A stretch of 64,000 nt of DNA from Giardia muris. Its lineage: Eukaryota > Fornicata > Diplomonadida > Hexamitidae. Both the position numbers and the translations under genes were made by a program. Shown piece by piece: positions 1-64,000 of this stretch (positions within the stretch are counted from its first letter, which is position 1; each line of letters opens with the position of its first letter). The notes beneath the pieces were generated by a model. It was not told the DNA's origin, made no database searches, and saw only the letters and a program-made list of their open reading frames with translations. Location of the stretch: assembly GCA_006247105.1 (NCBI GenBank), contig CM016926.1:2334648-2398647 (forward strand), written 5' to 3'.

Positions 1-19
1 TGAGGTCACGATTCAATAA

Positions 20-814
20 ATGCGTTGCTTCTTCAGTAGGACTCCGATCCTACACGATACGACTCGGATCGTTGCGGACGCCTTCTACCGTGCTTCCTTC
101 TTCGATGATAGTACCATGGTATGTAGACTACACATTGGAAGCCTAACAAACTTCGATGGTCCTATACATTCCTGTGCGATCTTTAAGCAGAGATGTAATG
201 GACAATCGGGACGTTACGGAGGAACCGATTATCAGGTAGACCCGCTTCCCTCAAATGAATACCGTCGCCTCAAGAAGGTCTTTGAACCTGACGTTAGAAG
301 TAGTTATCGTGTGGCTTGGCAGCAGGATATGGCCGCCACCATTGAATGCGTTGAGAAGGGGGACAAGTCACAACAGATCCATCGGCGAATGGAGCATGAG
401 ATGTTGAAGTTCAAGCTTCTTGGGCCATATGCAACTCAATTGATCATTGAACGGCTTTTACCTGTCCAGATGACGATCACAGAACCTTTCTTTGAAGTCC
501 AACGAGAAACTCGAAGAATTACTATATCTGAAGATGTCGCTCTCGACTTGGTCTTTGAGGAGCTTGTGGACACTAGTCTTGGTGGGACTGGTTGGAAATG
601 TTACGTTGAGATCCCAGACTTCGTCCATGTCTTACATGAAGGCCATCGGGAACTCGATAAGCTTGTAGAGACACAACCCATCATTAACAATGAGCCGACT
701 CAGTTGGATATTACCAAGACCATTTTCTGGCGGTATGCAGAAGGACTTCTACGGCTCCAGACGGCTGTCGACCGTGCCATCACCCGTCGGCCACAATTGT
801 CTGGCCTCCCGTAA
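20..814 (+). CDS. Hypothetical protein, 264 aa
   Basis: An intact 264-residue reading frame with ordinary codon use. The ATG at 20 is the first possible start because an in-frame TAA lies directly before it (17-19), and the surrounding AATAAATG matches the AT-rich start context of Giardia genes. I see no signal peptide, membrane segment or known motif. The protein is mixed helical and strand-forming, with a charged middle part (residues about 80-130). It is the first of three same-strand genes with gaps of only 9 and 3 bp. I do not recognise the family. Confidence 0.7.
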   Translation: MRCFFSRTPILHDTTRIVADAFYRASFFDDSTMVCRLHIGSLTNFDGPIHSCAIFKQRCNGQSGRYGGTDYQVDPLPSNEYRRLKKVFEPDVRSSYRVAWQQDMAATIECVEKGDKSQQIHRRMEHEMLKFKLLGPYATQLIIERLLPVQMTITEPFFEVQRETRRITISEDVALDLVFEELVDTSLGGTGWKCYVEIPDFVHVLHEGHRELDKLVETQPIINNEPTQLDITKTIFWRYAEGLLRLQTAVDRAITRRPQLSGLP

Positions 815-823
815 TAAACTTAA

Positions 824-2305
824 ATGACCCTTGCATATCGATTGCTCGACCTGCCTCCCGATAGCACTGACGATACGTTGATCTCCGTCGCGTATAAGCA
901 AGCACGAAAGAGGACGCTTCCAGAGAACGCTTCGGTTGAGGACCGTGATGCCTTCGTCGTCGATAACTACCTCGTTCGGTTAGCCTACAACTGTGTCAAT
1001 ACCGAGACACGACGTACCATCTATCAACAGGTCGAGAAGGCTGTCACTGAGGCCTTGGGGAAGCTCAATGTCGTCAAACGTGCCTCACCTCCTGCACTCA
1101 TCGATTGGTCCAAGGATGATGTTCGTAGTCGCATCTGGGAGGATTGGGCGAAGACCATTGCGCGTGCCCCGGTCGGCTTTAAGGATTGGCACCATGCACG
1201 CTGGTTAGACCCGGTCCCAATCGTTGGAGGTCTCGATTACCTCGCTCTTTGTCTCGATCTTGTTCTTGGTATCACTTTGACCGTGCAGTTCCAGAAGCCT
1301 GGACAGGATGCGACGAGCATTGAGACGATGCGTATTGAACGGAAGACTTCTGCAACTGGCGCCTCTCCTCTGAATCAAGAAACTCCCGAACAGGTCAAAG
1401 AAGGCTTTACTGATTTCCCAAAAGAGGCCTTGTCTCAAATCAAGTGTGGGAAGGAAGGGTTACGTTGCACGATCGGAACCTTGGCCTTGAAAGATGTTGA
1501 GCTCACTAAAGTGGAGAAGCCTGGACCCCTCACATTTGATGATCGAGCAAGGATGGAGCTCACATCTGCACTCATCTACGCGGCCGCGACCGAGTTAAAG
1601 AAGGCTGAGATTGAAGCATACGAAACGACTCTGAGCAAGTTTCCAAACGCTACGAACATGAAGATGACGATCAGTAACATTGAAGTTTCCATCTCTCCAA
1701 CGACGAAGAACATCCTTGCGGATTGTGACGAGCCCGCCTTGATCCTTCATGTCCCAGTTCTCCTTCAACCATATCGTTGGGATCAAACTCCTCGTTATGC
1801 TCTCGTTAATCTTTTGACCGGTAACATGACTGGAACGTCTGGAATCAGTAAGAGTAAGCAAGGGCTTGGGAAGATCAAGGATGCCTTCAAGTCTCTTGGA
1901 CGTAAGATGGGAGGAAAGGGAACGCCACTATCGACTCCAAACAAGGCAGATTCAGCGGCCTCAACTGACTCGTGTCCTGGAGCTATCTCAACTCCTACGA
2001 CTCGCCCTCCAAAGCCGGTAGACCATCAATCTGATGAAGCGAAGGCAAAGAAGACTACCCTTACCACCGAGACAGCCGCGAAGAGCATGTCTGTAGAAGA
2101 TGCTCCGACGTCCGAAAAGGCTCATGCATTATCCAATCCGCCTTTAGCACCAACGCCAACCAAGGAGGATACTGCTTCTGTGGCCTCTATCCCGGCTAAG
2201 GTGGAAGATGTCGCCTCTCCTACAAAGGGGCCTGCCTTCAGCACGAAGAACAACCTTCTTGGGCCGCATTACATGAGTGATAGCGAGTCATCAATTGAGC
2301 TGTAA
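824..2305 (+). CDS. Hypothetical protein with degenerate J-domain-like N-terminus
   Basis: 493 residues. Residues about 4-70 resemble a DnaJ J-domain in outline: an opening YRLLDLPPDS stretch, a basic helix, then an LAYNCVNTETRR segment like the last J-domain helix. The HPD tripeptide needed to stimulate Hsp70 is not visible, so any resemblance may be structural only. The middle is globular with no recognised domain. The last 140 residues or so are rich in Lys, Pro, Ser and Thr, probably disordered, and end in an acidic-serine tail (SDSESSIEL). The start ATG at 824 follows the previous stop by 9 bp in the context ATAAACTTAAATG. The J-domain link is tentative. Confidence 0.65.
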   Translation: MTLAYRLLDLPPDSTDDTLISVAYKQARKRTLPENASVEDRDAFVVDNYLVRLAYNCVNTETRRTIYQQVEKAVTEALGKLNVVKRASPPALIDWSKDDVRSRIWEDWAKTIARAPVGFKDWHHARWLDPVPIVGGLDYLALCLDLVLGITLTVQFQKPGQDATSIETMRIERKTSATGASPLNQETPEQVKEGFTDFPKEALSQIKCGKEGLRCTIGTLALKDVELTKVEKPGPLTFDDRARMELTSALIYAAATELKKAEIEAYETTLSKFPNATNMKMTISNIEVSISPTTKNILADCDEPALILHVPVLLQPYRWDQTPRYALVNLLTGNMTGTSGISKSKQGLGKIKDAFKSLGRKMGGKGTPLSTPNKADSAASTDSCPGAISTPTTRPPKPVDHQSDEAKAKKTTLTTETAAKSMSVEDAPTSEKAHALSNPPLAPTPTKEDTASVASIPAKVEDVASPTKGPAFSTKNNLLGPHYMSDSESSIEL

Positions 2306-2308
2306 AAA

Positions 2309-3358
2309 ATGCCGTATCCTGAGCCCAACTATGAGCATGAGTTCTCGGATGCATATAACCCCATGATCAACGACGACCATGACTATGACCACACGGACTA
2401 CATGTCGGAATGCTTGATGGACACAAACCTTCGACTTGAGTCACATGCCCCTTATCCCCATCACCCTACTCCCTCCATGGACCTTTCCTTCCCTTCACAC
2501 CCGACGACACAGTCGGTCCTCGCCTCAATCTCTGTCTTCACCCTCGTCCGTGATGTCCACGATTCTCTGAAGTCTTGTGAGCTTTTCCGCGCCGATACTC
2601 AATATGACGTCGAATTCCGGGCCAACGAACTGGCAAACTACGCCACATTCCGGAACGCCATCAAGCAACGGACTGCCGCGTACCTTCGTTCCCAGTTCTT
2701 TCGGATCTGTCGGTTGAGTGACATCCGCGATCACATCGTCCCTTTCAATGGCGATGGCTCATCGCGTGCCTCTAGGAGCCGTTCAGGAGTGACAATGAGC
2801 ACGCACAAGTCGATTGATTGGCTCCTGACCGACGCAGACCTCGATGTGATTCTTGAGCATCACCGCGCGAATCTCCCCCATCGTGATAGCCGTTTGGAGC
2901 TTGGCGTCGTCAGGTATACGAAGGCGCAGGCAGCAACGTTGTCAATCGCAGACACGTCTCCGGAGTACAAGTATTTCGATGAAGTTTTCTCCTCGCGAAG
3001 AGCTGCCCATGGAAAGGTCATACTCAATAGTGGGAAGTATGTTGGAGAATGGCTACGTGGTGGCCATCGTCTCGATGATGAGCTTGTGGTTCAGCCTGCC
3101 TTGAAGAAGCATGGGCAGTCGAAAATCACCATCACTGACCGTGATAGAGTCTGCTTCACAAGCGGTCTCAATGAGGTCGCCGTCCCACGCTCCCTAGCAT
3201 ACGTTACAGTGCGTGAAGACGTCCTTTCAAAGTTCCTCGAGTTCGCCTTCGAACTTCAACAAGCCTTCGGTCCTCGGCAACAAGTCACGCCAGAGGCAGT
3301 CGCAGAGAAGATCCCAAGCTTCCGGCCAGCACTGGACTTACTCCTCAAGAATAAGTGA
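2309..3358 (+). CDS. Hypothetical protein, 349 aa, acidic His/Tyr-rich N-terminus
   Basis: The ATG at 2309 lies 3 bp after the preceding TAA, and that stop codon forms part of the AT-rich TAAAAAATG start context. Residues 1-60 are rich in Asp, Glu, His and Tyr and are probably disordered. From about residue 70 the protein is globular, with helical stretches and a basic, serine-rich loop near residues 150-165. There is no signal peptide or membrane segment, and I recognise no family. It ends 29 bp before the convergent RidA-family gene. Confidence 0.65.
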   Translation: MPYPEPNYEHEFSDAYNPMINDDHDYDHTDYMSECLMDTNLRLESHAPYPHHPTPSMDLSFPSHPTTQSVLASISVFTLVRDVHDSLKSCELFRADTQYDVEFRANELANYATFRNAIKQRTAAYLRSQFFRICRLSDIRDHIVPFNGDGSSRASRSRSGVTMSTHKSIDWLLTDADLDVILEHHRANLPHRDSRLELGVVRYTKAQAATLSIADTSPEYKYFDEVFSSRRAAHGKVILNSGKYVGEWLRGGHRLDDELVVQPALKKHGQSKITITDRDRVCFTSGLNEVAVPRSLAYVTVREDVLSKFLEFAFELQQAFGPRQQVTPEAVAEKIPSFRPALDLLLKNK

Positions 3359-3385
3359 TCCTAGTCCCAGTCCCAGTCCAGCCCC

Positions 3386-3392
3386 ATTCACT
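3386..3392 (-). terminator. Polyadenylation signal AGTGAAT overlapping the ridA stop codon
   Basis: On the minus strand the stop codon TGA of the RidA-family gene (3388-3390) is embedded in AGTGAAT, an exact match to the AGTRAAY polyadenylation signal known in Giardia. The signal and the last codon therefore share bases. Confidence 0.6.
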
Positions 3393-3750
3393 CCTCAGCA
3401 ATCGCATCGATCTCGATGAGAGCATCAATCGGAAGACGAGCAACCTCGACGCAAACACGAGCGGGCTTCCAATCCTGGAAGAAAGTCGCGTACACCTTGT
3501 TGATTGCGTCGAAGTCGTCCATGTTCTTGATGTAGACGGTGCACTTGACGGTCTTGGCTAGGGAGGAGCCCGCAGACTCAAGGAGGGCCTTCAGGTTCTC
3601 AAGAGCACCTCGAGTCTGGGCCTCGACCCCGTCCAGAAGCTTCCCGTCCTTCATCCCGAGCTGTCCAGAGACATAGATGAGTCCGTGGGACTTGACGGCG
3701 GGCGTGTAGGGTGCAAGGGTCTTCGTCGTCTGGCCGACAGCAGAAGGCAT
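3388..3750 (-). CDS. ridA: RidA/YjgF/UK114 family reactive-intermediate deaminase
   Basis: A 120-residue protein starting MPSAVGQ, the usual length for the RidA family. These cytosolic trimers hydrolyse reactive enamine/imine intermediates released by PLP-dependent dehydratases. The C-terminal signature is complete: PARVCVEVARLPIDALIEI fits the family pattern, including the Arg that binds the substrate carboxylate and the final acidic position. VSGQLG near residue 30 and the TVKCTVY stretch near residue 68 are also typical. The frame is open 21 codons further upstream, but the ATG at 3750 aligns with family N-termini. It is divergently paired with the importin-like gene across 30 bp. Confidence 0.92.
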   Translation of the reverse strand: MPSAVGQTTKTLAPYTPAVKSHGLIYVSGQLGMKDGKLLDGVEAQTRGALENLKALLESAGSSLAKTVKCTVYIKNMDDFDAINKVYATFFQDWKPARVCVEVARLPIDALIEIDAIAEE

Positions 3751-3780
3751 TTTTCTCGAGTAAAATGAAAACCACTGTCG
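3751..3780. promoter_or_regulatory. Bidirectional start region, ridA / importin-like gene
   Basis: Only 30 bp separate the two divergent start codons. The stretch contains TTTTCTCGAGTAAAATGAAAA, AT-rich in otherwise GC-balanced sequence. In Giardia such short AT-rich stretches at the start codon act as initiator and core promoter and often fire in both directions. No other gap exists for a promoter. Confidence 0.5.
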
Positions 3781-6700
3781 ATGCACCCGGCGCTCCTGGC
3801 CTCCCTGATCCACGAGGCGCTCCGCCCGGAGACGCCCAACGACCGCCGGGAGGCCATCAGTCTCTCCTTGGGGCAGACTTTAGCGTTCGAGCACGGGTTC
3901 TTCGAGGCTCTTGGAGAGGTTATAGCAAATCCCGACCTCGCCCTTGATGTACGGATCGCCGCCCTCTCCCAGGTGCGTACCAGTCTGGCCGGAGGGCACA
4001 TCCCAAACAGCGCGACTGATAGCATCATCCACTCCCTTTTAACAGTCATAGGTGAAACCTTAGACCCTCCGCTTCTAAGCGCCTCCATTCATAGCCTCTC
4101 AAGTGTCCTCGCTCACTCCCCCACCGAGCTCTTCCAGCGCCTCATTGTTGTCCTACGTACTTTCAAATGTACTTGTAGTGCGGTGATGGCGGCTTTAGAC
4201 CTGACCAGTATGGCCTCTGCAATGCAGCCGACCTTAATTCCACTTGATGAACTTGATACTCGGTTCCTTCAGCTCATGAATGATACCTTCGAGCAGGTGA
4301 ACCTTTCTATCCTGTGTACTGGGCGGACGGTCACCCAAGGATACGCCCTCTTCCTTCAATACCTCGTACAACTCATTGCAGCCTTCCATAGGAACGTCCA
4401 TCTTGGGGCCGCGATTCGCGTCGTGACGGCCGCCCTTCCAGTGACTGCGACCCCGGAATACGCATGTCTAGAGAAGCTAGTCGCCCAGCTCGATGAGTGC
4501 CTCGCTTGGGGGGACCCTAGCGCCTCGGGAGATGCGTGGAGGTGCTTGACGCGCGTTGTCCGGCTATATGGTTCTCTTCCTGATCGCGTCTGGAAATTGT
4601 GTGCTCTTGCAGGCCATATCATCTCGACGATGTGTATGAATCCGGAATCTCTTACTCATCGTCATTTGGCCTTGAGTGGGGAGCCTCTTCTTCAGCCGAT
4701 AATGCTCCCCTTTACGGCTCCCAAGTATGGGGAACAAGCGTATCAGTCGTTTGTCGTTGGGCCAGTGGAGTTTCTCCACGCAGTCCTTGAGAGTGGCCCC
4801 TTTCAGACCGATGATGATGCAGCAGCATATCTTTTCAGCCTTCCGGAGATACAGGGAGCGGTGAGAGGGATGCTTTATTGCGGGTGTTCCATTGACCACG
4901 ATGATCTTATATCGTGGTTGGAAGACCCATTCACCACTGCCCTATCTGACATCGTGGGTGGGAAGGATTCTCCATGCCTCGATCTTCTTGTCGAGATGGT
5001 CTTCTCATATCAAAACTTCATCGCCAAACATTTTCTTGAGGCCTTGCGTACAACGACTCATAACTATGCGACGTCATTTGCGGGTGCCGATGAGACGGCG
5101 CTTCTGGCCTTTCTCCAGCTCGACAGCGCATTGGCCACGTTGGGAGCCGTCTGGCCAGGACTGACAATCGAGCCTGGTTCCTTTGTTGATGATGAGACGG
5201 TGGTTACTGAGCATGACATCTATTGTGTCTTCGAACGGCTCTTCGTACTCTGCCAAAGCATCTGCGTCGCCTTCAAGAAAGGAGACCCGCCTTCTCTGCC
5301 ACGAAATCTTTCACTACTCTGCCTACGTCGGGTCCTTCTATGTCTGTCTTTTATCCAGCCATCCATACCGCTTTGTTTCGTCGAGAACACTCTGAACTTC
5401 TTGTATGCGATGCTGACGACCGAAGTGGGGTTAGGATTGCACGTCTTAGCTGCTGGAGTCATCACATCACTCCTTACTGACGTAACGGCTCTTGAGGATC
5501 AGACTTTGTGCATTGTCGAGGGTAGCTTCGTCCCCGCCGTTTTACAATACGCACTAGGAGCCTTGGAAGTGCTCTTGGCGTCCGATGGTGGGTTTGTTGA
5601 ATCACATGCCCTCCTTCTTGGAAACCTCCTTCTCTCCACTTTAACCTTCGTTTCTCGTGAACAAGATAGATTGAAGATCGCGGTTGGGCCATCATCGACT
5701 CCTGACATGCCACCTAATGTCATTCAACTTGCTAGCATCCTACCGGCCGTCTTTCGAATACTCACGTCCGTTGGAACCGGAAACGGCGCTATTCTACGGA
5801 CACTTGTGCAATGTGTTCAGCGGGTAATCGAGATTGCAGTCTATGCATATATCGGGGAGGGATATGGGCCGTTCGCTGCCCCAACCCTTAGCACGCTTCA
5901 ATTTCTTCTCTCTCTCCTACGAGGGACGTGCCCCGAGGCCGTTTTGGATGCAATACGCGCAGCGATATATCTCCTACGGCATTGTGACGTTTCCCCGACT
6001 TCTGTGGCCCCGATCTTCACCGCTCTTCTTAGTTACCAGGACGAATTGATGGGGGAGTGGGTGGTTCCAGTGGAGGAGAAGGCTCGAGTCCAAACCCTCC
6101 TTGTCGATACTCTTTCGTCCGCCCTCTCCCTCTTCCCACTTCTTGGACTTCACCTCGGTCAGTTATTGACGTGCTTGGATAAGCCGGGGTATCAGGAGAT
6201 CACGTGGAAGAACGTTATCGTTGAGCTCGTCTCCGTTCTCATCGAGGCGTTATTGCACTCACCACAGGGTGTTGGGTTCTTCTTTGAGCATGAGGACCTG
6301 CTTGGAGATGTGGTGGAGTACATCGATAGCTACGTCTTCGCTCCACACGATATGGGGTTATCTCTCTCAGTCATATCGCCACTTGCTCAGCCTGGGGCGA
6401 TGCTCCTCTTGCTCGCGGCCAGATGTGCCGTCTTAAGTGAGAGGTGCGCCTCTCTTCGAGGGAAGGAAGCCTGGTTATATCCGCTATCTGCCTTAGTGTC
6501 AATTCTGTCGACCCGCGTCCTTGCCTGGCTCAGTGGTTCCGCGCACTTTGCAGGCTTCATAATGCTGTATGTAACGGGGATCTGCGAGATCCTTGAGCCC
6601 GTCCTTTACAGGTCTAGAATCAACGCTTTTTGTCAAGCGCTATTACAACTCCGGCAATACACAGGCCTTGGGGCGGAGCACATCAAGGTCGTCTTCCATC

Positions 6701-6819
6701 AGCTTGGAAACATGGTCACCCAGGCGGTCGGAAGTTTCTTGGCCGGAAACCGGGACGAAGAGGATAAGCTCTTCCGCGGATACGCCGAAGGCCTACGCAT
6801 CGCGTTCCTCGCAGAATAG
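3781..6819 (+). CDS. Importin-beta/karyopherin-like HEAT-repeat protein
   Basis: 1,012 residues, almost wholly alpha-helical, leucine- and alanine-rich, with no membrane segments. The N-terminal 70 residues look like an importin-beta N-terminal domain: a helix, RREAISLSLGQTLAF, then VRIAALSQVRTSLAGG, where nuclear transport receptors have VRxxAxxxLKN. The length (about 1,000) and the continuous paired helices fit karyopherins of the importin-7/9/11 or exportin kind. Such proteins carry cargo through the nuclear pore under Ran control. I cannot place it in a subfamily, and another HEAT-repeat scaffold is possible. Its TAG stop overlaps a 14-bp palindrome shared with the convergent eL19 gene. 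Confidence 0.65.
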   Translation: MHPALLASLIHEALRPETPNDRREAISLSLGQTLAFEHGFFEALGEVIANPDLALDVRIAALSQVRTSLAGGHIPNSATDSIIHSLLTVIGETLDPPLLSASIHSLSSVLAHSPTELFQRLIVVLRTFKCTCSAVMAALDLTSMASAMQPTLIPLDELDTRFLQLMNDTFEQVNLSILCTGRTVTQGYALFLQYLVQLIAAFHRNVHLGAAIRVVTAALPVTATPEYACLEKLVAQLDECLAWGDPSASGDAWRCLTRVVRLYGSLPDRVWKLCALAGHIISTMCMNPESLTHRHLALSGEPLLQPIMLPFTAPKYGEQAYQSFVVGPVEFLHAVLESGPFQTDDDAAAYLFSLPEIQGAVRGMLYCGCSIDHDDLISWLEDPFTTALSDIVGGKDSPCLDLLVEMVFSYQNFIAKHFLEALRTTTHNYATSFAGADETALLAFLQLDSALATLGAVWPGLTIEPGSFVDDETVVTEHDIYCVFERLFVLCQSICVAFKKGDPPSLPRNLSLLCLRRVLLCLSFIQPSIPLCFVENTLNFLYAMLTTEVGLGLHVLAAGVITSLLTDVTALEDQTLCIVEGSFVPAVLQYALGALEVLLASDGGFVESHALLLGNLLLSTLTFVSREQDRLKIAVGPSSTPDMPPNVIQLASILPAVFRILTSVGTGNGAILRTLVQCVQRVIEIAVYAYIGEGYGPFAAPTLSTLQFLLSLLRGTCPEAVLDAIRAAIYLLRHCDVSPTSVAPIFTALLSYQDELMGEWVVPVEEKARVQTLLVDTLSSALSLFPLLGLHLGQLLTCLDKPGYQEITWKNVIVELVSVLIEALLHSPQGVGFFFEHEDLLGDVVEYIDSYVFAPHDMGLSLSVISPLAQPGAMLLLLAARCAVLSERCASLRGKEAWLYPLSALVSILSTRVLAWLSGSAHFAGFIMLYVTGICEILEPVLYRSRINAFCQALLQLRQYTGLGAEHIKVVFHQLGNMVTQAVGSFLAGNRDEEDKLFRGYAEGLRIAFLAE

Positions 6820-6831
6820 TAAAGCTTTACT
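6818..6831. terminator. Palindromic two-way polyadenylation element
   Basis: AGTAAAGCTTTACT is a perfect 14-bp palindrome lying between two convergent genes. Its left arm overlaps the TAG stop of the importin-like gene (6817-6819), and its right arm contains the TAA stop of eL19 (6827-6829 on the minus strand). Each strand therefore reads AGTAAA, the core of the Giardia polyadenylation signal, at its own stop codon. Confidence 0.6.
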
Positions 6832-7417
6832 GGAGCTCCTCGGCGGTGAACTGCCCGGTCTTGGCGAAGTTCAGACGGTCTGCCTTCTCCTTCTCCTCAC
6901 GGAGCTTGCGTGCCTTCTCGATCTGCTGGCGACGAGCCTCGAGATCCTGCTTCTTCTGAAGCTCGATCGCCTGCTCCTTCTGAGTGGCGACGATGTGCTC
7001 GACAAGGACGCGCTTGTTCTTGAACATGTTCCCCTTGCACTTCGCGTACAAGTCTGAATAGAGGGTCCTCGTGATCTTCTCGCTGTCACGGTAGCTACGG
7101 AGCAGCTCACGAAGGGTACGCTGACGCTTGATCCAGAGGAGCTTGGATGGCATGCGAGCCTCGCGAGTACCACGACGCTTCCCATGACCGCAGTGACGCC
7201 CCAGCTTCTTCGCCAGCTGGCGCATGCGCGTGCGGCCGCGAGACACCCCCTTAAAGTCGCGCTTCGCGATGATCTTTGACTCGATGAGCGAACGAACGGC
7301 ATCGCGGGAGGAAGCCTGCTCGATGTACTTCTCGTGATCGGGGTTGAAGCGCACCTTGCGCTTCCCGCACTTAAGGATGTCCGCCGCCAGGCGTCTCTGG
7401 AGCTTAAGGTTCCCCAT
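6827..7417 (-). CDS. RPL19: 60S ribosomal protein eL19
   Basis: 196 residues, the same length as other eukaryotic eL19 proteins. It opens MGNLKLQRRLAADILKCGKR and continues with the conserved core: a VRSLIESKIIAKRD stretch, the GRHCGHGKRRGTREAR loop, and the WIKRQRTLRELLRSYR helix. It closes with the long basic and then charged C-terminal helix that lies on the outside of the large ribosomal subunit. The MGN start at 7417 fits the family. It is a constitutive ribosome component, divergent from VPS25 across 55 bp. Confidence 0.96.
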   Translation of the reverse strand: MGNLKLQRRLAADILKCGKRKVRFNPDHEKYIEQASSRDAVRSLIESKIIAKRDFKGVSRGRTRMRQLAKKLGRHCGHGKRRGTREARMPSKLLWIKRQRTLRELLRSYRDSEKITRTLYSDLYAKCKGNMFKNKRVLVEHIVATQKEQAIELQKKQDLEARRQQIEKARKLREEKEKADRLNFAKTGQFTAEELQ

Positions 7418-7472
7418 CTACGTCGGCCCCGACTTAGAAAAAGCACCAGATTCTAATTCAATTAGCTTCCCC
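7418..7472. promoter_or_regulatory. Bidirectional start region, eL19 / VPS25
   Basis: 55 bp between divergent ATGs. It contains the AT-rich run TTCTAATTCAATTAGCTTCC just before the VPS25 start, and no other gene can be supplying transcription. Confidence 0.45.
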
Positions 7473-8051
7473 ATGGTTGACGAGAACCTTGCAGAGCTCC
7501 AGGCCTTTGGGCCATTCTATGCGCTTCAGAGCCATAGGGAGACCCGGGAGCGCCAGCTCGAGCTTTGGGACGGCCTCATCACCTCTTGGTGCAGAGACCG
7601 TAGGGACTGTCGTCTAACTCCCGAGTCTTATACTGATCCCAAGTCCATATTCGTGAGCAATGGGCACGCGATGGCGGAGGACCTTTATGGGTGCTTACTG
7701 CAACACTTCAGTACAGCCGGACGTCTTTGTCCCGCAAGTGCCGTCGGAGAGATGGGGTCCCACTTCTACTTGCTTCCTCTTGCAGTACCAGGGCTTGCAC
7801 AAGCCTTTCTTGAGCAACTTCGTGGAGACATTGGAGCGACAAACCAAGTGCGATGTGGAGACATCCTTTCAGATAGGCTTGCTCACACTCCTCTCATGGG
7901 CCTTGGGAAGGAGCTTCTGGGGTGGCTGCTTCAGTACATTGATACGCACCCAGAAATCGGATACTCTATCGAGGTCTGGTGCTCGACCGGGCGAAAGAGG
8001 CTTGAAACACCATTAACCGATGACGATGGGATCTGTCTCCTTCCCCGTTAA
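7473..8051 (+). CDS. VPS25: ESCRT-II subunit VPS25-like protein
   Basis: 192 residues from the ATG at 7473 (MVDENLAEL). VPS25 is the two-winged-helix subunit of ESCRT-II that joins VPS22/VPS36 to VPS20/CHMP6 on endosomes. The N-terminal signature is clear: FGPFYALQSHRETRERQLELW corresponds to the family's PPFFTLQxNxxTRxxQLxxW, followed by a tryptophan/cysteine-rich ITSWCRDR. The rest is divergent but has the right length (human about 176) and the expected helix-strand pattern. The frame is open upstream of 7473, but that extension overlaps eL19 antisense. The C-terminus is too diverged for a residue-level match. Confidence 0.75.
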   Translation: MVDENLAELQAFGPFYALQSHRETRERQLELWDGLITSWCRDRRDCRLTPESYTDPKSIFVSNGHAMAEDLYGCLLQHFSTAGRLCPASAVGEMGSHFYLLPLAVPGLAQAFLEQLRGDIGATNQVRCGDILSDRLAHTPLMGLGKELLGWLLQYIDTHPEIGYSIEVWCSTGRKRLETPLTDDDGICLLPR

Positions 8052-8072
8052 CCACCCACGTGTGGAAGATAA

Positions 8073-11000
8073 ATGCCACATTTACCTCCACGGATCCTTG
8101 GCCCGGGGGTATCTCGGTCGTCGGGTACGACCCCGGGGGTACTTCTACCACGAATGTCTAACGGACGCATCTGTAATCCGTCTCCACTGTCGGAATTTGT
8201 ACGACCTCGAGCGGCGTCTTTGGAAAGTGGGGGGCATGGGGGAGTGTCGGAGGGGGAGAACGTGCAGATACCGGTGGCTCCTACACGGGCATACTCCAGC
8301 CTAAGCTATGGGGACTTATTACCAAGTCGGCAACTATTGAGTCCAAGTCCAAGTCCAACCGAACGTATTGTTATGCATGCGACGACCATCCGAGACGAGG
8401 TCGACCCAAGCCGACCAATTCTTGACCATGAGACACAACGGACAGAAGCCTTGGCATATGCTAGGACCTTCCAGAATAGGGCACTGAATAACATCTGGCT
8501 TGAATCAGCACCCATCATTTCTGCGCTTCGTGAACTAACCTCTCATGGGATGCTTCAGAAGACGATCGCGACGGGAGATGAGAACGATCCCGAGGCGAGG
8601 CGAGAACGCCTGAATACTTTACGGGCAACCGTTGAGCAATTGATTATGCGCACACGTTCGGATCCTGAGATGGAGTTCGACCCCGTTTTCGGTTACGATG
8701 GATCTGATGCGCCATTAGTGACGTGTGATATGATTCTGGACGTTGATACAATCATGAATAATCGTTCGCCAGGAAGTTCTATACCCTCTGTGCGTAAAGC
8801 CTCAAAGTCGAGTCCTGAAGCACTTTTCTCAGAGGCCTCAGACCTTCGAGGGCCTTTAGCTGCATATAGCCAAAAACCCGCAGACCTTAATGAGTTCATG
8901 CTCACCAATGCTCGTCATGTTGAAGATTTCATAGTCCCAGAAACCTCAGACTCATCACAACCCTTCATCACTTTCAAGAACGGTGAGGGGTTGAGCGAGC
9001 TTGAGGTCTATTCCTTGGCCTTTGATACCTGCATAGACCGACTTCGAGATGCTGCCGTCGATAACCCTACCCTCACTAGCATCAAGAATACGTTGGTTCG
9101 AGTCAAGAGTTATTATCTCACTCGTATCCTGACAGAACCAACGACGCATATCGCATACAAGGAGGCCGCCAACATCCTTGACGCAAAGCTGTTTGTCACA
9201 ACCCGTACGCTCGACGATCTTCAGCGAACGTATCAAACCCTTAGCATGGATCATGCACAACTGAAACAAGCGCATAACCATACCCTCACTAAGCTCGATA
9301 AGGAGCTCGAGAATAATGATAACCTCCAAAAGAAGACAAACGATTTGACCGTCGGTTTACATGCCGCCCAAGACGAGGTCCGTGGCCTTCTACTCGTTAG
9401 TAACCAAACCAAGGCGCTCTTGGATGAAGAACGGTCAAAAACCAAACGCCTCAGCTTAACTGCCGAGCGTTTGAAGTTCCATTATGAACGAATCCGAGAA
9501 CAATCGATACAAGGAGAAAGAAAGGCTAACATCCTTGAAACCCAGTACCTGGATGCCAAGAAACGTCTTGAAGAGCTTGAACTCGAACAGAAACAATGGA
9601 AGGTGGAAAGGACCTCTCTCAAACTACAATACGAGAAGGATCGTGCATCTCTACGAGCTGAGAACGAAAGGCTTGTCGTGGAAAACCGTGAGTTTCAAGA
9701 GACATTGGTGATGGGTGGTGCCTTGTTTGCAGAGGGTGCTGATGAGTCGACTGATAATACTGACCTTCTAGTCCGGATCACCAACAAGATTCATAAACGG
9801 ACGGATATGTCGCACTTCGCGAAGCTGGCAGCAACCACGCTCCTTCGCCTCTGCGCTCATGATAGTCGTGTCGCTTGCAAACGCCTTGGAATCTCAAATG
9901 ATGGGCTTGCATCAATAGTCTGGATCTTGACCTCGGCACGCGAGAAGAATGACGTTCAATCGTTTCTGTCAACCATCCGAGGCAGTTGTACTGTCAATAC
10001 CCTTCCAAAGGGTCGAGCAACTCAGACTACCGAAAGCTACCTCCAAAGCATTCAAGATGAGCGTATCAATAACAAGGAGATGCTTGCCTTGCTTCAGGAG
10101 CATACCGCACTACAGCACTCATTCCCCTTCGATGCCTCATTACGTCAGCGCAATGCTACACTTCAAGCACGTGATTCTGAGCAACGAGGTAAGATGAAGA
10201 ACGTGACAACTTCGGGCATCCCAGATAAGCCTGAGCCCACGTGCCCGAACACTTCTGCCACGCAGCTTACAGGGCCGAACACTCCTTCTCCACCTGGGAC
10301 ACGGGAGAGTGGAGAACGTGAGAAGGCTCTCACCTCTCTTCGTGTCACAACTAGTGAGGCAACTAGTCGTATCTCGCAACAACTGCGTCAATATCAAGCG
10401 CTCTATGGGCACCTCCCGCCAAATGCTGCCCAGATCATCAGCGAGCGTTCGGCAAGTCAAGACGCCGTTCCCGTTGATAGCTCACAGTTGGATGTCATTC
10501 TTACAAATGGGATGGGCGAAATTCCACACTCTCCTTGTTTCACAGATGGTGAGGATGATAGAACGGATCCTGGACAGCTTGATAAGCAACTTGTTGAGAA
10601 TCTCGCAAACGGGATGATGGAAATCATTTCCGATGCAACTCGGAAGCAGAGCCTTGAAGAGTTGATCAGTAAGACTTTCACTGGTAACATTAGTGGATCA
10701 AAAGTTGCAGAACTCCTCCCCGAAATCTCCGACAGGTTAGCGAAGCTTTTAGCCGATCCCCCATCGTCCGAGGAGGTCGATGTGGAGGTCGAAGGACTCA
10801 TAACTGACATTGTTGGTATCCTCTCGAATTCATCACAGGGGAGGGCACACACGTGCACAAACCTTCAGACAGATAGTGCTGATCAGGTTCCGATGGATAT
10901 CACCAGTGATATAGGAGATGAGGCTCGAATGCCTTTAGGGTCGCGGCCCAAGCTTTCGGCGGGAGTAGCAACCGTTCTAGGACGTCCACTCGAGAATGCC

Positions 11001-14000
11001 CCACCGGGAGATGGTCCGAGCTCCCTTTTGAGCGCGTCTACTCATGAAGGACAGATGATTGGTGATGAGGCTGGTGGAGAGGCGGTGCATGTCTCTCTCT
11101 CGAGCGACTCTGCAGACTGTCTAGGACGAGGAACAAGGACAACACCAGAAGATAGTTACGTTGAAGAACTGGAACTTAATCATCGTCCACATCCAGGCAT
11201 CTTTTCGGCAGGAAGTAAGCCTTCATCGATCCCTCTTTCCAGGAGGAGTCGTTCACAGACCGCAGGGTTACGAAGCACGCGCGGGAGTAGAAGAAGGGAT
11301 TCAGGGTGCTCGGAATCTATTCAACCCTTCCCCTCTCCTTCCACACGTACTCGCTCACGTGAGACCGTACTACGCATCCCAGATGTGAGTGATATCCTGA
11401 CACGAAGCTTGTCGGCCTCGATGCTAAATCAGAACGGACTTGGAGGAAGTCGTTCACGATTACAAAGCGCTTCTTCTCCGCGTTCTCGTGATGCCCCTCC
11501 GATCTCCCAGGTCACCATGCCATTGAGGCCCTTGGACCGTGGCTGCTCCTTGAACGAGATATTGAGCCGTGTCAAGCAGGGAAGTTTGAGCGCAAGACAG
11601 TCCGAAGATGGGGTGGAACGTTGTCTTGTACGTTACCGAGATGGCACACTCCGCGTTGTTGATACAAATCATGCCTCGGTTCGTGAGAAGAAAGCCTTGC
11701 TTGACAAAGACCATCCCAGCTTCCGGTACACCAGTAATGGAGATAAGTACACGGTCTTCTCCTTTGAGGGTGAGGAGTACAAAATCCATCCGGTCCCAGA
11801 CCGTCGGGGACAACGAGTCACATCTGCAAGGGCGACCAGTATCTTGGCGTCAGTCGAATTGCCAAACGTATCTTACACATATGCAATGACCCCACGTGGG
11901 CATAGAGATCGCGTACATGCAACGCTCCTAGACGTTCGGCCTGGTGCAAGTAACTCCGAAATATCGGACATCTTCTTGTTACGACCTCTTTCTCCATCCA
12001 TTGCAAGGCAAATAGAGGCGGCGACGCGATATACTAGTGCGGCTATTCAAACGGACCAGCTCGTCCTAGATCAACTCATTGGAGATCCCCAATTGATCAT
12101 CCGTGACACCTTCACCATCGTTAACGCCCTCTTTGCAGCAGCAGGCATGGCACAGAGCGCGAAAGAAGAGCTCTCGGAGTTGGCACCGGTGGGCACACAC
12201 GACCTCCTTCGAACTCCCAACATGCCTCTATTTGCAGATAACATCATTGCCGAACAGGCCATTCGTGGACGAGTCATTCATGATGAGGAAATTAACGATA
12301 CTCAGACGGTCTCCGAGCTTACAAACTTGACGCAGAAGATCATCCGCCAGGTAACGGAGCAATCATCGCTTACGGTAGAAGGCGTCCCGCTTGGAGATAT
12401 AACCGACGAACCTCTTTATTCGCCGAACCGGAGCGAGCAGGAGATCTCGGTTGAACCTACGGTCCCCGATGGCTCGTTATCTCGGCTTGAGAGTCCGATG
12501 GATAAGCCGCTCTCCATCTCGGCGGCTTTCTCGATGCCTGAGGAGAACAGCTCAGGTCAAGTCGAGAAGGGTCGACCCTCTGTTACGGAGAGTTCCGACC
12601 GTAGATTGTTCTTATCCATCAATACAGACTCTGGGCGTCAATTGCAAAGCATTCGTGACTCCTTTGGCCTGACGAATAGCCCTAATCGGACCTTGCGCCT
12701 TCCCACGCACTTACGATCGAGCACAACAAATGGAGAACTGTCACGCCTTGTAATCCTTGGGAACGTCTTTAACCGTCCTGCAGAGCATACTCCGACCGCG
12801 CAGGTGGTCAAGAGCACGAGCGTTGCGACTCCCACGTGCCGGTTATATCCTCGACTCGGTCTCAACCCTCTTTCACTTATGTGCGATCCTCTTGATGTAC
12901 CACAAAGCGATCAACTTCGGCTTGCGATGAAGCCGACGGAAAGCATCATGGGTCGCTTCCGTCCAGCAGAACTTGAGCTTCTACTTCAAGGAACTCCATC
13001 GGTCTTATATCCATGCGTTCTAACTCAACACGTCAATATGCAAACGGACTTTAACCTGAATAGTCCACTTCAGAAGGTCACCTTCAGCGAAGTTCAGCAG
13101 CTGCAAAACCTTGTGCAAGCGGGAGCAAATCGGGACGGGTTACATGTGAGCACTGTGGCAACGAAGCGAGGATTACTCCCACGAGTTGGGGGGATTTGCA
13201 CTCACATCCGTCGTTCCGCCTTGAATGTGAAGGCTCCGGCATTAAGTCAGCCTCTTCCCCTGATCTTCCAACTGGTTCAGGACCTTTCACCGCGAAAGTG
13301 TGAGTTCATCGTTGCGGCGGCACATAGCCCTGGAGCTCCCGAGTCATACATCAGCATTCCAAGCAATAACGCCTGCATGAAGTCGCTTGCATGGACTTTA
13401 CGCCTGATTCGGACAATCCTCCTTGCTCGGATCTCGATGGATGAGGCCTCATTAGCCGTCAAGTCCAGTGCGGAAGGGACCGTGACCTATACGAATGCGG
13501 GAAATGGAACGACGGAGTCACGGGAACTAACTCGAGCGTTTGAGTTTGAACATCTACCCGGTGCTTTGATGCGGTTGGAGGCAGAGTCCCTACCATACTT
13601 CATCGTTCATTATGCCGAGACGAAGTATGGGATGCGGAGCATCGTGGCGACATTACTTTGGTCGCTAATCGTCTCTGTCGTATATTATCAATATGAGAAT
13701 CAGGAGGTGCATCTATTTGCGCGGCTCCTCTTCGGAGACCTCGATTATGACTACTATCTGACGTACCTCGACCTTCTGCGGATGGTGCGAGGAGAGTATG
13801 CGAGCACTCTCTCGACACACTTATCGGAATGCTCTGTCTCACTCAACGTGGTTCCAGACTTAGTCGCAGGAGCGCTTCCGAACTGGGATGCTAAGCGTCA
13901 ATATAGCCTCCTGGATACGATCCTGACATACGCCACGGCGGATAATCGGGGAACTAAGACCATTCCTTTCTGGGCACTGGCGTCCTTGATTCTCAGTGCT

Positions 14001-14633
14001 TATGGAAACTATCGCCGGCTTGTCTTCCAAAACGTCACGATGATCTGGTCGCGTTATAATGCACACGACTACCTCGATGAGGGTGGGTTCCGAGAGCTTT
14101 GTGACCTTGCTCTCGGTCAGTTCCGATTCAATACTATCACCTCCATCTTCTACGCGTTTACCGCGAGCACCGAGGCCGAGCTAGCCTCGGGGTTACAAGA
14201 GCTAACCAACCGTCGTCTGTCCTATCCCGGATTCGTTGACTTCTATTTGAGCTTCTGCCTGGGTCGGTATTGCTTGATCCCCAACGTCGTCCTTGATGAC
14301 ATCATGCGTGGGACCGTCATCAAAAGGAACATCCAATTAGTCACGAGCTCATATGTCAGGATGACGGAACTCGTCCGTGATCTTCTCGAGGTCGAGCTTC
14401 ATGACGAGTCGCAGGATAGCCGCCTACAGAACATCCGTTACGTCCTCAACCAGATGAACCGCGTCTCATGCGACTTGGCCGCATACGACTATGTCCAAAG
14501 TATTGCTAATATGCGGCTTGCGCTCCAGTGCCTTGTCGACCGCTGTATCGACTCCTCCGGAGAGGCCGCCAGCATGGTGATCGGCGGGGGCGTCGCCGCA
14601 CTCGCCACGTACCTCTATAGGGGGAGGAAGTGA
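8073..14633 (+). CDS. Very large coiled-coil protein of unknown function
   Basis: 2,186 residues with no recognised enzymatic domain. Residues about 1-110 are Pro/Ser-rich, and residues 110-360 are helical. Residues about 376-546 form a continuous heptad-type coiled coil rich in Lys, Glu, Gln and Leu. A long Ser/Thr/Pro-rich, probably disordered middle (about 690-1,120) contains arginine-serine stretches. A possible small beta domain lies near residues 1,190-1,260, and a globular helical region fills the last 500 or so. It ends in a short hydrophobic stretch (VIGGGVAALATYLY) before RGRK, perhaps a membrane or packing helix. The layout suggests a cytoskeletal or scaffold protein, but that is inference. 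The true start could be a later Met. Confidence 0.7.
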   Translation: MPHLPPRILGPGVSRSSGTTPGVLLPRMSNGRICNPSPLSEFVRPRAASLESGGHGGVSEGENVQIPVAPTRAYSSLSYGDLLPSRQLLSPSPSPTERIVMHATTIRDEVDPSRPILDHETQRTEALAYARTFQNRALNNIWLESAPIISALRELTSHGMLQKTIATGDENDPEARRERLNTLRATVEQLIMRTRSDPEMEFDPVFGYDGSDAPLVTCDMILDVDTIMNNRSPGSSIPSVRKASKSSPEALFSEASDLRGPLAAYSQKPADLNEFMLTNARHVEDFIVPETSDSSQPFITFKNGEGLSELEVYSLAFDTCIDRLRDAAVDNPTLTSIKNTLVRVKSYYLTRILTEPTTHIAYKEAANILDAKLFVTTRTLDDLQRTYQTLSMDHAQLKQAHNHTLTKLDKELENNDNLQKKTNDLTVGLHAAQDEVRGLLLVSNQTKALLDEERSKTKRLSLTAERLKFHYERIREQSIQGERKANILETQYLDAKKRLEELELEQKQWKVERTSLKLQYEKDRASLRAENERLVVENREFQETLVMGGALFAEGADESTDNTDLLVRITNKIHKRTDMSHFAKLAATTLLRLCAHDSRVACKRLGISNDGLASIVWILTSAREKNDVQSFLSTIRGSCTVNTLPKGRATQTTESYLQSIQDERINNKEMLALLQEHTALQHSFPFDASLRQRNATLQARDSEQRGKMKNVTTSGIPDKPEPTCPNTSATQLTGPNTPSPPGTRESGEREKALTSLRVTTSEATSRISQQLRQYQALYGHLPPNAAQIISERSASQDAVPVDSSQLDVILTNGMGEIPHSPCFTDGEDDRTDPGQLDKQLVENLANGMMEIISDATRKQSLEELISKTFTGNISGSKVAELLPEISDRLAKLLADPPSSEEVDVEVEGLITDIVGILSNSSQGRAHTCTNLQTDSADQVPMDITSDIGDEARMPLGSRPKLSAGVATVLGRPLENAPPGDGPSSLLSASTHEGQMIGDEAGGEAVHVSLSSDSADCLGRGTRTTPEDSYVEELELNHRPHPGIFSAGSKPSSIPLSRRSRSQTAGLRSTRGSRRRDSGCSESIQPFPSPSTRTRSRETVLRIPDVSDILTRSLSASMLNQNGLGGSRSRLQSASSPRSRDAPPISQVTMPLRPLDRGCSLNEILSRVKQGSLSARQSEDGVERCLVRYRDGTLRVVDTNHASVREKKALLDKDHPSFRYTSNGDKYTVFSFEGEEYKIHPVPDRRGQRVTSARATSILASVELPNVSYTYAMTPRGHRDRVHATLLDVRPGASNSEISDIFLLRPLSPSIARQIEAATRYTSAAIQTDQLVLDQLIGDPQLIIRDTFTIVNALFAAAGMAQSAKEELSELAPVGTHDLLRTPNMPLFADNIIAEQAIRGRVIHDEEINDTQTVSELTNLTQKIIRQVTEQSSLTVEGVPLGDITDEPLYSPNRSEQEISVEPTVPDGSLSRLESPMDKPLSISAAFSMPEENSSGQVEKGRPSVTESSDRRLFLSINTDSGRQLQSIRDSFGLTNSPNRTLRLPTHLRSSTTNGELSRLVILGNVFNRPAEHTPTAQVVKSTSVATPTCRLYPRLGLNPLSLMCDPLDVPQSDQLRLAMKPTESIMGRFRPAELELLLQGTPSVLYPCVLTQHVNMQTDFNLNSPLQKVTFSEVQQLQNLVQAGANRDGLHVSTVATKRGLLPRVGGICTHIRRSALNVKAPALSQPLPLIFQLVQDLSPRKCEFIVAAAHSPGAPESYISIPSNNACMKSLAWTLRLIRTILLARISMDEASLAVKSSAEGTVTYTNAGNGTTESRELTRAFEFEHLPGALMRLEAESLPYFIVHYAETKYGMRSIVATLLWSLIVSVVYYQYENQEVHLFARLLFGDLDYDYYLTYLDLLRMVRGEYASTLSTHLSECSVSLNVVPDLVAGALPNWDAKRQYSLLDTILTYATADNRGTKTIPFWALASLILSAYGNYRRLVFQNVTMIWSRYNAHDYLDEGGFRELCDLALGQFRFNTITSIFYAFTASTEAELASGLQELTNRRLSYPGFVDFYLSFCLGRYCLIPNVVLDDIMRGTVIKRNIQLVTSSYVRMTELVRDLLEVELHDESQDSRLQNIRYVLNQMNRVSCDLAAYDYVQSIANMRLALQCLVDRCIDSSGEAASMVIGGGVAALATYLYRGRK

Positions 14634-14661
14634 GGCCAGTGAACTTCGAAAAAAACGGCCC

Positions 14662-17600
14662 ATGAGCGCACATGAGGCGAGCGAGAGTACGCACTGCAGC
14701 TTCTCGTTCGCCGAGGACATCGGTACCCAGGTGCGGCTCTTCCGAAACTTCGTCGAGGAATCTCTTCACGAGGCCCTCGGTTATCTTCGAGACCGCCAGC
14801 GCCGCGTCTCAGCCCTTCATGAATACGCTGCAGAGCGGCTTGCAGCCGTCCTCAAATCGCATCACAACCCCGAGGACTTGTCGGGAGACCCAGTCCTCAT
14901 TGACCAGCTCTTGAGTATCACCGAGAAGCTTGAGCTCAAGGTCACCTCCAATACATACTTTCAGTGCGGCGATAGCTGCGATACCCTGCGGGCCTCCTGT
15001 GAGCTGAACCGGGGCTTCACTGAGCAGCAGGTATTACTCCTTCAGGACCTGATGGAGCCTGTCTATGCCCGTGAGTCCTGGCATCTTCGGATGCGCCGCT
15101 CAGGAATCTCTCTGAACGACTTCTTCGTCCTGAAGGAGATCGGGTCAGGCGCCTACGCCTCTGTGCACCTTGTCCGTCACAAGGCGACCAAGAAGCTTTA
15201 TGCACTGAAAAAGATCCGGAAGGAACGGCTCTCAAACCTCGAGGACGCACTTCGGTTGCGGACCGAGCGGGCCGTGATGATGCGAATTCGCTCAAACTTC
15301 ATTGTCCAATTGCACTACGCGTTTCAAGACAACGACTGCCTCTATTTTGTTATGGACCTGGCGTCCGGAGGCGACTTGAAGTCTCTATTGGACATGGTGG
15401 GCGGTGCGCCTGAGTCATGGGTTCGGCGCTGGTTTGCGGAGATCTTGTGTTCTGTTCTTATCCTTCATGGACATATACAGCCGGAAAATAGCGTTACAGC
15501 TCCGCTTAGTGAGCTTCGACAACCGTCATTGGATTTGAGCGTTGATACTCAGATACCACTCCGTGACATTTCCTCAGACGTTGATAGCATCGAGCGTTTC
15601 CAATGTAATAGCAATGGGAGTCGACGAAGCGATGGTTTTATTCGTCGGCCAGGCTCTGCTTCCGTCCTTCATTCAGCTGATGAATTACAGCCGGGGAATC
15701 TTAGTGCAAGACAAATGATGCGGAAGTGTATTGCAGCAGTCCCATCAAAGGGACCACAAGAGACAAAGAATACAGCCTTATTTCCAGACTCCAAAGCATT
15801 GGGGACTCAGTTTCAAGACCTACTTCTCCCACCTCTTCCAAATGCGTCGCGCCAGTTGCTTGATGATTTACCAATCGACAAGGAAATTAGCGATTCCACG
15901 GAAGGGTCGGATCTCCTTGAGACCACGAGTCAGCTCCCTAGTGTCAACCGTTCTAGTGATTCCCATCTATCTGATGTTCTTCTTCTCGTCGATGATCTCA
16001 AAGTAGACTCGGAACCTAACAATGGGCAGAAGGACCTGGTTCCGAAGCTGGACTTGAGTCTGGTACCCAGCAGCTGCGTCCAACGGACACGAAAGGCATC
16101 CATCATTTATTCTCTCCTGCAATCACAGCACTTCGGATCCCGGGAGATGAACCATCAGGCGGATTCTCAAAACTCCCAGCAGACTCTCGATTCGGCCCGA
16201 GTACTAGAAGGGGATGTAGATGGTAATAAGCAAGCAGAGCTTCTTGAACCATTTTCAATCCCGCTTCCAACGGCACGTACACAACGGCAACCAATCCTTC
16301 GGGAGCTCGTCAATTCAACATTCTGTCATCCATCTGCAGATGATATGGTCAAATTAGATAATAAAGCTCTCCCTCCACGACCTCTCAATACACGGGTCAC
16401 TGATAGCATCTGTTCGGAACAGGCCATGGAGTTGGTGCAAGATTGCGTCCCAGTCCATAACATTTTCATCCATCGTGACTTGAAGCCTCTCAATTTCCTC
16501 CTCAAGGCGGATGGTCACCTTCTTCTTGCAGACTTCGGGCTTGCCGAACCGGTCGAGGTCCATGGGAATGAGTCACCACGACTCAGTGCGTTTCGTGAGA
16601 CGACTGGAAAGGATACCTCGGAGAGAGACCGAGTGGTGATTGGAACTGTTGAGTACATGGCGCCCGAGATCTTTAACAAGGATTCCTATGGGCGTTCAAT
16701 CGATTACTGGTCACTAGGGATTATTCTTTATGAAATGCTCACAGGAGAGGCGGCCTTCACCGCGGAGTCGAACGAGGCGCTTATAGAGCGACTCACAAGC
16801 ATTAGGACCGTCAAAGACTTCAAGCAGAACTTTCCTGAGCGATATGACATGTCTGATGAGGCATGGGACCTGGTATCGGGTCTTCTTTCGCATCCGAAGC
16901 GGCGACTCGGGCAAACGGCAGACCTCGAGAAGCTAATGTCTCACCCCTTTTTCACACTTGGGCATAGCAAGGAGGATATTCTCTCGATGAACCTTGACAT
17001 ACTTCGCGAGATCAAGAAGGCGAAGGAAGCTCACCTGGCGCAATATCCTGACAACAATCCACCATTTGTGCTAACCCCGGAGCAAACGGAACGAGTTCCT
17101 GTGTATCCGGATGAAGCATATCTCATTCAGTTACCTGCCCCATGGAAGCCGACCTTAGATACAGATGATGACCTCAAATGGTTCCATCAACGCGAGATGA
17201 ATCTATGTGGGATCAAGCAGGACGGAAATGGGTATCAAATCGATCTGATGAATGTTCCGACAGACGACGACTCTAGTTACTCGTCTTACTATGCCTCCTC
17301 ATCGGACACCTCCGAGAGCATGTCTGATATCCAGGAGGCCATGTCTGGCTCGCAGTTGATCTTTGCCGATAATGTTGGAAGTATCGCTTTCGCTCTGCCT
17401 CGGCTTCATCCCGATTCGGAGCATCGTGGAGAACACGTTCACTTCGAACTTCCTACACACACTTGCTTCCCTGGAAGGCTTTCGGACCTCTCCGATGACG
17501 ATACTGAACGCGGTTCTGTAACTCGTGTTCGCTTTCAAACCTTACCCACTAATGGTCAAACTTCAATCCCACAAGGCTCGTTTCGGACCACGGGTGGTAA

Positions 17601-20600
17601 CTGTTCAGCCTCGCTTCCATTTCCCTTTACCGCCGCAGAGTTAAACTCGTTAGGTATTGAAGCTAGTGACTCAAAAGAGGGTGAGGTCATTGGACTTCGT
17701 CGACTATGTTGCCTTGCTCTTGTTGAAACCCCCCAGCCCTATTGGGAAGATAACATCCTCGACCTTTGTGTCGAGCAAATCAGTAGTAGTGCGAGCTTCA
17801 TTGGATACTTTGACGAGGACCTTGGACATAGTCGACGTCAGATACCGATGAATAGAAACGATGTCTATCGAGAGCCCGAGCAAGTCAACGGTCTTAATCC
17901 CGAGAAGCTTGACGAAAACGTTACATATCCTCTTCGAACTCTTCGACAGGTCTTCACGGGTTCAACAATCACGCGTATAGGAAGCTCCCATGGGACTCCT
18001 CACCACTCCACCGAGCTTGGGAATTGGACCTCCTTTTCGGAGTCGGTGGTGAACGTGGATACGTCCATTGCTGATACGTCCTTCGATTTTAACAACGAAC
18101 TATTGCCTTGCACGGACGACCAATCCAAACTACTGCAATACGTAAAGGCTGGTTTGGAGGACCTCACGAATAACACCTCTATGAGCCGAGTCGGTGCGCA
18201 CATCTTCGCCAATCTCCGTCGGAGGGTGTTCAAATACGATGATCCGGATACTTCCAGCTCCGACCTTTGGCGCAGAGGCGTACAAAGCCGGAGTACTGGA
18301 GACTCATTCACCGGAACGGGGCAAAGTCTCTTGTCCTCAGATTCCCTATATAGTAGAAGGACTATGCAGAGCATAGCAAAGCCGGACACCGTGCTTGACG
18401 AGCCTTCTGCGAAGCCCTCTTATTCCGATAACGAGGAGAGTATGATGTCCATTGAAAAGGGATCGACGATACGGGTTGGATCTCTGCCAAGACAGTTCAC
18501 CGGCTTCGTAGAAACAACGTCCGACCCGTTTGCCTCGTTAAAGGAGCAAGTCATAGATGCATTATTACATTCGACTCGCATTGGACCCAATCTTGAGCTT
18601 TTCAACCTGTCTGGGTCTGAGAACTGGCATCGGCCTTCCATTAGTATTACTACCAGCGCCTTTCCTCAGGGGAAGACCTCGAGTCTTCGTCTTCAGTTTC
18701 AGGATCCCATCGATCAGGATCCACACACCACGTCGTCGTCACATACTAGCTTAACGGGGTCGGCGTCTCTTGGGACTCTGACCACCCCGATCACTGACAC
18801 CGCGGGGACCTCCACACGTGACTATACGCGCTCCTCGGTCGTGAACATAATCTGTTCGCATACCATGACTCAGAACAACGACGACTCAACTTCGATCACT
18901 GGGGTGATGGACCCGCTCATCGATATTTCGACCGACAGCCTAATACATCAGCAAACAGAGGTATCGGTCGGCGTAACCATCAGTGTCAGCGAGGAACTTT
19001 CGGAGGTCACGATCCGAGAGCCACCCTGCATTTCCGACCCGGTCCGCCCGCGTGGCCTTGATGTCTCGACAGATGCGACTCCAAACGATGAGGTTAGGAT
19101 CGACCCCAATGCGATCGGTCCCGATGACGACTTCAGTCTTCCCCCATCTGAGATTAGGGCGGGCCGTCGTCTCTCACGCTTTGGAGATGCCTATCGACGA
19201 CGTAGTACAAGTGATATCCAAACCCCAGCTGCCTTGATCGCTACGAGTACACAGGAGCAAGCACACATTGTCCGTTCATCGTTGAACCTACGTGAGACGC
19301 GATTATCGATTCCACTTCCACGGTTTACGGCCAGTATTGACGAGCAGCCAGAAAGCACTCTTTCTGATGACCAGGTGGGCGTCCAAGGCTTAGGAACTGT
19401 TATGCTTTCCACCCAGTATACTCCTGTCATGACTCTGCCATTACAACAGACAGCGCGGCAGACGCCGATCTTTCGTGTTGGACCTGTTTCGGCGAAGACG
19501 ATCGCTCAACCGCATACACTCCCTCATTCTACAGAGCTTGTTACTCCAAGAACCGGCGATGGCAGCACTCAAGGAGATAATTGGTCGGCACAGCAGCTAA
19601 GGAATTATGGTCTCTCGGATCATGTCGAAGATCAGACGCAATCGGACGATGCGAATCTATATTCGCCATATGATGAGCAGAATAGCATTCCAACAACATC
19701 ACTGATATCGGACGAGTCGATCGAGCATCAGATGCGCTTGACGTTGGTCCCAGAGCTTGACACATCTGCAACGACGATGCTTCGTTCCTCGTCGAACGAG
19801 ATAACGGCAATGCCACGCCCGCGAATCTTCACGGTTGCCAGACCCTCCCCACAGAACATTCAGCCTTCAAGTGAGAGAAGTACTATCATCTCTCCCGCAT
19901 ATATGCATGGAGGCCCGCAAGGTTTTAATGCCTCGATGAGCGTAGAATCCATCTCTCTTTACTCATGTGACTTCCAGAAGCTGACCCATCACAATGCTTT
20001 ACAGCTCCGCAAGGATGCATCCTCATTCATTACCGATTCCTCTTGCCGAGCGAGTGAGAGTGTTATCCCATCACGTACCGAGTCTGTGCCAACTCGGGCG
20101 CATACCATTGAATTTGAAGACCCACCACCACTACGTCAGCCTCAGAAGTCCTTATCAAACGGTTGGTCGGATGTGAGCGATCAGGAAAGTGATACTCAAC
20201 GGATCCTAACACATCATCAGATCCATGCGGCACTAGACACATCATCGGCCTCCCGTTTGCGGATCAATCAGGTCGATACGGAGAGCGCACAACAGGACGA
20301 TTTTACTAGCGCCCCGATGTCAAGTAGCCAAGGGAAGTCATCGGGAAGCATCCATGTACACCTCGATACCTCGACTATGTCACTTCCAATACAAGCTGGA
20401 CGGTACGCACAGATAGATGCCGTGCATTCCTTTCGAAGTAAGTCGAGCGTCAATGATGATGGGGCACGTCATCATCGTTCTCATCGTTCAAAGACTAACA
20501 CTCAGCTTCCAGGATATTCTCTAACCGAGCCATCAAATCTATCGGCGACGACGGGGTCTATTGGGAACATGTCAACGGCCAAATACCCCAGAGTGCGTCG

Positions 20601-20889
20601 AAACCGGACATCAAGGACCTGCATCTCTCTCTCAGCCTTCTCGGAGGATTATCCAGAGTCCGTTACGGATAGTACGGGGGAGAAGTCCAGTCTTGCCATG
20701 TCTGTTTCTGATCCGATGCGAGACAACTTGATGAAGGAGGCCATCTTCGACGGGATCGACTTTATCGCCACCGAGGACGTTGCACCAGCGTACTTCCCAA
20801 TCCGACGGCCACGAGCGATCACGCGTCAAGTCTCATCGAGTCTCAAGCTGACGTCTCACAATAGCCAGCCGGACGACGTGGGGAGCTAG
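14662..20889 (+). CDS. AGC/NDR-like Ser/Thr kinase with long insert in the catalytic core
   Basis: 2,075 residues. The kinase N-lobe starts near residue 153 with GSGAYASVHLV, the ATP lysine in YALKKIRK and an alpha-C helix RTERAVMMRI. The frame then runs through about 330 Ser/Thr-rich residues (about 272-598) that belong to no kinase. The C-lobe resumes at IHRDLKPLNF (about 604), with DFG (about 623), GTVEYMAPE (about 660) and DYWSLGIILYEMLTG. All catalytic residues are present, so it should be active. The extended segment before APE and the tail after HPFF resemble the NDR/LATS/MAST branch of AGC kinases. The last 1,200 residues or so are Ser/Thr-rich and probably disordered. The ATG at 14662 is 28 bp after the previous stop. 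Confidence 0.85.
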   Translation: MSAHEASESTHCSFSFAEDIGTQVRLFRNFVEESLHEALGYLRDRQRRVSALHEYAAERLAAVLKSHHNPEDLSGDPVLIDQLLSITEKLELKVTSNTYFQCGDSCDTLRASCELNRGFTEQQVLLLQDLMEPVYARESWHLRMRRSGISLNDFFVLKEIGSGAYASVHLVRHKATKKLYALKKIRKERLSNLEDALRLRTERAVMMRIRSNFIVQLHYAFQDNDCLYFVMDLASGGDLKSLLDMVGGAPESWVRRWFAEILCSVLILHGHIQPENSVTAPLSELRQPSLDLSVDTQIPLRDISSDVDSIERFQCNSNGSRRSDGFIRRPGSASVLHSADELQPGNLSARQMMRKCIAAVPSKGPQETKNTALFPDSKALGTQFQDLLLPPLPNASRQLLDDLPIDKEISDSTEGSDLLETTSQLPSVNRSSDSHLSDVLLLVDDLKVDSEPNNGQKDLVPKLDLSLVPSSCVQRTRKASIIYSLLQSQHFGSREMNHQADSQNSQQTLDSARVLEGDVDGNKQAELLEPFSIPLPTARTQRQPILRELVNSTFCHPSADDMVKLDNKALPPRPLNTRVTDSICSEQAMELVQDCVPVHNIFIHRDLKPLNFLLKADGHLLLADFGLAEPVEVHGNESPRLSAFRETTGKDTSERDRVVIGTVEYMAPEIFNKDSYGRSIDYWSLGIILYEMLTGEAAFTAESNEALIERLTSIRTVKDFKQNFPERYDMSDEAWDLVSGLLSHPKRRLGQTADLEKLMSHPFFTLGHSKEDILSMNLDILREIKKAKEAHLAQYPDNNPPFVLTPEQTERVPVYPDEAYLIQLPAPWKPTLDTDDDLKWFHQREMNLCGIKQDGNGYQIDLMNVPTDDDSSYSSYYASSSDTSESMSDIQEAMSGSQLIFADNVGSIAFALPRLHPDSEHRGEHVHFELPTHTCFPGRLSDLSDDDTERGSVTRVRFQTLPTNGQTSIPQGSFRTTGGNCSASLPFPFTAAELNSLGIEASDSKEGEVIGLRRLCCLALVETPQPYWEDNILDLCVEQISSSASFIGYFDEDLGHSRRQIPMNRNDVYREPEQVNGLNPEKLDENVTYPLRTLRQVFTGSTITRIGSSHGTPHHSTELGNWTSFSESVVNVDTSIADTSFDFNNELLPCTDDQSKLLQYVKAGLEDLTNNTSMSRVGAHIFANLRRRVFKYDDPDTSSSDLWRRGVQSRSTGDSFTGTGQSLLSSDSLYSRRTMQSIAKPDTVLDEPSAKPSYSDNEESMMSIEKGSTIRVGSLPRQFTGFVETTSDPFASLKEQVIDALLHSTRIGPNLELFNLSGSENWHRPSISITTSAFPQGKTSSLRLQFQDPIDQDPHTTSSSHTSLTGSASLGTLTTPITDTAGTSTRDYTRSSVVNIICSHTMTQNNDDSTSITGVMDPLIDISTDSLIHQQTEVSVGVTISVSEELSEVTIREPPCISDPVRPRGLDVSTDATPNDEVRIDPNAIGPDDDFSLPPSEIRAGRRLSRFGDAYRRRSTSDIQTPAALIATSTQEQAHIVRSSLNLRETRLSIPLPRFTASIDEQPESTLSDDQVGVQGLGTVMLSTQYTPVMTLPLQQTARQTPIFRVGPVSAKTIAQPHTLPHSTELVTPRTGDGSTQGDNWSAQQLRNYGLSDHVEDQTQSDDANLYSPYDEQNSIPTTSLISDESIEHQMRLTLVPELDTSATTMLRSSSNEITAMPRPRIFTVARPSPQNIQPSSERSTIISPAYMHGGPQGFNASMSVESISLYSCDFQKLTHHNALQLRKDASSFITDSSCRASESVIPSRTESVPTRAHTIEFEDPPPLRQPQKSLSNGWSDVSDQESDTQRILTHHQIHAALDTSSASRLRINQVDTESAQQDDFTSAPMSSSQGKSSGSIHVHLDTSTMSLPIQAGRYAQIDAVHSFRSKSSVNDDGARHHRSHRSKTNTQLPGYSLTEPSNLSATTGSIGNMSTAKYPRVRRNRTSRTCISLSAFSEDYPESVTDSTGEKSSLAMSVSDPMRDNLMKEAIFDGIDFIATEDVAPAYFPIRRPRAITRQVSSSLKLTSHNSQPDDVGS

Positions 20890-20890
20890 A

Positions 20891-20897
20891 GTTCACT
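20891..20897 (-). terminator. Polyadenylation signal AGTGAAC overlapping the TMA16 stop codon
   Basis: On the minus strand AGTGAAC, an exact AGTRAAY match, contains the TGA stop of the TMA16 gene (20893-20895). Only 3 bp separate the two convergent coding regions. Confidence 0.6.
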
Positions 20898-21372
20898 TCG
20901 GAAGGAGCTGGGGGAGGTCTGCGATACGGACGCAGATGTACTTGATCCCCGATTCGGTCTGCATGGAATTGTCCCAGGTAATGATGGCCCTCACGTTGAG
21001 AGGGCTTGTGATGTCGGGGACCCGGTACCTCCCGCTGGTGACCGTGTCGATCAGCTCCTTGGCACTCGCCTGAGCCGCTAACATGGTCGCTCGCGCCTTC
21101 TTGTCCACTGATAGCTTGGGCAGGATCTCGGTCTTGTACATCTCGATGATGTACTCCGTCGCCAGGGTCTTCAGCTCATCGGGCGTGTACTCCGTCCGGT
21201 CGATGTCACGACGCAGGTAGTCCTGGAACCACCGGAGCTTTGCGAGGACCGGCCGCCGCGTCGCGGAGCGGTGCTCAAGCTGGCGCCCAGCCTTCCTGCG
21301 CTCCTTGTTGAGCTTGACGACGGTCTGCAAGGCCTCGCGGGACTTTGGATGGATGAATTGCTTCTTGGGCAT
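20893..21372 (-). CDS. TMA16: TMA16-like 60S subunit biogenesis factor
   Basis: 159 residues. The N-terminus KQFIHPKSREALQ matches the IHPxSRKA start of TMA16, a protein associated with late nuclear pre-60S ribosomes. KLRWFQDYL (about residue 45) matches the conserved KLxWFQxxL. The C-terminal RVPDITSPLNVRAIITWD follows the family pattern of xxPDIxxxxNxxxxxxWD. The protein is somewhat shorter than the human one (about 200) and lacks its acidic tail. The start ATG is at 21372. The match rests on motif order only, but the motifs are specific. Confidence 0.8.
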   Translation of the reverse strand: MPKKQFIHPKSREALQTVVKLNKERRKAGRQLEHRSATRRPVLAKLRWFQDYLRRDIDRTEYTPDELKTLATEYIIEMYKTEILPKLSVDKKARATMLAAQASAKELIDTVTSGRYRVPDITSPLNVRAIITWDNSMQTESGIKYICVRIADLPQLLPK

Positions 21373-21562
21373 AGGTGGTTATTTTGGATCTCTTCATTAC
21401 GATTGAGGCCAGTATTCAGGGTTGAGACATGGGTATGATGGAGTGTGAGGCTCAGCTCATCATCCTCCAATCCAATGAGACTAATAGTGCAAAATACTAT
21501 TGGCCTTGAGGACAAAGTGGGGGGCATGTCTTTGATCTTCTAATACTAGTCCATGACGTGAG
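21373..21562. promoter_or_regulatory. 190-bp divergent intergenic region
   Basis: This is the longest spacer in the left core region apart from the one before the VSP array. It separates the starts of TMA16 and a + strand gene. AT-rich stretches occur beside the TMA16 start (GGTGGTTATTTTGGATC on the + strand) and near the other gene (TCTTCTAATACTAG). I see no tRNA fold or small reading frame in it. Confidence 0.35.
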
Positions 21563-22411
21563 ATGATGTGCATGAGAATTGAAGGAATATTGACCTCATT
21601 TCCGGGGATAAAGTATGTAATGCAACCACCCCAAAAAGATCCAGGTATGTCAAGGCCGTTAACCGATTGCACCATCCTAGGGAAGTTCCAGAGCCGGATC
21701 AATCGGGACGAGATCAAGGACTTCGTCGAACAGCAGAGCAGAGAGCTGGACCTGGGGCCGATCAAGGTCTATTGCGACTATGGTGCCGCCCTTGTCATAA
21801 TAGGAACCGTGCACCCTAAGCTCGTTCAGAGGCTGATGAAAAGATACAGTGTCAGAAGTTCATCTCTTCCTAGGATAGACATGGAGCTCTTTTATGAGTG
21901 CTGGGCATGGAAAGGACCACTTGCTTCGACCTTGCGCTTCCTTGAGTATTATATCATCGAAAATCCAGGGATGGACGTGGTACTGACGTTATCGTACACT
22001 TCTGATGCCTTTCCACCTCAAAAGGATGATCAAAGCCAACAGGAGATGTGTATCGACGCCCTCAAGGTTCTTTGTGGCTTGCATAGCTTCACAGACGATT
22101 CCTTACTGCATATCATCGTCAGTGATGAAAATATTAACGCAATAGCAGAAGCATTAGAAGATGGGGTGATCACCTTCGAAGGTGGTATTCCACAGGTCCA
22201 CCTTTATCCAAATCAATCCAAAGCCTCTCGAGAACGTGCAGCCTTAAAGGTACGAATCCGTACGTCGCCCAGCAATGCTGTTCAGCTTCTAGGTGCCTTC
22301 CAAGCCACTCAGTTTCGGCCACGAATTAGTGTCCATAGCCCAAATAGTCCAGAGCTTCGATACGATGGTGATAAGAAGGCCTTCACAGATAAACCAGTTG
22401 AGTTCCAATAA
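21563..22411 (+). CDS. Hypothetical protein, 282 aa
   Basis: An intact frame starting MMCMRIEG at 21563. A start at the later ATG, 21647 (MSRPLTD), is equally possible and would remove 28 residues. The protein is globular, mixed alpha/beta, without a signal peptide or membrane segment. A YCDYGAALVIIGTVHPKLVQRLMKRY stretch looks like a buried strand and helix. No recognised motif. It precedes the IFT144 gene by 30 bp on the same strand. Confidence 0.65.
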   Translation: MMCMRIEGILTSFPGIKYVMQPPQKDPGMSRPLTDCTILGKFQSRINRDEIKDFVEQQSRELDLGPIKVYCDYGAALVIIGTVHPKLVQRLMKRYSVRSSSLPRIDMELFYECWAWKGPLASTLRFLEYYIIENPGMDVVLTLSYTSDAFPPQKDDQSQQEMCIDALKVLCGLHSFTDDSLLHIIVSDENINAIAEALEDGVITFEGGIPQVHLYPNQSKASRERAALKVRIRTSPSNAVQLLGAFQATQFRPRISVHSPNSPELRYDGDKKAFTDKPVEFQ

Positions 22412-22441
22412 GGAGGCTCAAGTCATGTGAGGTAAAAATTG

Positions 22442-25400
22442 ATGCATCTTAAGTTCCAACTCAAAGGATCGAAACAAGGAAGTCGAACGGCCCTTATGGC
22501 ATGGTCCCCCCAGGACGACCTTCTTGCGGTCGCGGCCGATACGTTAGTGACGATCTACGCGGCTGGTGGCGTAGTTATCGACACGATCAGTACTGAGAAT
22601 GCCTCAATAATCGACGTGGCTTGGTCTCCACGTGGAGCATACCTTGCCGTAGTCGCCTCCGGTTCCAATACAATCAGGCTTTGGGCTGTGAAACAGAGAC
22701 GAACAACGAAGCTTGTCCTCGATGTTAGTGACCCTTTATGCGTTGCTTGGAGCATTCAAGACAATCAGATGGCCGTAGGAACTGGACAAGGTCATCTCCT
22801 CACGTATGATACATTCAGTTCAAAACGATCCCCACCCATTTCCAAACATCTCAAACGGATCACTTCAATCGTCTATTCGAGCACCAGCGGCAATATCGTC
22901 ACACTCTCACCAGATACACTCATCATCTCGAGTTCTGATAGCGTGACCCTAGGCTCTTTGGTGCAGAAGCATCTTGGGTGTATCTTCCTAAGTCGTGTGC
23001 AGATGGGATATCTACTTGATGAGAATAAGGAGCTCATCGAGATTGCGTTCGTTCCCGTCTATTATGATCCCGCTTTCCAGCGCCGTTTCAAGCTAGATTC
23101 CACACCGTTCACTGATCCCGGTTATAAGTTGATATATTTCCCGGTGGACACAAAACGATGGGCACCTGATACCATAGAAAGCAAGGACTTGACGAGACAG
23201 GTGATCAGCAATACTTATGGTTCTGGGATCTTGAGCTTACCAAACACGAACACGGAGACCCTTGCAGATCTGGCATGCACCACACGTGCTGGAGCTTATC
23301 CTCCGACCGTTGTCGCTCTCTTTTCTAATGGCATGCTGGTTGTCCTCTCTCTTGATCGTTCAGCTCTTCCTTTCAGTCAGCCGGTTGGCTCTGTCGTCTC
23401 ACCCTTCGGTTCGAAACTCTGGTCACGCGCGGGACTGAAGAGCGGGAATGCGACAAGTGGGTATCTCAACATCACGGAGGATATCAATGAATGGTGTGGT
23501 GTCCGAGAGTATCTTTGCGGTATTCCTGACTATGATCATGTCGTCATGCGGAGCCTTTCCCCATGCCGAAGCCTTACTCTTTTCAATGTGCTTGGAAGCA
23601 CTCGTTTCATACTACCTTCTGACAAGGCGCTTACCGTCGTGGATATTGCCAGTGCTGATATTCATGAAACGCCATACATCGACTTTTCGACCAAGACCCC
23701 TACCTTCGCTGGGGTTTCCGGATATCCCTCAAATATCGTCCACAATCCATCAAGCCGTGGGACTTGTGCAGTCTGCCTCGCAAATGGTGTTGTTGCAGTC
23801 GCCATGACGTCGACTACGATGCTCTACGCTCGGAGCATACCTACTCAAGCGGCTGGTGTCTGTTACTTAGACATCTCTGAGCCCATCCAGACTCCTTCTC
23901 CTTTACGGGTGCAAATTATTAGCTTAAAGGCACCACGAAAGGCCATGCTCAGTACCCTTGAGGTGGCACAAGATGCTGTTCCCGTCGTTCATCCTGGTAC
24001 TGAATTCGACTTAGAACTCGAACCCATCTATTTGGCGATCCAGGATGGGGTCGTTTGTTATGCCTCGAAAAGTAAGATTCATTGGGCTTCGATTGCAAAT
24101 GCGTTCACATGGCATAAAGCAACGACATCTGCGCCGATAATGGATGTCTGTGTCGCTGTGACAGGTCAAGTGCCCGGGATTGTTGCACTGAATACTGGAG
24201 GGACTCTGGAAACGTTTGTTGGAGATATGCAGCCATCACCAGGCTTGACAGATAATAGTAAGTTCCAAGCAATTGCAGCATGTGCACCTCTTCTCTTTGG
24301 ACTACGCTTTGATGGCACTTTAGTCGTTTTCTATTGCCAGGTCAATCAGGATACGCTCTCGATTACGGAAATAATATCACATCCTCTTGGACAAGCGTTT
24401 ATAGGTTCAGAGGTTATGCGACCGGAGACGTTCGGAGCACCACATCTTGTTCTTAGTCCGGCCGGTGCTACCTGTGTCATTTACAAGTATGGTTCTCCTG
24501 GGCCTTTCTCCATCTATTTGCCAGCGGAGGACATTCTTATTGATGGAACACGATATGCGAAACTGATCGGACGTACAACTGATAGTGGGCCGACGTTCGA
24601 ACGATCACCAAAGTTCTATTCCGATGATTCTCTTGCTGTCCATAGCCTCACTTTCGACGTCCTCTTACCGAACACGTTTCTAGTCAATACGGGGGTTCTA
24701 ACGGGTTCCACCTTCCAACATCGAGAGACTACCGTTTGTACACTTCATACCACGCTTCCAGAACAGGGTGGATATGGGTTTCTTCATAATTCAGTGACGC
24801 ACCAAGGCGGTGATATGGGCTCCGATATCCCTGTCATCTTGGCGGGTGGACTCAGGTATGTCATCGATGGAACTGATGTGGTCCAAAAGGATTTCGTCCC
24901 CTCTTTACAGAATTTCGCGTCATGCCTTCTAGCACGGGAGGATACCCAGCACACTGCCGCCCTCCGTCTTCTACGGCAGAAGGACGAGGGGAATAAAGGT
25001 GAGTCAATCGGGACGATGAATTATGTCTCTTCAGCGACTGGGCAGTTCCCAGTGGTCCCGATCACGCGCCAGATCGTTGACGATACGGTCGGGGTTGGCA
25101 TGGGTCTTCGCATCATATCGTCTCTTCCGATCCATCAGCGTGGTTCCCCTTCGGTCATCCAGATGTGTGAGCGCGCGGCAATGGAACTAGCGGGACTTGG
25201 ATTGACCCACATCGCGTATCCGTATGCGTGTTGCGCGTCACGTAAGGACGTCCTGAAGTATGTTGCCGACTCGGCAATACGTGTGACGGACATTGTGACG
25301 GCGACACATGCATACCGCGAGCTTTGTCTGCTCGGGGTGGTCGACGCGTCGGCGAACATCATCACGTACGACGACCAGGCAATCATGGACCGTCCGGAGT

Positions 25401-28144
25401 TCTATGCAAATGGCATAATGAATAATCTCGCAACAAACAATCTGGCCCACTACAATAACCCTTCAGCATTTTCATTATTCCTGTCGAGGGTCGCGGCGCA
25501 TACCTGTGACCGCAACGGGTCAATGGCCTTAGCATTACTGGTTTCGTGCTCCGATATGGGCCTTAACACCGGGGAGAAGGAGTCAACCTTGAAAGCTGAC
25601 GCTTATCTCGATGCCGCGGAAAAGCTCTTACTCCAGTCCCATATGTCCGGTCTTGCCCTCAGCTTCCGCGCGGACACCTTGGACTGGGATACTGCGGGCC
25701 GTCTTGCTACAAAGCTAAGTACCAGTCGGGTCAGAAATGAGATCTTGACTTATCGAGCTGGTGAGTTGGAGAACAAGAATCAATACTCTGAAGCACTTGA
25801 TGTATGCCTTTCACTCCTCCGTGACCCAAAAACTCCAGATGCACGTCTCGATTGGAGCTTTATCTCCCCTCGTACTCTCCCCTTCTTGATGGGTACTCTT
25901 GCACGTTGTTATGCACACCTTGGACGTCTCTCAGAATTACGTGAGTTGATCTTACCTCCACGTAAGCAGGGCTCTGGTCGCTTCATACCACGTCCAAAGG
26001 ACCCGATCAACGTTATGCAATGGTCACGCCTCTATTTCTGCTGTGGTAATATCCTATCTGCTCAGAAGAGGTATGGCGATGCCGCTATCCTGTTTGAGGC
26101 CGCCTCAAACTTCACGGAGGCTTGCTACCATCGTCTTGATCAAGAAATCAATGGACTGCACCTTGGTGAGATCAATGTCTTCGCCGCCGTACAAGCAATG
26201 ACAGATGCAAATGAGCTTCGTGTCGGTCGTGGGGCGGGAGGAGGACCGCAGCAGAAACCGTTACTTCTCTTCCATTTGCTTCCTGACCTCCTCGCTCGTG
26301 TCTCCTCGAAGATAGCCAGGTTACAGGCCACGCAACAGGAGGAGTCCACTAATAACTCCCTCGTCCGTGAAATCGATGCTGCGCTCAGTCTAGACAGTCG
26401 AAAGAGTGATATTCTCGCTTGCATCCCAACTGCTGTCACGGATGTGATCAATCCTCAGGACAACGTGGAACTTCAACCCTCGATCCTAACCTCTCTCGCA
26501 GCTAATAACTACATCAAGGCCATGCAATATGAAGAGGCGGAACGGTTAATTGACAGCATCACAGATAGTGGGACGATTTCTGACCTTGCTCGAGTTTACC
26601 TCAAAACTGATGTCACGAAGGCTTTGGCCCTCTTCAAACGTGCTGGACGGACGAAGGAGATAGTTGATTGCCTTCTTACTCTCAATCGTGTGGCCGAGGC
26701 CGAGTCTGCAGTTAAGGACATCAAACGAAAGTTCGATGCAGCTCGAACCCCACAGTCCCCCGGTTCGTCTGGCAAAAATTTCGTCGAGTCGGCAACACTG
26801 AACGTTCGTGAGCTGGAAGCAGATCTGCGTCTATCTAGCGCAAGTCTAGCGACACACTATGCCAACGCTGGAAACGCCAAGAAGGCAATATTTTTTTCAG
26901 CCCTCAGTGGCATGTACGACGATGCCTTCGACCTTGCCATCAAGTCTGGGAATGAGGACCTTTTGGTACGAGTCGTCGATAAGTCCGCTCCTCCTGAGTT
27001 CCTTCGAAAGGCCGCCAAGTATTTCGCAACACCAGACCTTACACTTGAGTCTGGTAATGGAGCTCCTCGTAATGTCGGTGTCGCTGCGCACTTCCTTGAG
27101 CTTTCGGGGGCGCAAGACTTTGCTATCAAGCTCCTGATTACGCATGGAAATGGGACGACAGACATAGATAAGGCGATTGACCTCCTTCGAACCTGTAAGT
27201 CGATGTTTGAGTACGTCATTGACCATCTCAAGAGCGCACCCGATGGGATGAAACGCTCCTCAAGCTATATCTTCAAGATCTTCCTCGCGATGGAGCGATA
27301 TTCGGAGGCGGCAGCTGTGGTCTGCGGGCTTGCGGACCGAGAAACTGATGAGGAGCACTATTCAAAGGCAAAGTCTCTTCTCCTCCAATGTGCTGCGAAG
27401 ATATATGCTCAGGCAGGAAAGATGCCCGCAAGTTTTCGTGATCGTTTGATTAATCTCCATAGCATAGACCTAGGGAAGCTTTTTGCGAAGCAGGAGATGC
27501 ATTTACAAGCGGCTATCTGCTTCTACCGTGTGAGTAGGATCTCGAGTCATTTCGGGGCGAATGCGTTCAAGATCCTTCTCCCTGCTACCGTCGAATGTAC
27601 TAGGGCAGGATCAGTGATGGCTCAGGAAGGGTATGAGTGTGCTCGAACGCTTCTATCAGGACATAAGGACCAGATTCCGGAGAAGTACTTGAAGGCCGTG
27701 GAACAGGTGGTCCGCAAATATAAGCGTGGGGAACAGGCCTCAAAGGGGACGAAGCCTTGCTGTTCGTGTGGGGAAGACCTTCCAATCGGACTACTTCGAT
27801 GTGATCACTGTATGGCTGTCCTCCCGTTAGATACGGCCACGGGACTACAAATCACCCTTGCAGACTATTGCGAGTGTCCATATTGCTTCTGGACGTGCTC
27901 ACAGCTTGGTCTAGCAGATGTGTATCGCCCCGAGGAGGTCAAGACTTACAACACCCCTTGCCTCATGTGTGGGAAGAAGATCAATGTAGAAAAGCCATTC
28001 ACTGTCACGGGGGAGACATTCGACGACGTGACGGGTGGGAGGCAATTCGAGGACCAAGAACTCCGGCCCCTGATAGTCTACGAGGATCTAAACCTAGCAA
28101 AGCGTCGCTATGAGCAATGGATGCGGGCGTGGTACTCTGAATGA
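22442..28144 (+). CDS. IFT144: Intraflagellar transport protein IFT144/WDR19-like (IFT-A)
   Basis: 1,900 residues from the ATG at 22442 in the context GGTAAAAATTGATG. WD40-type repeats fill roughly the first 600-700 residues. The stretch GHLLTYDTFSSKRSPPISKH continuing into LKRIT parallels the NLLIYN...GKHTKRIT stretch of WDR19, which distinguishes it from IFT122, IFT121 and IFT140. TPR-like helical repeats follow (about 930-1,760). The C-terminus has paired cysteines of an IFT-A zinc module: CCSCGEDL (about 1,772), CDHC, CECPYC and CLMCGKK (about 1,839). IFT-A drives retrograde transport in flagella, fitting an eight-flagellated parasite. It is much longer than human WDR19 (about 1,340). Its TGA stop abuts the TAA of the next convergent gene with no gap. 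Confidence 0.82.
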   Translation: MHLKFQLKGSKQGSRTALMAWSPQDDLLAVAADTLVTIYAAGGVVIDTISTENASIIDVAWSPRGAYLAVVASGSNTIRLWAVKQRRTTKLVLDVSDPLCVAWSIQDNQMAVGTGQGHLLTYDTFSSKRSPPISKHLKRITSIVYSSTSGNIVTLSPDTLIISSSDSVTLGSLVQKHLGCIFLSRVQMGYLLDENKELIEIAFVPVYYDPAFQRRFKLDSTPFTDPGYKLIYFPVDTKRWAPDTIESKDLTRQVISNTYGSGILSLPNTNTETLADLACTTRAGAYPPTVVALFSNGMLVVLSLDRSALPFSQPVGSVVSPFGSKLWSRAGLKSGNATSGYLNITEDINEWCGVREYLCGIPDYDHVVMRSLSPCRSLTLFNVLGSTRFILPSDKALTVVDIASADIHETPYIDFSTKTPTFAGVSGYPSNIVHNPSSRGTCAVCLANGVVAVAMTSTTMLYARSIPTQAAGVCYLDISEPIQTPSPLRVQIISLKAPRKAMLSTLEVAQDAVPVVHPGTEFDLELEPIYLAIQDGVVCYASKSKIHWASIANAFTWHKATTSAPIMDVCVAVTGQVPGIVALNTGGTLETFVGDMQPSPGLTDNSKFQAIAACAPLLFGLRFDGTLVVFYCQVNQDTLSITEIISHPLGQAFIGSEVMRPETFGAPHLVLSPAGATCVIYKYGSPGPFSIYLPAEDILIDGTRYAKLIGRTTDSGPTFERSPKFYSDDSLAVHSLTFDVLLPNTFLVNTGVLTGSTFQHRETTVCTLHTTLPEQGGYGFLHNSVTHQGGDMGSDIPVILAGGLRYVIDGTDVVQKDFVPSLQNFASCLLAREDTQHTAALRLLRQKDEGNKGESIGTMNYVSSATGQFPVVPITRQIVDDTVGVGMGLRIISSLPIHQRGSPSVIQMCERAAMELAGLGLTHIAYPYACCASRKDVLKYVADSAIRVTDIVTATHAYRELCLLGVVDASANIITYDDQAIMDRPEFYANGIMNNLATNNLAHYNNPSAFSLFLSRVAAHTCDRNGSMALALLVSCSDMGLNTGEKESTLKADAYLDAAEKLLLQSHMSGLALSFRADTLDWDTAGRLATKLSTSRVRNEILTYRAGELENKNQYSEALDVCLSLLRDPKTPDARLDWSFISPRTLPFLMGTLARCYAHLGRLSELRELILPPRKQGSGRFIPRPKDPINVMQWSRLYFCCGNILSAQKRYGDAAILFEAASNFTEACYHRLDQEINGLHLGEINVFAAVQAMTDANELRVGRGAGGGPQQKPLLLFHLLPDLLARVSSKIARLQATQQEESTNNSLVREIDAALSLDSRKSDILACIPTAVTDVINPQDNVELQPSILTSLAANNYIKAMQYEEAERLIDSITDSGTISDLARVYLKTDVTKALALFKRAGRTKEIVDCLLTLNRVAEAESAVKDIKRKFDAARTPQSPGSSGKNFVESATLNVRELEADLRLSSASLATHYANAGNAKKAIFFSALSGMYDDAFDLAIKSGNEDLLVRVVDKSAPPEFLRKAAKYFATPDLTLESGNGAPRNVGVAAHFLELSGAQDFAIKLLITHGNGTTDIDKAIDLLRTCKSMFEYVIDHLKSAPDGMKRSSSYIFKIFLAMERYSEAAAVVCGLADRETDEEHYSKAKSLLLQCAAKIYAQAGKMPASFRDRLINLHSIDLGKLFAKQEMHLQAAICFYRVSRISSHFGANAFKILLPATVECTRAGSVMAQEGYECARTLLSGHKDQIPEKYLKAVEQVVRKYKRGEQASKGTKPCCSCGEDLPIGLLRCDHCMAVLPLDTATGLQITLADYCECPYCFWTCSQLGLADVYRPEEVKTYNTPCLMCGKKINVEKPFTVTGETFDDVTGGRQFEDQELRPLIVYEDLNLAKRRYEQWMRAWYSE

Positions 28145-28951
28145 TTACTGAATTAAGGATTCCAGGTGCTCAATCTGTGATAGCTTCAGATCGCAATCTC
28201 CATTCTCGAGCAGTTCCTTCAACAGAGCCTTGCTCGCTTCAAGCTCCGTCTCAACAAGGGCGTCAACACAGTCCATATGGCCTTCGCTGGCGGCAACGAT
28301 CAGAGCTGTCCATCCCTCACTGTTCTCTCCTTTGAGCACTCGATTTGCCTCGTAAGGGATCAATAGCTTTAAGCACTCGAGCCTTCCGTCGTAAGCTGCC
28401 CACATGAGGGCGGTCCAACCATCCGGTTGCGCCTTTCCAGCTTGAGTCGGAATCAATAGCTCTGTGCTTTTCTGATGGCCCGCCTTAGCAGCCATCATGA
28501 GTGCTGTGAAGCCCTCTCCGAATGGAAATATATCTGTTGTAACGAGATCGCCCTCCTTTTCCAAGAGGAGGGCGACAATGTCTGCATGTCCATGTTGAGC
28601 TGCCTCGAGTAAAGCGGTCATTCCATCGTTGCAACACATGCCAGCCTCGCGGATAAGTAGCTTGGCACACTCCAGATGGCCAAGAGCGGCAGAAAACATC
28701 AAAGCGGTCCAACCGACAGGGTTTCTATTCCCCTCTTCAAAAGGAAGGATACGTGCGACTGCATCTGTATTTCCACGGGCAGCTGCGATCATAAGGGCTG
28801 ACGGATGAGGAATGTTCCAAGATCCGAAGGTATACATCCCTTGGAGGACCTGACCGGCTTGACCCAGAAGCTCATCGGTGACTACCCCACCCTCTGCTGC
28901 CTCCATCAATTGAGTCCATGTGGCTTCAGGATGAGTCGAATTCTGCACCAT
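28145..28951 (-). CDS. Ankyrin-repeat protein (Giardia protein 21.1 type)
   Basis: 268 residues made almost entirely of about seven ankyrin repeats of 30-33 residues. Several carry the usual GWTALMxAAxxGHxxCxKLLI consensus, for example GWTALMFSAALGHLECAKLLI and GWTALMWAAYDGRLECLKLL. No kinase, RING or membrane part is attached. Such ankyrin-only proteins are a large family in Giardia, probably protein-binding scaffolds. The exact partner is unknown. The ATG at 28951 sits in GGGTAAAAAATGG, where the TAA is the stop codon of the upstream minus-strand gene. Confidence 0.88.
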   Translation of the reverse strand: MVQNSTHPEATWTQLMEAAEGGVVTDELLGQAGQVLQGMYTFGSWNIPHPSALMIAAARGNTDAVARILPFEEGNRNPVGWTALMFSAALGHLECAKLLIREAGMCCNDGMTALLEAAQHGHADIVALLLEKEGDLVTTDIFPFGEGFTALMMAAKAGHQKSTELLIPTQAGKAQPDGWTALMWAAYDGRLECLKLLIPYEANRVLKGENSEGWTALIVAASEGHMDCVDALVETELEASKALLKELLENGDCDLKLSQIEHLESLIQ

Positions 28952-28954
28952 TTT

Positions 28955-31432
28955 TTACCCAATTGCATCGAGATCAGCGTCATCAGCAGCTTCTACACGA
29001 CAAGGAACTATGCGACTCATCGTTGATGTCACCAACTGTTGTCCTTTAACTGCTCCAAGCCGGACTCGAGCCTCAACAACCGATGCAGATACGCACCTTT
29101 TCTCCTCATTGAGAATTTCCTTCATAGAATCTTGCTGAGGTGTTCCTGAGGGTGAATCAGTGGTGAAAGCGTCGGCTGCATAAACCCCAGCGACGGTTTT
29201 CCATGCATCTGTCATCAATGCCAAGTTCTCAGAATCGTTACCTGCTGCTTTGTTTGCACAGGAAAGAGCCGAAGCTGCTGCAACCGCCTCGCGAGCACCA
29301 ATAAGAGCACGCGCACGAGCCATGCACGAACGACCTTGTGGTCCTTTCTGAGTGTCAGTCAGTCCTCTTTCAGAGCCAGGAACTTGAGTTTCAGAGACCC
29401 CCTGACCCCTCTCCTGAGATCTAAGCTCTGTATTCATAAGGCCCTGGTGCGTGGCGTTATACACACGCATCTCGCTCTCACTGAGACAGAGGCTATGAAG
29501 AGATGAGGCCGTACTATCTGTGCCGCTGACCGGACGACCTTGATCTATAACACCCTCCAGAGTGGCATCCTCGACGACCATTTCAGGTTCAATGACATCA
29601 GGGATAATAAGCTCTGTGTTATGCGCCTCACCGTCATCTGCGAAGCATACACGCTGGCGTCTATCACTTGAAGCACTGGATACACGTGAGTCTACGCGGT
29701 TAAGGATCTCAGGGAGGGCATTCGAGGAGGCACTCTTAATCTCATCTAGCACTGAGGTATTTTCTGCAAGCTCCTGGTTTGCTAGCCTCCATCGCTCCGT
29801 GAGATGACGAATAACCTCTGCGTTATCTCCACGCTGTGCCGCCCAACGAGCAAGCCAAGCGTGTCCGATGATAGCAAACTCATCTCCCAGTGTGAGAAGC
29901 TGCTCAGCATACTGTTCCGCAATGGGGACTATGGCAAGGCGTGTACACAGCTCAAACAAGCGACGACAAACGGGAATGATGAGCATGTACGCGTTGAAGG
30001 TGAAGGCGAGGTCTGCTGCGGTCAAGAGGAGGGTACAACCTGAGAGGGCGGCGGTGCGCGTGCAGGGTACATTGTCTAAGAGGGCTATCCCGTCATTGTC
30101 ACCAATGGCCGAAACGGTTAAGGTTTCTCCTAAAGGGACAGCACCTTGCTTCGAAAGCATATCAATTCTGGATAGTAAGGCCGACACGTCCTCTTGAAGA
30201 AAGGCCAAGCCTTCTTCCGTGAAGCCGCTTGACAACGCTGTGGCCGCAAGAGCCAGTAGGTTATGAACCATAAGGAGGCGCGCCGTATAAGCCAGCTCAG
30301 CCATCTCCGAGTATTGGTCCTCGTATGTATCAGTTGGACTACCTGAGAAAGAGGTGGGTAAAGGCTTCGAATCAGGCCCAAGAACTGGGAGGCCAGGGAC
30401 AGACTCGAGGTCCAAGCGTGCGGAAGCTAGTCTCGTCCCCTGAATAAGTGATTCATTCTCTCGACCCGTATCTTCTCCCGCTTTCATGGGTCCAATGTCA
30501 TCGGGAAGGAAAATTGCGTATCCGTTCTCATGGGTAGGCTCAAAAAGGGACGAGAAGGAGATGTCCACGTGCCTTTCGAACTCTGCAAGCGCAATGAGGC
30601 AGGTGTCAAGGACTAGGTGAGCGGCACGGAAAAGGGAGAAGAAGTGTAACTGATGACCGAGTCTAAGATAACAAACGATGGTGTAAAGAAGCATCCGGCT
30701 CCGGACGTTATGCGTCGTAGGAGAGTCCTTATATGTGTTCTGAGATACGGGTGCACAGTGTGGAAGAGGAGGTAAGATCTTTGCTAGTAACCCCTTCGTC
30801 GAGTACTCGTGCTCCGCGCTCTGCACCATCGTATACAGCGTGTTTCGGGCAAGGATGGCGTAATAGACGTCGAGAGGGCAATAGATCTGCATGAGGGAGT
30901 CAACCTCCTTAATCTGGGCGGTTGCAGCAATAAGCGGGTCACTGACGGAGTTAACACGACAGAAGGTGGGAGAGTCTATGAGCGAGAGGATGTCGATGCA
31001 GTTAACTGTGTCAAGCGAATCCGCTAGGTTTGTAACGACAGGACATGGGGTCACTAGAGGTGGCATGCGGAACCGTGCACGCAGTCGTTGGGTTTCTGCG
31101 AAGACGTCACTAACACGTGAGAGAGATTCGAATTGCTCGAAGTAGTGCCTTCCAATGAAGCACGACTCGGCTTCACGAAGAAGTGCTTGGATCGTTTGTA
31201 ACCTATCGGCGTTGAAAGTGAGAGGGTTGTCGAACGAGAACTGATGGGAAATCTCCACGGCGGCGGTACTAGACGCTGAGATGAGGTCCTCAATATTCGT
31301 GTGTTGTGCCTGTCTCAGTGGCTGCTCCATGTGAGTCAAGCGGAAGAGGTCTATGAACGCCGTGACAGACCCCGCCTTGAGGGTGTTGATGCAGAGCTGC
31401 TGGATAAGAGAGAGTTGAGCCTCGTTCTGCAT
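28955..31432 (-). CDS. Hypothetical helical protein, 825 aa
   Basis: Largely alpha-helical and alanine/leucine-rich, with a pattern suggestive of TPR-like or other helical repeats in the first 550 residues. A Ser/Thr/Glu-rich linker follows (about 590-700), then a final helical part. It has no signal peptide or membrane segment and no motif I recognise. I start it at the ATG at 31432 (MQNEAQLSL), preceded by AACAAA, because the frame upstream contains no ATG. It ends 3 bp before the ankyrin gene on the same strand and is divergent from the next gene across 37 bp. Confidence 0.7.
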   Translation of the reverse strand: MQNEAQLSLIQQLCINTLKAGSVTAFIDLFRLTHMEQPLRQAQHTNIEDLISASSTAAVEISHQFSFDNPLTFNADRLQTIQALLREAESCFIGRHYFEQFESLSRVSDVFAETQRLRARFRMPPLVTPCPVVTNLADSLDTVNCIDILSLIDSPTFCRVNSVSDPLIAATAQIKEVDSLMQIYCPLDVYYAILARNTLYTMVQSAEHEYSTKGLLAKILPPLPHCAPVSQNTYKDSPTTHNVRSRMLLYTIVCYLRLGHQLHFFSLFRAAHLVLDTCLIALAEFERHVDISFSSLFEPTHENGYAIFLPDDIGPMKAGEDTGRENESLIQGTRLASARLDLESVPGLPVLGPDSKPLPTSFSGSPTDTYEDQYSEMAELAYTARLLMVHNLLALAATALSSGFTEEGLAFLQEDVSALLSRIDMLSKQGAVPLGETLTVSAIGDNDGIALLDNVPCTRTAALSGCTLLLTAADLAFTFNAYMLIIPVCRRLFELCTRLAIVPIAEQYAEQLLTLGDEFAIIGHAWLARWAAQRGDNAEVIRHLTERWRLANQELAENTSVLDEIKSASSNALPEILNRVDSRVSSASSDRRQRVCFADDGEAHNTELIIPDVIEPEMVVEDATLEGVIDQGRPVSGTDSTASSLHSLCLSESEMRVYNATHQGLMNTELRSQERGQGVSETQVPGSERGLTDTQKGPQGRSCMARARALIGAREAVAAASALSCANKAAGNDSENLALMTDAWKTVAGVYAADAFTTDSPSGTPQQDSMKEILNEEKRCVSASVVEARVRLGAVKGQQLVTSTMSRIVPCRVEAADDADLDAIG

Positions 31433-31469
31433 TTTGTTCAGTCTGCAGTACTCCAGGAAAATTGGACGG
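31433..31469. promoter_or_regulatory. 37-bp bidirectional start region
   Basis: This short interval separates the ATG at 31432 (minus strand) from the ATG at 31470 (plus strand). The side next to 31432 is AT-rich (ATTTTGTTCA on the + strand). Confidence 0.35.
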
Positions 31470-33575
31470 ATGGATGGGATGGCAGAGCTCAATGAAGGTT
31501 ATCTCTCACCTATACGGCTACTACTAACCGTTTTCTCCGCGTTCTGCGCGATTCGAGGGATGAGACGAAAGTTCCGAAGATCGAGTTGCCAATCACTTCA
31601 TGAGACGACAGAGTCCGTATGCTGTGAACTGGTGGCCAGCATAGGGTTCATCACGGTCCTCACGACATTCCATCTGACTGGGGAGGGTCTATTCGAAACT
31701 CTTCTAGTGTTAGCGGTTGCCCTAGATAGTGCGAATGTTTATAAGGACGCAGAAGCTGAAATCAAAAAGGAGGCGGCAGATGCGTACTTCACCTGTAATC
31801 TAGCGCCCAAGTCCTGCACCTTAAAGCACAGTATCCTTGTGCATCTAGCAGAAGGAGCGGTCTCGGTCACGTTGTGCAAGATCCTGGCAAAGGAGGCGGA
31901 TCACATAGCAGCGAGTGCATACATTGCTGCGGGTCTTGCCCTTGATAATTACTCAAGTGGAATAGACCTTCGTCTGACGATGCTTTCTTATGGAATCCCT
32001 GTGCTGTCCTTGCACCCGCCGTATGCCGTTTGGATCTGTTTGCTCGTATTATTCATCGGGATGCGCCGGCGAGTCCTTGAATACTCGGGATCAGTCCTCT
32101 TCGATGATGCCGTAGCACAATTGCCTGCTCTCTGTGCGAATATGCGAGGCGCTATGAAAGCAGAAGAAAGAGCCTCCTTGACAGAACGTCTCCTCACCAT
32201 CAATTCACTCATCATCACGGCCGGAAACCTCGAAGACTTACATTCGTGGTGTGTACATGTGCTGGCATCCGAGTTGGAATGTCCAGTGTTTCTCTTGACT
32301 AAGGATAGGTCCTTCTTCTCCGTTGGCTGTGATGCTACTAGAGTACGTCATGCACTACATAATCAGAGCATAGAAGAGCTTCGAAGGTCTGTTTCCAGTC
32401 ATGAAGTACCTTTGCTATACATCCCTGCCGCAAATCCGGCAGAAGTCCCAGTACAAGTGCATGTAGGCACCTACTATCTACTCGGCATCTTCCTCTCGCA
32501 TTATAACGCGCGCTTCTTCATGGGGATGGCACAAAGGGTGGATGCTTGTATGACAAGACGTCGAAGGTTCTTTTTAGACAGTGGACGCCTATCAAGGACC
32601 ATCCTGATGCATAGTAAGATACTCCTGGAGGAGAGAAGGGCTAGTAGTGAGCTTTTACGCACATTTCGTGGCCCTCCCTTCGCTCTTTGGCAACGCCTGC
32701 GTGAACCGTTACTCACAGCCAAGAAGGCGTACAGTACTGACGCTGTACAGCACGTATTTCAATGGATGGGCTACATGGCGATGGTTTATGGAAGCTTCAG
32801 ATTCGATCTGTACTATTCCAATTATCTTGAGATAGCAACGCACCAACGAAGTCCTTTGACGCTTAACCTTCTCAAGCTCTATGTTACAGGACTGCACGGC
32901 GTTAGATGCGAGCTGGTTTGTGGTGCTCAAACGTTTCGACGGTTTGGTATTTTACAAGCCTTGATTGATGCACGTGTGGGGGATGACTTGCTCCGTGAGA
33001 TGACATACGTTGAACATACCATCTATTACCTCATCATGAGCTATCTTAGTAGTCGTCTTCTTGTTCAACCAATTCAGAAGCCTATCATCATCACGATCAC
33101 GCGCGGAGCGCTCAAGTGCCGTGGAACGGCCGAGAAGCTTGTACACTCCGGAGTAGACGGAAGCTTCTTTGGAGGGAAAACACGAAGAGCTCGTATCTCA
33201 TCACCGCTTCTGGCACATCTTGATGAGACCACGGGAGACGTTCTTATCCTTAGCACGCATTGCGATCTAAGCTTTCGAACCTGGTATTGCATAGATATCG
33301 GGGCGATGGTTGATAGAGCTTATGCACTTGATGCAACAAATGACTTCACCATTCCGGCGGAGGAGACCTGTATCTCGCCTATTAGACGCCGCTCTCTCGC
33401 TGGGATCATCTCCGCGGGTGCGTTGCTACATGAGAGTACCATCTTACTCAACTCGGAAGAAGTAACGGTCAAATCGTTCTTCAGCACGGTCCATAGCCTC
33501 AATGCGATAGTCCGCTTCGCGACAACGAGTTGTACGATACACCTCCCCGAGTATCTTGACGTTCGGAAGGCATAG
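31470..33575 (+). CDS. Hypothetical protein with N-terminal hydrophobic segments, 701 aa
   Basis: Starts at the ATG at 31470 (MDGMAELNEG) or the one at 31479. The frame upstream has no ATG. Hydrophobic stretches near residues 15-30 (RLLLTVFSAFCAI), 55-95 and 195-210 (AVWICLLVLFIG) suggest a membrane protein with at least two or three segments. The remaining 450 residues or so appear soluble. I do not recognise the family. It converges on the ankyrin-pseudokinase gene with a 22-bp gap. Confidence 0.65.
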   Translation: MDGMAELNEGYLSPIRLLLTVFSAFCAIRGMRRKFRRSSCQSLHETTESVCCELVASIGFITVLTTFHLTGEGLFETLLVLAVALDSANVYKDAEAEIKKEAADAYFTCNLAPKSCTLKHSILVHLAEGAVSVTLCKILAKEADHIAASAYIAAGLALDNYSSGIDLRLTMLSYGIPVLSLHPPYAVWICLLVLFIGMRRRVLEYSGSVLFDDAVAQLPALCANMRGAMKAEERASLTERLLTINSLIITAGNLEDLHSWCVHVLASELECPVFLLTKDRSFFSVGCDATRVRHALHNQSIEELRRSVSSHEVPLLYIPAANPAEVPVQVHVGTYYLLGIFLSHYNARFFMGMAQRVDACMTRRRRFFLDSGRLSRTILMHSKILLEERRASSELLRTFRGPPFALWQRLREPLLTAKKAYSTDAVQHVFQWMGYMAMVYGSFRFDLYYSNYLEIATHQRSPLTLNLLKLYVTGLHGVRCELVCGAQTFRRFGILQALIDARVGDDLLREMTYVEHTIYYLIMSYLSSRLLVQPIQKPIIITITRGALKCRGTAEKLVHSGVDGSFFGGKTRRARISSPLLAHLDETTGDVLILSTHCDLSFRTWYCIDIGAMVDRAYALDATNDFTIPAEETCISPIRRRSLAGIISAGALLHESTILLNSEEVTVKSFFSTVHSLNAIVRFATTSCTIHLPEYLDVRKA

Positions 33576-33581
33576 CATCGG

Positions 33582-33588
33582 TTTACTA
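33582..33588 (-). terminator. Polyadenylation signal AGTAAAC
   Basis: An exact AGTRAAY match on the minus strand, 9 bp beyond the TAG stop (33598-33600) of the ankyrin-pseudokinase gene. Confidence 0.5.
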
Positions 33589-33597
33589 GTCAAGGGC

Positions 33598-35247
33598 CTA
33601 AGCGACGAACTTCGGGGATGCCTCAGTACTATTTGGGGCTGTTTTCAGTGCGGCGGAGGCCGTATCCATGACGAATTGCATCGTAGGACGCTTCTCATGG
33701 TCCTTGTCAAGCATCTGCGTTATCGTGCTGATAAGAAGACGACTCCGCAAGCTGATTGGGATAGGACTCTCAGTCTCAATGGCATCCGCAGTCTCAAAGG
33801 GAAGAGAACCGGTACACATCTGATAAGCAATGACTCCTAGTGCCCAAACGTCCACCTCCGTACCATGCCCCTTCGCAGATTTGAGTTCCGGAGCACCATA
33901 CTCCCATTTCTCACGATCACTAGCGATCGCAGTGCCCTTGAACAGCTTCTGAAGTCCAAAGTCTGCCACACGATAGGAGCCATCAGTCATGAAGATATTC
34001 TCGGGCTTGATCCCATTATGAATAAGCTTCCGATCGTGCAGGTATGTGAGTGCCTCGGATACCTGGGATAGGAACTGCCAGATCTCGCTATCTGTGAAGT
34101 CCTGTCCAGACATGAAACGATCATCAAGCTCATCACGTAAGCTACGATTACAGAGCTCGGTGAAGAAGTAAACACAGCCACCTTCAGGATCATGTAGGGC
34201 CTGGAGGTAACCTAACAGATGAGGATGGGTCAAGTCAAGCAGCTTTGAGAGCTCGACTGTAATGGCCTTGATGATGCGCGGCTGTTCCGACTTAGGACAG
34301 AAGCCATAATTGACCTTCTTCATCGCGAATCGTTCATCATCGGACGCATAAGCGATGGATATCTCGCTGAACGGTCTCTTAGAGATGACCCGGTCGATGG
34401 TATAGCATTCAAGCAAGCGCGACAGGAGGCGTGTCTCTCCTGCACACGAGTCTTCACAGGACAGGAGGTATTTCGACGAGCCTTGTATCGACAATGACGT
34501 CTGTCCAGTGCTCACAGTGGGAGACAACTCCGAGGCAGCAGAGAGGTCAGACTTCAGTAAGGGGGCCATATAAGGCATATCCATTGCTGAGGAGCCGTTG
34601 GGTGGCTTGATATCCTCTGTTAGCGCTTGTGCGACTTCAGACCGCAGTCCATGTGCACCGTACCACTGTGCATCATGTCCTGCTTTATCGTTAAGGGATG
34701 ACTCGTATGGCTGTAGGATTGGGACGACAGCTGTGTGACCTCTCAAAGCCGCCGCCATTAGGGCCGTTGCGCCCTTCAGGCAGCCGATATAGTCCTGAGT
34801 CGACTGAATACAGGTCTCAGACAGCAGTAGCTGAACGCAATCGACGTTTCCCCAGTACGCTGCAGTCATCAACGCTGACCAGCCCTTGAGATCGGTCATA
34901 CGTTCCTCATATGGGAGGAGTAAACGGATGGCCTCGGTCTTGTTGTATCTGGCGGCCAGGTGAAGAGCCGTTCCGCCATACTTATCCTGTGCGGCAGCCT
35001 CGATGCTTGCTAGAAGCTGGACACATTCCTGATGACCAGTGACGACCGAGTACATCAAGGCTGTCCAACCGTCCACGTCCTTGAGCCCGGCCTCCATGGG
35101 GATGAGGATATGGACGCATTCGTCATGACCGCCCCGTGCAGCGTGCATCAAGGCCGTCATCCCGTCGATGTCACGCTCCCCGGCACAGGAGACGTGTTGA
35201 TGCACGCCTTCGACGTCTCCGGACCTGGCCGCGGAGATGAGGGTCAT
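33598..35247 (-). CDS. Ankyrin-repeat NEK-like pseudokinase
   Basis: 549 residues from the ATG at 35247 (MTLISAARSGD), in the context GCTCGAAAAATG. Residues about 1-195 are ankyrin repeats (DGWTALMYSVVTGHQECVQLL and similar). A linker follows, then a kinase fold (about 275-545) of the NEK type common in Giardia. The glycine-rich loop is unrecognisable. The ATP lysine is present (FAMKK), and the catalytic loop reads IHNGIKPEN (34012-34020), so the HRD aspartate is replaced by glycine. DFG and the APE equivalent (GAPE) remain. It should bind partners, perhaps nucleotide, but not phosphorylate. The frame is open further upstream, but the ankyrin start and AT-rich context favour 35247. It is divergent from the first VSP gene. 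Confidence 0.85.
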   Translation of the reverse strand: MTLISAARSGDVEGVHQHVSCAGERDIDGMTALMHAARGGHDECVHILIPMEAGLKDVDGWTALMYSVVTGHQECVQLLASIEAAAQDKYGGTALHLAARYNKTEAIRLLLPYEERMTDLKGWSALMTAAYWGNVDCVQLLLSETCIQSTQDYIGCLKGATALMAAALRGHTAVVPILQPYESSLNDKAGHDAQWYGAHGLRSEVAQALTEDIKPPNGSSAMDMPYMAPLLKSDLSAASELSPTVSTGQTSLSIQGSSKYLLSCEDSCAGETRLLSRLLECYTIDRVISKRPFSEISIAYASDDERFAMKKVNYGFCPKSEQPRIIKAITVELSKLLDLTHPHLLGYLQALHDPEGGCVYFFTELCNRSLRDELDDRFMSGQDFTDSEIWQFLSQVSEALTYLHDRKLIHNGIKPENIFMTDGSYRVADFGLQKLFKGTAIASDREKWEYGAPELKSAKGHGTEVDVWALGVIAYQMCTGSLPFETADAIETESPIPISLRSRLLISTITQMLDKDHEKRPTMQFVMDTASAALKTAPNSTEASPKFVA

Positions 35248-35506
35248 TTTTCGAGCCATGGCCTGCTGGGTTTTGAGCCTTAGAGACATCTTCAAGAGCA
35301 ACGAAGGGGAGATAAAGGTCTTATAAGAGGTGTGTGACACGGAGAAGGCCAAGATGAGGGTTGAGAACAGGTCTTTTTCGATCTGACATGCCTGGGTTAG
35401 AGGGACCTGGGTGGTGACGCGTGTGGCTCTGCAGATCTCAGGGTCGCGTCCTCGCCGAGGCAGAGAGAGAAGGATCCAAACCAATTCGAATCGAGTTTCC
35501 TCAAGA
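35248..35506. promoter_or_regulatory. Upstream region of the head VSP gene (putative expression site)
   Basis: 259 bp between the divergent starts of the pseudokinase and VSP unit 1, the largest spacer left of the array. It contains CTTATAAGA near 35311, an AT-rich AACCAATTCGAATCGAGTTT near 35479-35498, and CTCAAGAATG at the VSP start. None of the nine downstream VSP units has a copy of this region. Its promoter role is inferred from position. Confidence 0.4.
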
Positions 35507-37168
35507 ATGTTAGTTGCGCTAGTCTTGACAGCCAGTGCAGTACTCGGGACGATCGACCGCTCCTCCGGGAGAGCAGTACCGGAGATCGACGTCCTCGAGG
35601 GCTCGATGGAGGTGAAGGCTCGAGATGCGGGGGCGTGTGCAGCTGATTCGACCTTCACCATCCCGGGGGTTGAGGGAGAGTTCTGCAAGAAGTGCAGTGA
35701 GACGGGTGAGGCCCCGATCAATGGGGCTTGTGCGGATCCAAGCACCGTTACGACTGCTGAATGTGCCAATGGTGTCTGTACGGGATGTGGAACAGGAACG
35801 GACTACTTCCTCTTCTATGGTGGGTGCTACAAGACGGACTCCTCTCCCGGGAACAAGCTCTGCAAGACCGTGGTTGCTGGGAAGTGCACTGTTCTCCAGG
35901 ATAACTCCCCCGCCTTCATCAAGAGTGAGGTTCTCTACCTCTGCAGTGACACCTCAGAAGATGCAGGAGGAAAAGAGAACTGCGGTACATGCACCTATGC
36001 GGCCCCAACTCCAGGAGGGAACTCAGGTGGAAACGGAGGTTCGACCACCTCCCGTAACGGAGAGGTCTTCACCTGCAAGTCCTGCCTTCCCGGCTTTGGC
36101 CTTGTTGGAGAGACTGGCAAGACCTGCAAGGCCTGTACCATCCAGAACTGCAAGACGTGCGACACGGACGAGAAGACCTGCAAGGTCTGCCTCCCCTCCT
36201 TCGGCCCGACCTACAGCTCCTCCCTTGCCATCACGTCCTGCGACTCCTGTCCCAAGAACTGCACCTCCTGCACCAACCTCGGTCCGGGGCTCGTCTGCAC
36301 CGAGTGTCAGACTGATCAGGCCCCGATCGACGGGGGGTGTGTTCCTGCAAACGAGACCACCAAGAAGGTCTGCGCCGACTCCTCCGGACACTGCACGTCC
36401 TGCCTCAATGGATACGTCCCCTACCTCGAGGGATGCTACTCGACCTTCAAGGCCGCCGAGCTGGGCGTCTGTGCGAAGGAGAAGCAGTTCCTGGTCGGGA
36501 ACACGACGGTCTGCTCCGAGTGCAAGCCGGGCTTCGTCCCGATCAACGGAGAATGCCTTCTGGTCGCCTCGACGAACGTGACGAGGGCGACCCAGATCTG
36601 CCAGAAGGAGGACGGAAGCGCCCCCGACGCGTCCTCCACGAGGTGCGGGAAGTGCCAGGACGTGACCGGGACCCCGGCTACTCAGTTCTTCCTCCTCAAC
36701 GGGGGCTGCTACAACGCCTCCACGGAGGTCGGGAAGAGCGCCTGCACCACGGCCTCTGGTGGGGTCTGCACAGCTGTCAAGGCTGACTCGGGCCTCTACC
36801 TCGACAACAACGTCCTCGTCTCCTGCTCCTCGAAGGTCCCGGGGTGCGGGGCCTGCACCTCCTCGAGCGGTGCCGTCACCTGCACGTCCTGCGGCTTCGG
36901 GTACTACAACGCCAATACCAATGCTTCTGCCACCCCCGACTGCAAGGCGTGCTCGATCTACCACTCGGGCTGCACGGGATGCAACACGACGGCCTGCACG
37001 ACCTGCTGGGACGGGTCATCCTTCAATGGGACCTGCCCCTCTCCCCCCTCCTCCAGTTCTTCGGGGCTCTCTGGGGGTGCCATTGCGGGGATCGTCATCG
37101 CCGTCCTGCTGGTGCTGGGAGGCCTCGGGGGCTTCCTCGGTTGGTGGTTCGGGTGCAGGGGGAAGTGA
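35507..37168 (+). CDS. Variant-specific surface protein, unit 1 (complete, with signal peptide)
   Basis: 553 residues. The ATG at 35507 begins a secretory signal (MLVALVLTASAVLG). About 30 residues unique to this unit follow, then the shared VSP body from STFTIPGVEG. The body is packed with CxxC pairs, GGCY motifs preceded by YFLFY or FFLLN, and repeated PINGxC blocks, as in Giardia VSPs, which coat the trophozoite and are exchanged in antigenic variation. A stalk of serines precedes one membrane helix (about 524-549) and the cytoplasmic tail CRGK. The TGA stop overlaps AGTGAAT. It is the only unit with start codon, signal peptide and own upstream region. Its 5' body equals unit 9, its middle unit 7, and its 3' half units 4 and 8. 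Confidence 0.93.
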   Translation: MLVALVLTASAVLGTIDRSSGRAVPEIDVLEGSMEVKARDAGACAADSTFTIPGVEGEFCKKCSETGEAPINGACADPSTVTTAECANGVCTGCGTGTDYFLFYGGCYKTDSSPGNKLCKTVVAGKCTVLQDNSPAFIKSEVLYLCSDTSEDAGGKENCGTCTYAAPTPGGNSGGNGGSTTSRNGEVFTCKSCLPGFGLVGETGKTCKACTIQNCKTCDTDEKTCKVCLPSFGPTYSSSLAITSCDSCPKNCTSCTNLGPGLVCTECQTDQAPIDGGCVPANETTKKVCADSSGHCTSCLNGYVPYLEGCYSTFKAAELGVCAKEKQFLVGNTTVCSECKPGFVPINGECLLVASTNVTRATQICQKEDGSAPDASSTRCGKCQDVTGTPATQFFLLNGGCYNASTEVGKSACTTASGGVCTAVKADSGLYLDNNVLVSCSSKVPGCGACTSSSGAVTCTSCGFGYYNANTNASATPDCKACSIYHSGCTGCNTTACTTCWDGSSFNGTCPSPPSSSSSGLSGGAIAGIVIAVLLVLGGLGGFLGWWFGCRGK

Positions 37169-37174
37169 GTGAAT
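37168..37174 (+). terminator. VSP polyadenylation signal AGTGAAT (one per unit)
   Basis: AGTGAAT begins on the last base of the TGA stop and fits AGTRAAY. The same seven bases occur at the stop of every unit: 38692, 40571, 42167, 44058, 45977, 47453, 49047, 50586 and 52502. The final AT of the signal also forms the ATG of the following linker. Confidence 0.65.
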
Positions 37175-37192
37175 GGTGAAGGGGAAGGATGA

Positions 37193-38692
37193 GACGGGGG
37201 TGGTTCGACCTTCACCATCCCAGGGGTTGAGGGGACGTTCTGCAAGAAGTGCGATGCCACGACTGACACTGGCTCCGCCCCTGTCAACGGGCTCTGTGAC
37301 ACTGATGCGGCCACCACGATTGGGAATGGTGCTACTTGTGCTGATGGTGCCTGCACAGGATGTGGAACGGGGAACTACTTCCTGTTCAACGGGGGCTGTT
37401 ATGACCAGACCAAGGCGCCTGGGAACAAGCTGTGCTCCGCCCTCCAGGATACAAAGAACGGAACCTGCAAGACGGCTCCAACTACCGATGCCATCACCTT
37501 CGTCAAGGACAGCAACCTCTACCTCTGTAGCGATGCGACGAACGGGGAACCGGGCTGCAGCACCTGCACCTATGCCTCAGATGTCCTCACCTGCAACTCG
37601 TGCCTCGAGGGCTTCTACCCCAACACCACCACCACTTCCGACCCCGTCAACTGCACGGCCTGCACCGTCCAGAACTGCAAGACGTGCTCCTCCTCCGCCT
37701 GCTCCGAGTGCGCTTCCGGGTTCGGGCCCGTCTACGACTCATCCCTCGTCATCACGAACTGCACCTCCTGCCCCGCAGACTGCACCGAGTGCGCCGACCA
37801 GGGCTTCTCGACCATCTGCGAGAAGTGCGGAACGGGGAAGGTCCCCATCGACGGGAACTGCTCCACGAACTCGAACGTCTGCACGACTCCATCACCCCCA
37901 GACGGGACCTGCTCGTCCTGCAAGAACGGGTTCCTCTTCTACCAGGGCGGGTGTCTCTCCCCCCAGAAGGCGGCGGACCTCAAGGTCTGTGCCCTGGGAA
38001 GCCAGCTCCTCGTCGGGAACACGACCGTCTGTACCGAGTGCAAGGGGGGCTTCGTCCCGATCGACGGGGAGTGTCTTCCGATCAAGCAGATCAACACGGG
38101 GACAACGAGGGCAGGTCAGAACATCTGCCTCGACGAGAAGGGGAACAAGGTCTCGGACACCGCCACGAAGTGCGGGGCCTGCATCAGTACGGCAGTCAAC
38201 ACCAACAACTACTTCCTCTTCAACGGGGGGTGCTACCCCATCTCGGCCGCGGGGTCTTCCTCCTCTTCCTCCGTCGGGAGCCTCCTCTGCTCGGCGGCCT
38301 CCAACGGGAAGTGCACTACTCCCGCCTCCAACGCCCCCTTCATCCTCAATACGACCTCAGGCGCCTTCACGGCCTGTCCGAAGGAGTGCGGGGCCTGCAC
38401 CTCCTCGACCGCCTGCAGCTCCTGCGGTCTCGGGTACTACAGCAACTCTACTGTGACCGGCCCCTCCGACTGCACGGCCTGTCCCAGTGGGTGCACCTCC
38501 TGTCCAAATGGGAAGTGCGCCCTCTGCTGGGACGGCTCCACTCCCACCAACAATGCCTGCCCCCCTCCCCCCTCCTCCAGCTCCTCGGGGCTCTCTGGGG
38601 GTGCCATTGCGGGGATCGTCATCGCCGTCCTGCTGGTGCTGGGAGGCCTCGGGGGCTTCCTCGGTTGGTGGTTCGGGTGCAGGGGGAAGTGA
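37193..38692 (+). pseudogene. Headless VSP cassette, unit 2 (class A)
   Basis: An open VSP frame of 499 codons without a start codon. TGA at 37190-37192 closes the frame just before GGSTFTIPGVEG, and no in-frame ATG occurs upstream. The linker ATG (37173) reads a different frame. The body has the full set of CxxC and GGCY motifs, stalk, membrane helix and CRGK. From about 37380 onward it is nearly identical to unit 9. It lacks signal peptide and promoter, so I infer a silent donor copy. Confidence 0.8.
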
Positions 38693-38696
38693 GTGA

Positions 38697-40571
38697 ATGG
38701 TGAAGGGGGGAGGGAAGAACGCGAGAGTCCTCTCGTGCACGGAAGGAGAGACATCAGGCGACAGCAAGACGGGGAGCTGCCTCGACCTCGGGACGCTGGG
38801 GAGGGTCTGCAAGGAGTGCGCGACCACGACCGAGGCCTCGATCGACGGGACGTGCAGCTCGACCGTCGGGAGCAACACGTGTTCCAATGGTGTCTGCACG
38901 GCATGTACAGGGACCTACTTCCTCTTCTACGGGGGGTGCTACAACCAGGCAGGAACAGAGGGTGCTGCTCTCTGCAAGACGGCCACCAAAGGGCAGTGCT
39001 CAGAGAGGGCTGATGCTGCGACGGGCATCTTCGTGAAGGGGAGTAACTCCAACCCCTCAGGCCTCTACACCTGCGACGACGAGACGAACGGGGTTCCCAA
39101 CTGCAAGACCTGCACCTCCCCCGCCACCAACAAGCCGACCTGCACGGAGTGCGCCTCCGGGTTCGGGCCTGTCGTGGAGAGCCTCGATGCACCAACGATC
39201 ACCTCCTGTGTCAGCTGCTCATCGGACGAGAACTGCAAGAGCTGCATGCAGATCGGGACCAGCTTCGTGTGTCTCGAGTGCAATGCTGACACTCACGTCC
39301 CCGTCGACGGGAAGTGCGTCCCCAAGGACAGTGCCTCCTCCTGCACCCCTGCCTCCAGCGCCGGGAAGTGCACGGCCTGCAAGGAGGGGAGCCTCTTCTT
39401 CCACGACGGCTGCTTCAGCCCCGAGAGCCTCAAGAGCCTCGGGATCTGCCTCGAGTCCTTCTCCGTCCCGGGCTGGTCTGAGGTCCTCTGCGGTAAGTGC
39501 GGGAAGGGGCTCGCCCCCGTCGACGGGAGGTGTCTGAAGGTGGAAGGGGGGAAGGCCGATTCGACCAGCTCATGCACGACGAGCCAAAAGGACACCCAGG
39601 TCGGGGTCTGCAACTCCTGTGGGTCCTCGAACACCCACTTCCTCTTCAACGGGGGGTGCTACGACCAGTCAAAGGGGGTCGGGAACAAGCTGTGCAGTGC
39701 AACCCCCTCCTCTGGAGCGTGTTCGACCCCGACTTCCATCGCCTTCCTCAAGGACACCAAGCTCTACCTCTGCGGGGATGCGACGAACGGGAAGGCGAAC
39801 TGCAACACCTGCACCTACTCCACGTCCTTCTCCTGCACGTCCTGCCTCAACGGATGCATGCTCTCCAACTCCTCCTGCCTCTCCTCCTTCGATGCGGACA
39901 AGACGGGCCTCTGTGCCAGGAGCAACCAGCTTCTCGTCGGGGAGGCCCTGGTGTGCAAGGAGTGCAAGAAGGGAAGCGTTCCGATCGACGGGACGTGCCT
40001 CGAGGTCAGTTCGACCCTCTCGAGGACGGCCACCAACGACGTCTGCATGAAGGCCGACGGGAAGACTCCTGTCGACGGGACCGCCACGATGTGCGAGAAC
40101 TGCTCGACGACCTACTTCCTCTTCGAGGGGGGCTGCTACCCCGTGACTCCGAACTCCGTCGGGAGTAAGCTGTGCTCATCGGCCTCCAATGGTCAGTGCA
40201 CTACTGCTGCCAGTGGCTCCCCCTTCCCCCTCTCCAATGGCGTCTTCACCCTCTGTCCGGCCGGGTGTGGGGCCTGCACGAACGCGACCGCCTGCACGTC
40301 CTGCGGTCTCGGGTACTACAACACGACCTCCGTCGCCTCCTCCTCTGACTGCAAGGCCTGCCCCAGTGGCTGCACGACGTGCTCCGCCTCGGCCTGCATC
40401 ACGTGCTGGGACGGGAGTGCTCCGACCGACGGGAAGTGCAGTGCCGTCCCCTCCTCCAGCTCCTCGGGGCTCTCGGGGGGTGCCATTGCGGGGATCGTCA
40501 TTGCCGTCCTGCTGGTGCTGGGAGGCCTCGGGGGCTTCCTCGGTTGGTGGTTCGGATGCAGGGGGAAGTGA
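38697..40571 (+). CDS. VSP cassette, unit 3 (class B, ATG but no signal peptide)
   Basis: 624 residues if read from the linker ATG at 38697. The N-terminus MVKGGGKNARVLSCTEG is basic and polar, not a signal peptide, so the product would not enter the secretory pathway. The frame is joined to the ATG only because the linker has six G residues (38705-38710) rather than four. The body carries repeated CxxC, four GGCY-type motifs (one reading HDGCFS) and the standard tail. It is closely similar to units 5, 6 and 10. I infer a silent donor, although translation cannot be excluded. Confidence 0.75.
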   Translation: MVKGGGKNARVLSCTEGETSGDSKTGSCLDLGTLGRVCKECATTTEASIDGTCSSTVGSNTCSNGVCTACTGTYFLFYGGCYNQAGTEGAALCKTATKGQCSERADAATGIFVKGSNSNPSGLYTCDDETNGVPNCKTCTSPATNKPTCTECASGFGPVVESLDAPTITSCVSCSSDENCKSCMQIGTSFVCLECNADTHVPVDGKCVPKDSASSCTPASSAGKCTACKEGSLFFHDGCFSPESLKSLGICLESFSVPGWSEVLCGKCGKGLAPVDGRCLKVEGGKADSTSSCTTSQKDTQVGVCNSCGSSNTHFLFNGGCYDQSKGVGNKLCSATPSSGACSTPTSIAFLKDTKLYLCGDATNGKANCNTCTYSTSFSCTSCLNGCMLSNSSCLSSFDADKTGLCARSNQLLVGEALVCKECKKGSVPIDGTCLEVSSTLSRTATNDVCMKADGKTPVDGTATMCENCSTTYFLFEGGCYPVTPNSVGSKLCSSASNGQCTTAASGSPFPLSNGVFTLCPAGCGACTNATACTSCGLGYYNTTSVASSSDCKACPSGCTTCSASACITCWDGSAPTDGKCSAVPSSSSSGLSGGAIAGIVIAVLLVLGGLGGFLGWWFGCRGK

Positions 40572-40595
40572 GTGAATGGTGAAGGGGAAGGATGA

Positions 40596-42167
40596 GACGG
40601 GGGTGGTTCGACCTTCACCATCCCAGGGGTTGAGGGGACGTTCTGCAAGAAGTGCGATGTCTCGACTAACACTAACTCCGCCCCTGTCAACGGGCTCTGT
40701 GACACTGCTGCGGCCACCACGATTGGGAATGGTGCTACTTGTGGTAGTGGTGCCTGCACGGCCTGCCCAGATCCGTACTTCCTCTTCAACGGGGGGTGCT
40801 ACAAGACGGACACCTCTCCCGGGAACAAGCTCTGCAAGACGGCCACCGGGGGGAAGTGCACAGCTGCCCCGGACAAGGACGCGGTCACCTTCGTCAAGAG
40901 TGACACCCTCTACCTCTGCAGTGACAGCACGAACGGGAAGGCGAACTGCAACACCTGCACCTATGACTCGACCTTCAAGTGCACCTCCTGTGCCAGTGGC
41001 TTCCTCCCCAAGGGGGACGGGAGCTGCGTCTCCTGTAGTGACACCACCAAGTGCTCCAACTGTGCCCAGGTGAGTGCTGAGAACACCTGCTCCGCCTGCA
41101 GCCCCGGCTTCGGCCTTCTTGCCGACTCGACCTGCAAGGCCTGTACCATCCAGAACTGCAAGACGTGCGACAAGGACGAGAAGATCTGCAAGGTCTGCCT
41201 CCCCTCCTTCGGCCCGACCTACAACTCCTCCCTTGCCATCACGTCCTGCGACTCCTGTCCCAAGAACTGCACCTCCTGCACCAACCTCGGTCCGGGGCTC
41301 GTCTGCACCGAGTGTCCGACTGGTCAGGCCCCGATCGACGGGACGTGCGTGGATAAGAACGACAAGGTCTGCACCGACTCCTCCGGCACCTGCACGTCCT
41401 GCCTCAATGGATACGTCCCCTACCTCGATGGATGCTACTCGACCTTCAAGGCCGCCGAGCTGGGCGTCTGTGCGAAGGAGAAGCAGTTCCTGGTCGGGAA
41501 CACGACGGTCTGCTCCGAGTGCAAGCCGGGCTTCGTCCCGATCAACGGAGAGTGCTTCCCGGTCGCCTCGACGAGCGTGACGAGGGCGACCCAGATCTGC
41601 CAGAAGGAGGACGGAACCGCCCTCGATGCGTCCTCCACGAGGTGCGGGAAGTGCCAGGACGTGACCGGGACCCCGGCTACTCAGTTCTTCCTCCTCAACG
41701 GGGGCTGCTACAACGCCTCCACGGAGGTCGGGAAGAGCGCCTGCACCACGGCCTCTAATGGGGTCTGCACAGCTGTCAATACCACCTCGGGCCTCTACCT
41801 CGACAACAACGTCCTCGTCTCCTGCTCCTCGAAGGTCCCGGGGTGCGGGGCCTGCACCTCCTCGAGCGGTGCCGTCACCTGCACGTCCTGCGGCTTCGGG
41901 TACTACAACGCCAATACCAATGCTTCTGCCACCCCCGACTGCAAGGCGTGCTCGATCTACCACTCGGGCTGCACGGGATGCAACACGACGGCCTGCACGA
42001 CCTGCTGGGACGGGTCATCCTTCAATGGGACCTGCCCCTCTCCCCCCTCCTCCAGTTCTTCGGGGCTCTCTGGGGGTGCCATTGCGGGGATCGTCATCGC
42101 CGTCCTGCTGGTCCTGGGAGGCCTCGGGGGCTTCCTCGGTTGGTGGTTCGGGTGCAGGGGGAAGTGA
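40596..42167 (+). pseudogene. Headless VSP cassette, unit 4 (class A)
   Basis: 523 open codons after the TGA at 40593-40595, with no start codon. The first third (CDVSTNTNSAPVNGLC onward) matches unit 8. The 3' part from about 41650 is nearly identical to the expressed-type unit 1 and to unit 8, including the NNVLVSCSSKVPGCGAC block. The membrane helix and CRGK are intact. Confidence 0.8.
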
Positions 42168-42171
42168 GTGA

Positions 42172-44058
42172 ATGGTGAAGGGGGGAGGGAAGAACGCGAG
42201 AGTCCTCTCGTGCACGGAAGGAGAGACATCAGGCGACTGCAAGACGGGGAGCTGCCTCGACCTCGGGACGCTGGGGAGGGTCTGCAAGGAGTGCGCGACC
42301 ACGACCGAGGCCTCGATCGACGGGACGTGCAGCTCGGCTATTGAGAGCAACACGTGTTCCAATGGTGTCTGCACGGCATGCGCAGGGACCTACTTCCTCT
42401 TCTACGGGGGGTGCTACAACCAGGCCAGTGGAGGCGAGGGCGCTGCTCTCTGCAAGACGGCCACCAAAGGGCAGTGCTCAAAGAGGGCCGAGGATGCGAC
42501 AGGCATCTTCGTGAAGGGGAGCAAGGATGCTCCAACCGGCCTCTACACCTGTGATGATAAGACGAACGGGGTTCCCAACTGCAAGACCTGCACCTCCCCC
42601 GCCGCCGACAAGCCGACCTGCACGGAGTGCGCCTCCGGATTCGGGCCTGTCGTGGAGAGCCTCGATGCACCAACGATCACCTCCTGCGTCAACTGCTCAT
42701 CGAACGAGAACTGCAAGAGCTGCATGCAGATCGGGACCAGCTTCGTGTGTCTCGAGTGCAATGCTGACACTCACGTCCCCGTCAACGGGAAGTGCGTCCT
42801 CAAGGACAGTGCCTCCTCCTGCACCCCTGCCTCCAGCGCCGGGAAGTGCACGGCCTGCAAGGAGGGGAGCCTCTTCTTCCACGACGGCTGCTTCAGCCCC
42901 GAGAGCCTCAAGAGCCTCGGGATCTGCCTCGAGTCCTTCTCCGTCCCGGGCTGGTCCGAGGTCCTCTGCGGTAAGTGCGGGAAGGGGCTCGCCCCCGTCG
43001 ACGGGAGGTGTCTGAAGGTGGAAGGGGGGAAGGCCGATTCGACCAGCTCATGCACGACGAGCCAAGAGGGGACTCAGGTCGGGGTCTGCAACTCCTGTGG
43101 GTCCTCGAGCACCCACTTCCTCTTCAACGGGGGGTGCTATGCCCAGTCAAAGGAGCCCGGGAGCAAGCTGTGCAAGGCAATGACGACTCGGACGGCAGAC
43201 GGGACCTGCTCGACCCCGACCTCCATCGCCTTCCTCAAGGACACCAAGCTCTACCTCTGCGGGGACGCGACGAACGGGAAGGCGAACTGCGACACCTGCA
43301 CCTACTCCGGGTCCTTCTCCTGCACGTCCTGCCTCAACGGATGCATGCTCTCCAACTCCTCCTGCCTCTCCTCCTTCGATGCGGACAAGACGGGCCTCTG
43401 TGCCAGGAGCAACCAGCTTCTCGTCGGGGAGGCCCTGGTGTGCAAGGAGTGCAAGAAGGGAAGTGTTCCGATCGACGGGACGTGCCTCGAGGTCAGCTCG
43501 ACCATCTCGAGGACGGCCACCAACGACGTCTGCATGAAGGCCGACGGGAAGACTCCTGTCGACGGGACCGCCACGAGGTGCGAGAACTGTTCGACGACCT
43601 ACTTCCTCTTCGAGGGGGGCTGCTATCCCGTGACTCCGAACTCCGTCGGGAGCAAGCTGTGTCAAACGGCCTCCAATGGTCAGTGCACTACTGCTGCCAA
43701 TGGCTCCCCCTTCCCCCTCTCCAGTGGCGTCTTCACCCTCTGTCCGGCCGGTTGTGGGGCCTGCACGAACGCGACCGCCTGCACGTCCTGCGGTCTCGGG
43801 TACTACAACACGACCTCCGTCGCCTCCTCCTCTGACTGCAAGGCCTGCCCCAGTGGCTGCACGACGTGCTCCGCCTCGGCCTGCATCACGTGCTGGGACG
43901 GGAGTGCCCCGACCGACGGGAAGTGCAGTGCCGTCCCCTCCTCCAGTTCTTCGGGGCTCTCGGGGGGTGCCATTGCGGGGATCGTCATCGCCGTCCTGCT
44001 GGTGCTGGGAGGTCTCGGGGGCTTCCTCGGTTGGTGGTTCGGATGTAGGGGGAAGTGA
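42172..44058 (+). CDS. VSP cassette, unit 5 (class B, ATG but no signal peptide)
   Basis: 628 residues from the linker ATG at 42172, in frame thanks to six G residues at 42180-42185, as in unit 3. There is no hydrophobic N-terminus. The body is class B and differs from unit 3 in scattered substitutions and short blocks, for example TTRTADGTCSTPTS, which it shares with units 6 and 10 rather than unit 3. The full 3' end and polyadenylation signal are kept. Confidence 0.75.
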   Translation: MVKGGGKNARVLSCTEGETSGDCKTGSCLDLGTLGRVCKECATTTEASIDGTCSSAIESNTCSNGVCTACAGTYFLFYGGCYNQASGGEGAALCKTATKGQCSKRAEDATGIFVKGSKDAPTGLYTCDDKTNGVPNCKTCTSPAADKPTCTECASGFGPVVESLDAPTITSCVNCSSNENCKSCMQIGTSFVCLECNADTHVPVNGKCVLKDSASSCTPASSAGKCTACKEGSLFFHDGCFSPESLKSLGICLESFSVPGWSEVLCGKCGKGLAPVDGRCLKVEGGKADSTSSCTTSQEGTQVGVCNSCGSSSTHFLFNGGCYAQSKEPGSKLCKAMTTRTADGTCSTPTSIAFLKDTKLYLCGDATNGKANCDTCTYSGSFSCTSCLNGCMLSNSSCLSSFDADKTGLCARSNQLLVGEALVCKECKKGSVPIDGTCLEVSSTISRTATNDVCMKADGKTPVDGTATRCENCSTTYFLFEGGCYPVTPNSVGSKLCQTASNGQCTTAANGSPFPLSSGVFTLCPAGCGACTNATACTSCGLGYYNTTSVASSSDCKACPSGCTTCSASACITCWDGSAPTDGKCSAVPSSSSSGLSGGAIAGIVIAVLLVLGGLGGFLGWWFGCRGK

Positions 44059-44069
44059 GTGAATGGTAA

Positions 44070-45977
44070 AGGGGAGGGAAGAACGCGAGGGCCCTCTCGT
44101 GTACGGAAGGGACGGCATCAGGCAACTGCAAGGCGGGGAGCTGCCTCGACCTCGGGACGCTGGGGAAGGTCTGCAAGGAGTGCAGTGACACGAGCCAGGC
44201 CTCGATCGACGGGACGTGCAAGGCCCCAACAGAGGCGACGGATCATTGTACGAAGGGCAACAATGGGGCCTGCACGGACTGCAATGCAGGCAGTGGGTCC
44301 AACAACTACTTCCTCTTCTACGGGGGGTGCTACAACCAGGCCAGTGGAGGCGAGGGCGCTGCTCTCTGCTCGGCGGCATCGAACGGGAAGTGCTCAAAGA
44401 GGGCTGATACTGCGACGGGCATCTTCGTGAAGGGGAGCGACTCCAACCCCTCAGGCCTCTACACCTGCGACGACGAGACGAACGGGGTTCCCAACTGCAA
44501 GACCTGCACCTCCCCCGCCGCCGACAAGCCGACCTGCACGGAGTGCGCCCCCGGGTTCGGGCCTGTCGTGGAGAGCCTCGATGCACCAACGATCACCTCC
44601 TGCGTCAGCTGCTCATCGGACGAGAACTGCAAGAGCTGCATGCAGATCGGGACCAGCTTCGTGTGTCTCGAGTGCAAGGATGCCACTCACGTCCCCGTCA
44701 ACGGGAAGTGCGTCCTCAAGGACAGTGCCTCCTCCTGCACCCCTGCCTCCAGCGCCGGGAAGTGCACGGCCTGCAAGGAGGGGAGCCTCTTCTTCCACGA
44801 CGGCTGCTTCAGCCCCGAGAGCCTCAAGAGCCTCGGGATCTGCCTCGAGTCCTTCTCCGTCCCGGGCTGGTCCGAGGTCCTCTGCGGTAAGTGCGGGAAG
44901 GGGCTCGCCCCCGTCGACGGGAGGTGTCTGAAGGTGGAAGGGGGGAAGGCCGATCAGACCAGCTCATGCACGACGAGCCAAGATGGAACTCAGGTCGGGG
45001 TCTGCAACTCCTGTGGGTCCTCGAGCACCCACTTCCTCTTCAACGGGGGGTGCTATGCCCAGTCAAAGGGGGTCGGGAGCAAGCTGTGCAAGGCAATGAC
45101 GACTCGGACGGCAGACGGGACCTGCTCGACCCCGACCTCCATCGCCTTCCTCAAGGACGGGAAGCTCTACCTCTGCGGAGACGCGACGAACGGGAAGGCG
45201 AACTGCGACACCTGCACCTACTCCGGGTCCTTCTCCTGCACGTCCTGCCTCAACGGATGCATGCTCTCCAACTCCTCCTGCCTCTCCTCCTTCGATGCGG
45301 ACAAGACGGGCCTCTGTGCCAGGAGCAACCAGCTTCTCGTCGGGGAGGCCCTGGTGTGCAAGGAGTGCAAGAAGGGAAGCGTTCCGATCGACGGGACGTG
45401 CCTCGAGGTCAGCTCGACCATCTCGAGGACGGCCACCAACGACGTCTGCAAGAAGGCCGACGGGACTCCTGTCGACGGGACCGCCACGAGGTGCGAGAAC
45501 TGCTCGACGACCTACTTCCTCTTCGAGGGGGGCTGCTACCCCACGACCACGGGCTCCGTCGGGAGTAAGCTGTGCTCATCGGCCTCCAATGGGAAGTGCA
45601 CTACTGCTGCCAGTGGCTCCCCCTTCCCTCTCAATACGACCTCAGGCGTCTTCACCCTCTGTCCGGCCGGGTGTGGGGCCTGCACGAACGCGACCGCCTG
45701 CACGTCCTGCGGTCTCGGGTACTACAACACGACCTCCGTCACCTCCTCCTCTGACTGCACGGCCTGCCCCAGTGGCTGCACGACGTGCTCCGCCTCGGCC
45801 TGCATCACGTGCTGGGACGGGAGTGCTCCGACCGACGGGAAGTGCAGTGCCGTCCCCTCCTCCAGCTCCTCGGGGCTCTCGGGGGGTGCCATTGCGGGGA
45901 TCGTCATTGCCGTCCTGCTGGTGCTGGGAGGCCTCGGGGGCTTCCTCGGTTGGTGGTTCGGATGCAGGGGGAAGTGA
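44070..45977 (+). pseudogene. Headless VSP cassette, unit 6 (class B)
   Basis: 635 open codons after an in-frame TAA at 44067-44069. This linker reads GGTAAAGG where others have GGTGAAGG. Its G run is four long (44071-44074), which throws the linker ATG (44063) out of frame. The opening block CKAPTEATDHCTKGNNGACTD is shared only with unit 10. The rest follows units 5 and 3. Confidence 0.78.
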
Positions 45978-46001
45978 GTGAATGGTGAAGGGGAAGGATG
46001 A

Positions 46002-47453
46002 GACGGGGGTGGTTCGACCTTCACCATCCCAGGGGTTGAGGGGACGTTCTGCAAGAAGTGCAGTGACACGAGTCAGGCCCCGATCAATGGGGCTTGTGCA
46101 GAGAATCCGACTAATACTGTCTCGGATGCTGAATGTGCCAATGGTGTCTGTACAAAGTGTGGAACAGGTGACTACTTCCTCTTCTATGGTGGGTGCTACA
46201 ACAAGACGGGTGACGTCGGGAAGAAGCTCTGCTCAACCGTCACCAGTGGTGCTTGTACTGCGGCGGCCACGGATGCCATCACCTTCGTCAATGGAGGTAA
46301 GCTCTACCTCTGCAGTGACAACTCGACAGATGCGGGAGGAAAAGAGAACTGCGGGACGTGCACCTACGAGTCGTCCTCAACCACCTTCACCTGTCAGACC
46401 TGCCTTCCCGGCTTTGGCCTTGTTGGAGAGACTGGCAAGACCTGCAAGGCCTGTACCATCCAGAACTGCAAGACGTGCGACACGGACGAGAAGATCTGCA
46501 AGGTCTGCCTCCCCTCCTTCGGCCCGACCTACAACTCCTCCCTTGCCATCACGTCCTGCGACTCCTGTCCCAAGAACTGCACCTCCTGCACCAACCTCGG
46601 TCCGGGGCTCGTCTGCACCGAGTGTCAGACTGATCAGGCCCCGATCGACGGGACGTGCGTGGATAAGAACGACAAGGTCTGCACCGACTCCTCCGGCACC
46701 TGCACGTCCTGCCTCAATGGATACGTCCCCTACCTCGAGGGATGCTACTCGACCTTCAAGGCCGCCGAGCTGGGCGTCTGTGCGAAGGAGAAGCAGTTCC
46801 TGGTCGGGAACACGACGGTCTGCTCCGAGTGCAAGCCGGGCTTCGTCCCGATCAACGGAGAATGCCTTCTGGTCGCCTCGACGAACGTGACGAGGGCGAC
46901 CCAGATCTGCCAGAAGGAGGACGGAAGCGCCCCCGACGCGTCCTCCACGAGGTGCGGGAAGTGCCAGGACGTGACCGGGGCCTCGACCACTAACTTCTTC
47001 CTCCTCAACGGGGGCTGCTACAACGCCTCCACGGAGGTCGGGAAGAGCGCCTGCACCACGGCCTCTAATGGAGTCTGCACAGCTGTCAATCCCGCCTCGG
47101 GCCTCTACCTCAATGGGACCGTCCTCACCTCCTGCGCCCCCGGGTGCGCCACCTGCAAGAGTGGGACGGACTGCACCAAGTGCCTCTCAGTGGGGTACTA
47201 CAACACTACTACTGTGACCGGCCCCTCCGACTGCACGGCCTGTCCCAGTGGGTGCACCTCCTGTCCAAGTGGGAAGTGCGACCTCTGCTGGGACGGCTCC
47301 ACTCCCACCAACAATGCCTGCCCCCCTCCCCCCTCCTCCAGTTCTTCCAGGCTCTCTGGGGGTGCCATTGCGGGGATCGTCATCGCCGTCCTTCTGGTCC
47401 TGGGAGGTCTCGGGGGCTTCCTCGGTTGGTGGTTCGGATGCAGGGGGAAGTGA
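46002..47453 (+). pseudogene. Headless VSP cassette, unit 7 (class A)
   Basis: 483 open codons after TGA at 45999-46001. It is a clear chimera. The 5' and middle parts (PGFGLVGETGKTC onward) match unit 1, the next part matches unit 8 (TGASTTNFFLLNGG), and the 3' part (VTGPSDCTACPSGCTSC) matches units 2 and 9. One residue of the otherwise invariant stalk is changed: SSSSRLSGG instead of SSSSGLSGG near 47350. Confidence 0.8.
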
Positions 47454-47478
47454 GTGAATGGTGAAGGGGGAAGGATGA

Positions 47479-49047
47479 GACGGGGGTGGTTCGACCTTCA
47501 CCATCCCAGGGGTTGAGGGGACGTTCTGCAAGAAGTGCGATGTCTCGACTAACACTAACTCCGCCCCTGTCAACGGGCTCTGTGACACTGCTGCGGCCAC
47601 CACGATTGGGAATGGTGCTACTTGTGGTAGTGGTGCCTGCACGGCCTGCCCAGATCCGTACTTCCTCTTCAACGGGGGGTGCTACAAGACGGACACCTCT
47701 CCCGGGAACAAGCTCTGCAAGACGGCCACCGGGGGGAAGTGCACAGCTGCCCCGGACAAGGACGCGGTCACCTTCGTCAAGAGTGACATCCTCTACCTCT
47801 GCAGTGACAGCACGAACGGGAAGGCGAACTGCGAGACCTGCACATACGACTCGACCTTCAAGTGCACCTCCTGTGCCAAGGACTACCTCCCCAAGACCGA
47901 CGGGAGCTGCGAGACATGCAGTGACACCTCCAAGTGCTCCAACTGTGCCCAGGTGAGTGCTGCCGACACCTGCTCCGCCTGCAGCCCCGGCTTCGGCCTT
48001 GCCGACAAGACCTGCAAGGCCTGCACCATCCAGAACTGCAAGACGTGCGACAAGGACGAGAAGATCTGCAAGGTCTGCCTCCCCTCCTTCGGCCCGACCT
48101 ACAGCTCCTCCCTTGCCATCACGTCCTGCGACTCCTGTCCCAAGAACTGCACCTCCTGCACCAACCTCGGTCCGGGGCTCGTCTGCACCGAGTGTCCGAC
48201 TGATCAGGTCCCGATCGACGGGACGTGCGTGGATAAGAACGACAAGGTCTGCACCGACTCTTCCGGCACCTGCACGTCCTGCCTCAATGGATACGTCCCC
48301 TACCTCGAGGGATGCTACTCGACCTTCAAGGCCGCCGAGCTGGGCGTCTGTGCGAAGGAGAAGCAGTTCCTGGTCGGGAACACGACGGTCTGCTCCGAGT
48401 GCAAGCCGGGCTTCGTCCCGATCAACGGAGAATGCCTTCTGGTCGCCTCGACGAGCGTGACGAGGGCGACCCAGATCTGCCAGAAGGAGGACGGAAGCGC
48501 CCTCGATGCGTCCTCCACGAGGTGCGGGAAGTGCCAGGACGTGACCGGGGCCTCGACCACTAACTTCTTCCTCCTCAACGGGGGCTGCTACAACGCCTCC
48601 ACGGAGGTCGGGAAGAGCGCCTGCACCACGGCCTCTAATGGGGTCTGCACAGCTGTCAATACCACCTCGGGCCTCTACCTCGACAACAACGTCCTCGTCT
48701 CCTGCTCCTCGAAGGTCCCGGGGTGCGGGGCCTGCACCTCCTCGAGCGGTGCCGTCACCTGCACGTCCTGCGGCTTCGGGTACTACAACGCCAATACCAA
48801 TGCTTCTGCCACCCCCGACTGCAAGGCGTGCTCGATCTACCACTCGGGCTGCACGGGATGCAACACGACGGCCTGCACGACCTGCTGGGACGGGTCATCC
48901 TTCAATGGGACCTGCCCCTCTCCCCCCTCCTCCAGTTCTTCGGGGCTCTCTGGGGGTGCCATTGCGGGGATCGTCATCGCCGTCCTGCTGGTCCTGGGAG
49001 GCCTCGGGGGCTTCCTCGGTTGGTGGTTCGGATGCAGGGGGAAGTGA
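47479..49047 (+). pseudogene. Headless VSP cassette, unit 8 (class A)
   Basis: 522 open codons after TGA at 47476-47478. Its linker has a five-base G run (47466-47470), the only one of that length. The body follows unit 4 except for local blocks (CAKDYLPKTDGSCETC; TGASTTNFFLLNGG). The 3' end matches units 1 and 4. Confidence 0.8.
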
Positions 49048-49071
49048 GTGAATGGTGAAGGGGAAGGATGA

Positions 49072-50586
49072 GACGGGGGTGGTTCGACCTTCACCATCCC
49101 GGGGGTTGAGGGAGAGTTCTGCAAGAAGTGCAGTGAGACGGGTGAGGCCCCGATCAATGGGGCTTGTGCGGATCCAAGCACTGTCTCGGATGCTACTTGT
49201 GCCAATGGTGCCTGCACAGGATGTGGAACAGGTGACTACTTCCTGTTCGAGGGAGGCTGTTATGACCAGACCAAGGCGCCTGGGAACAAGCTGTGCTCCG
49301 CCCTCCAGGATACAAAGAACGGAACCTGCAAGACGGCTCCAACTACCGATGCCATCACCTTCGTCAAGGACAGCAACCTCTACCTCTGTAGCGATGCGAC
49401 AAACGGGGAACCGGGCTGCAGCACCTGCACCTATGCGACACCAACTCCACCTACTCCCGGCTCTCGTGCTGGAGAAGTCCTCACCTGCAACTCGTGCCTC
49501 GAGGGCTTCTACCCCAACACCACCACCACTTCCGACCCCGTCAACTGCACGGCCTGCACCGTCCAGAACTGCAAGACGTGCTCCTCCTCCGCCTGCTCCG
49601 AGTGCGCCTCCGGGTTCGGGCCCGTCTACGACTCATCCCTCGTCATCACGAACTGCACCTCCTGCCCCGCAGACTGCACCGACTGCGCCGACCAGGGCTT
49701 CTCGACCATCTGCGAGAAGTGCGGAACGGGGAAGGTCCCCATCGACGGGAACTGCTCCACGAACTCGAACGTCTGCACGACTCCATCACCCCCAGACGGG
49801 ACCTGCTCGTCCTGCAAGAACGGGTTCCTCTTCTACCAGGGCGGGTGTCTCTCCCCCCAGAAGGCGGCGGACCTCAAGGTCTGTGCCCTGGGAAGCCAGC
49901 TCCTCGTCGGGAACACGACCGTCTGTACCGAGTGCAAGGGGGGCTTCGTCCCGATCGACGGGGAGTGTCTTCCGATCAAGCAGATCAACAATGGGACGAC
50001 GAGGGCAGGTCAGGACATCTGCCTCGACGAGAAGGGGAACAAGGTCTCGAACACCGCCACGAAGTGCGGGGCCTGCATCAATACGACAGTCAACACCAAC
50101 AACTACTTCCTCTTCAACGGGGGGTGCTACCCCATCTCGGCCGCGGGGTCTTCCTCCTCTTCCTCCGTCGGGAGCCTCCTCTGCTCATCGGCCTCCAACG
50201 GGAAGTGCACTACTCCCGCCACCAACGCCCCCTTCATCCTCGATGCATCCTCAGGGGCCTTCACGGCCTGTCCGAAGGAGTGCGGGGCCTGCACCTCCTC
50301 GACCGCCTGCAGCTCCTGCGCCCTTGGGTACTACAACACCACTACTGTGACCGGCCCCTCCGACTGCACGGCCTGTCCCAGTGGGTGCACCTCCTGTCCA
50401 AATGGGAAGTGCGCCCTCTGCTGGGACGGCTCCACTCCCACCAACGATGCCTGCCCCTCTCCCCCCTCCTCCAGTTCTTCGGGGCTCTCGGGGGGTGCCA
50501 TTGCGGGGATCGTCATCGCCGTCCTGCTGGTCCTGGGAGGCCTCGGGGGCTTCCTCGGTTGGTGGTTCGGATGCAGGGGGAAGTGA
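49072..50586 (+). pseudogene. Headless VSP cassette, unit 9 (class A)
   Basis: 504 open codons after TGA at 49069-49071. Its first 99 bases (49083-49181) are identical to the corresponding part of unit 1 (35647-35745). From about 49250 it is almost the same as unit 2, with a small local insertion near 49440 (TPTPPTPGSRAGE). This makes it the best visible source for the 5' body of the head gene. Confidence 0.8.
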
Positions 50587-50597
50587 GTGAATGGTGA

Positions 50598-52502
50598 AGG
50601 GGAGGGAAGAACGCGAGGGCCCTCTCGTGCACGGAAGGGACGGCATCAGGCGACTGCAAGGCGGGGAGCTGCCTCGACCTCGGGACGCTGGGGAAGGTAT
50701 GCAAGGAGTGCAGTGACACGAACCAGGCCTCGATCGACGGGACGTGCAAGGCCCCAACAGAGGCGACGGATCATTGTACGAAGGGCAACAATGGGGCCTG
50801 CACGGACTGCAATGCAGGCAGTGGGTCCAACAACTACTTCCTCTTCTACGGGGGGTGCTACAACCAGGCCAGTGGAGGCGAGGGCGCTGCTCTCTGCTCG
50901 GCGGCATCGAACGGGAAGTGCTCAGAGAGGGCCAGTGGTGCGACGGGCATCTTCGTGAAGGGGAGCGACTCCAACCCATCAGGCCTCTACACCTGTGATG
51001 ATAAGACGAACGGGGTTCCCAACTGCAAGACCTGCACCTCCCCCGCCGCCGACAAGCCGACCTGCACGGAGTGCGCCTCCGGGTTCGGGCCTGTCGTGGA
51101 GAGCCTCGATGCACCAACGATCACCTCCTGCGTCAACTGCTCATCGAACGAGAACTGCAAGAGCTGCATGCAGATCGGGACCAGCTTCGTGTGTCTCGAG
51201 TGCAATGGTACCACTCACGTCCCCGTCGACGGGAAGTGCGTCCCCAAGGACAGTGCCTCCTCCTGCACTCCTGCCTCCAGCGCCGGGAAGTGCACGGCCT
51301 GCAAGGAGGGGAGCCTCTTCTTCCACGACGGCTGCTTCAGCCCCGAGAGCCTCAAGAGCCTCGGGATCTGCCTCGAGTCCTTCTCCGTCCCGGGCTGGTC
51401 CGAGGTCCTCTGCGGTAAGTGCGGGAAGGGGCTCGCCCCCGTCGACGGGAGGTGTCTGAAGGTGGAAGGGGGGAAGGCCGATTCGACCAGCTCATGCACG
51501 ACGAGCCAAAATGGAACTCAGGTCGGGGTCTGCGACTCCTGTGGGTCCTCGAGCACCTACTTCCTCTTCAACGGGGGGTGCTACGACCAGTCAAAGGAGC
51601 CCGGGAGCAAGCTGTGCACGGCAATGACGACTCGGACGGCAGACGGGACCTGCTCGACCCCGACCTCCATCGCCTTCCTCAAGGACGGGAAGCTCTACCT
51701 CTGCGGAGACGCGACGAACGGGAAGGCGAACTGCGACACCTGCACCTACTCCACGTCCTTCTCCTGCACGTCCTGCCTCAACGGATGCATGCTCTCCAAC
51801 TCCTCCTGCATCTCCTCCTTCGATGCGGACAAGACGGGCCTCTGTGCCAGGAGCAACCAGCTTCTCGTCGGGGAGGCCCTGGTGTGCAAGGAGTGCAAGA
51901 AGGGAAGTGTTCCGATCGACGGGACGTGCCTCGAGGTCAGCTCGACCATCTCGAGGACGGCCACCAACGACGTCTGCATGAAGGCCGACGGGAAGACTCC
52001 TGTCGACGGAACCGCCACGAGGTGCGAGAACTGCTCGACGAACTACTTCCTCTTCGAGGGGGGCTGCTATCCCACGACCACGGGCTCCGTCGGGAGTAAG
52101 CTGTGCTCATCGGCCTCCAATGGTCAGTGCACAACGAAGGCCACCAACTCCCCCTTCCCTCTCTCCAATGGCGTCTTCACCCTCTGTCCGGCCGGTTGTG
52201 GGGCATGCTCCTCTGCCACCACCTGCACGTCCTGCGGTCTCGGGTACTACAACACGACCTCCGTCACCTCCTCCTCTGACTGCACGGCCTGCCCCAGTGG
52301 CTGCACGACGTGCTCCGCCTCGGCCTGCATCACGTGCTGGGACGGGAGTGCTCCGACCGACGGGAAGTGCAGTGCCGTCCCCTCCTCCAGCTCCTCGGGG
52401 CTCTCTGGGGGCGCCATTGCGGGGATCGTCATCGCCGTCCTGCTGGTGCTGGGAGGCCTCGGGGGCTTCCTCGGTTGGTGGTTCGGGTGCAGGGGGAAGT
52501 GA
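50598..52502 (+). pseudogene. Headless VSP cassette, unit 10 (class B, last of array)
   Basis: 634 open codons after TGA at 50595-50597. The G run is four long (50599-50602). The opening is like unit 6, the centre is like units 5 and 6, and there is a distinct block QCTTKATNSPFPL near 52125. After its stop and polyadenylation signal the linker continues for about 13 bases and then gives way to unrelated sequence. Confidence 0.8.
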
Positions 52503-52597
52503 GTGAATGGTGAAGGGGAGACCTGGAGCGAGAGGTGACATCGAGCTCATTATAGACCTCCAGCTCATCTGGATGGACCGGAGAGGGGGTCATATGG

Positions 52598-53310
52598 CTA
52601 CGCATCCGGCCACTCAGGATACTCGACGACAAGGGCCTCGTCGGCCTTCCCCCGGCAGTACGGACAGCAGTGCTCGATCCGGTCCGCACAGACGACGAGG
52701 TGCCGGCAGGGAAGGAGGATCGCGTCCTTCTGGCGTGAGAGGCAGACGACGCACCCGTCAACCATTTCGTCCTCACAGAAGGCGTCGTCCAGTGCTCCGG
52801 GCTCGCAGAAGAGTGCCGACCAGACCATCTCTCCGAGCTCCCGGGCCTCCGACTGCTCGATTGGGGACAGGAGGGCAAGGACGTGGTGCGGGTTGAGCAT
52901 CTCCAGCCTCTCCCGTACCTTCCGCATGACCGCCTCCTCCAGGGCATCTGCAACTGCTCGATACGTCCTTGAAGAGTGAGTCAGGCCACTCCCGAACAAG
53001 CCTTCGGATCCCCTCGATGTGCATTCTTCCGTCCCCTTCGTGGACTGCCGCCTCGTCCGCCAGGAGTCTTGCACTCGACCCGGCCCTCCTGGAGTGCAAG
53101 CAGCAGGGCCGTCTCCTTCCGGTTGTTGAACAGCCCCCCCTCGAGTGGAAGGAGCAGGCGGACAGATGGGGGGCGTCCGTGAGAGGCGGCCATCATCAGG
53201 GCTGCATCCCATGAGTCTCGATGCCCACGTGTAGTGTTCCTGACTCCCCCGACGTCCCCAGTTGTGACGGACTCCAAGGACGTCGGTGGCTCCCTGGAGG
53301 GGGATGGGTC
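52598..53310 (-). pseudogene. Decayed ankyrin-RING gene
   Basis: On the minus strand three successive pieces lie in three different frames. First is an ankyrin segment (about 53310-53080) reading DSWDAALMMAASHGRPPSV, with a following repeat ending ALQEGRVECK. Next is a linker piece (about 53080-52965) reading LLADEAAVHEGDGRMHIEG. Last is a helix and RING finger (about 52965-52598) reading CVVCLSRQKDAILLPCRHL then CADRIEHCCPYCRG, of the IAP-like C3HC4 kind. The pieces join smoothly if two frameshifts are assumed, near 53080 and 52970. No convincing start is visible. Ankyrin-RING proteins would act as ubiquitin ligases. This copy looks broken, unless the shifts are assembly errors. Confidence 0.65.
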
Positions 53311-53970
53311 TGTCCCCTCTTGAGGAGCCTCCTGTCCCCAGACCACCATTCCCGTGCCCCCCGGAGTCCTCCACTCCTCGCTCGTGGGGAGGAGGGCTCG
53401 ACGACCTCGGGGTGGTCGTGGCATGTTGGGAGCATGGGAGCGGTCCGGGAGGGAGTCCACTCCTTCCTCGTTCGCCTCTGAGAGGAGGAAGCAGTCTGTG
53501 CGGCCACACCGTGCAGTCCGGCCACCTTCTTCCTCTCCCCGACCTCATCGAGATCGTCCTTCCCTCTCGATGTCTCCATCAAAGGAGTGGGGGATGTTTC
53601 CGAGCCCCAGCTCCCTCTCCTCCGGTTCAAAAGGCCGACCCGCCATCTCGCATCCCCTCGACAGCAGAGGGGCGTCCAGATCGATGCACCCGTCCCCGGG
53701 AAGCCAGTGGGCTCCTCTCTCTGTCTGGCACGGCTCTCGTCAGAGACCATTCGTCCTCGAGAGGGGAACGGGCCCGATCCTCACCAGGGGGTTGGGGGGC
53801 TATAAGGGGAGACTGATGACCAGTGGGAGCTCATCCAGGGACGAGAGCACCCCGAGGAGAGCTGTGGGCCTCCCGTCCTCAGGACAGGCCGTTGGTAGTG
53901 GTTGGATGCCCGGAGTGTCGGATGGGGGCCTCAGTGGAAGGCTGGTGAAGGGGATGTTTGATGTTCAAAA
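53311..53970. other. GC-rich spacer without recognisable gene
   Basis: Open frames exist here on both strands, as expected from high GC, but their translations are Arg/Ser/Pro-rich and match no family. The sequence GGCTATAAGGGG occurs near 53800, about 165 bp before the next gene, and the last bases before it (TTTGATGTTCAAAAATG) are AT-rich, so the right end probably holds its promoter. Confidence 0.4.
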
Positions 53971-55506
53971 ATGTCCATCACGGGTTTGATGAGGGCGGCC
54001 GGGAGAGGAGACCTCGAGGGCGTGAAAAGGAACCTCAATCAGATCGGGAAGCAGGATGAAGATGGCAAGACGGCCCTGATGTGGGCAGTAAGAGGAGGCC
54101 ATGCCAATTGCATCCCCCTCCTCGAGAAGGAGATTGGGATACAAGAAAATGACGGGTGGACCGCACTGATGTATGCAGCAAGAGATGGCCACGCCAACTG
54201 TATTCCTCTCCTTATGAATGAAGTAGGAAAACAGAAAGGCGACAGCTGGACCGCATTGATGCTAGCAGCCTCCAATGGCAATACAGACTCCGTCCGGCTC
54301 CTCCTGTCTGAGGCCGGGAAGCAGACGACAGAGGAATGGAAGTTCACTTCAGCTCATAATAGGGTTACCTTCCACCCCGGAACCACGGCTCTCATGCTCG
54401 CAGCCTACTTCAACTACCCCGAGGTTGTTGAGCTCCTTCTTCCATGCGAACAGGGAATGAAGGACTCCAAAGGTCACACGGCCAAATGGCATGCAAAGAA
54501 TAGTTCAAAGGGAGGCAACTTCACCCGAGTCCGTCAGCTCCTCGAGAACGAGGGCACAGAGCGAATCCCCCCGCCACATAACCTCAGTGAAGTACCTGGG
54601 CTCCGGGATCGTGTCAACGAACTCACCACTGAAAACGAGTCTCTCAAGAAAGACCTCTCCTCTTCCAAGAATGCCCTAGATGAGAAAGAGAGGAGGCTAA
54701 CCCAATCTAATCAAGAAAACTTCTCTCTCAAACAACAGTTCCAGAAGGCCAACGAAGAGGCCAAGAAGAATCACGAGCTGAACGAGGCCCTGAACAAGAG
54801 AGCACAGGAGGCCGAGAAGAGTCTTACTGAGGCGAGGGGGGAGATCACTTCTCTCAAGAATCAGCTCACCGAGATGGAAAGCACAACACTCAAGCAGGAC
54901 GACAAGATCTCCCACCTACGCACAGAGAACACTTCTCTCCAGGAGCAACTATCCTCCTCCAAGAAGGCGCAAGAAGAAGCAGAGGAGAGGCTCTCCCAGA
55001 TGAATCAAGAGATATCCTCTTTCAAAGCCCAGCTCTCCAAGACCAATGAGGAGAAGGACGCCCTCCACAAACAGTTCGAGGACAAGGAACGACGGGACAG
55101 GGCTCAGATCGATCAGCTTTCTGCAGAAGTCTCCTCCCTCAAACAACAGCTCGACAATGCTATCAATGAGTCCAAGAGGCATGCGAAGATGAACGAGGAC
55201 CTTCGAAAGGCCTCTGACCAGAAACAAGCCCTCATCAACGCCCTCACCACCGAGAAGGCGACTCTTCAGGAGCAGCTCTCCAAGACCATTGAGGACCTCA
55301 AGAGAGCACTTGCAGACCAGAAGGCCCAGAACATCGCCCTCGAGAAGGAGGTTACCCAATTGAGGACCGAGAGCCATGACATGAAAGACCTTCGGAGACG
55401 CCTCGAGGAGGTGGAGGAGGAGAAGAGGATCCTCCTCCAGAACCTCGCTGCTGTCGGGGGCAGGCTCACCAACCACCCCCAGGGCCTTGGAACGCCCACT
55501 GGATGA
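53971..55506 (+). CDS. Ankyrin-repeat protein with long coiled coil
   Basis: 511 residues. It starts at the ATG at 53971 (MSITGLMRAAGRGDLEGV), in the context TTCAAAAATG. Residues about 1-190 are five or so ankyrin repeats (DGKTALMWAVRGGHANCIPLL and relatives). Residues about 205-495 form an almost unbroken coiled coil with repeating LSSSK and LKxQL heptads rich in Lys, Glu, Gln and Asn. There is no kinase or RING part. This is a known type of protein 21.1 in Giardia, likely a scaffold that dimerises through the coil. It is intact although its surroundings are GC-rich and decayed. Confidence 0.88.
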   Translation: MSITGLMRAAGRGDLEGVKRNLNQIGKQDEDGKTALMWAVRGGHANCIPLLEKEIGIQENDGWTALMYAARDGHANCIPLLMNEVGKQKGDSWTALMLAASNGNTDSVRLLLSEAGKQTTEEWKFTSAHNRVTFHPGTTALMLAAYFNYPEVVELLLPCEQGMKDSKGHTAKWHAKNSSKGGNFTRVRQLLENEGTERIPPPHNLSEVPGLRDRVNELTTENESLKKDLSSSKNALDEKERRLTQSNQENFSLKQQFQKANEEAKKNHELNEALNKRAQEAEKSLTEARGEITSLKNQLTEMESTTLKQDDKISHLRTENTSLQEQLSSSKKAQEEAEERLSQMNQEISSFKAQLSKTNEEKDALHKQFEDKERRDRAQIDQLSAEVSSLKQQLDNAINESKRHAKMNEDLRKASDQKQALINALTTEKATLQEQLSKTIEDLKRALADQKAQNIALEKEVTQLRTESHDMKDLRRRLEEVEEEKRILLQNLAAVGGRLTNHPQGLGTPTG

Positions 55507-57167
55507 CCTGCATCCGGAGGCAGGGGCAGGAGGTCGGAAGGCCCGGCCGGATGAAGGAGTCCCCGTCGGTCCTCCTATGGGCCTCCGGGATCAACAGTCA
55601 TCGTCCAGTGCCCCGGTCATCGTCCTTCGATCAAGTGGAGTGAACGGGATCACGGGAGGGGACGAGAGGACGACCATGAGCCCCGGTTGATCTCAACCCG
55701 TCTCCATGAAGGAGGGCCAGCCTCCTCGGATCTGTCTGAGGGCATGGATGGATAGAGGGGAAGGGCACCAGGCCGTGCATGGCTGTGTGAGCCAATGCCG
55801 GCTGCTCACTGCCCCGGACTCGTGACGGAAGTGGCTGTCCGGAGTTCACGCCCTCCAGCTCGTGGGGCCGTGCCACGAACTGGAGCCTGTTCGAGGAGCG
55901 TGAGGTGCACGGGTCGACGCCACCATGGACAGTATCCTCCTTGGTCGTCCCACGATGCACTGAGGATCCTCGGGGATGACAGCATCCACGACGACGGGTC
56001 CTCATGCACAGGGAAGACCGTCCGAGTCGAACGGAGTGGGTGTCAGTCGGTTCGTGGAAGGACACGTTCTACCTCCTTCCCGACTGTGGTGGCATCGGGA
56101 GGTCCACCATCGGCTGAGGACGTCGGGGGGACATGGAACCTCTGAGTTCGATCATCGGATGGAACACGAGTCCTGTCCGACCTTATGGATCCCCTCGCTC
56201 TCGAACCCTGAGTCTGATACACCAGCCACTGGTTCGCCCCTTCCTCGCCCCAACTCGGCCTCCGACTCTGATCGTCCCCTTGTCGTCGGATCCCTGTTTC
56301 CTCCTGGAACCCTTCTTGAAGCCACGAGGACCTCCTTGTCCACCCTTGCACGGATATCGTTCGAGTGGGGCTGTCATCACACGCCCAAGGATGAGGAGAA
56401 TACGAACGCCCTGAGACCTTTGCCATTGGGGAGCTCCTCCTGCAGGGACGTGCTCCCGGTCGTCCGACTGACCCCTTCCCAACACGGACGCCAAGGAGGT
56501 CTCCGTTATCTCCACCTCGGACGGCTCTTCATCCGAGGTCATCCTGTCAGCAACGTGCAGGGAATTGGGGGCAGGTCAAGTGGTGGGAGGGCTGGGGCAA
56601 GACGGACGCCTTCAGACTGGTAGGTACGCGTATAGAGTGGCATCCTACCCTTCCCACCTCCTAGACGCCTGCACGTACAGGACCGACCGGACCGTCCCAC
56701 GAGGGGGTTCGGGGAGGCGTCTCCCAACCAGGCCTCTGACGTGCCGTGACGACCGGACGTCATCGAGGACCTCCTTGAGATACGACCAGGAGGCCCGGGG
56801 ACATGGGGATGACCGAAACACGTGCCTGGAGGCCGCACACAGGGAACGGGCTCACCTCCCTTCCGATCTTCCCGTCTCGACCCAGAACAGCAGCCCCATC
56901 ACGAGTGCTTCCGGGGTCTCATACTACGACCTCGAGACGTCCGGTCCAACCTGAGGCCTGATAGCACCCACAATGGGCAGGTCTATCCTGTCCAGGCATC
57001 CCGACGTATGAACCCAGCTGCTACGGTCCCCTCAAGCACATTCACGGACTGCATCTGGCATCACTTAGATCCGAGTCTCCTCACTTCCGGACGATGAGGG
57101 CTTCCAGGAGAGAAAGGAAGGACACAGGGGATGGGGAAGGGAGACGGAGAGGAACGAAGTGCCGTGC
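55507..57167. other. GC-rich subtelomeric spacer, no gene recognised
   Basis: About 1.7 kb. Several frames of 90-215 codons overlap on both strands, but none has a Giardia-like AT-rich start, a domain, or a cysteine pattern. I see no transposon enzyme motifs and no tRNA. It may be the outer rDNA spacer or relics of old genes. Confidence 0.45.
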
Positions 57168-57241
57168 AGGACCACAACCCCCACCCACGGACCCCCAAGA
57201 AGTGTCCCAAAGATGGAGGCCGACTTTCCGCTACTGTAGGG
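57168..57241 (+). repeat. 74-bp element, copy 1, upstream of rDNA
   Basis: Begins AGGACCACAACCCCCACC and ends CGCTACTGTAGGG. It pairs with the copy at 57456-57529, which has the same length and differs at scattered positions. Confidence 0.7.
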
Positions 57242-57455
57242 GCCAGGAGGCCGGGGCCCGGGGCCCGAAGGGGCGAGGCCGGCCGAGGGGCCGTCCCCCC
57301 TCAAATCGAACGGGGAGAGGGGCGAGAGGCCCCAAATCGAACGGGGGGAGGCCCCCTCCGAACGGCCCCCTCGGGCCCCCTCGGTCTTCCTCCCTCCCCC
57401 CTCGCCCGGTCCTGAACGAAGTGCCGTCGCAGGGAGGGGAGTGAGCTGGGGAAGA

Positions 57456-57529
57456 AGGACCACAACCCCCACCTAGAGACCTTCAATAAGTGCTCCAAAG
57501 ATGAAGGCCGATTTTCGGCTACTATAGGG
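57456..57529 (+). repeat. 74-bp element, copy 2, upstream of 18S rRNA
   Basis: Begins AGGACCACAACCCCCACC and ends CGGCTACTATAGGG, 115 bp before the 18S start. Position and duplication suggest a Pol I promoter or spacer-promoter element. That is inference. Confidence 0.6.
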
Positions 57530-57644
57530 AAGGCACGACGAGGCCGGACCGGGACGAGAAGACCCACCCGACGACGAGTGTGGATCGTACGACGAGAGGA
57601 CGGAAGGGCCGGCCCACAACGGACGGATCGACCGATCGACAGAC

Positions 57645-59073
57645 CATCCGGTTGATCCTGCCGGAGTACTACGCTACCCCCAAGGACAAAAGCCATGCAA
57701 GCGGACACGAGGTATGAAGTGGCGGACGGCTCGGTACAACGGTACGAGTCTGACCGGGGGTGAAGGCTAGACGGATACCGCTGGCAACCCAGCGCCAAGA
57801 CGAGTGCTCAAGAGCGGGGAAGGAAAGCACGCGATGGAGCGAATGCCCGGATGAGGTTCCGAGGTATTACCTAGTCGGTAGAGTAGTGGTCTACGGAGGG
57901 GATGATGCCTGGCGGAGGATCAGGGTTTGACTCCGGAGAACGGGCCTGAGAGACGGCCCGTACATCCAAGGACGGCAGCAGGCGCGGAACTTGCCCAATG
58001 CGTGAAGGCGTGAGGCAGCAACGGGGGATCCCATGAAATGGGAAGACTGGGGGGTAGATGACCCCAGCACAAGTCGAGGGAAAGGTCTGGTGCCAGCAGC
58101 CGCGGTAATTCCAGCTCGGCAGGCGTCGTACGGCGCTGTTGCAGTTAAAACGTCCGGAGTCGAGACGTCCAGCCGGGAGGAAAGAGGAGCGCTTAAGGCG
58201 GGAGTGAGTACGAGAAAGCCCGGGACGGACATGAAGGTGAATGGGTAAGGGCATGTGTATTGGTGGGGGACGGGTGAAATAGGATGATCCGACCAAGACA
58301 GACAAAGGCGTAGGCACTTGCCAAGACCATATCAGTCGAACCAGGACGAAGCCCGGGGGCGAGAAGGCGATTAGACACCACCGTATTCCCGGGCGTAAAC
58401 GATGCCACCGAGAGACTGGCCAGGTCGTCAGGATCGAAGGGAAACCGATCAGGGTACGGGCTCTGGGGGGAGTATGGCCGCAAGGCTGGAACTTGAAGGC
58501 ATTGACGGAGGGGTACCACCAGACGTGGAGTCTGCGGCTCAATTTGACTCAACGCGAACACCTTACCAGGCCCAGACGTACGGAGGATCGACGGTTGAGA
58601 GGACCTTCGTGATCGTACGAGTGGTGGTGCATGGCCGTTCACAGCCCGTGGCTTGAGCCGTCTGCTTGACTGCGACAACGAGCGAGACCCTAACCTGGAT
58701 GGGACCGCCAATGGTGAATTGGAGGAAGGTGGGGCGATAACAGGTCTGTGATGCCCTTAGACGCCCTGGGCTGCACGCGTACTACACTGTGGGGATGAAA
58801 CCACGTCGAGTTGTGAAGCTTGATGAGATCAAACCCCCACGTGGTTGGGATCGTGGACTGGAACGTCCTCGTGAACCTGGAATGTCTAGTAGGCGTAGGT
58901 CATCAATCTACGCCGGATACGTCCCTGCCCCTTGTACACACCGCCCGTCGCTCCTACCGACTGGGTCTTCTGGCGAGCTCCTGGGAGGGATGAACCGAAC
59001 AGGGACGAACCGCGAGGCTTGGAGGAAGGAGAAGTCGTAACAAGGTATCCGTAGGTGAACCTGCGGATGGATC
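57645..59073 (+). rRNA. 18S (SSU) ribosomal RNA
   Basis: Begins at CATCCGGTTGATCCTGCCGG, the standard 5' end of Giardia SSU rRNA. It contains the universal CCAGCAGCCGCGGTAATTCC (58091), the GGTGCATGGCCG switch region (about 58626) and CTTGTACACACCGCCCGTCG (58932). It ends near GTAGGTGAACCTGCGGATGG (59051-59070) plus a few bases. The length of about 1,430 nt matches the very short SSU of Giardia. The exact 3' base is estimated. Confidence 0.95.
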
Positions 59074-59107
59074 CATCGAGAGGGAAGGTACGAGGATGAA
59101 GGCAATG

Positions 59108-59240
59108 AGATGACGCGACCCGGTGGATGCCTTGGCTCGGGGGACGATGAAGGACGTGGCTGACGACGATACTCGATGTGGTCCAAGCACGTGACATCGA
59201 TCTTCGAATGGATCATCGGGGTGGTGGGGTGATCTACGAA
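59108..59240 (+). rRNA. 5.8S ribosomal RNA
   Basis: Recognised from CCGGTGGATGCCTTGGCTC (about 59120), GATGAAGGACGTGGC and ATCGATCTTCGAATGG, which align in order with conserved 5.8S blocks. The first internal spacer is only about 35 bp and the second about 40 bp. Both ends are estimates. Confidence 0.85.
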
Positions 59241-59279
59241 CTGGGTTGTTCGAGGGGTTGAACGATGGGGAATGAGATG

Positions 59280-61013
59280 AGGATCCCCCCCCACTCCGAT
59301 GAAGATGACGGGTGGAACTTAAGCATATCAGTACGCCCAGGAGAAGACACCAACCGGGATTCCTTGATTAGCGGCGAGCGATCCAGGAGTAGTCCGACCT
59401 CGAAGCGATGAGCGTTGTGAGGACTGGGGGGATGTCCTAAACCCGAAGATGGGTTGAAACCCACACCAAGGAGGGTGCCAGTCCCGTAGGGATGGACACA
59501 ACCCCAACGACGAGTACCTCTGCTTGAGAGTGTAGAGGGAAGAGGAGGTGGTACCCTTCTAAGGCTAAATACCGCCCCGAGACCGATAGAGGACCAAGTA
59601 GTGCGAACGAAAGGTGAGAAGGATGCCGACCCAGGCACGTCAAAAGACCCTGAACCCGGGAGGCGACTCCCGACCTGTCGATGATCGATTGGTCGGGCCC
59701 GTCTCGAAACACGGACCGAGGAGTTAGGACCGATCGCGAGTCATGTGGCAAAGGGAAGTCAAGACTTCAAGGGGCCCCTTACAAGGGCAGAGCGATCGGT
59801 CCTAGACCCGAAAGGTGGTGATCTACACTTGACCAGGGTGAAGCCAGACGAAAGCCTGGTGGAGGCCCATCCCGGTGCTGACGTGCAAATCGCTCGGTCG
59901 AGTTGAGTGTAGGGGCGAAAGACTCATCGAACCACCTGGTAGCTGGTTACCTCCGAAATGTCTCCCAGGATAGCCGACATCATGAACAGCTGCCCTAGGT
60001 AAGGCCACGATCGGTGGGAGTAGGGAGGTCACTCCTTATCCACCCCTCGAACCATGAACAAGGGTGGAGCGGGGCCAACTTGTGTGGGCCCCCTCAACAG
60101 TGTTGATGTCGAGTGGGCCTCTCCTGGTAAGCAGGACGGGCAAGACGGGATGAACCGACAGTCGGGGGAAGGTGTGGAAGTGTATGCTCGATCAAACGGT
60201 GTCCGTCGATCGTGACAGCTGGAAGGTGGCCTTAACAGTAGGAAGCCTCTAAGGAGTGTGTAACAACCCACCAGCCGAATCGAGGGGCCCGGAAAATGGA
60301 ACACGCCGAAGCATACGATCGGAACCCGACCGAGATGTGTCTCGGGTAGGAGGTCGTCATGATCGAGTCGAAGCCATGGGGTGACACGTGGTGGATCGAG
60401 TCATGATTGCTGATCTCGGTAGTAGTAGCCATTACTCCATCTGGAGGCCTGACGTGGAGATGGGTTCCGTATCCCTGTCGATCAGATACGGGTGACACGA
60501 TCCTAAGTCCGATGGTGTACGCCGTACCATGGGGTCATCCTCACAGGACGATAGGGCTGACCGGTTAACATCCCGGTGGTATGATGGGGTCTTGGTGACA
60601 TCCTTTCACAACGGTACATGAACGAAGCACATGGTGGGAGTCATCCCGTCCTACCCCAGTCCCCCCATGGCCAGTAGTACTTCAGGTCGTGCATGGCCAT
60701 GATGGATCACATGTCCCTTCGGTCATCCATGAAACCCGTTGTGTCCCCCCCCATCCTGATCGTACCACAACCGCAACAGGACTCCAAGGTGATCAGCCTC
60801 TAGGCGGGAGAGACCATGACTCAGGGAAGTCGGCAAACTAGCTCCGTAACCTCGGGAGAAGGAGTGGCTCTGATCGATCAGAACCGGCACGGACCGAGGG
60901 ATCCCGACTGTCTACTAACAACATAGCGTCGTGCCAGTCGTCATGGATGCGTACACGACGTGATTTCTGCCCAGTGCCATGACCGTCACCATGAAGAGGT
61001 TCATCCAAGCCCT

Positions 61014-61065
<52 letters not shown>

Positions 61066-61510
61066 GGGTAATTTCCGACGTGCATGAATGGATCAACGAG
61101 GATCCCACTGTCCCAAGTCATGCCTCCGTGAACCTACAGACCCGGGAACGGGCGGGTGTTGGTCGGCGGGGCAAGAAGACCCTTTTGAGCTTGACTCCAA
61201 TCCGATCCTGGGGGATGGGATCATCGGTGCAGCATACAGGGGAGGCCGCTTCCATGAGATACCCTGACGTTGTTCACCATCCCACTCACCGACTTACATC
61301 GGCACACGGTCGGATGGGGAGTTTGGCTGGGGCGGCGCGCCTGCTAGATCACACCGCAGGCGTCCTATGGTAAGCTCAGTGAGGTCGGAAACCTCACGTG
61401 GAGCATAAGGGCATAAGCTTACTTGACTAGTACCCCCTGTCCCGGTACTTGCCGTGAAAGCGTGGCCTAACGATCCTTCAACCGCTCCGGTAATCCGAGC
61501 GTGGAGGTGA

Positions 61511-61554
<44 letters not shown>

Positions 61555-61556
61555 CC

Positions 61557-61600
<44 letters not shown>

Positions 61601-61650
61601 CCGTCCGCATGCATCGGTGCGGAAGCGTCGGATTGTTCACCCGTCTAAGG

Positions 61651-61694
<44 letters not shown>

Positions 61695-61935
61695 TCCTAC
61701 CGACCATCTCCATGCGTCCAGTACGTCGGGTCAGTACGAGAGGAACACCCGTCGCGAGCCTCCGATCTCCCGGTTGTTTGACTTGACAGTGCCGGTCTGT
61801 CGCGCTCGGGGGACTAGCACTGAACGCCTCTAAGTGTCCATCCCACCTACTCGCATGGGTTGAGGGGCTTCCCCTCGATTCGCCCGGGTTGACGACCCTT
61901 TTCTCCGACCTACTGTACGGCGTGGAGCTTCTTGC
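59280..61935 (+). rRNA. 28S (LSU) ribosomal RNA
   Basis: The 5' region is identified by GAACTTAAGCATATCAGTA (59315). GGTAGCCAAATGCCTCGTCG (about 61048) and the peptidyl-transferase region around GGGATAACTGGCTTGTGGC (about 61528) are conserved core sites. The sarcin-ricin loop AGTACGAGAGGAAC (about 61733) and CTGAACGCCTCTAAG (about 61820) mark the 3' domain. At about 2.65 kb it is reduced, as in Giardia. The 5' end is set about 35 nt before the first block, and the 3' end is estimated to within some tens of bases. Confidence 0.92.
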
Positions 61936-63649
61936 GACCGCCTGAGGTTTGGTTCGGGTTGGCATTCCCCCCGAGCCCCCGAGGGTCGAAGACCTGAGGG
62001 GGTGAGGGAAGGGCCGGAACAACCCCCCCGAGGGTCGTGAGACCCGAAGGGGGGGCCGGAAGCGAGGCCCCCCGCCCCGAGGAAGACCTGAAGGGGGGTG
62101 AGGGCATCCCCCGTCATACCAGGGGGGTGGGAAGGGCTCCCCTCCGGTCGTGGGACCAGGGGGGTGAGGGCCCCCGGTCGTAAGGGGGCATCCCCGAGGG
62201 GTGAGACTTGAGGCGCCGAGGGTCATACCAGGGGGGGTGAGGGCCCCAAGGGGGGGCGTCCCCCGCCCGGATCGACCTGAAGCGAGATCAGACCCCCGTG
62301 GGTCGAAGGCCCGGGTACGGGGGCCTACAGAAGGATACCAGATTTGGAACGGTTACAGTGGATTTTGGATCCGGACTCGAGATCAAAAGACCGGAGGGGC
62401 GAGGGCGGGTCCGCGGGTCCCTCGAACGGGGGGTCGTACAGGGGTCCCCCGTGGGCCCACGGCCGTCCCCCTGGGCACGGAACGGATCGGGGGTCCATGC
62501 CCTGGCCCGGGAGTCCACATGGGTCCTCACGGGGGCCTTCCCTCCAGGGGTCATTCGAGGTGTCCCCGGGGGTCCCCTGGGTCCATGGGGCCCTTGAAGT
62601 CCTTCAAGATGAACGGGGACGGGGGGCCCGGTCCCTCACGGGGTGGGCCCTCACACGGGGGGGGCTCATGGCTCCATCGGGGGACGGGGACTGGGGTCCG
62701 ACCCCCCCGCCCTCCTTCGAGGGATCCGGGTCATCGGACCATGTGGTCATATGGATGGGCCTTCGGGGGGCCACGGTCCCCTCGGGGGTGGGTCATCGAA
62801 TGGGATGGGGGACCATCTTCCCCATTGGGGTCCGGGGTCCCCCTCGACCCTCACAGGTCCCCCTCGAGTCCTCCATGAACGGGACGGAGGTCCACGGGGG
62901 CCAGGGGATCCCCGTGGGGTCCCCTTGAATCTCTGGGGTCTCGGGCCGGACCCTCACGGGATTATAATGGGGGGCCCAAGCCCTCACGGGATCATCGTAC
63001 GGGTACGGGGGGTCATGGCTCCATCATACGAGGGACGGGGGCTCCCGGGGCCCTCACGGGGTCCTTCAAGACGAACGGGGCCTCCCCCCATAGGTCCATG
63101 GACCTTCATGGGTGGGGGTGTGGTCCATCATACGGATGGGGGTTCCTTCGGTCGGGGGTCCGTCCGGTCCTCACGGGACAGGATCCAGGGGGCCTTCACG
63201 TCCCCTCATACGGGCCACATGGACCGGGTCATCAGGGGGATCCGGGTCATCATATGGGGCCCGGGCCTCATATCCATGGACGGGGACTCCCCCACGGGGC
63301 GGGCCCCCTTCATCGATCGGGTCCCTCACGGATCCTTCAGAGGGTGAAGATCGGACACGGCATGGGACTTTCAGGCCCCCACGGGTCATCGGACGGACGA
63401 TCGAACGGGCCCCCGAGGGCACGAGTAGAGGTAGTGGGTCCATGGGGCCCGGGACGACGCTCATCATTCCAGACGGGAGGGAACCCTTCCCGCTTTCTCC
63501 TTCATTCAAGTTTAGGACCGGAGGGGCGCCGAAGCGACGGGCCCCCTCAGAGGGGGACCGAAGGGGCGGCCCGAAGGGCGAGGCCACTGTGGGCACCGGT
63601 CACTGACTGGGCGTGTCTGCGTCCCCGCGTCCCCGGGCGGCCCGCGTCT

Positions 63650-63800
63650 CCGTGTCCCTCGCATCTCTCGCATCTCCCGCGTCTCTCATCACCTCTCATC
63701 ACTTATTATCGTCCCTTATCGTGTCTCGTGTCCCTTATCGTCTCTTATCATCTCTTATCGTCCCCCGTCATCTCTCATCGCTCTCATCGCGTCCCCAGCC
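63650..63800. repeat. Pyrimidine-rich degenerate tandem repeat
   Basis: Imperfect units of about 10 bp built on TCTCTTATCGTC and CATCTCTCAT succeed each other across this stretch, with almost all purines confined to AT and CG steps. Confidence 0.6.
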
Positions 63801-63835
63801 CCCCCACTCCTCTCGTGGATCCCCCTGGCCCCTCT

Positions 63836-63869
63836 CATGGATCCTCATGGATCCTCATGGATCCTCATG
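63836..63869 (+). repeat. 10-bp tandem repeat CATGGATCCT
   Basis: Three perfect consecutive copies of CATGGATCCT followed by CATG. Confidence 0.8.
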
Positions 63870-64000
63870 CCCCCTCATGCCCCCCTGACTCCTCTTGAAT
63901 CACCTCGTGGCCCCCCCTCTCAGGCCTCCCCCCTTCCTCCCTCAGCCCTCCCCACGCCTGCACACACTCCCCCCCATCCCTCTACCACGTCGGGAGCCCT

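Follow-up and report, generated by a model that had tools for sequence, protein, structure and literature searches.

A subtelomeric VSP array of Giardia muris with one leader-bearing head unit, a candidate locus for body exchange behind a constant leader

Introduction

Antigenic variation in Giardia has been described as proceeding without DNA change (Adam 2010, PMC2996952). The same source describes linear vsp arrays in G. lamblia, in which the first member often has an upstream region and an Inr (12 of 25 first members), and in which no downstream member has an Inr and the downstream members are proposed to be cassettes. The contrast with G. intestinalis that a first-pass annotation of the present locus had drawn, with dispersed and complete VSP genes on that side, is thus lost. 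Two AI strains of G. lamblia are highly syntenic in where their VSPs lie (Baptista 2024), which argues against fast VSP turnover in that species.

In G. muris, nine of the ten contig ends have tandem leaderless VSPs and the remaining end has two psi-VSPs, with their tails directed endward (Xu 2020, PMC7641422); 26 VSPs are counted as complete. Recombination or gene conversion and 'expression sites' have already been proposed there, the turning points of two scrambled arrays are called 'intact VSP', and the psi-VSPs as a class are reported to be essentially untranscribed, with VSPs expressed. The donor idea is therefore not new: Adam 2010 put it forward for the linear arrays of G. lamblia, and Xu 2020 described the psi-VSP arrays of G. 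muris as silent and recombining.

This work describes the anatomy of one such array, the mosaicism of its first unit and three contigs that have one flank and leader but different bodies. The last observation is newly described: contigs C6 and C7 carry the same flank and leader as contig C2, with other bodies behind them.

Results

Layout of the array

Ten tandem VSP units occupy positions 35507-52502 of the window (the whole 64-kb stretch of contig C2 that was analysed), as the first-pass annotation had observed. The array is subtelomeric, since the window ends where contig C2 terminates; this end lies 11.5 kb downstream of the nine leaderless units, with rDNA at 57645-61967 in between. The locus comprises more than three leaderless VSPs, arranged linearly with tails toward the chromosome end, which is how psi-VSP arrays are defined in G. 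muris. All features below are on the + strand.

35290-35506, +: private upstream region on the promoter side, common only to C2, C6 and C7, between unit 1 and a divergent NEK-ankyrin kinase gene
35507-35548, +: start codon in AGAATGTT context and hydrophobic leader MLVALVLTASAVLG of unit 1
35530-35617, +: conserved N-terminal block (AVLGTIDRSSGRAVPEIDVLEG...)
35507-37168, +: unit 1, head VSP, 553 aa, family A body, mosaic
35647-35664, +: TTCGACCTTCACCATCCC, 5' homology of the head body with family A cassettes (also at 37204, 40607, 46013, 47490 and 49083)
37019-37184, +: 3' homology block (membrane helix, GCRGK, stop, AGTGAAT), unit 1 copy; 134 of 166 positions invariant in the ten units
37169-38692, +: unit 2, headless, family A, body 499 aa
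38693-40571, +: unit 3, leaderless, family B, ATG with polar start, 624 aa
40572-42167, +: unit 4, headless, family A, body 523 aa
42168-44058, +: unit 5, leaderless, family B, ATG with polar start, 628 aa
44059-45977, +: unit 6, headless, family B, body 635 aa
45978-47453, +: unit 7, headless, family A, body 483 aa
47454-49047, +: unit 8, headless, family A, body 522 aa, nearest to the post-leader body of C7
49048-50586, +: unit 9, headless, family A, body 504 aa, in C7 directly after the head
50587-52502, +: unit 10, headless, family B, body 634 aa

The units have the features of Giardia VSPs: PF03302 (Pfam VSP) was matched by all four units tested, each body contains 18-21 CXXC and 2-3 GGCY motifs, and a tail match closes every unit (at 37151, 38675, 40554, 42150, 44041, 45960, 47436, 49030, 50569 and 52485 for units 1-10). 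The earlier claim that the bodies remain open through tail, stop and polyadenylation signal is confirmed for all ten units, with 483-635 codons up to the GCRGK-stop and an AGTGAAT overlapping each stop codon. The GCRGK tail points to the organism studied in Xu 2020.

A start codon followed by a hydrophobic leader, judged by hydropathy and considered a putative signal peptide, is found in unit 1 only, where the 553-aa frame begins with MLVALVLTASAVLG; the start context AGAATGTT recurs at a paired dispersed VSP (C1:1963.9k). Seven units (2, 4, 6, 7, 8, 9 and 10) have an in-frame stop just upstream of the body and no start at its beginning; the first methionine lies at residue 190 in units 6 and 10, and units 2, 4, 7, 8 and 9 have none. 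Units 3 and 5 possess an ATG and a polar N-terminus (MVKGGGKNARVLSC), with a best 8-residue hydropathy of 0.35 versus 2.85 in unit 1. Frame reading thus bears out what had been noted from the letters: a sole ATG-initiated leader on unit 1, nine leaderless bodies, seven preceding stops and two polar starts. The same goes for the private region upstream of unit 1, as the segment 26001-35500 matched three places in the assembly, namely its own locus, C7 and C6. One candidate expression-competent copy with a private upstream region, next to nine leaderless bodies, is the anatomy that a silent-cassette system would have.

Open frames in the headless units

The 30-nt headless junction was found at 65 places (61 exact, four with two mismatches) and its reversed-pattern control at none. 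Four headless-headless pairs contained no stops versus 6.8 expected under neutral substitution (P = 7.5e-4), and all eight of their indels were multiples of 3. Headless frames of ≥ 480 codons made up 92 of 98 near chromosome ends versus 12 of 18 elsewhere (Fisher P = 0.003), a comparison that used 177 of the 300 listed matches (100/150 and 77/150), leaving out small-contig matches and, on C1-C5, those below 50 or 150 bits, depending on the search. An array of ordinary decayed pseudogenes was rejected based on the missing stops, the in-frame indels and the open state of array copies versus decayed dispersed ones. The earlier argument that open frames indicate selection as donors is modified, as an open frame by itself does not distinguish selection from recent copying.

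Mosaicism of unit 1 and its exchange partners

Body positions 7-261, 262-735 and 736-971 of unit 1 match three other loci without mismatches, and positions 972-1518 match unit 4 with 10 mismatches. The exact tracts are shared with units on chromosome 1 and C6; all these partners, unit 4 included, are leaderless in the sequence read. The nearest matches to the first third of unit 1 (35738-36160) are non-local: the first unit at the C1-left end and its alternates (98-99%), followed by C1:834k/845k (94-96%) and then by matches of ≤ 81% over ~400 bp. Within family A, the longest shared runs exceeded all 2000 permutations in 19 of 21 pairs, a p-value that uneven conservation along the body can lower as well. 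Tract sharing gives no direction of transfer, because the cassettes are also mosaics of one another. The nine local units as sole donors of unit 1 were rejected, as its partners include units on chromosome 1. The donor model of the first-pass annotation is hence retained for its single leader-bearing head, its in-frame leaderless bodies and the evidence of recombination, but not for partners confined to the nine local units.

The headless frames may also have been kept open by refreshing conversion from functional VSPs, with expressed genes passing sequence to the cassettes, and not by donor use. We consider this rather unlikely. It would fit the 748 bp of unit 4 that are identical in the first unit of the C5-left array, and exchange plainly extends beyond one pair or one array. 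However, in the sequence read, the identical partners of unit 1 and those of unit 4 lack a leader as well, and the only paired, presumably complete VSP compared (C1:1965k) is just 66-75% like the VSP bodies of the window over its last 1.1 kb. Exchange of unit 1 with a leader-bearing VSP was not found in the part of the genome compared.

Other chromosome-end arrays

The N-terminal block is restricted to the first co-directional unit in all ten chromosome-end arrays. It is near-identical at many dispersed VSP loci and is by itself not a signal peptide. The candidate reading that this conserved 88-bp block is a signal peptide, with a leader at all ten ends, was rejected, as the block extends past the leader and also occurs without it. 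Among the first units of the ten arrays, a start with leader was seen at one, the C2 right end; at C1 right and C4 right, the candidate 'intact VSP' turning points of Xu 2020, there was none in the stretch read. The head-plus-headless layout, for which a genome-wide search had been proposed, therefore recurs at ten of ten ends as an N-terminal block on the first unit, but was seen with start and leader only at C2 right.

Alternate contigs with a changed first unit were sought at three other ends. The alternates of the C1-left end (C39, C40 and C41) have the same first unit with 0 substitutions, so a varying first unit is not the rule. At C5-left and C3-left, the flanks matched only related loci in the assembly (93-96%) and gave no alternates with a changed first unit.

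One flank and leader with different bodies

The small contigs C6 and C7 have the same upstream flank and leader as the C2 locus and then different bodies. The flank match covers 26063-35500 in C7 (9.4 kb) and 29785-35500 in C6 (5.7 kb), with an identity rounded to 100%; both matches extend to the end of the respective contig, and no further match was found in the assembly. In the sequence compared, C7 shows no difference from the C2 locus over 34007-35624 and C6 none over 33748-35617; beyond these points the bodies diverge.

In C7, the leader is joined in frame to an open, unit-8-like body of 519 codons. Its best single match is unit 8 (98.4%, 28 mismatches; 18 mismatches over the last 1407 bp), and no unit compared matches it exactly. 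A single-donor origin from unit 8 fits fairly at a switch penalty of 8 (28 mismatches), with more pieces at ≤ 6, and dN/dS, based on few changes, is 1.74 versus unit 8 and 0.94 versus unit 4. The stop is directly followed by the start of unit 9, and the 8.7 kb downstream are 99.8% identical to units 9 and 10 together with the far flank. C6 carries a family-B body with 91.8-92.7% identity to units 10, 3, 6 and 5; C10 partly repeats the C6 order, by match positions and scores. If the assembly is that of Xu 2020 (project PRJNA524057), as we infer, both contigs are HGAP products of PacBio RS II reads, and the sequenced cysts had been purified from mouse faeces.

C6 and C7 presumably are true alleles or population variants of the locus, but they could be assembly artefacts. 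Both are short, and given the many small indels in the C6 body and the downstream array of C7, either contig, and C6 in particular, may be chimeric or poorly polished. Extended to the whole locus, this explanation takes C6 and C7 as assembly chimeras in a repeat array, the head as fixed and the remainder as an ordinary pseudogene array from unequal crossing-over, with frames open as the copies are recent. Some headless pairs are indeed 95-97% alike, and Xu 2020 (PMC7641422) suggests that the arrays originated by duplication. We judge it unlikely, as C7 follows the locus on both sides (9.4 and 8.7 kb), its head body is fully open without an exact source among the units compared, the C6 order partly recurs in C10, and the C2 copy of unit 1 is mosaic as well, with three tracts of exact match. 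Moreover, recency accounts neither for the absence of the 6.8 expected stops nor for array copies being open when dispersed ones have decayed. The unchanging unit 1 body that the first-pass annotation named as evidence against donor use is contradicted provided that C6 and C7 are genuine versions of the locus, since three contigs then share a constant flank and leader and differ in body.

Discussion

The reading we prefer, and hold to be fairly probable, is that of a subtelomeric G. muris VSP locus in which the body behind a fixed leader would be replaced or patched by homologous recombination. One putatively expression-competent gene, with private upstream region, start, leader and N-terminal block, would precede nine leaderless in-frame bodies. 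Replacement may proceed by segmental gene conversion and by unequal exchange able to delete intervening units, with leaderless bodies of the same array and of other arrays as partners. Short homology where leader and body meet could guide the exchange on the 5' side, and the membrane-helix/tail block, which hardly varies between units, could do so on the 3' side. Transfer is presumed to occur mainly into the head, with unit 1 expressed, the cassettes silent and their frames held open by such use. Expression of units 2-10 as leaderless or read-through proteins, to which the open frames with polyadenylation signals and the ATG of units 3 and 5 might point, is very improbable given the polar N-termini of these two units, the stops before seven bodies and the report that 'essentially all' psi-VSPs are untranscribed in three stages (Xu 2020, PMC7641422).

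A stronger version, in which the C2 right end is the sole chromosome-end VSP expression site of G. muris, with its body exchanged at the DNA level with leaderless cassettes in cis and in trans, seems doubtful. If this version held, G. muris could vary its antigens by gene conversion, either in addition to the epigenetic/RNA route of G. lamblia or in its place. A constant leader and flank with differing antigen bodies in one assembly would directly support the cassette hypothesis of 2010, for which the C2 right end (~30-57 kb of the window) offers a defined test place.

A close parallel is the linear array of G. lamblia, in which the first member often has an upstream region and Inr and downstream members lack the Inr, as described in PMC2996952; there, in contrast, cassettes are stated as a hypothesis, telomeric vsp genes are rare and allelic body exchange does not feature in the account. 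For G. muris itself, the passages of Xu 2020 (PMC7641422) considered here state neither a rule of an N-terminal block on the first unit only at the ten ends nor alternative bodies behind one flank. The vls system of Borrelia burgdorferi likewise combines one expression site with contiguous, largely open silent cassettes near a telomere and yields segmental mosaics (PMC11499132). However, vlsE and its cassettes are arranged head-to-head, are ~90% alike and undergo conversion described as unidirectional, whereas the G. muris array is co-directional, has two body families and a putative body exchange without an assigned direction. In the vmp system of Borrelia hermsii, silent genes are set behind one fixed promoter via upstream and downstream homology sequences (PMC6011951), much as proposed here, but in a spirochaete and with experimentally tested homology elements, while those of G. 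muris are candidates. Trypanosoma brucei shares a subtelomeric, largely silent VSG repertoire and gene conversion, and differs in having VSG expression sites that are dedicated to this role and active one at a time (PMC8957917).

Anatomy of the array

The window forms the final 64 kb of contig C2 (2,398,647 bp) in an assembly of 9.74 Mb and 52 contigs; Xu et al. 2020 (PMC7641422) describe a 9.8-Mb G. muris genome of 59 contigs, five of them above 1 Mb. The GCRGK tail, together with the layout of the array, points to G. muris or a close relative. On re-reading of the sequence, the ten VSP units described in the first-pass annotation were borne out, as were its leader on unit 1, its stops ahead of seven bodies and its two ATG starts with a polar N-terminus. 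The bodies fall into family A (units 1, 2, 4, 7, 8 and 9), which begins at TTCGACCTTCACC, and family B (units 3, 5, 6 and 10), which begins at GAAGAACGCGAG. Every unit is closed by a 3' block in which 134 of 166 positions are invariant across all ten. The array is surrounded by the following features:

Upstream of the array: NEK-ankyrin kinase gene, divergent
Downstream of the array: ankyrin-repeat gene
57645-61967, between array and contig end: rDNA unit (SSU, 5.8S, LSU), one copy

Farther upstream, a frame of 1901 aa (22439-28141) combines a WDR19-like beta-propeller with a weak IF140/IFT172 TPR match below the cutoff; it probably encodes an intraflagellar transport protein. Just beyond the array, 52662-53259 resembles the flank of a central tail-to-tail VSP pair (L013, C1:1966k), with 95% identity over 601 bp; remnants are therefore common to the flanks of array edge and VSP pair.

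Three bodies behind one flank

The flank at 26001-35500 is found at three places of the assembly, namely C2 itself and the small contigs C7 (26063 onward) and C6 (29785 onward), with an identity rounded to 100% that extends to the ends of both small contigs. Within the stretch compared at base level, C2 is exactly identical to C7 over 34007-35624 and to C6 over 33748-35617; the leader is thus common to all three, and beyond this region their sequences diverge.

The C7 head body is open (519 codons) and closest to unit 8 (98.4%). Painting at switch penalty 3-4 divides the C7 gene into five pieces: leader and block (140 bp, 2 mismatches), unit-2 type (154 bp, 2 mismatches), unit 8 (322 bp, 5 mismatches), an exact match to a chromosome-4 cassette (L093; 142 bp) and unit 8 again (943 bp, 3 mismatches); at penalty 8 the leader is followed by a single unit 8 piece with 28 mismatches. 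Unit 9 starts directly past the stop of this gene, so C7 is without units 2-7 and without unit 8 in its own place; across units 9, 10 and the far flank its alignment to C2 spans 8712 columns with 2 mismatches and 14 gaps (99.8% identity). The C6 head body belongs to family B and is followed by units unlike those in C2 (L092, best 91.9% over 2.6 kb) and, farther out, by matches scoring the same as units 3, 4, 5 and 6; judged from match positions and scores, the order in contig C10 is partly the same. Both C6 and C7 contain small indels, as contigs with thin coverage or no polishing would be expected to. We infer that the three versions are alleles. The first unit of the C1-left array is present on four contigs (C39, C40, C41 and C1:4025-7318; L062-L065) with 0 substitutions, two of them having indels; this constancy contrasts with the three different bodies at C2-right.

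Mosaicism of the bodies

The VSP bodies are mosaic. Across 546 polymorphic sites in seven family-A bodies (21 pairs, 2000 permutations), the longest shared run was matched by 0/2000 permutations in 19 pairs; the other two (C7 head-unit 4 and unit 4-unit 8, p 0.002 and 0.0065) are both about 94-95% alike at these sites. Four of the six family-B pairs reach the 0/2000 level and the remaining two give p 0.004 and 0.0085. Conservation that varies along the body can likewise reduce p values of this kind.

Painted against a panel that is a subset of the assembly's VSP loci, so that better partners may exist, the unit 1 body falls into four tracts, three of them exact: 255 bp shared with the first unit of the C1-left array, 474 bp with a unit at C1:834k and 236 bp with the second C6 unit. 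The fourth tract, 547 bp, follows unit 4 with 10 mismatches. In a genome-wide search, its segment 35738-36160 was 98-99% identical to C1-left and its alternate contigs and 94-96% to C1:834k/845k; the rest reached at most 81% over ~400 bp, 90-91% over 250 bp or 98% over one 80-bp piece. Unit 4 shares 748 identical bp with the first unit of the C5-left array. Shared tracts carry no information on the direction of transfer.

The N-terminal block at ten chromosome ends

The conserved N-terminal block continues beyond the leader and is not by itself a leader. A 24-nt piece of it (≤ 3 mismatches) occurs at 58 places, against 1 for the reversed control. The block marks the innermost co-directional unit at all ten ends of the large contigs C1-C5, C2-left being assigned solely from a block at 29770 and a tail at 28195, and the 24-nt pattern search found none farther out. 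From the unit counts, the chance of this pattern under random placement along each array is about 2.5e-10. At C1-right and C4-right, opposite-direction leaderless units lie farther in than the block-bearing unit, and C3-right has a second block-bearing unit 23 kb farther in. According to Xu 2020 (PMC7641422), two scrambled arrays turn at an 'intact VSP', a description hard to square with C1-right and C4-right as read here.

The five left ends have in common a flank of 1.5 kb ahead of their first array unit (93-96% alike; L063, L084, L089, L097, L098), also found at C1:100.7k, C5:555.8k and C3:107.5k, and the five right ends carry the other N-block type. Every chromosome seems to carry both classes, one at each end. 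A small internal array (C1:102k-108k), with three headless units behind an N-block unit at 102.2k that has an in-frame stop shortly ahead of its block, has the layout of the chromosome-end arrays but is distant from the telomere. A variant headless junction (2 mismatches) occurs at C4:19870, 21436 and 23005 and at C5:19702; in L093 it is without an in-frame stop ahead of the body, which is still leaderless. Outer array units score equally on different chromosome ends and small contigs (C33, C34, C35 and C46 versus C2-C5 ends), C34 for example carrying units that score the same as those of C3-right and of C5-left, as if outer arrays had been exchanged between chromosomes.

Upstream of the block, the start is polar at all five left ends (MGSSCLRSEPGRPAMLG, one residue different at C2-left), with two additional in-frame ATGs farther upstream at C1-left. 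No in-frame ATG was found upstream of the block in the stretch read at C1-right, nor within the 23-25 codons read at C3-, C4- and C5-right. A start with a hydrophobic leader (by hydropathy) is present at C2-right only, so that within the stretches read one of the ten ends looks expression-competent. Its start context AGAATGTT equals that of a paired dispersed VSP at C1:1963.9k, whose leader is MFVSLLLVVNAVLA, and closely resembles the Inr of G. lamblia, PyAatgTT (Adam 2010, PMC2996952). Among 15 other dispersed or end loci with a start or leader in view (besides C2-right and its two alternates), hydropathy placed a hydrophobic start ahead of the block at two (C3:1123k and C5:478k); the block therefore also occurs behind other leaders away from ends.

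Open frames in headless units

Four headless-headless pairs (277 substitutions) contain 0 stops against a neutral expectation of 6.8; the product of the four pair probabilities for zero stops is 7.5e-4. All 8 indels in these pairs are multiples of three; when unit 1 is aligned with the C7 head, with unit 4 or with unit 8, 2 of the 8-9 gaps are singly not. Headless pairs of family A have dN/dS ratios of 0.43-0.77, and family B gives 0.35-0.71; the ratio of the C7 head body is 1.74 versus unit 8 (25 changes) and 0.94 versus unit 4 (48 changes).

A frame census was drawn from two protein searches that scored 150 of 455 and 150 of 627 candidates, so that its counts are lower bounds; 177 of the 300 rows were used and merged into 162 places on C1-C5. 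Thresholds of < 60 kb for near an end and ≥ 480 codons for an open frame were our own choice. Among the matches listed, 92/98 block-less and 10/10 N-block units near ends have frames of at least 480 codons, compared with 12/18 and 17/36 away from ends, so array copies are better kept than dispersed ones. The six short near-end frames are each the outermost listed unit of their end, some truncated by the contig end; edge fragments at C5:1132902 and C4:24 fall below the census cut and outside these counts. Better-kept array frames are what use as recombination partners predicts, but continual renewal through conversion would have an equal effect.

Proposed mechanism and comparison with known systems

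Most likely, the leader-bearing gene acquires new bodies, complete or segmental, through homologous recombination with leaderless bodies. Exchange would be limited by body-start homology on one side and the 3' block on the other. C7 has the appearance of an exchange product of head and unit 8 in which the intervening units were deleted, with smaller patches in addition. Head and cassettes are co-directional with tails telomere-ward, an arrangement compatible with this deletion route as well as with copying to the chromosome end. Transfer would run from cassette to head, the head gene is presumably expressed, and selection may act on the frames.

The cassette idea and the arrays are already in print. 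In the literature searched, we found no mention of a first-unit rule across ten chromosome ends and none of allelic bodies behind a single flank. For G. lamblia, the synteny of VSPs between two AI strains (PMC11169602) warns against presuming fast exchange, and the enrichment of within-isolate structural variants for VSPs (PMC7048089) agrees with exchange.
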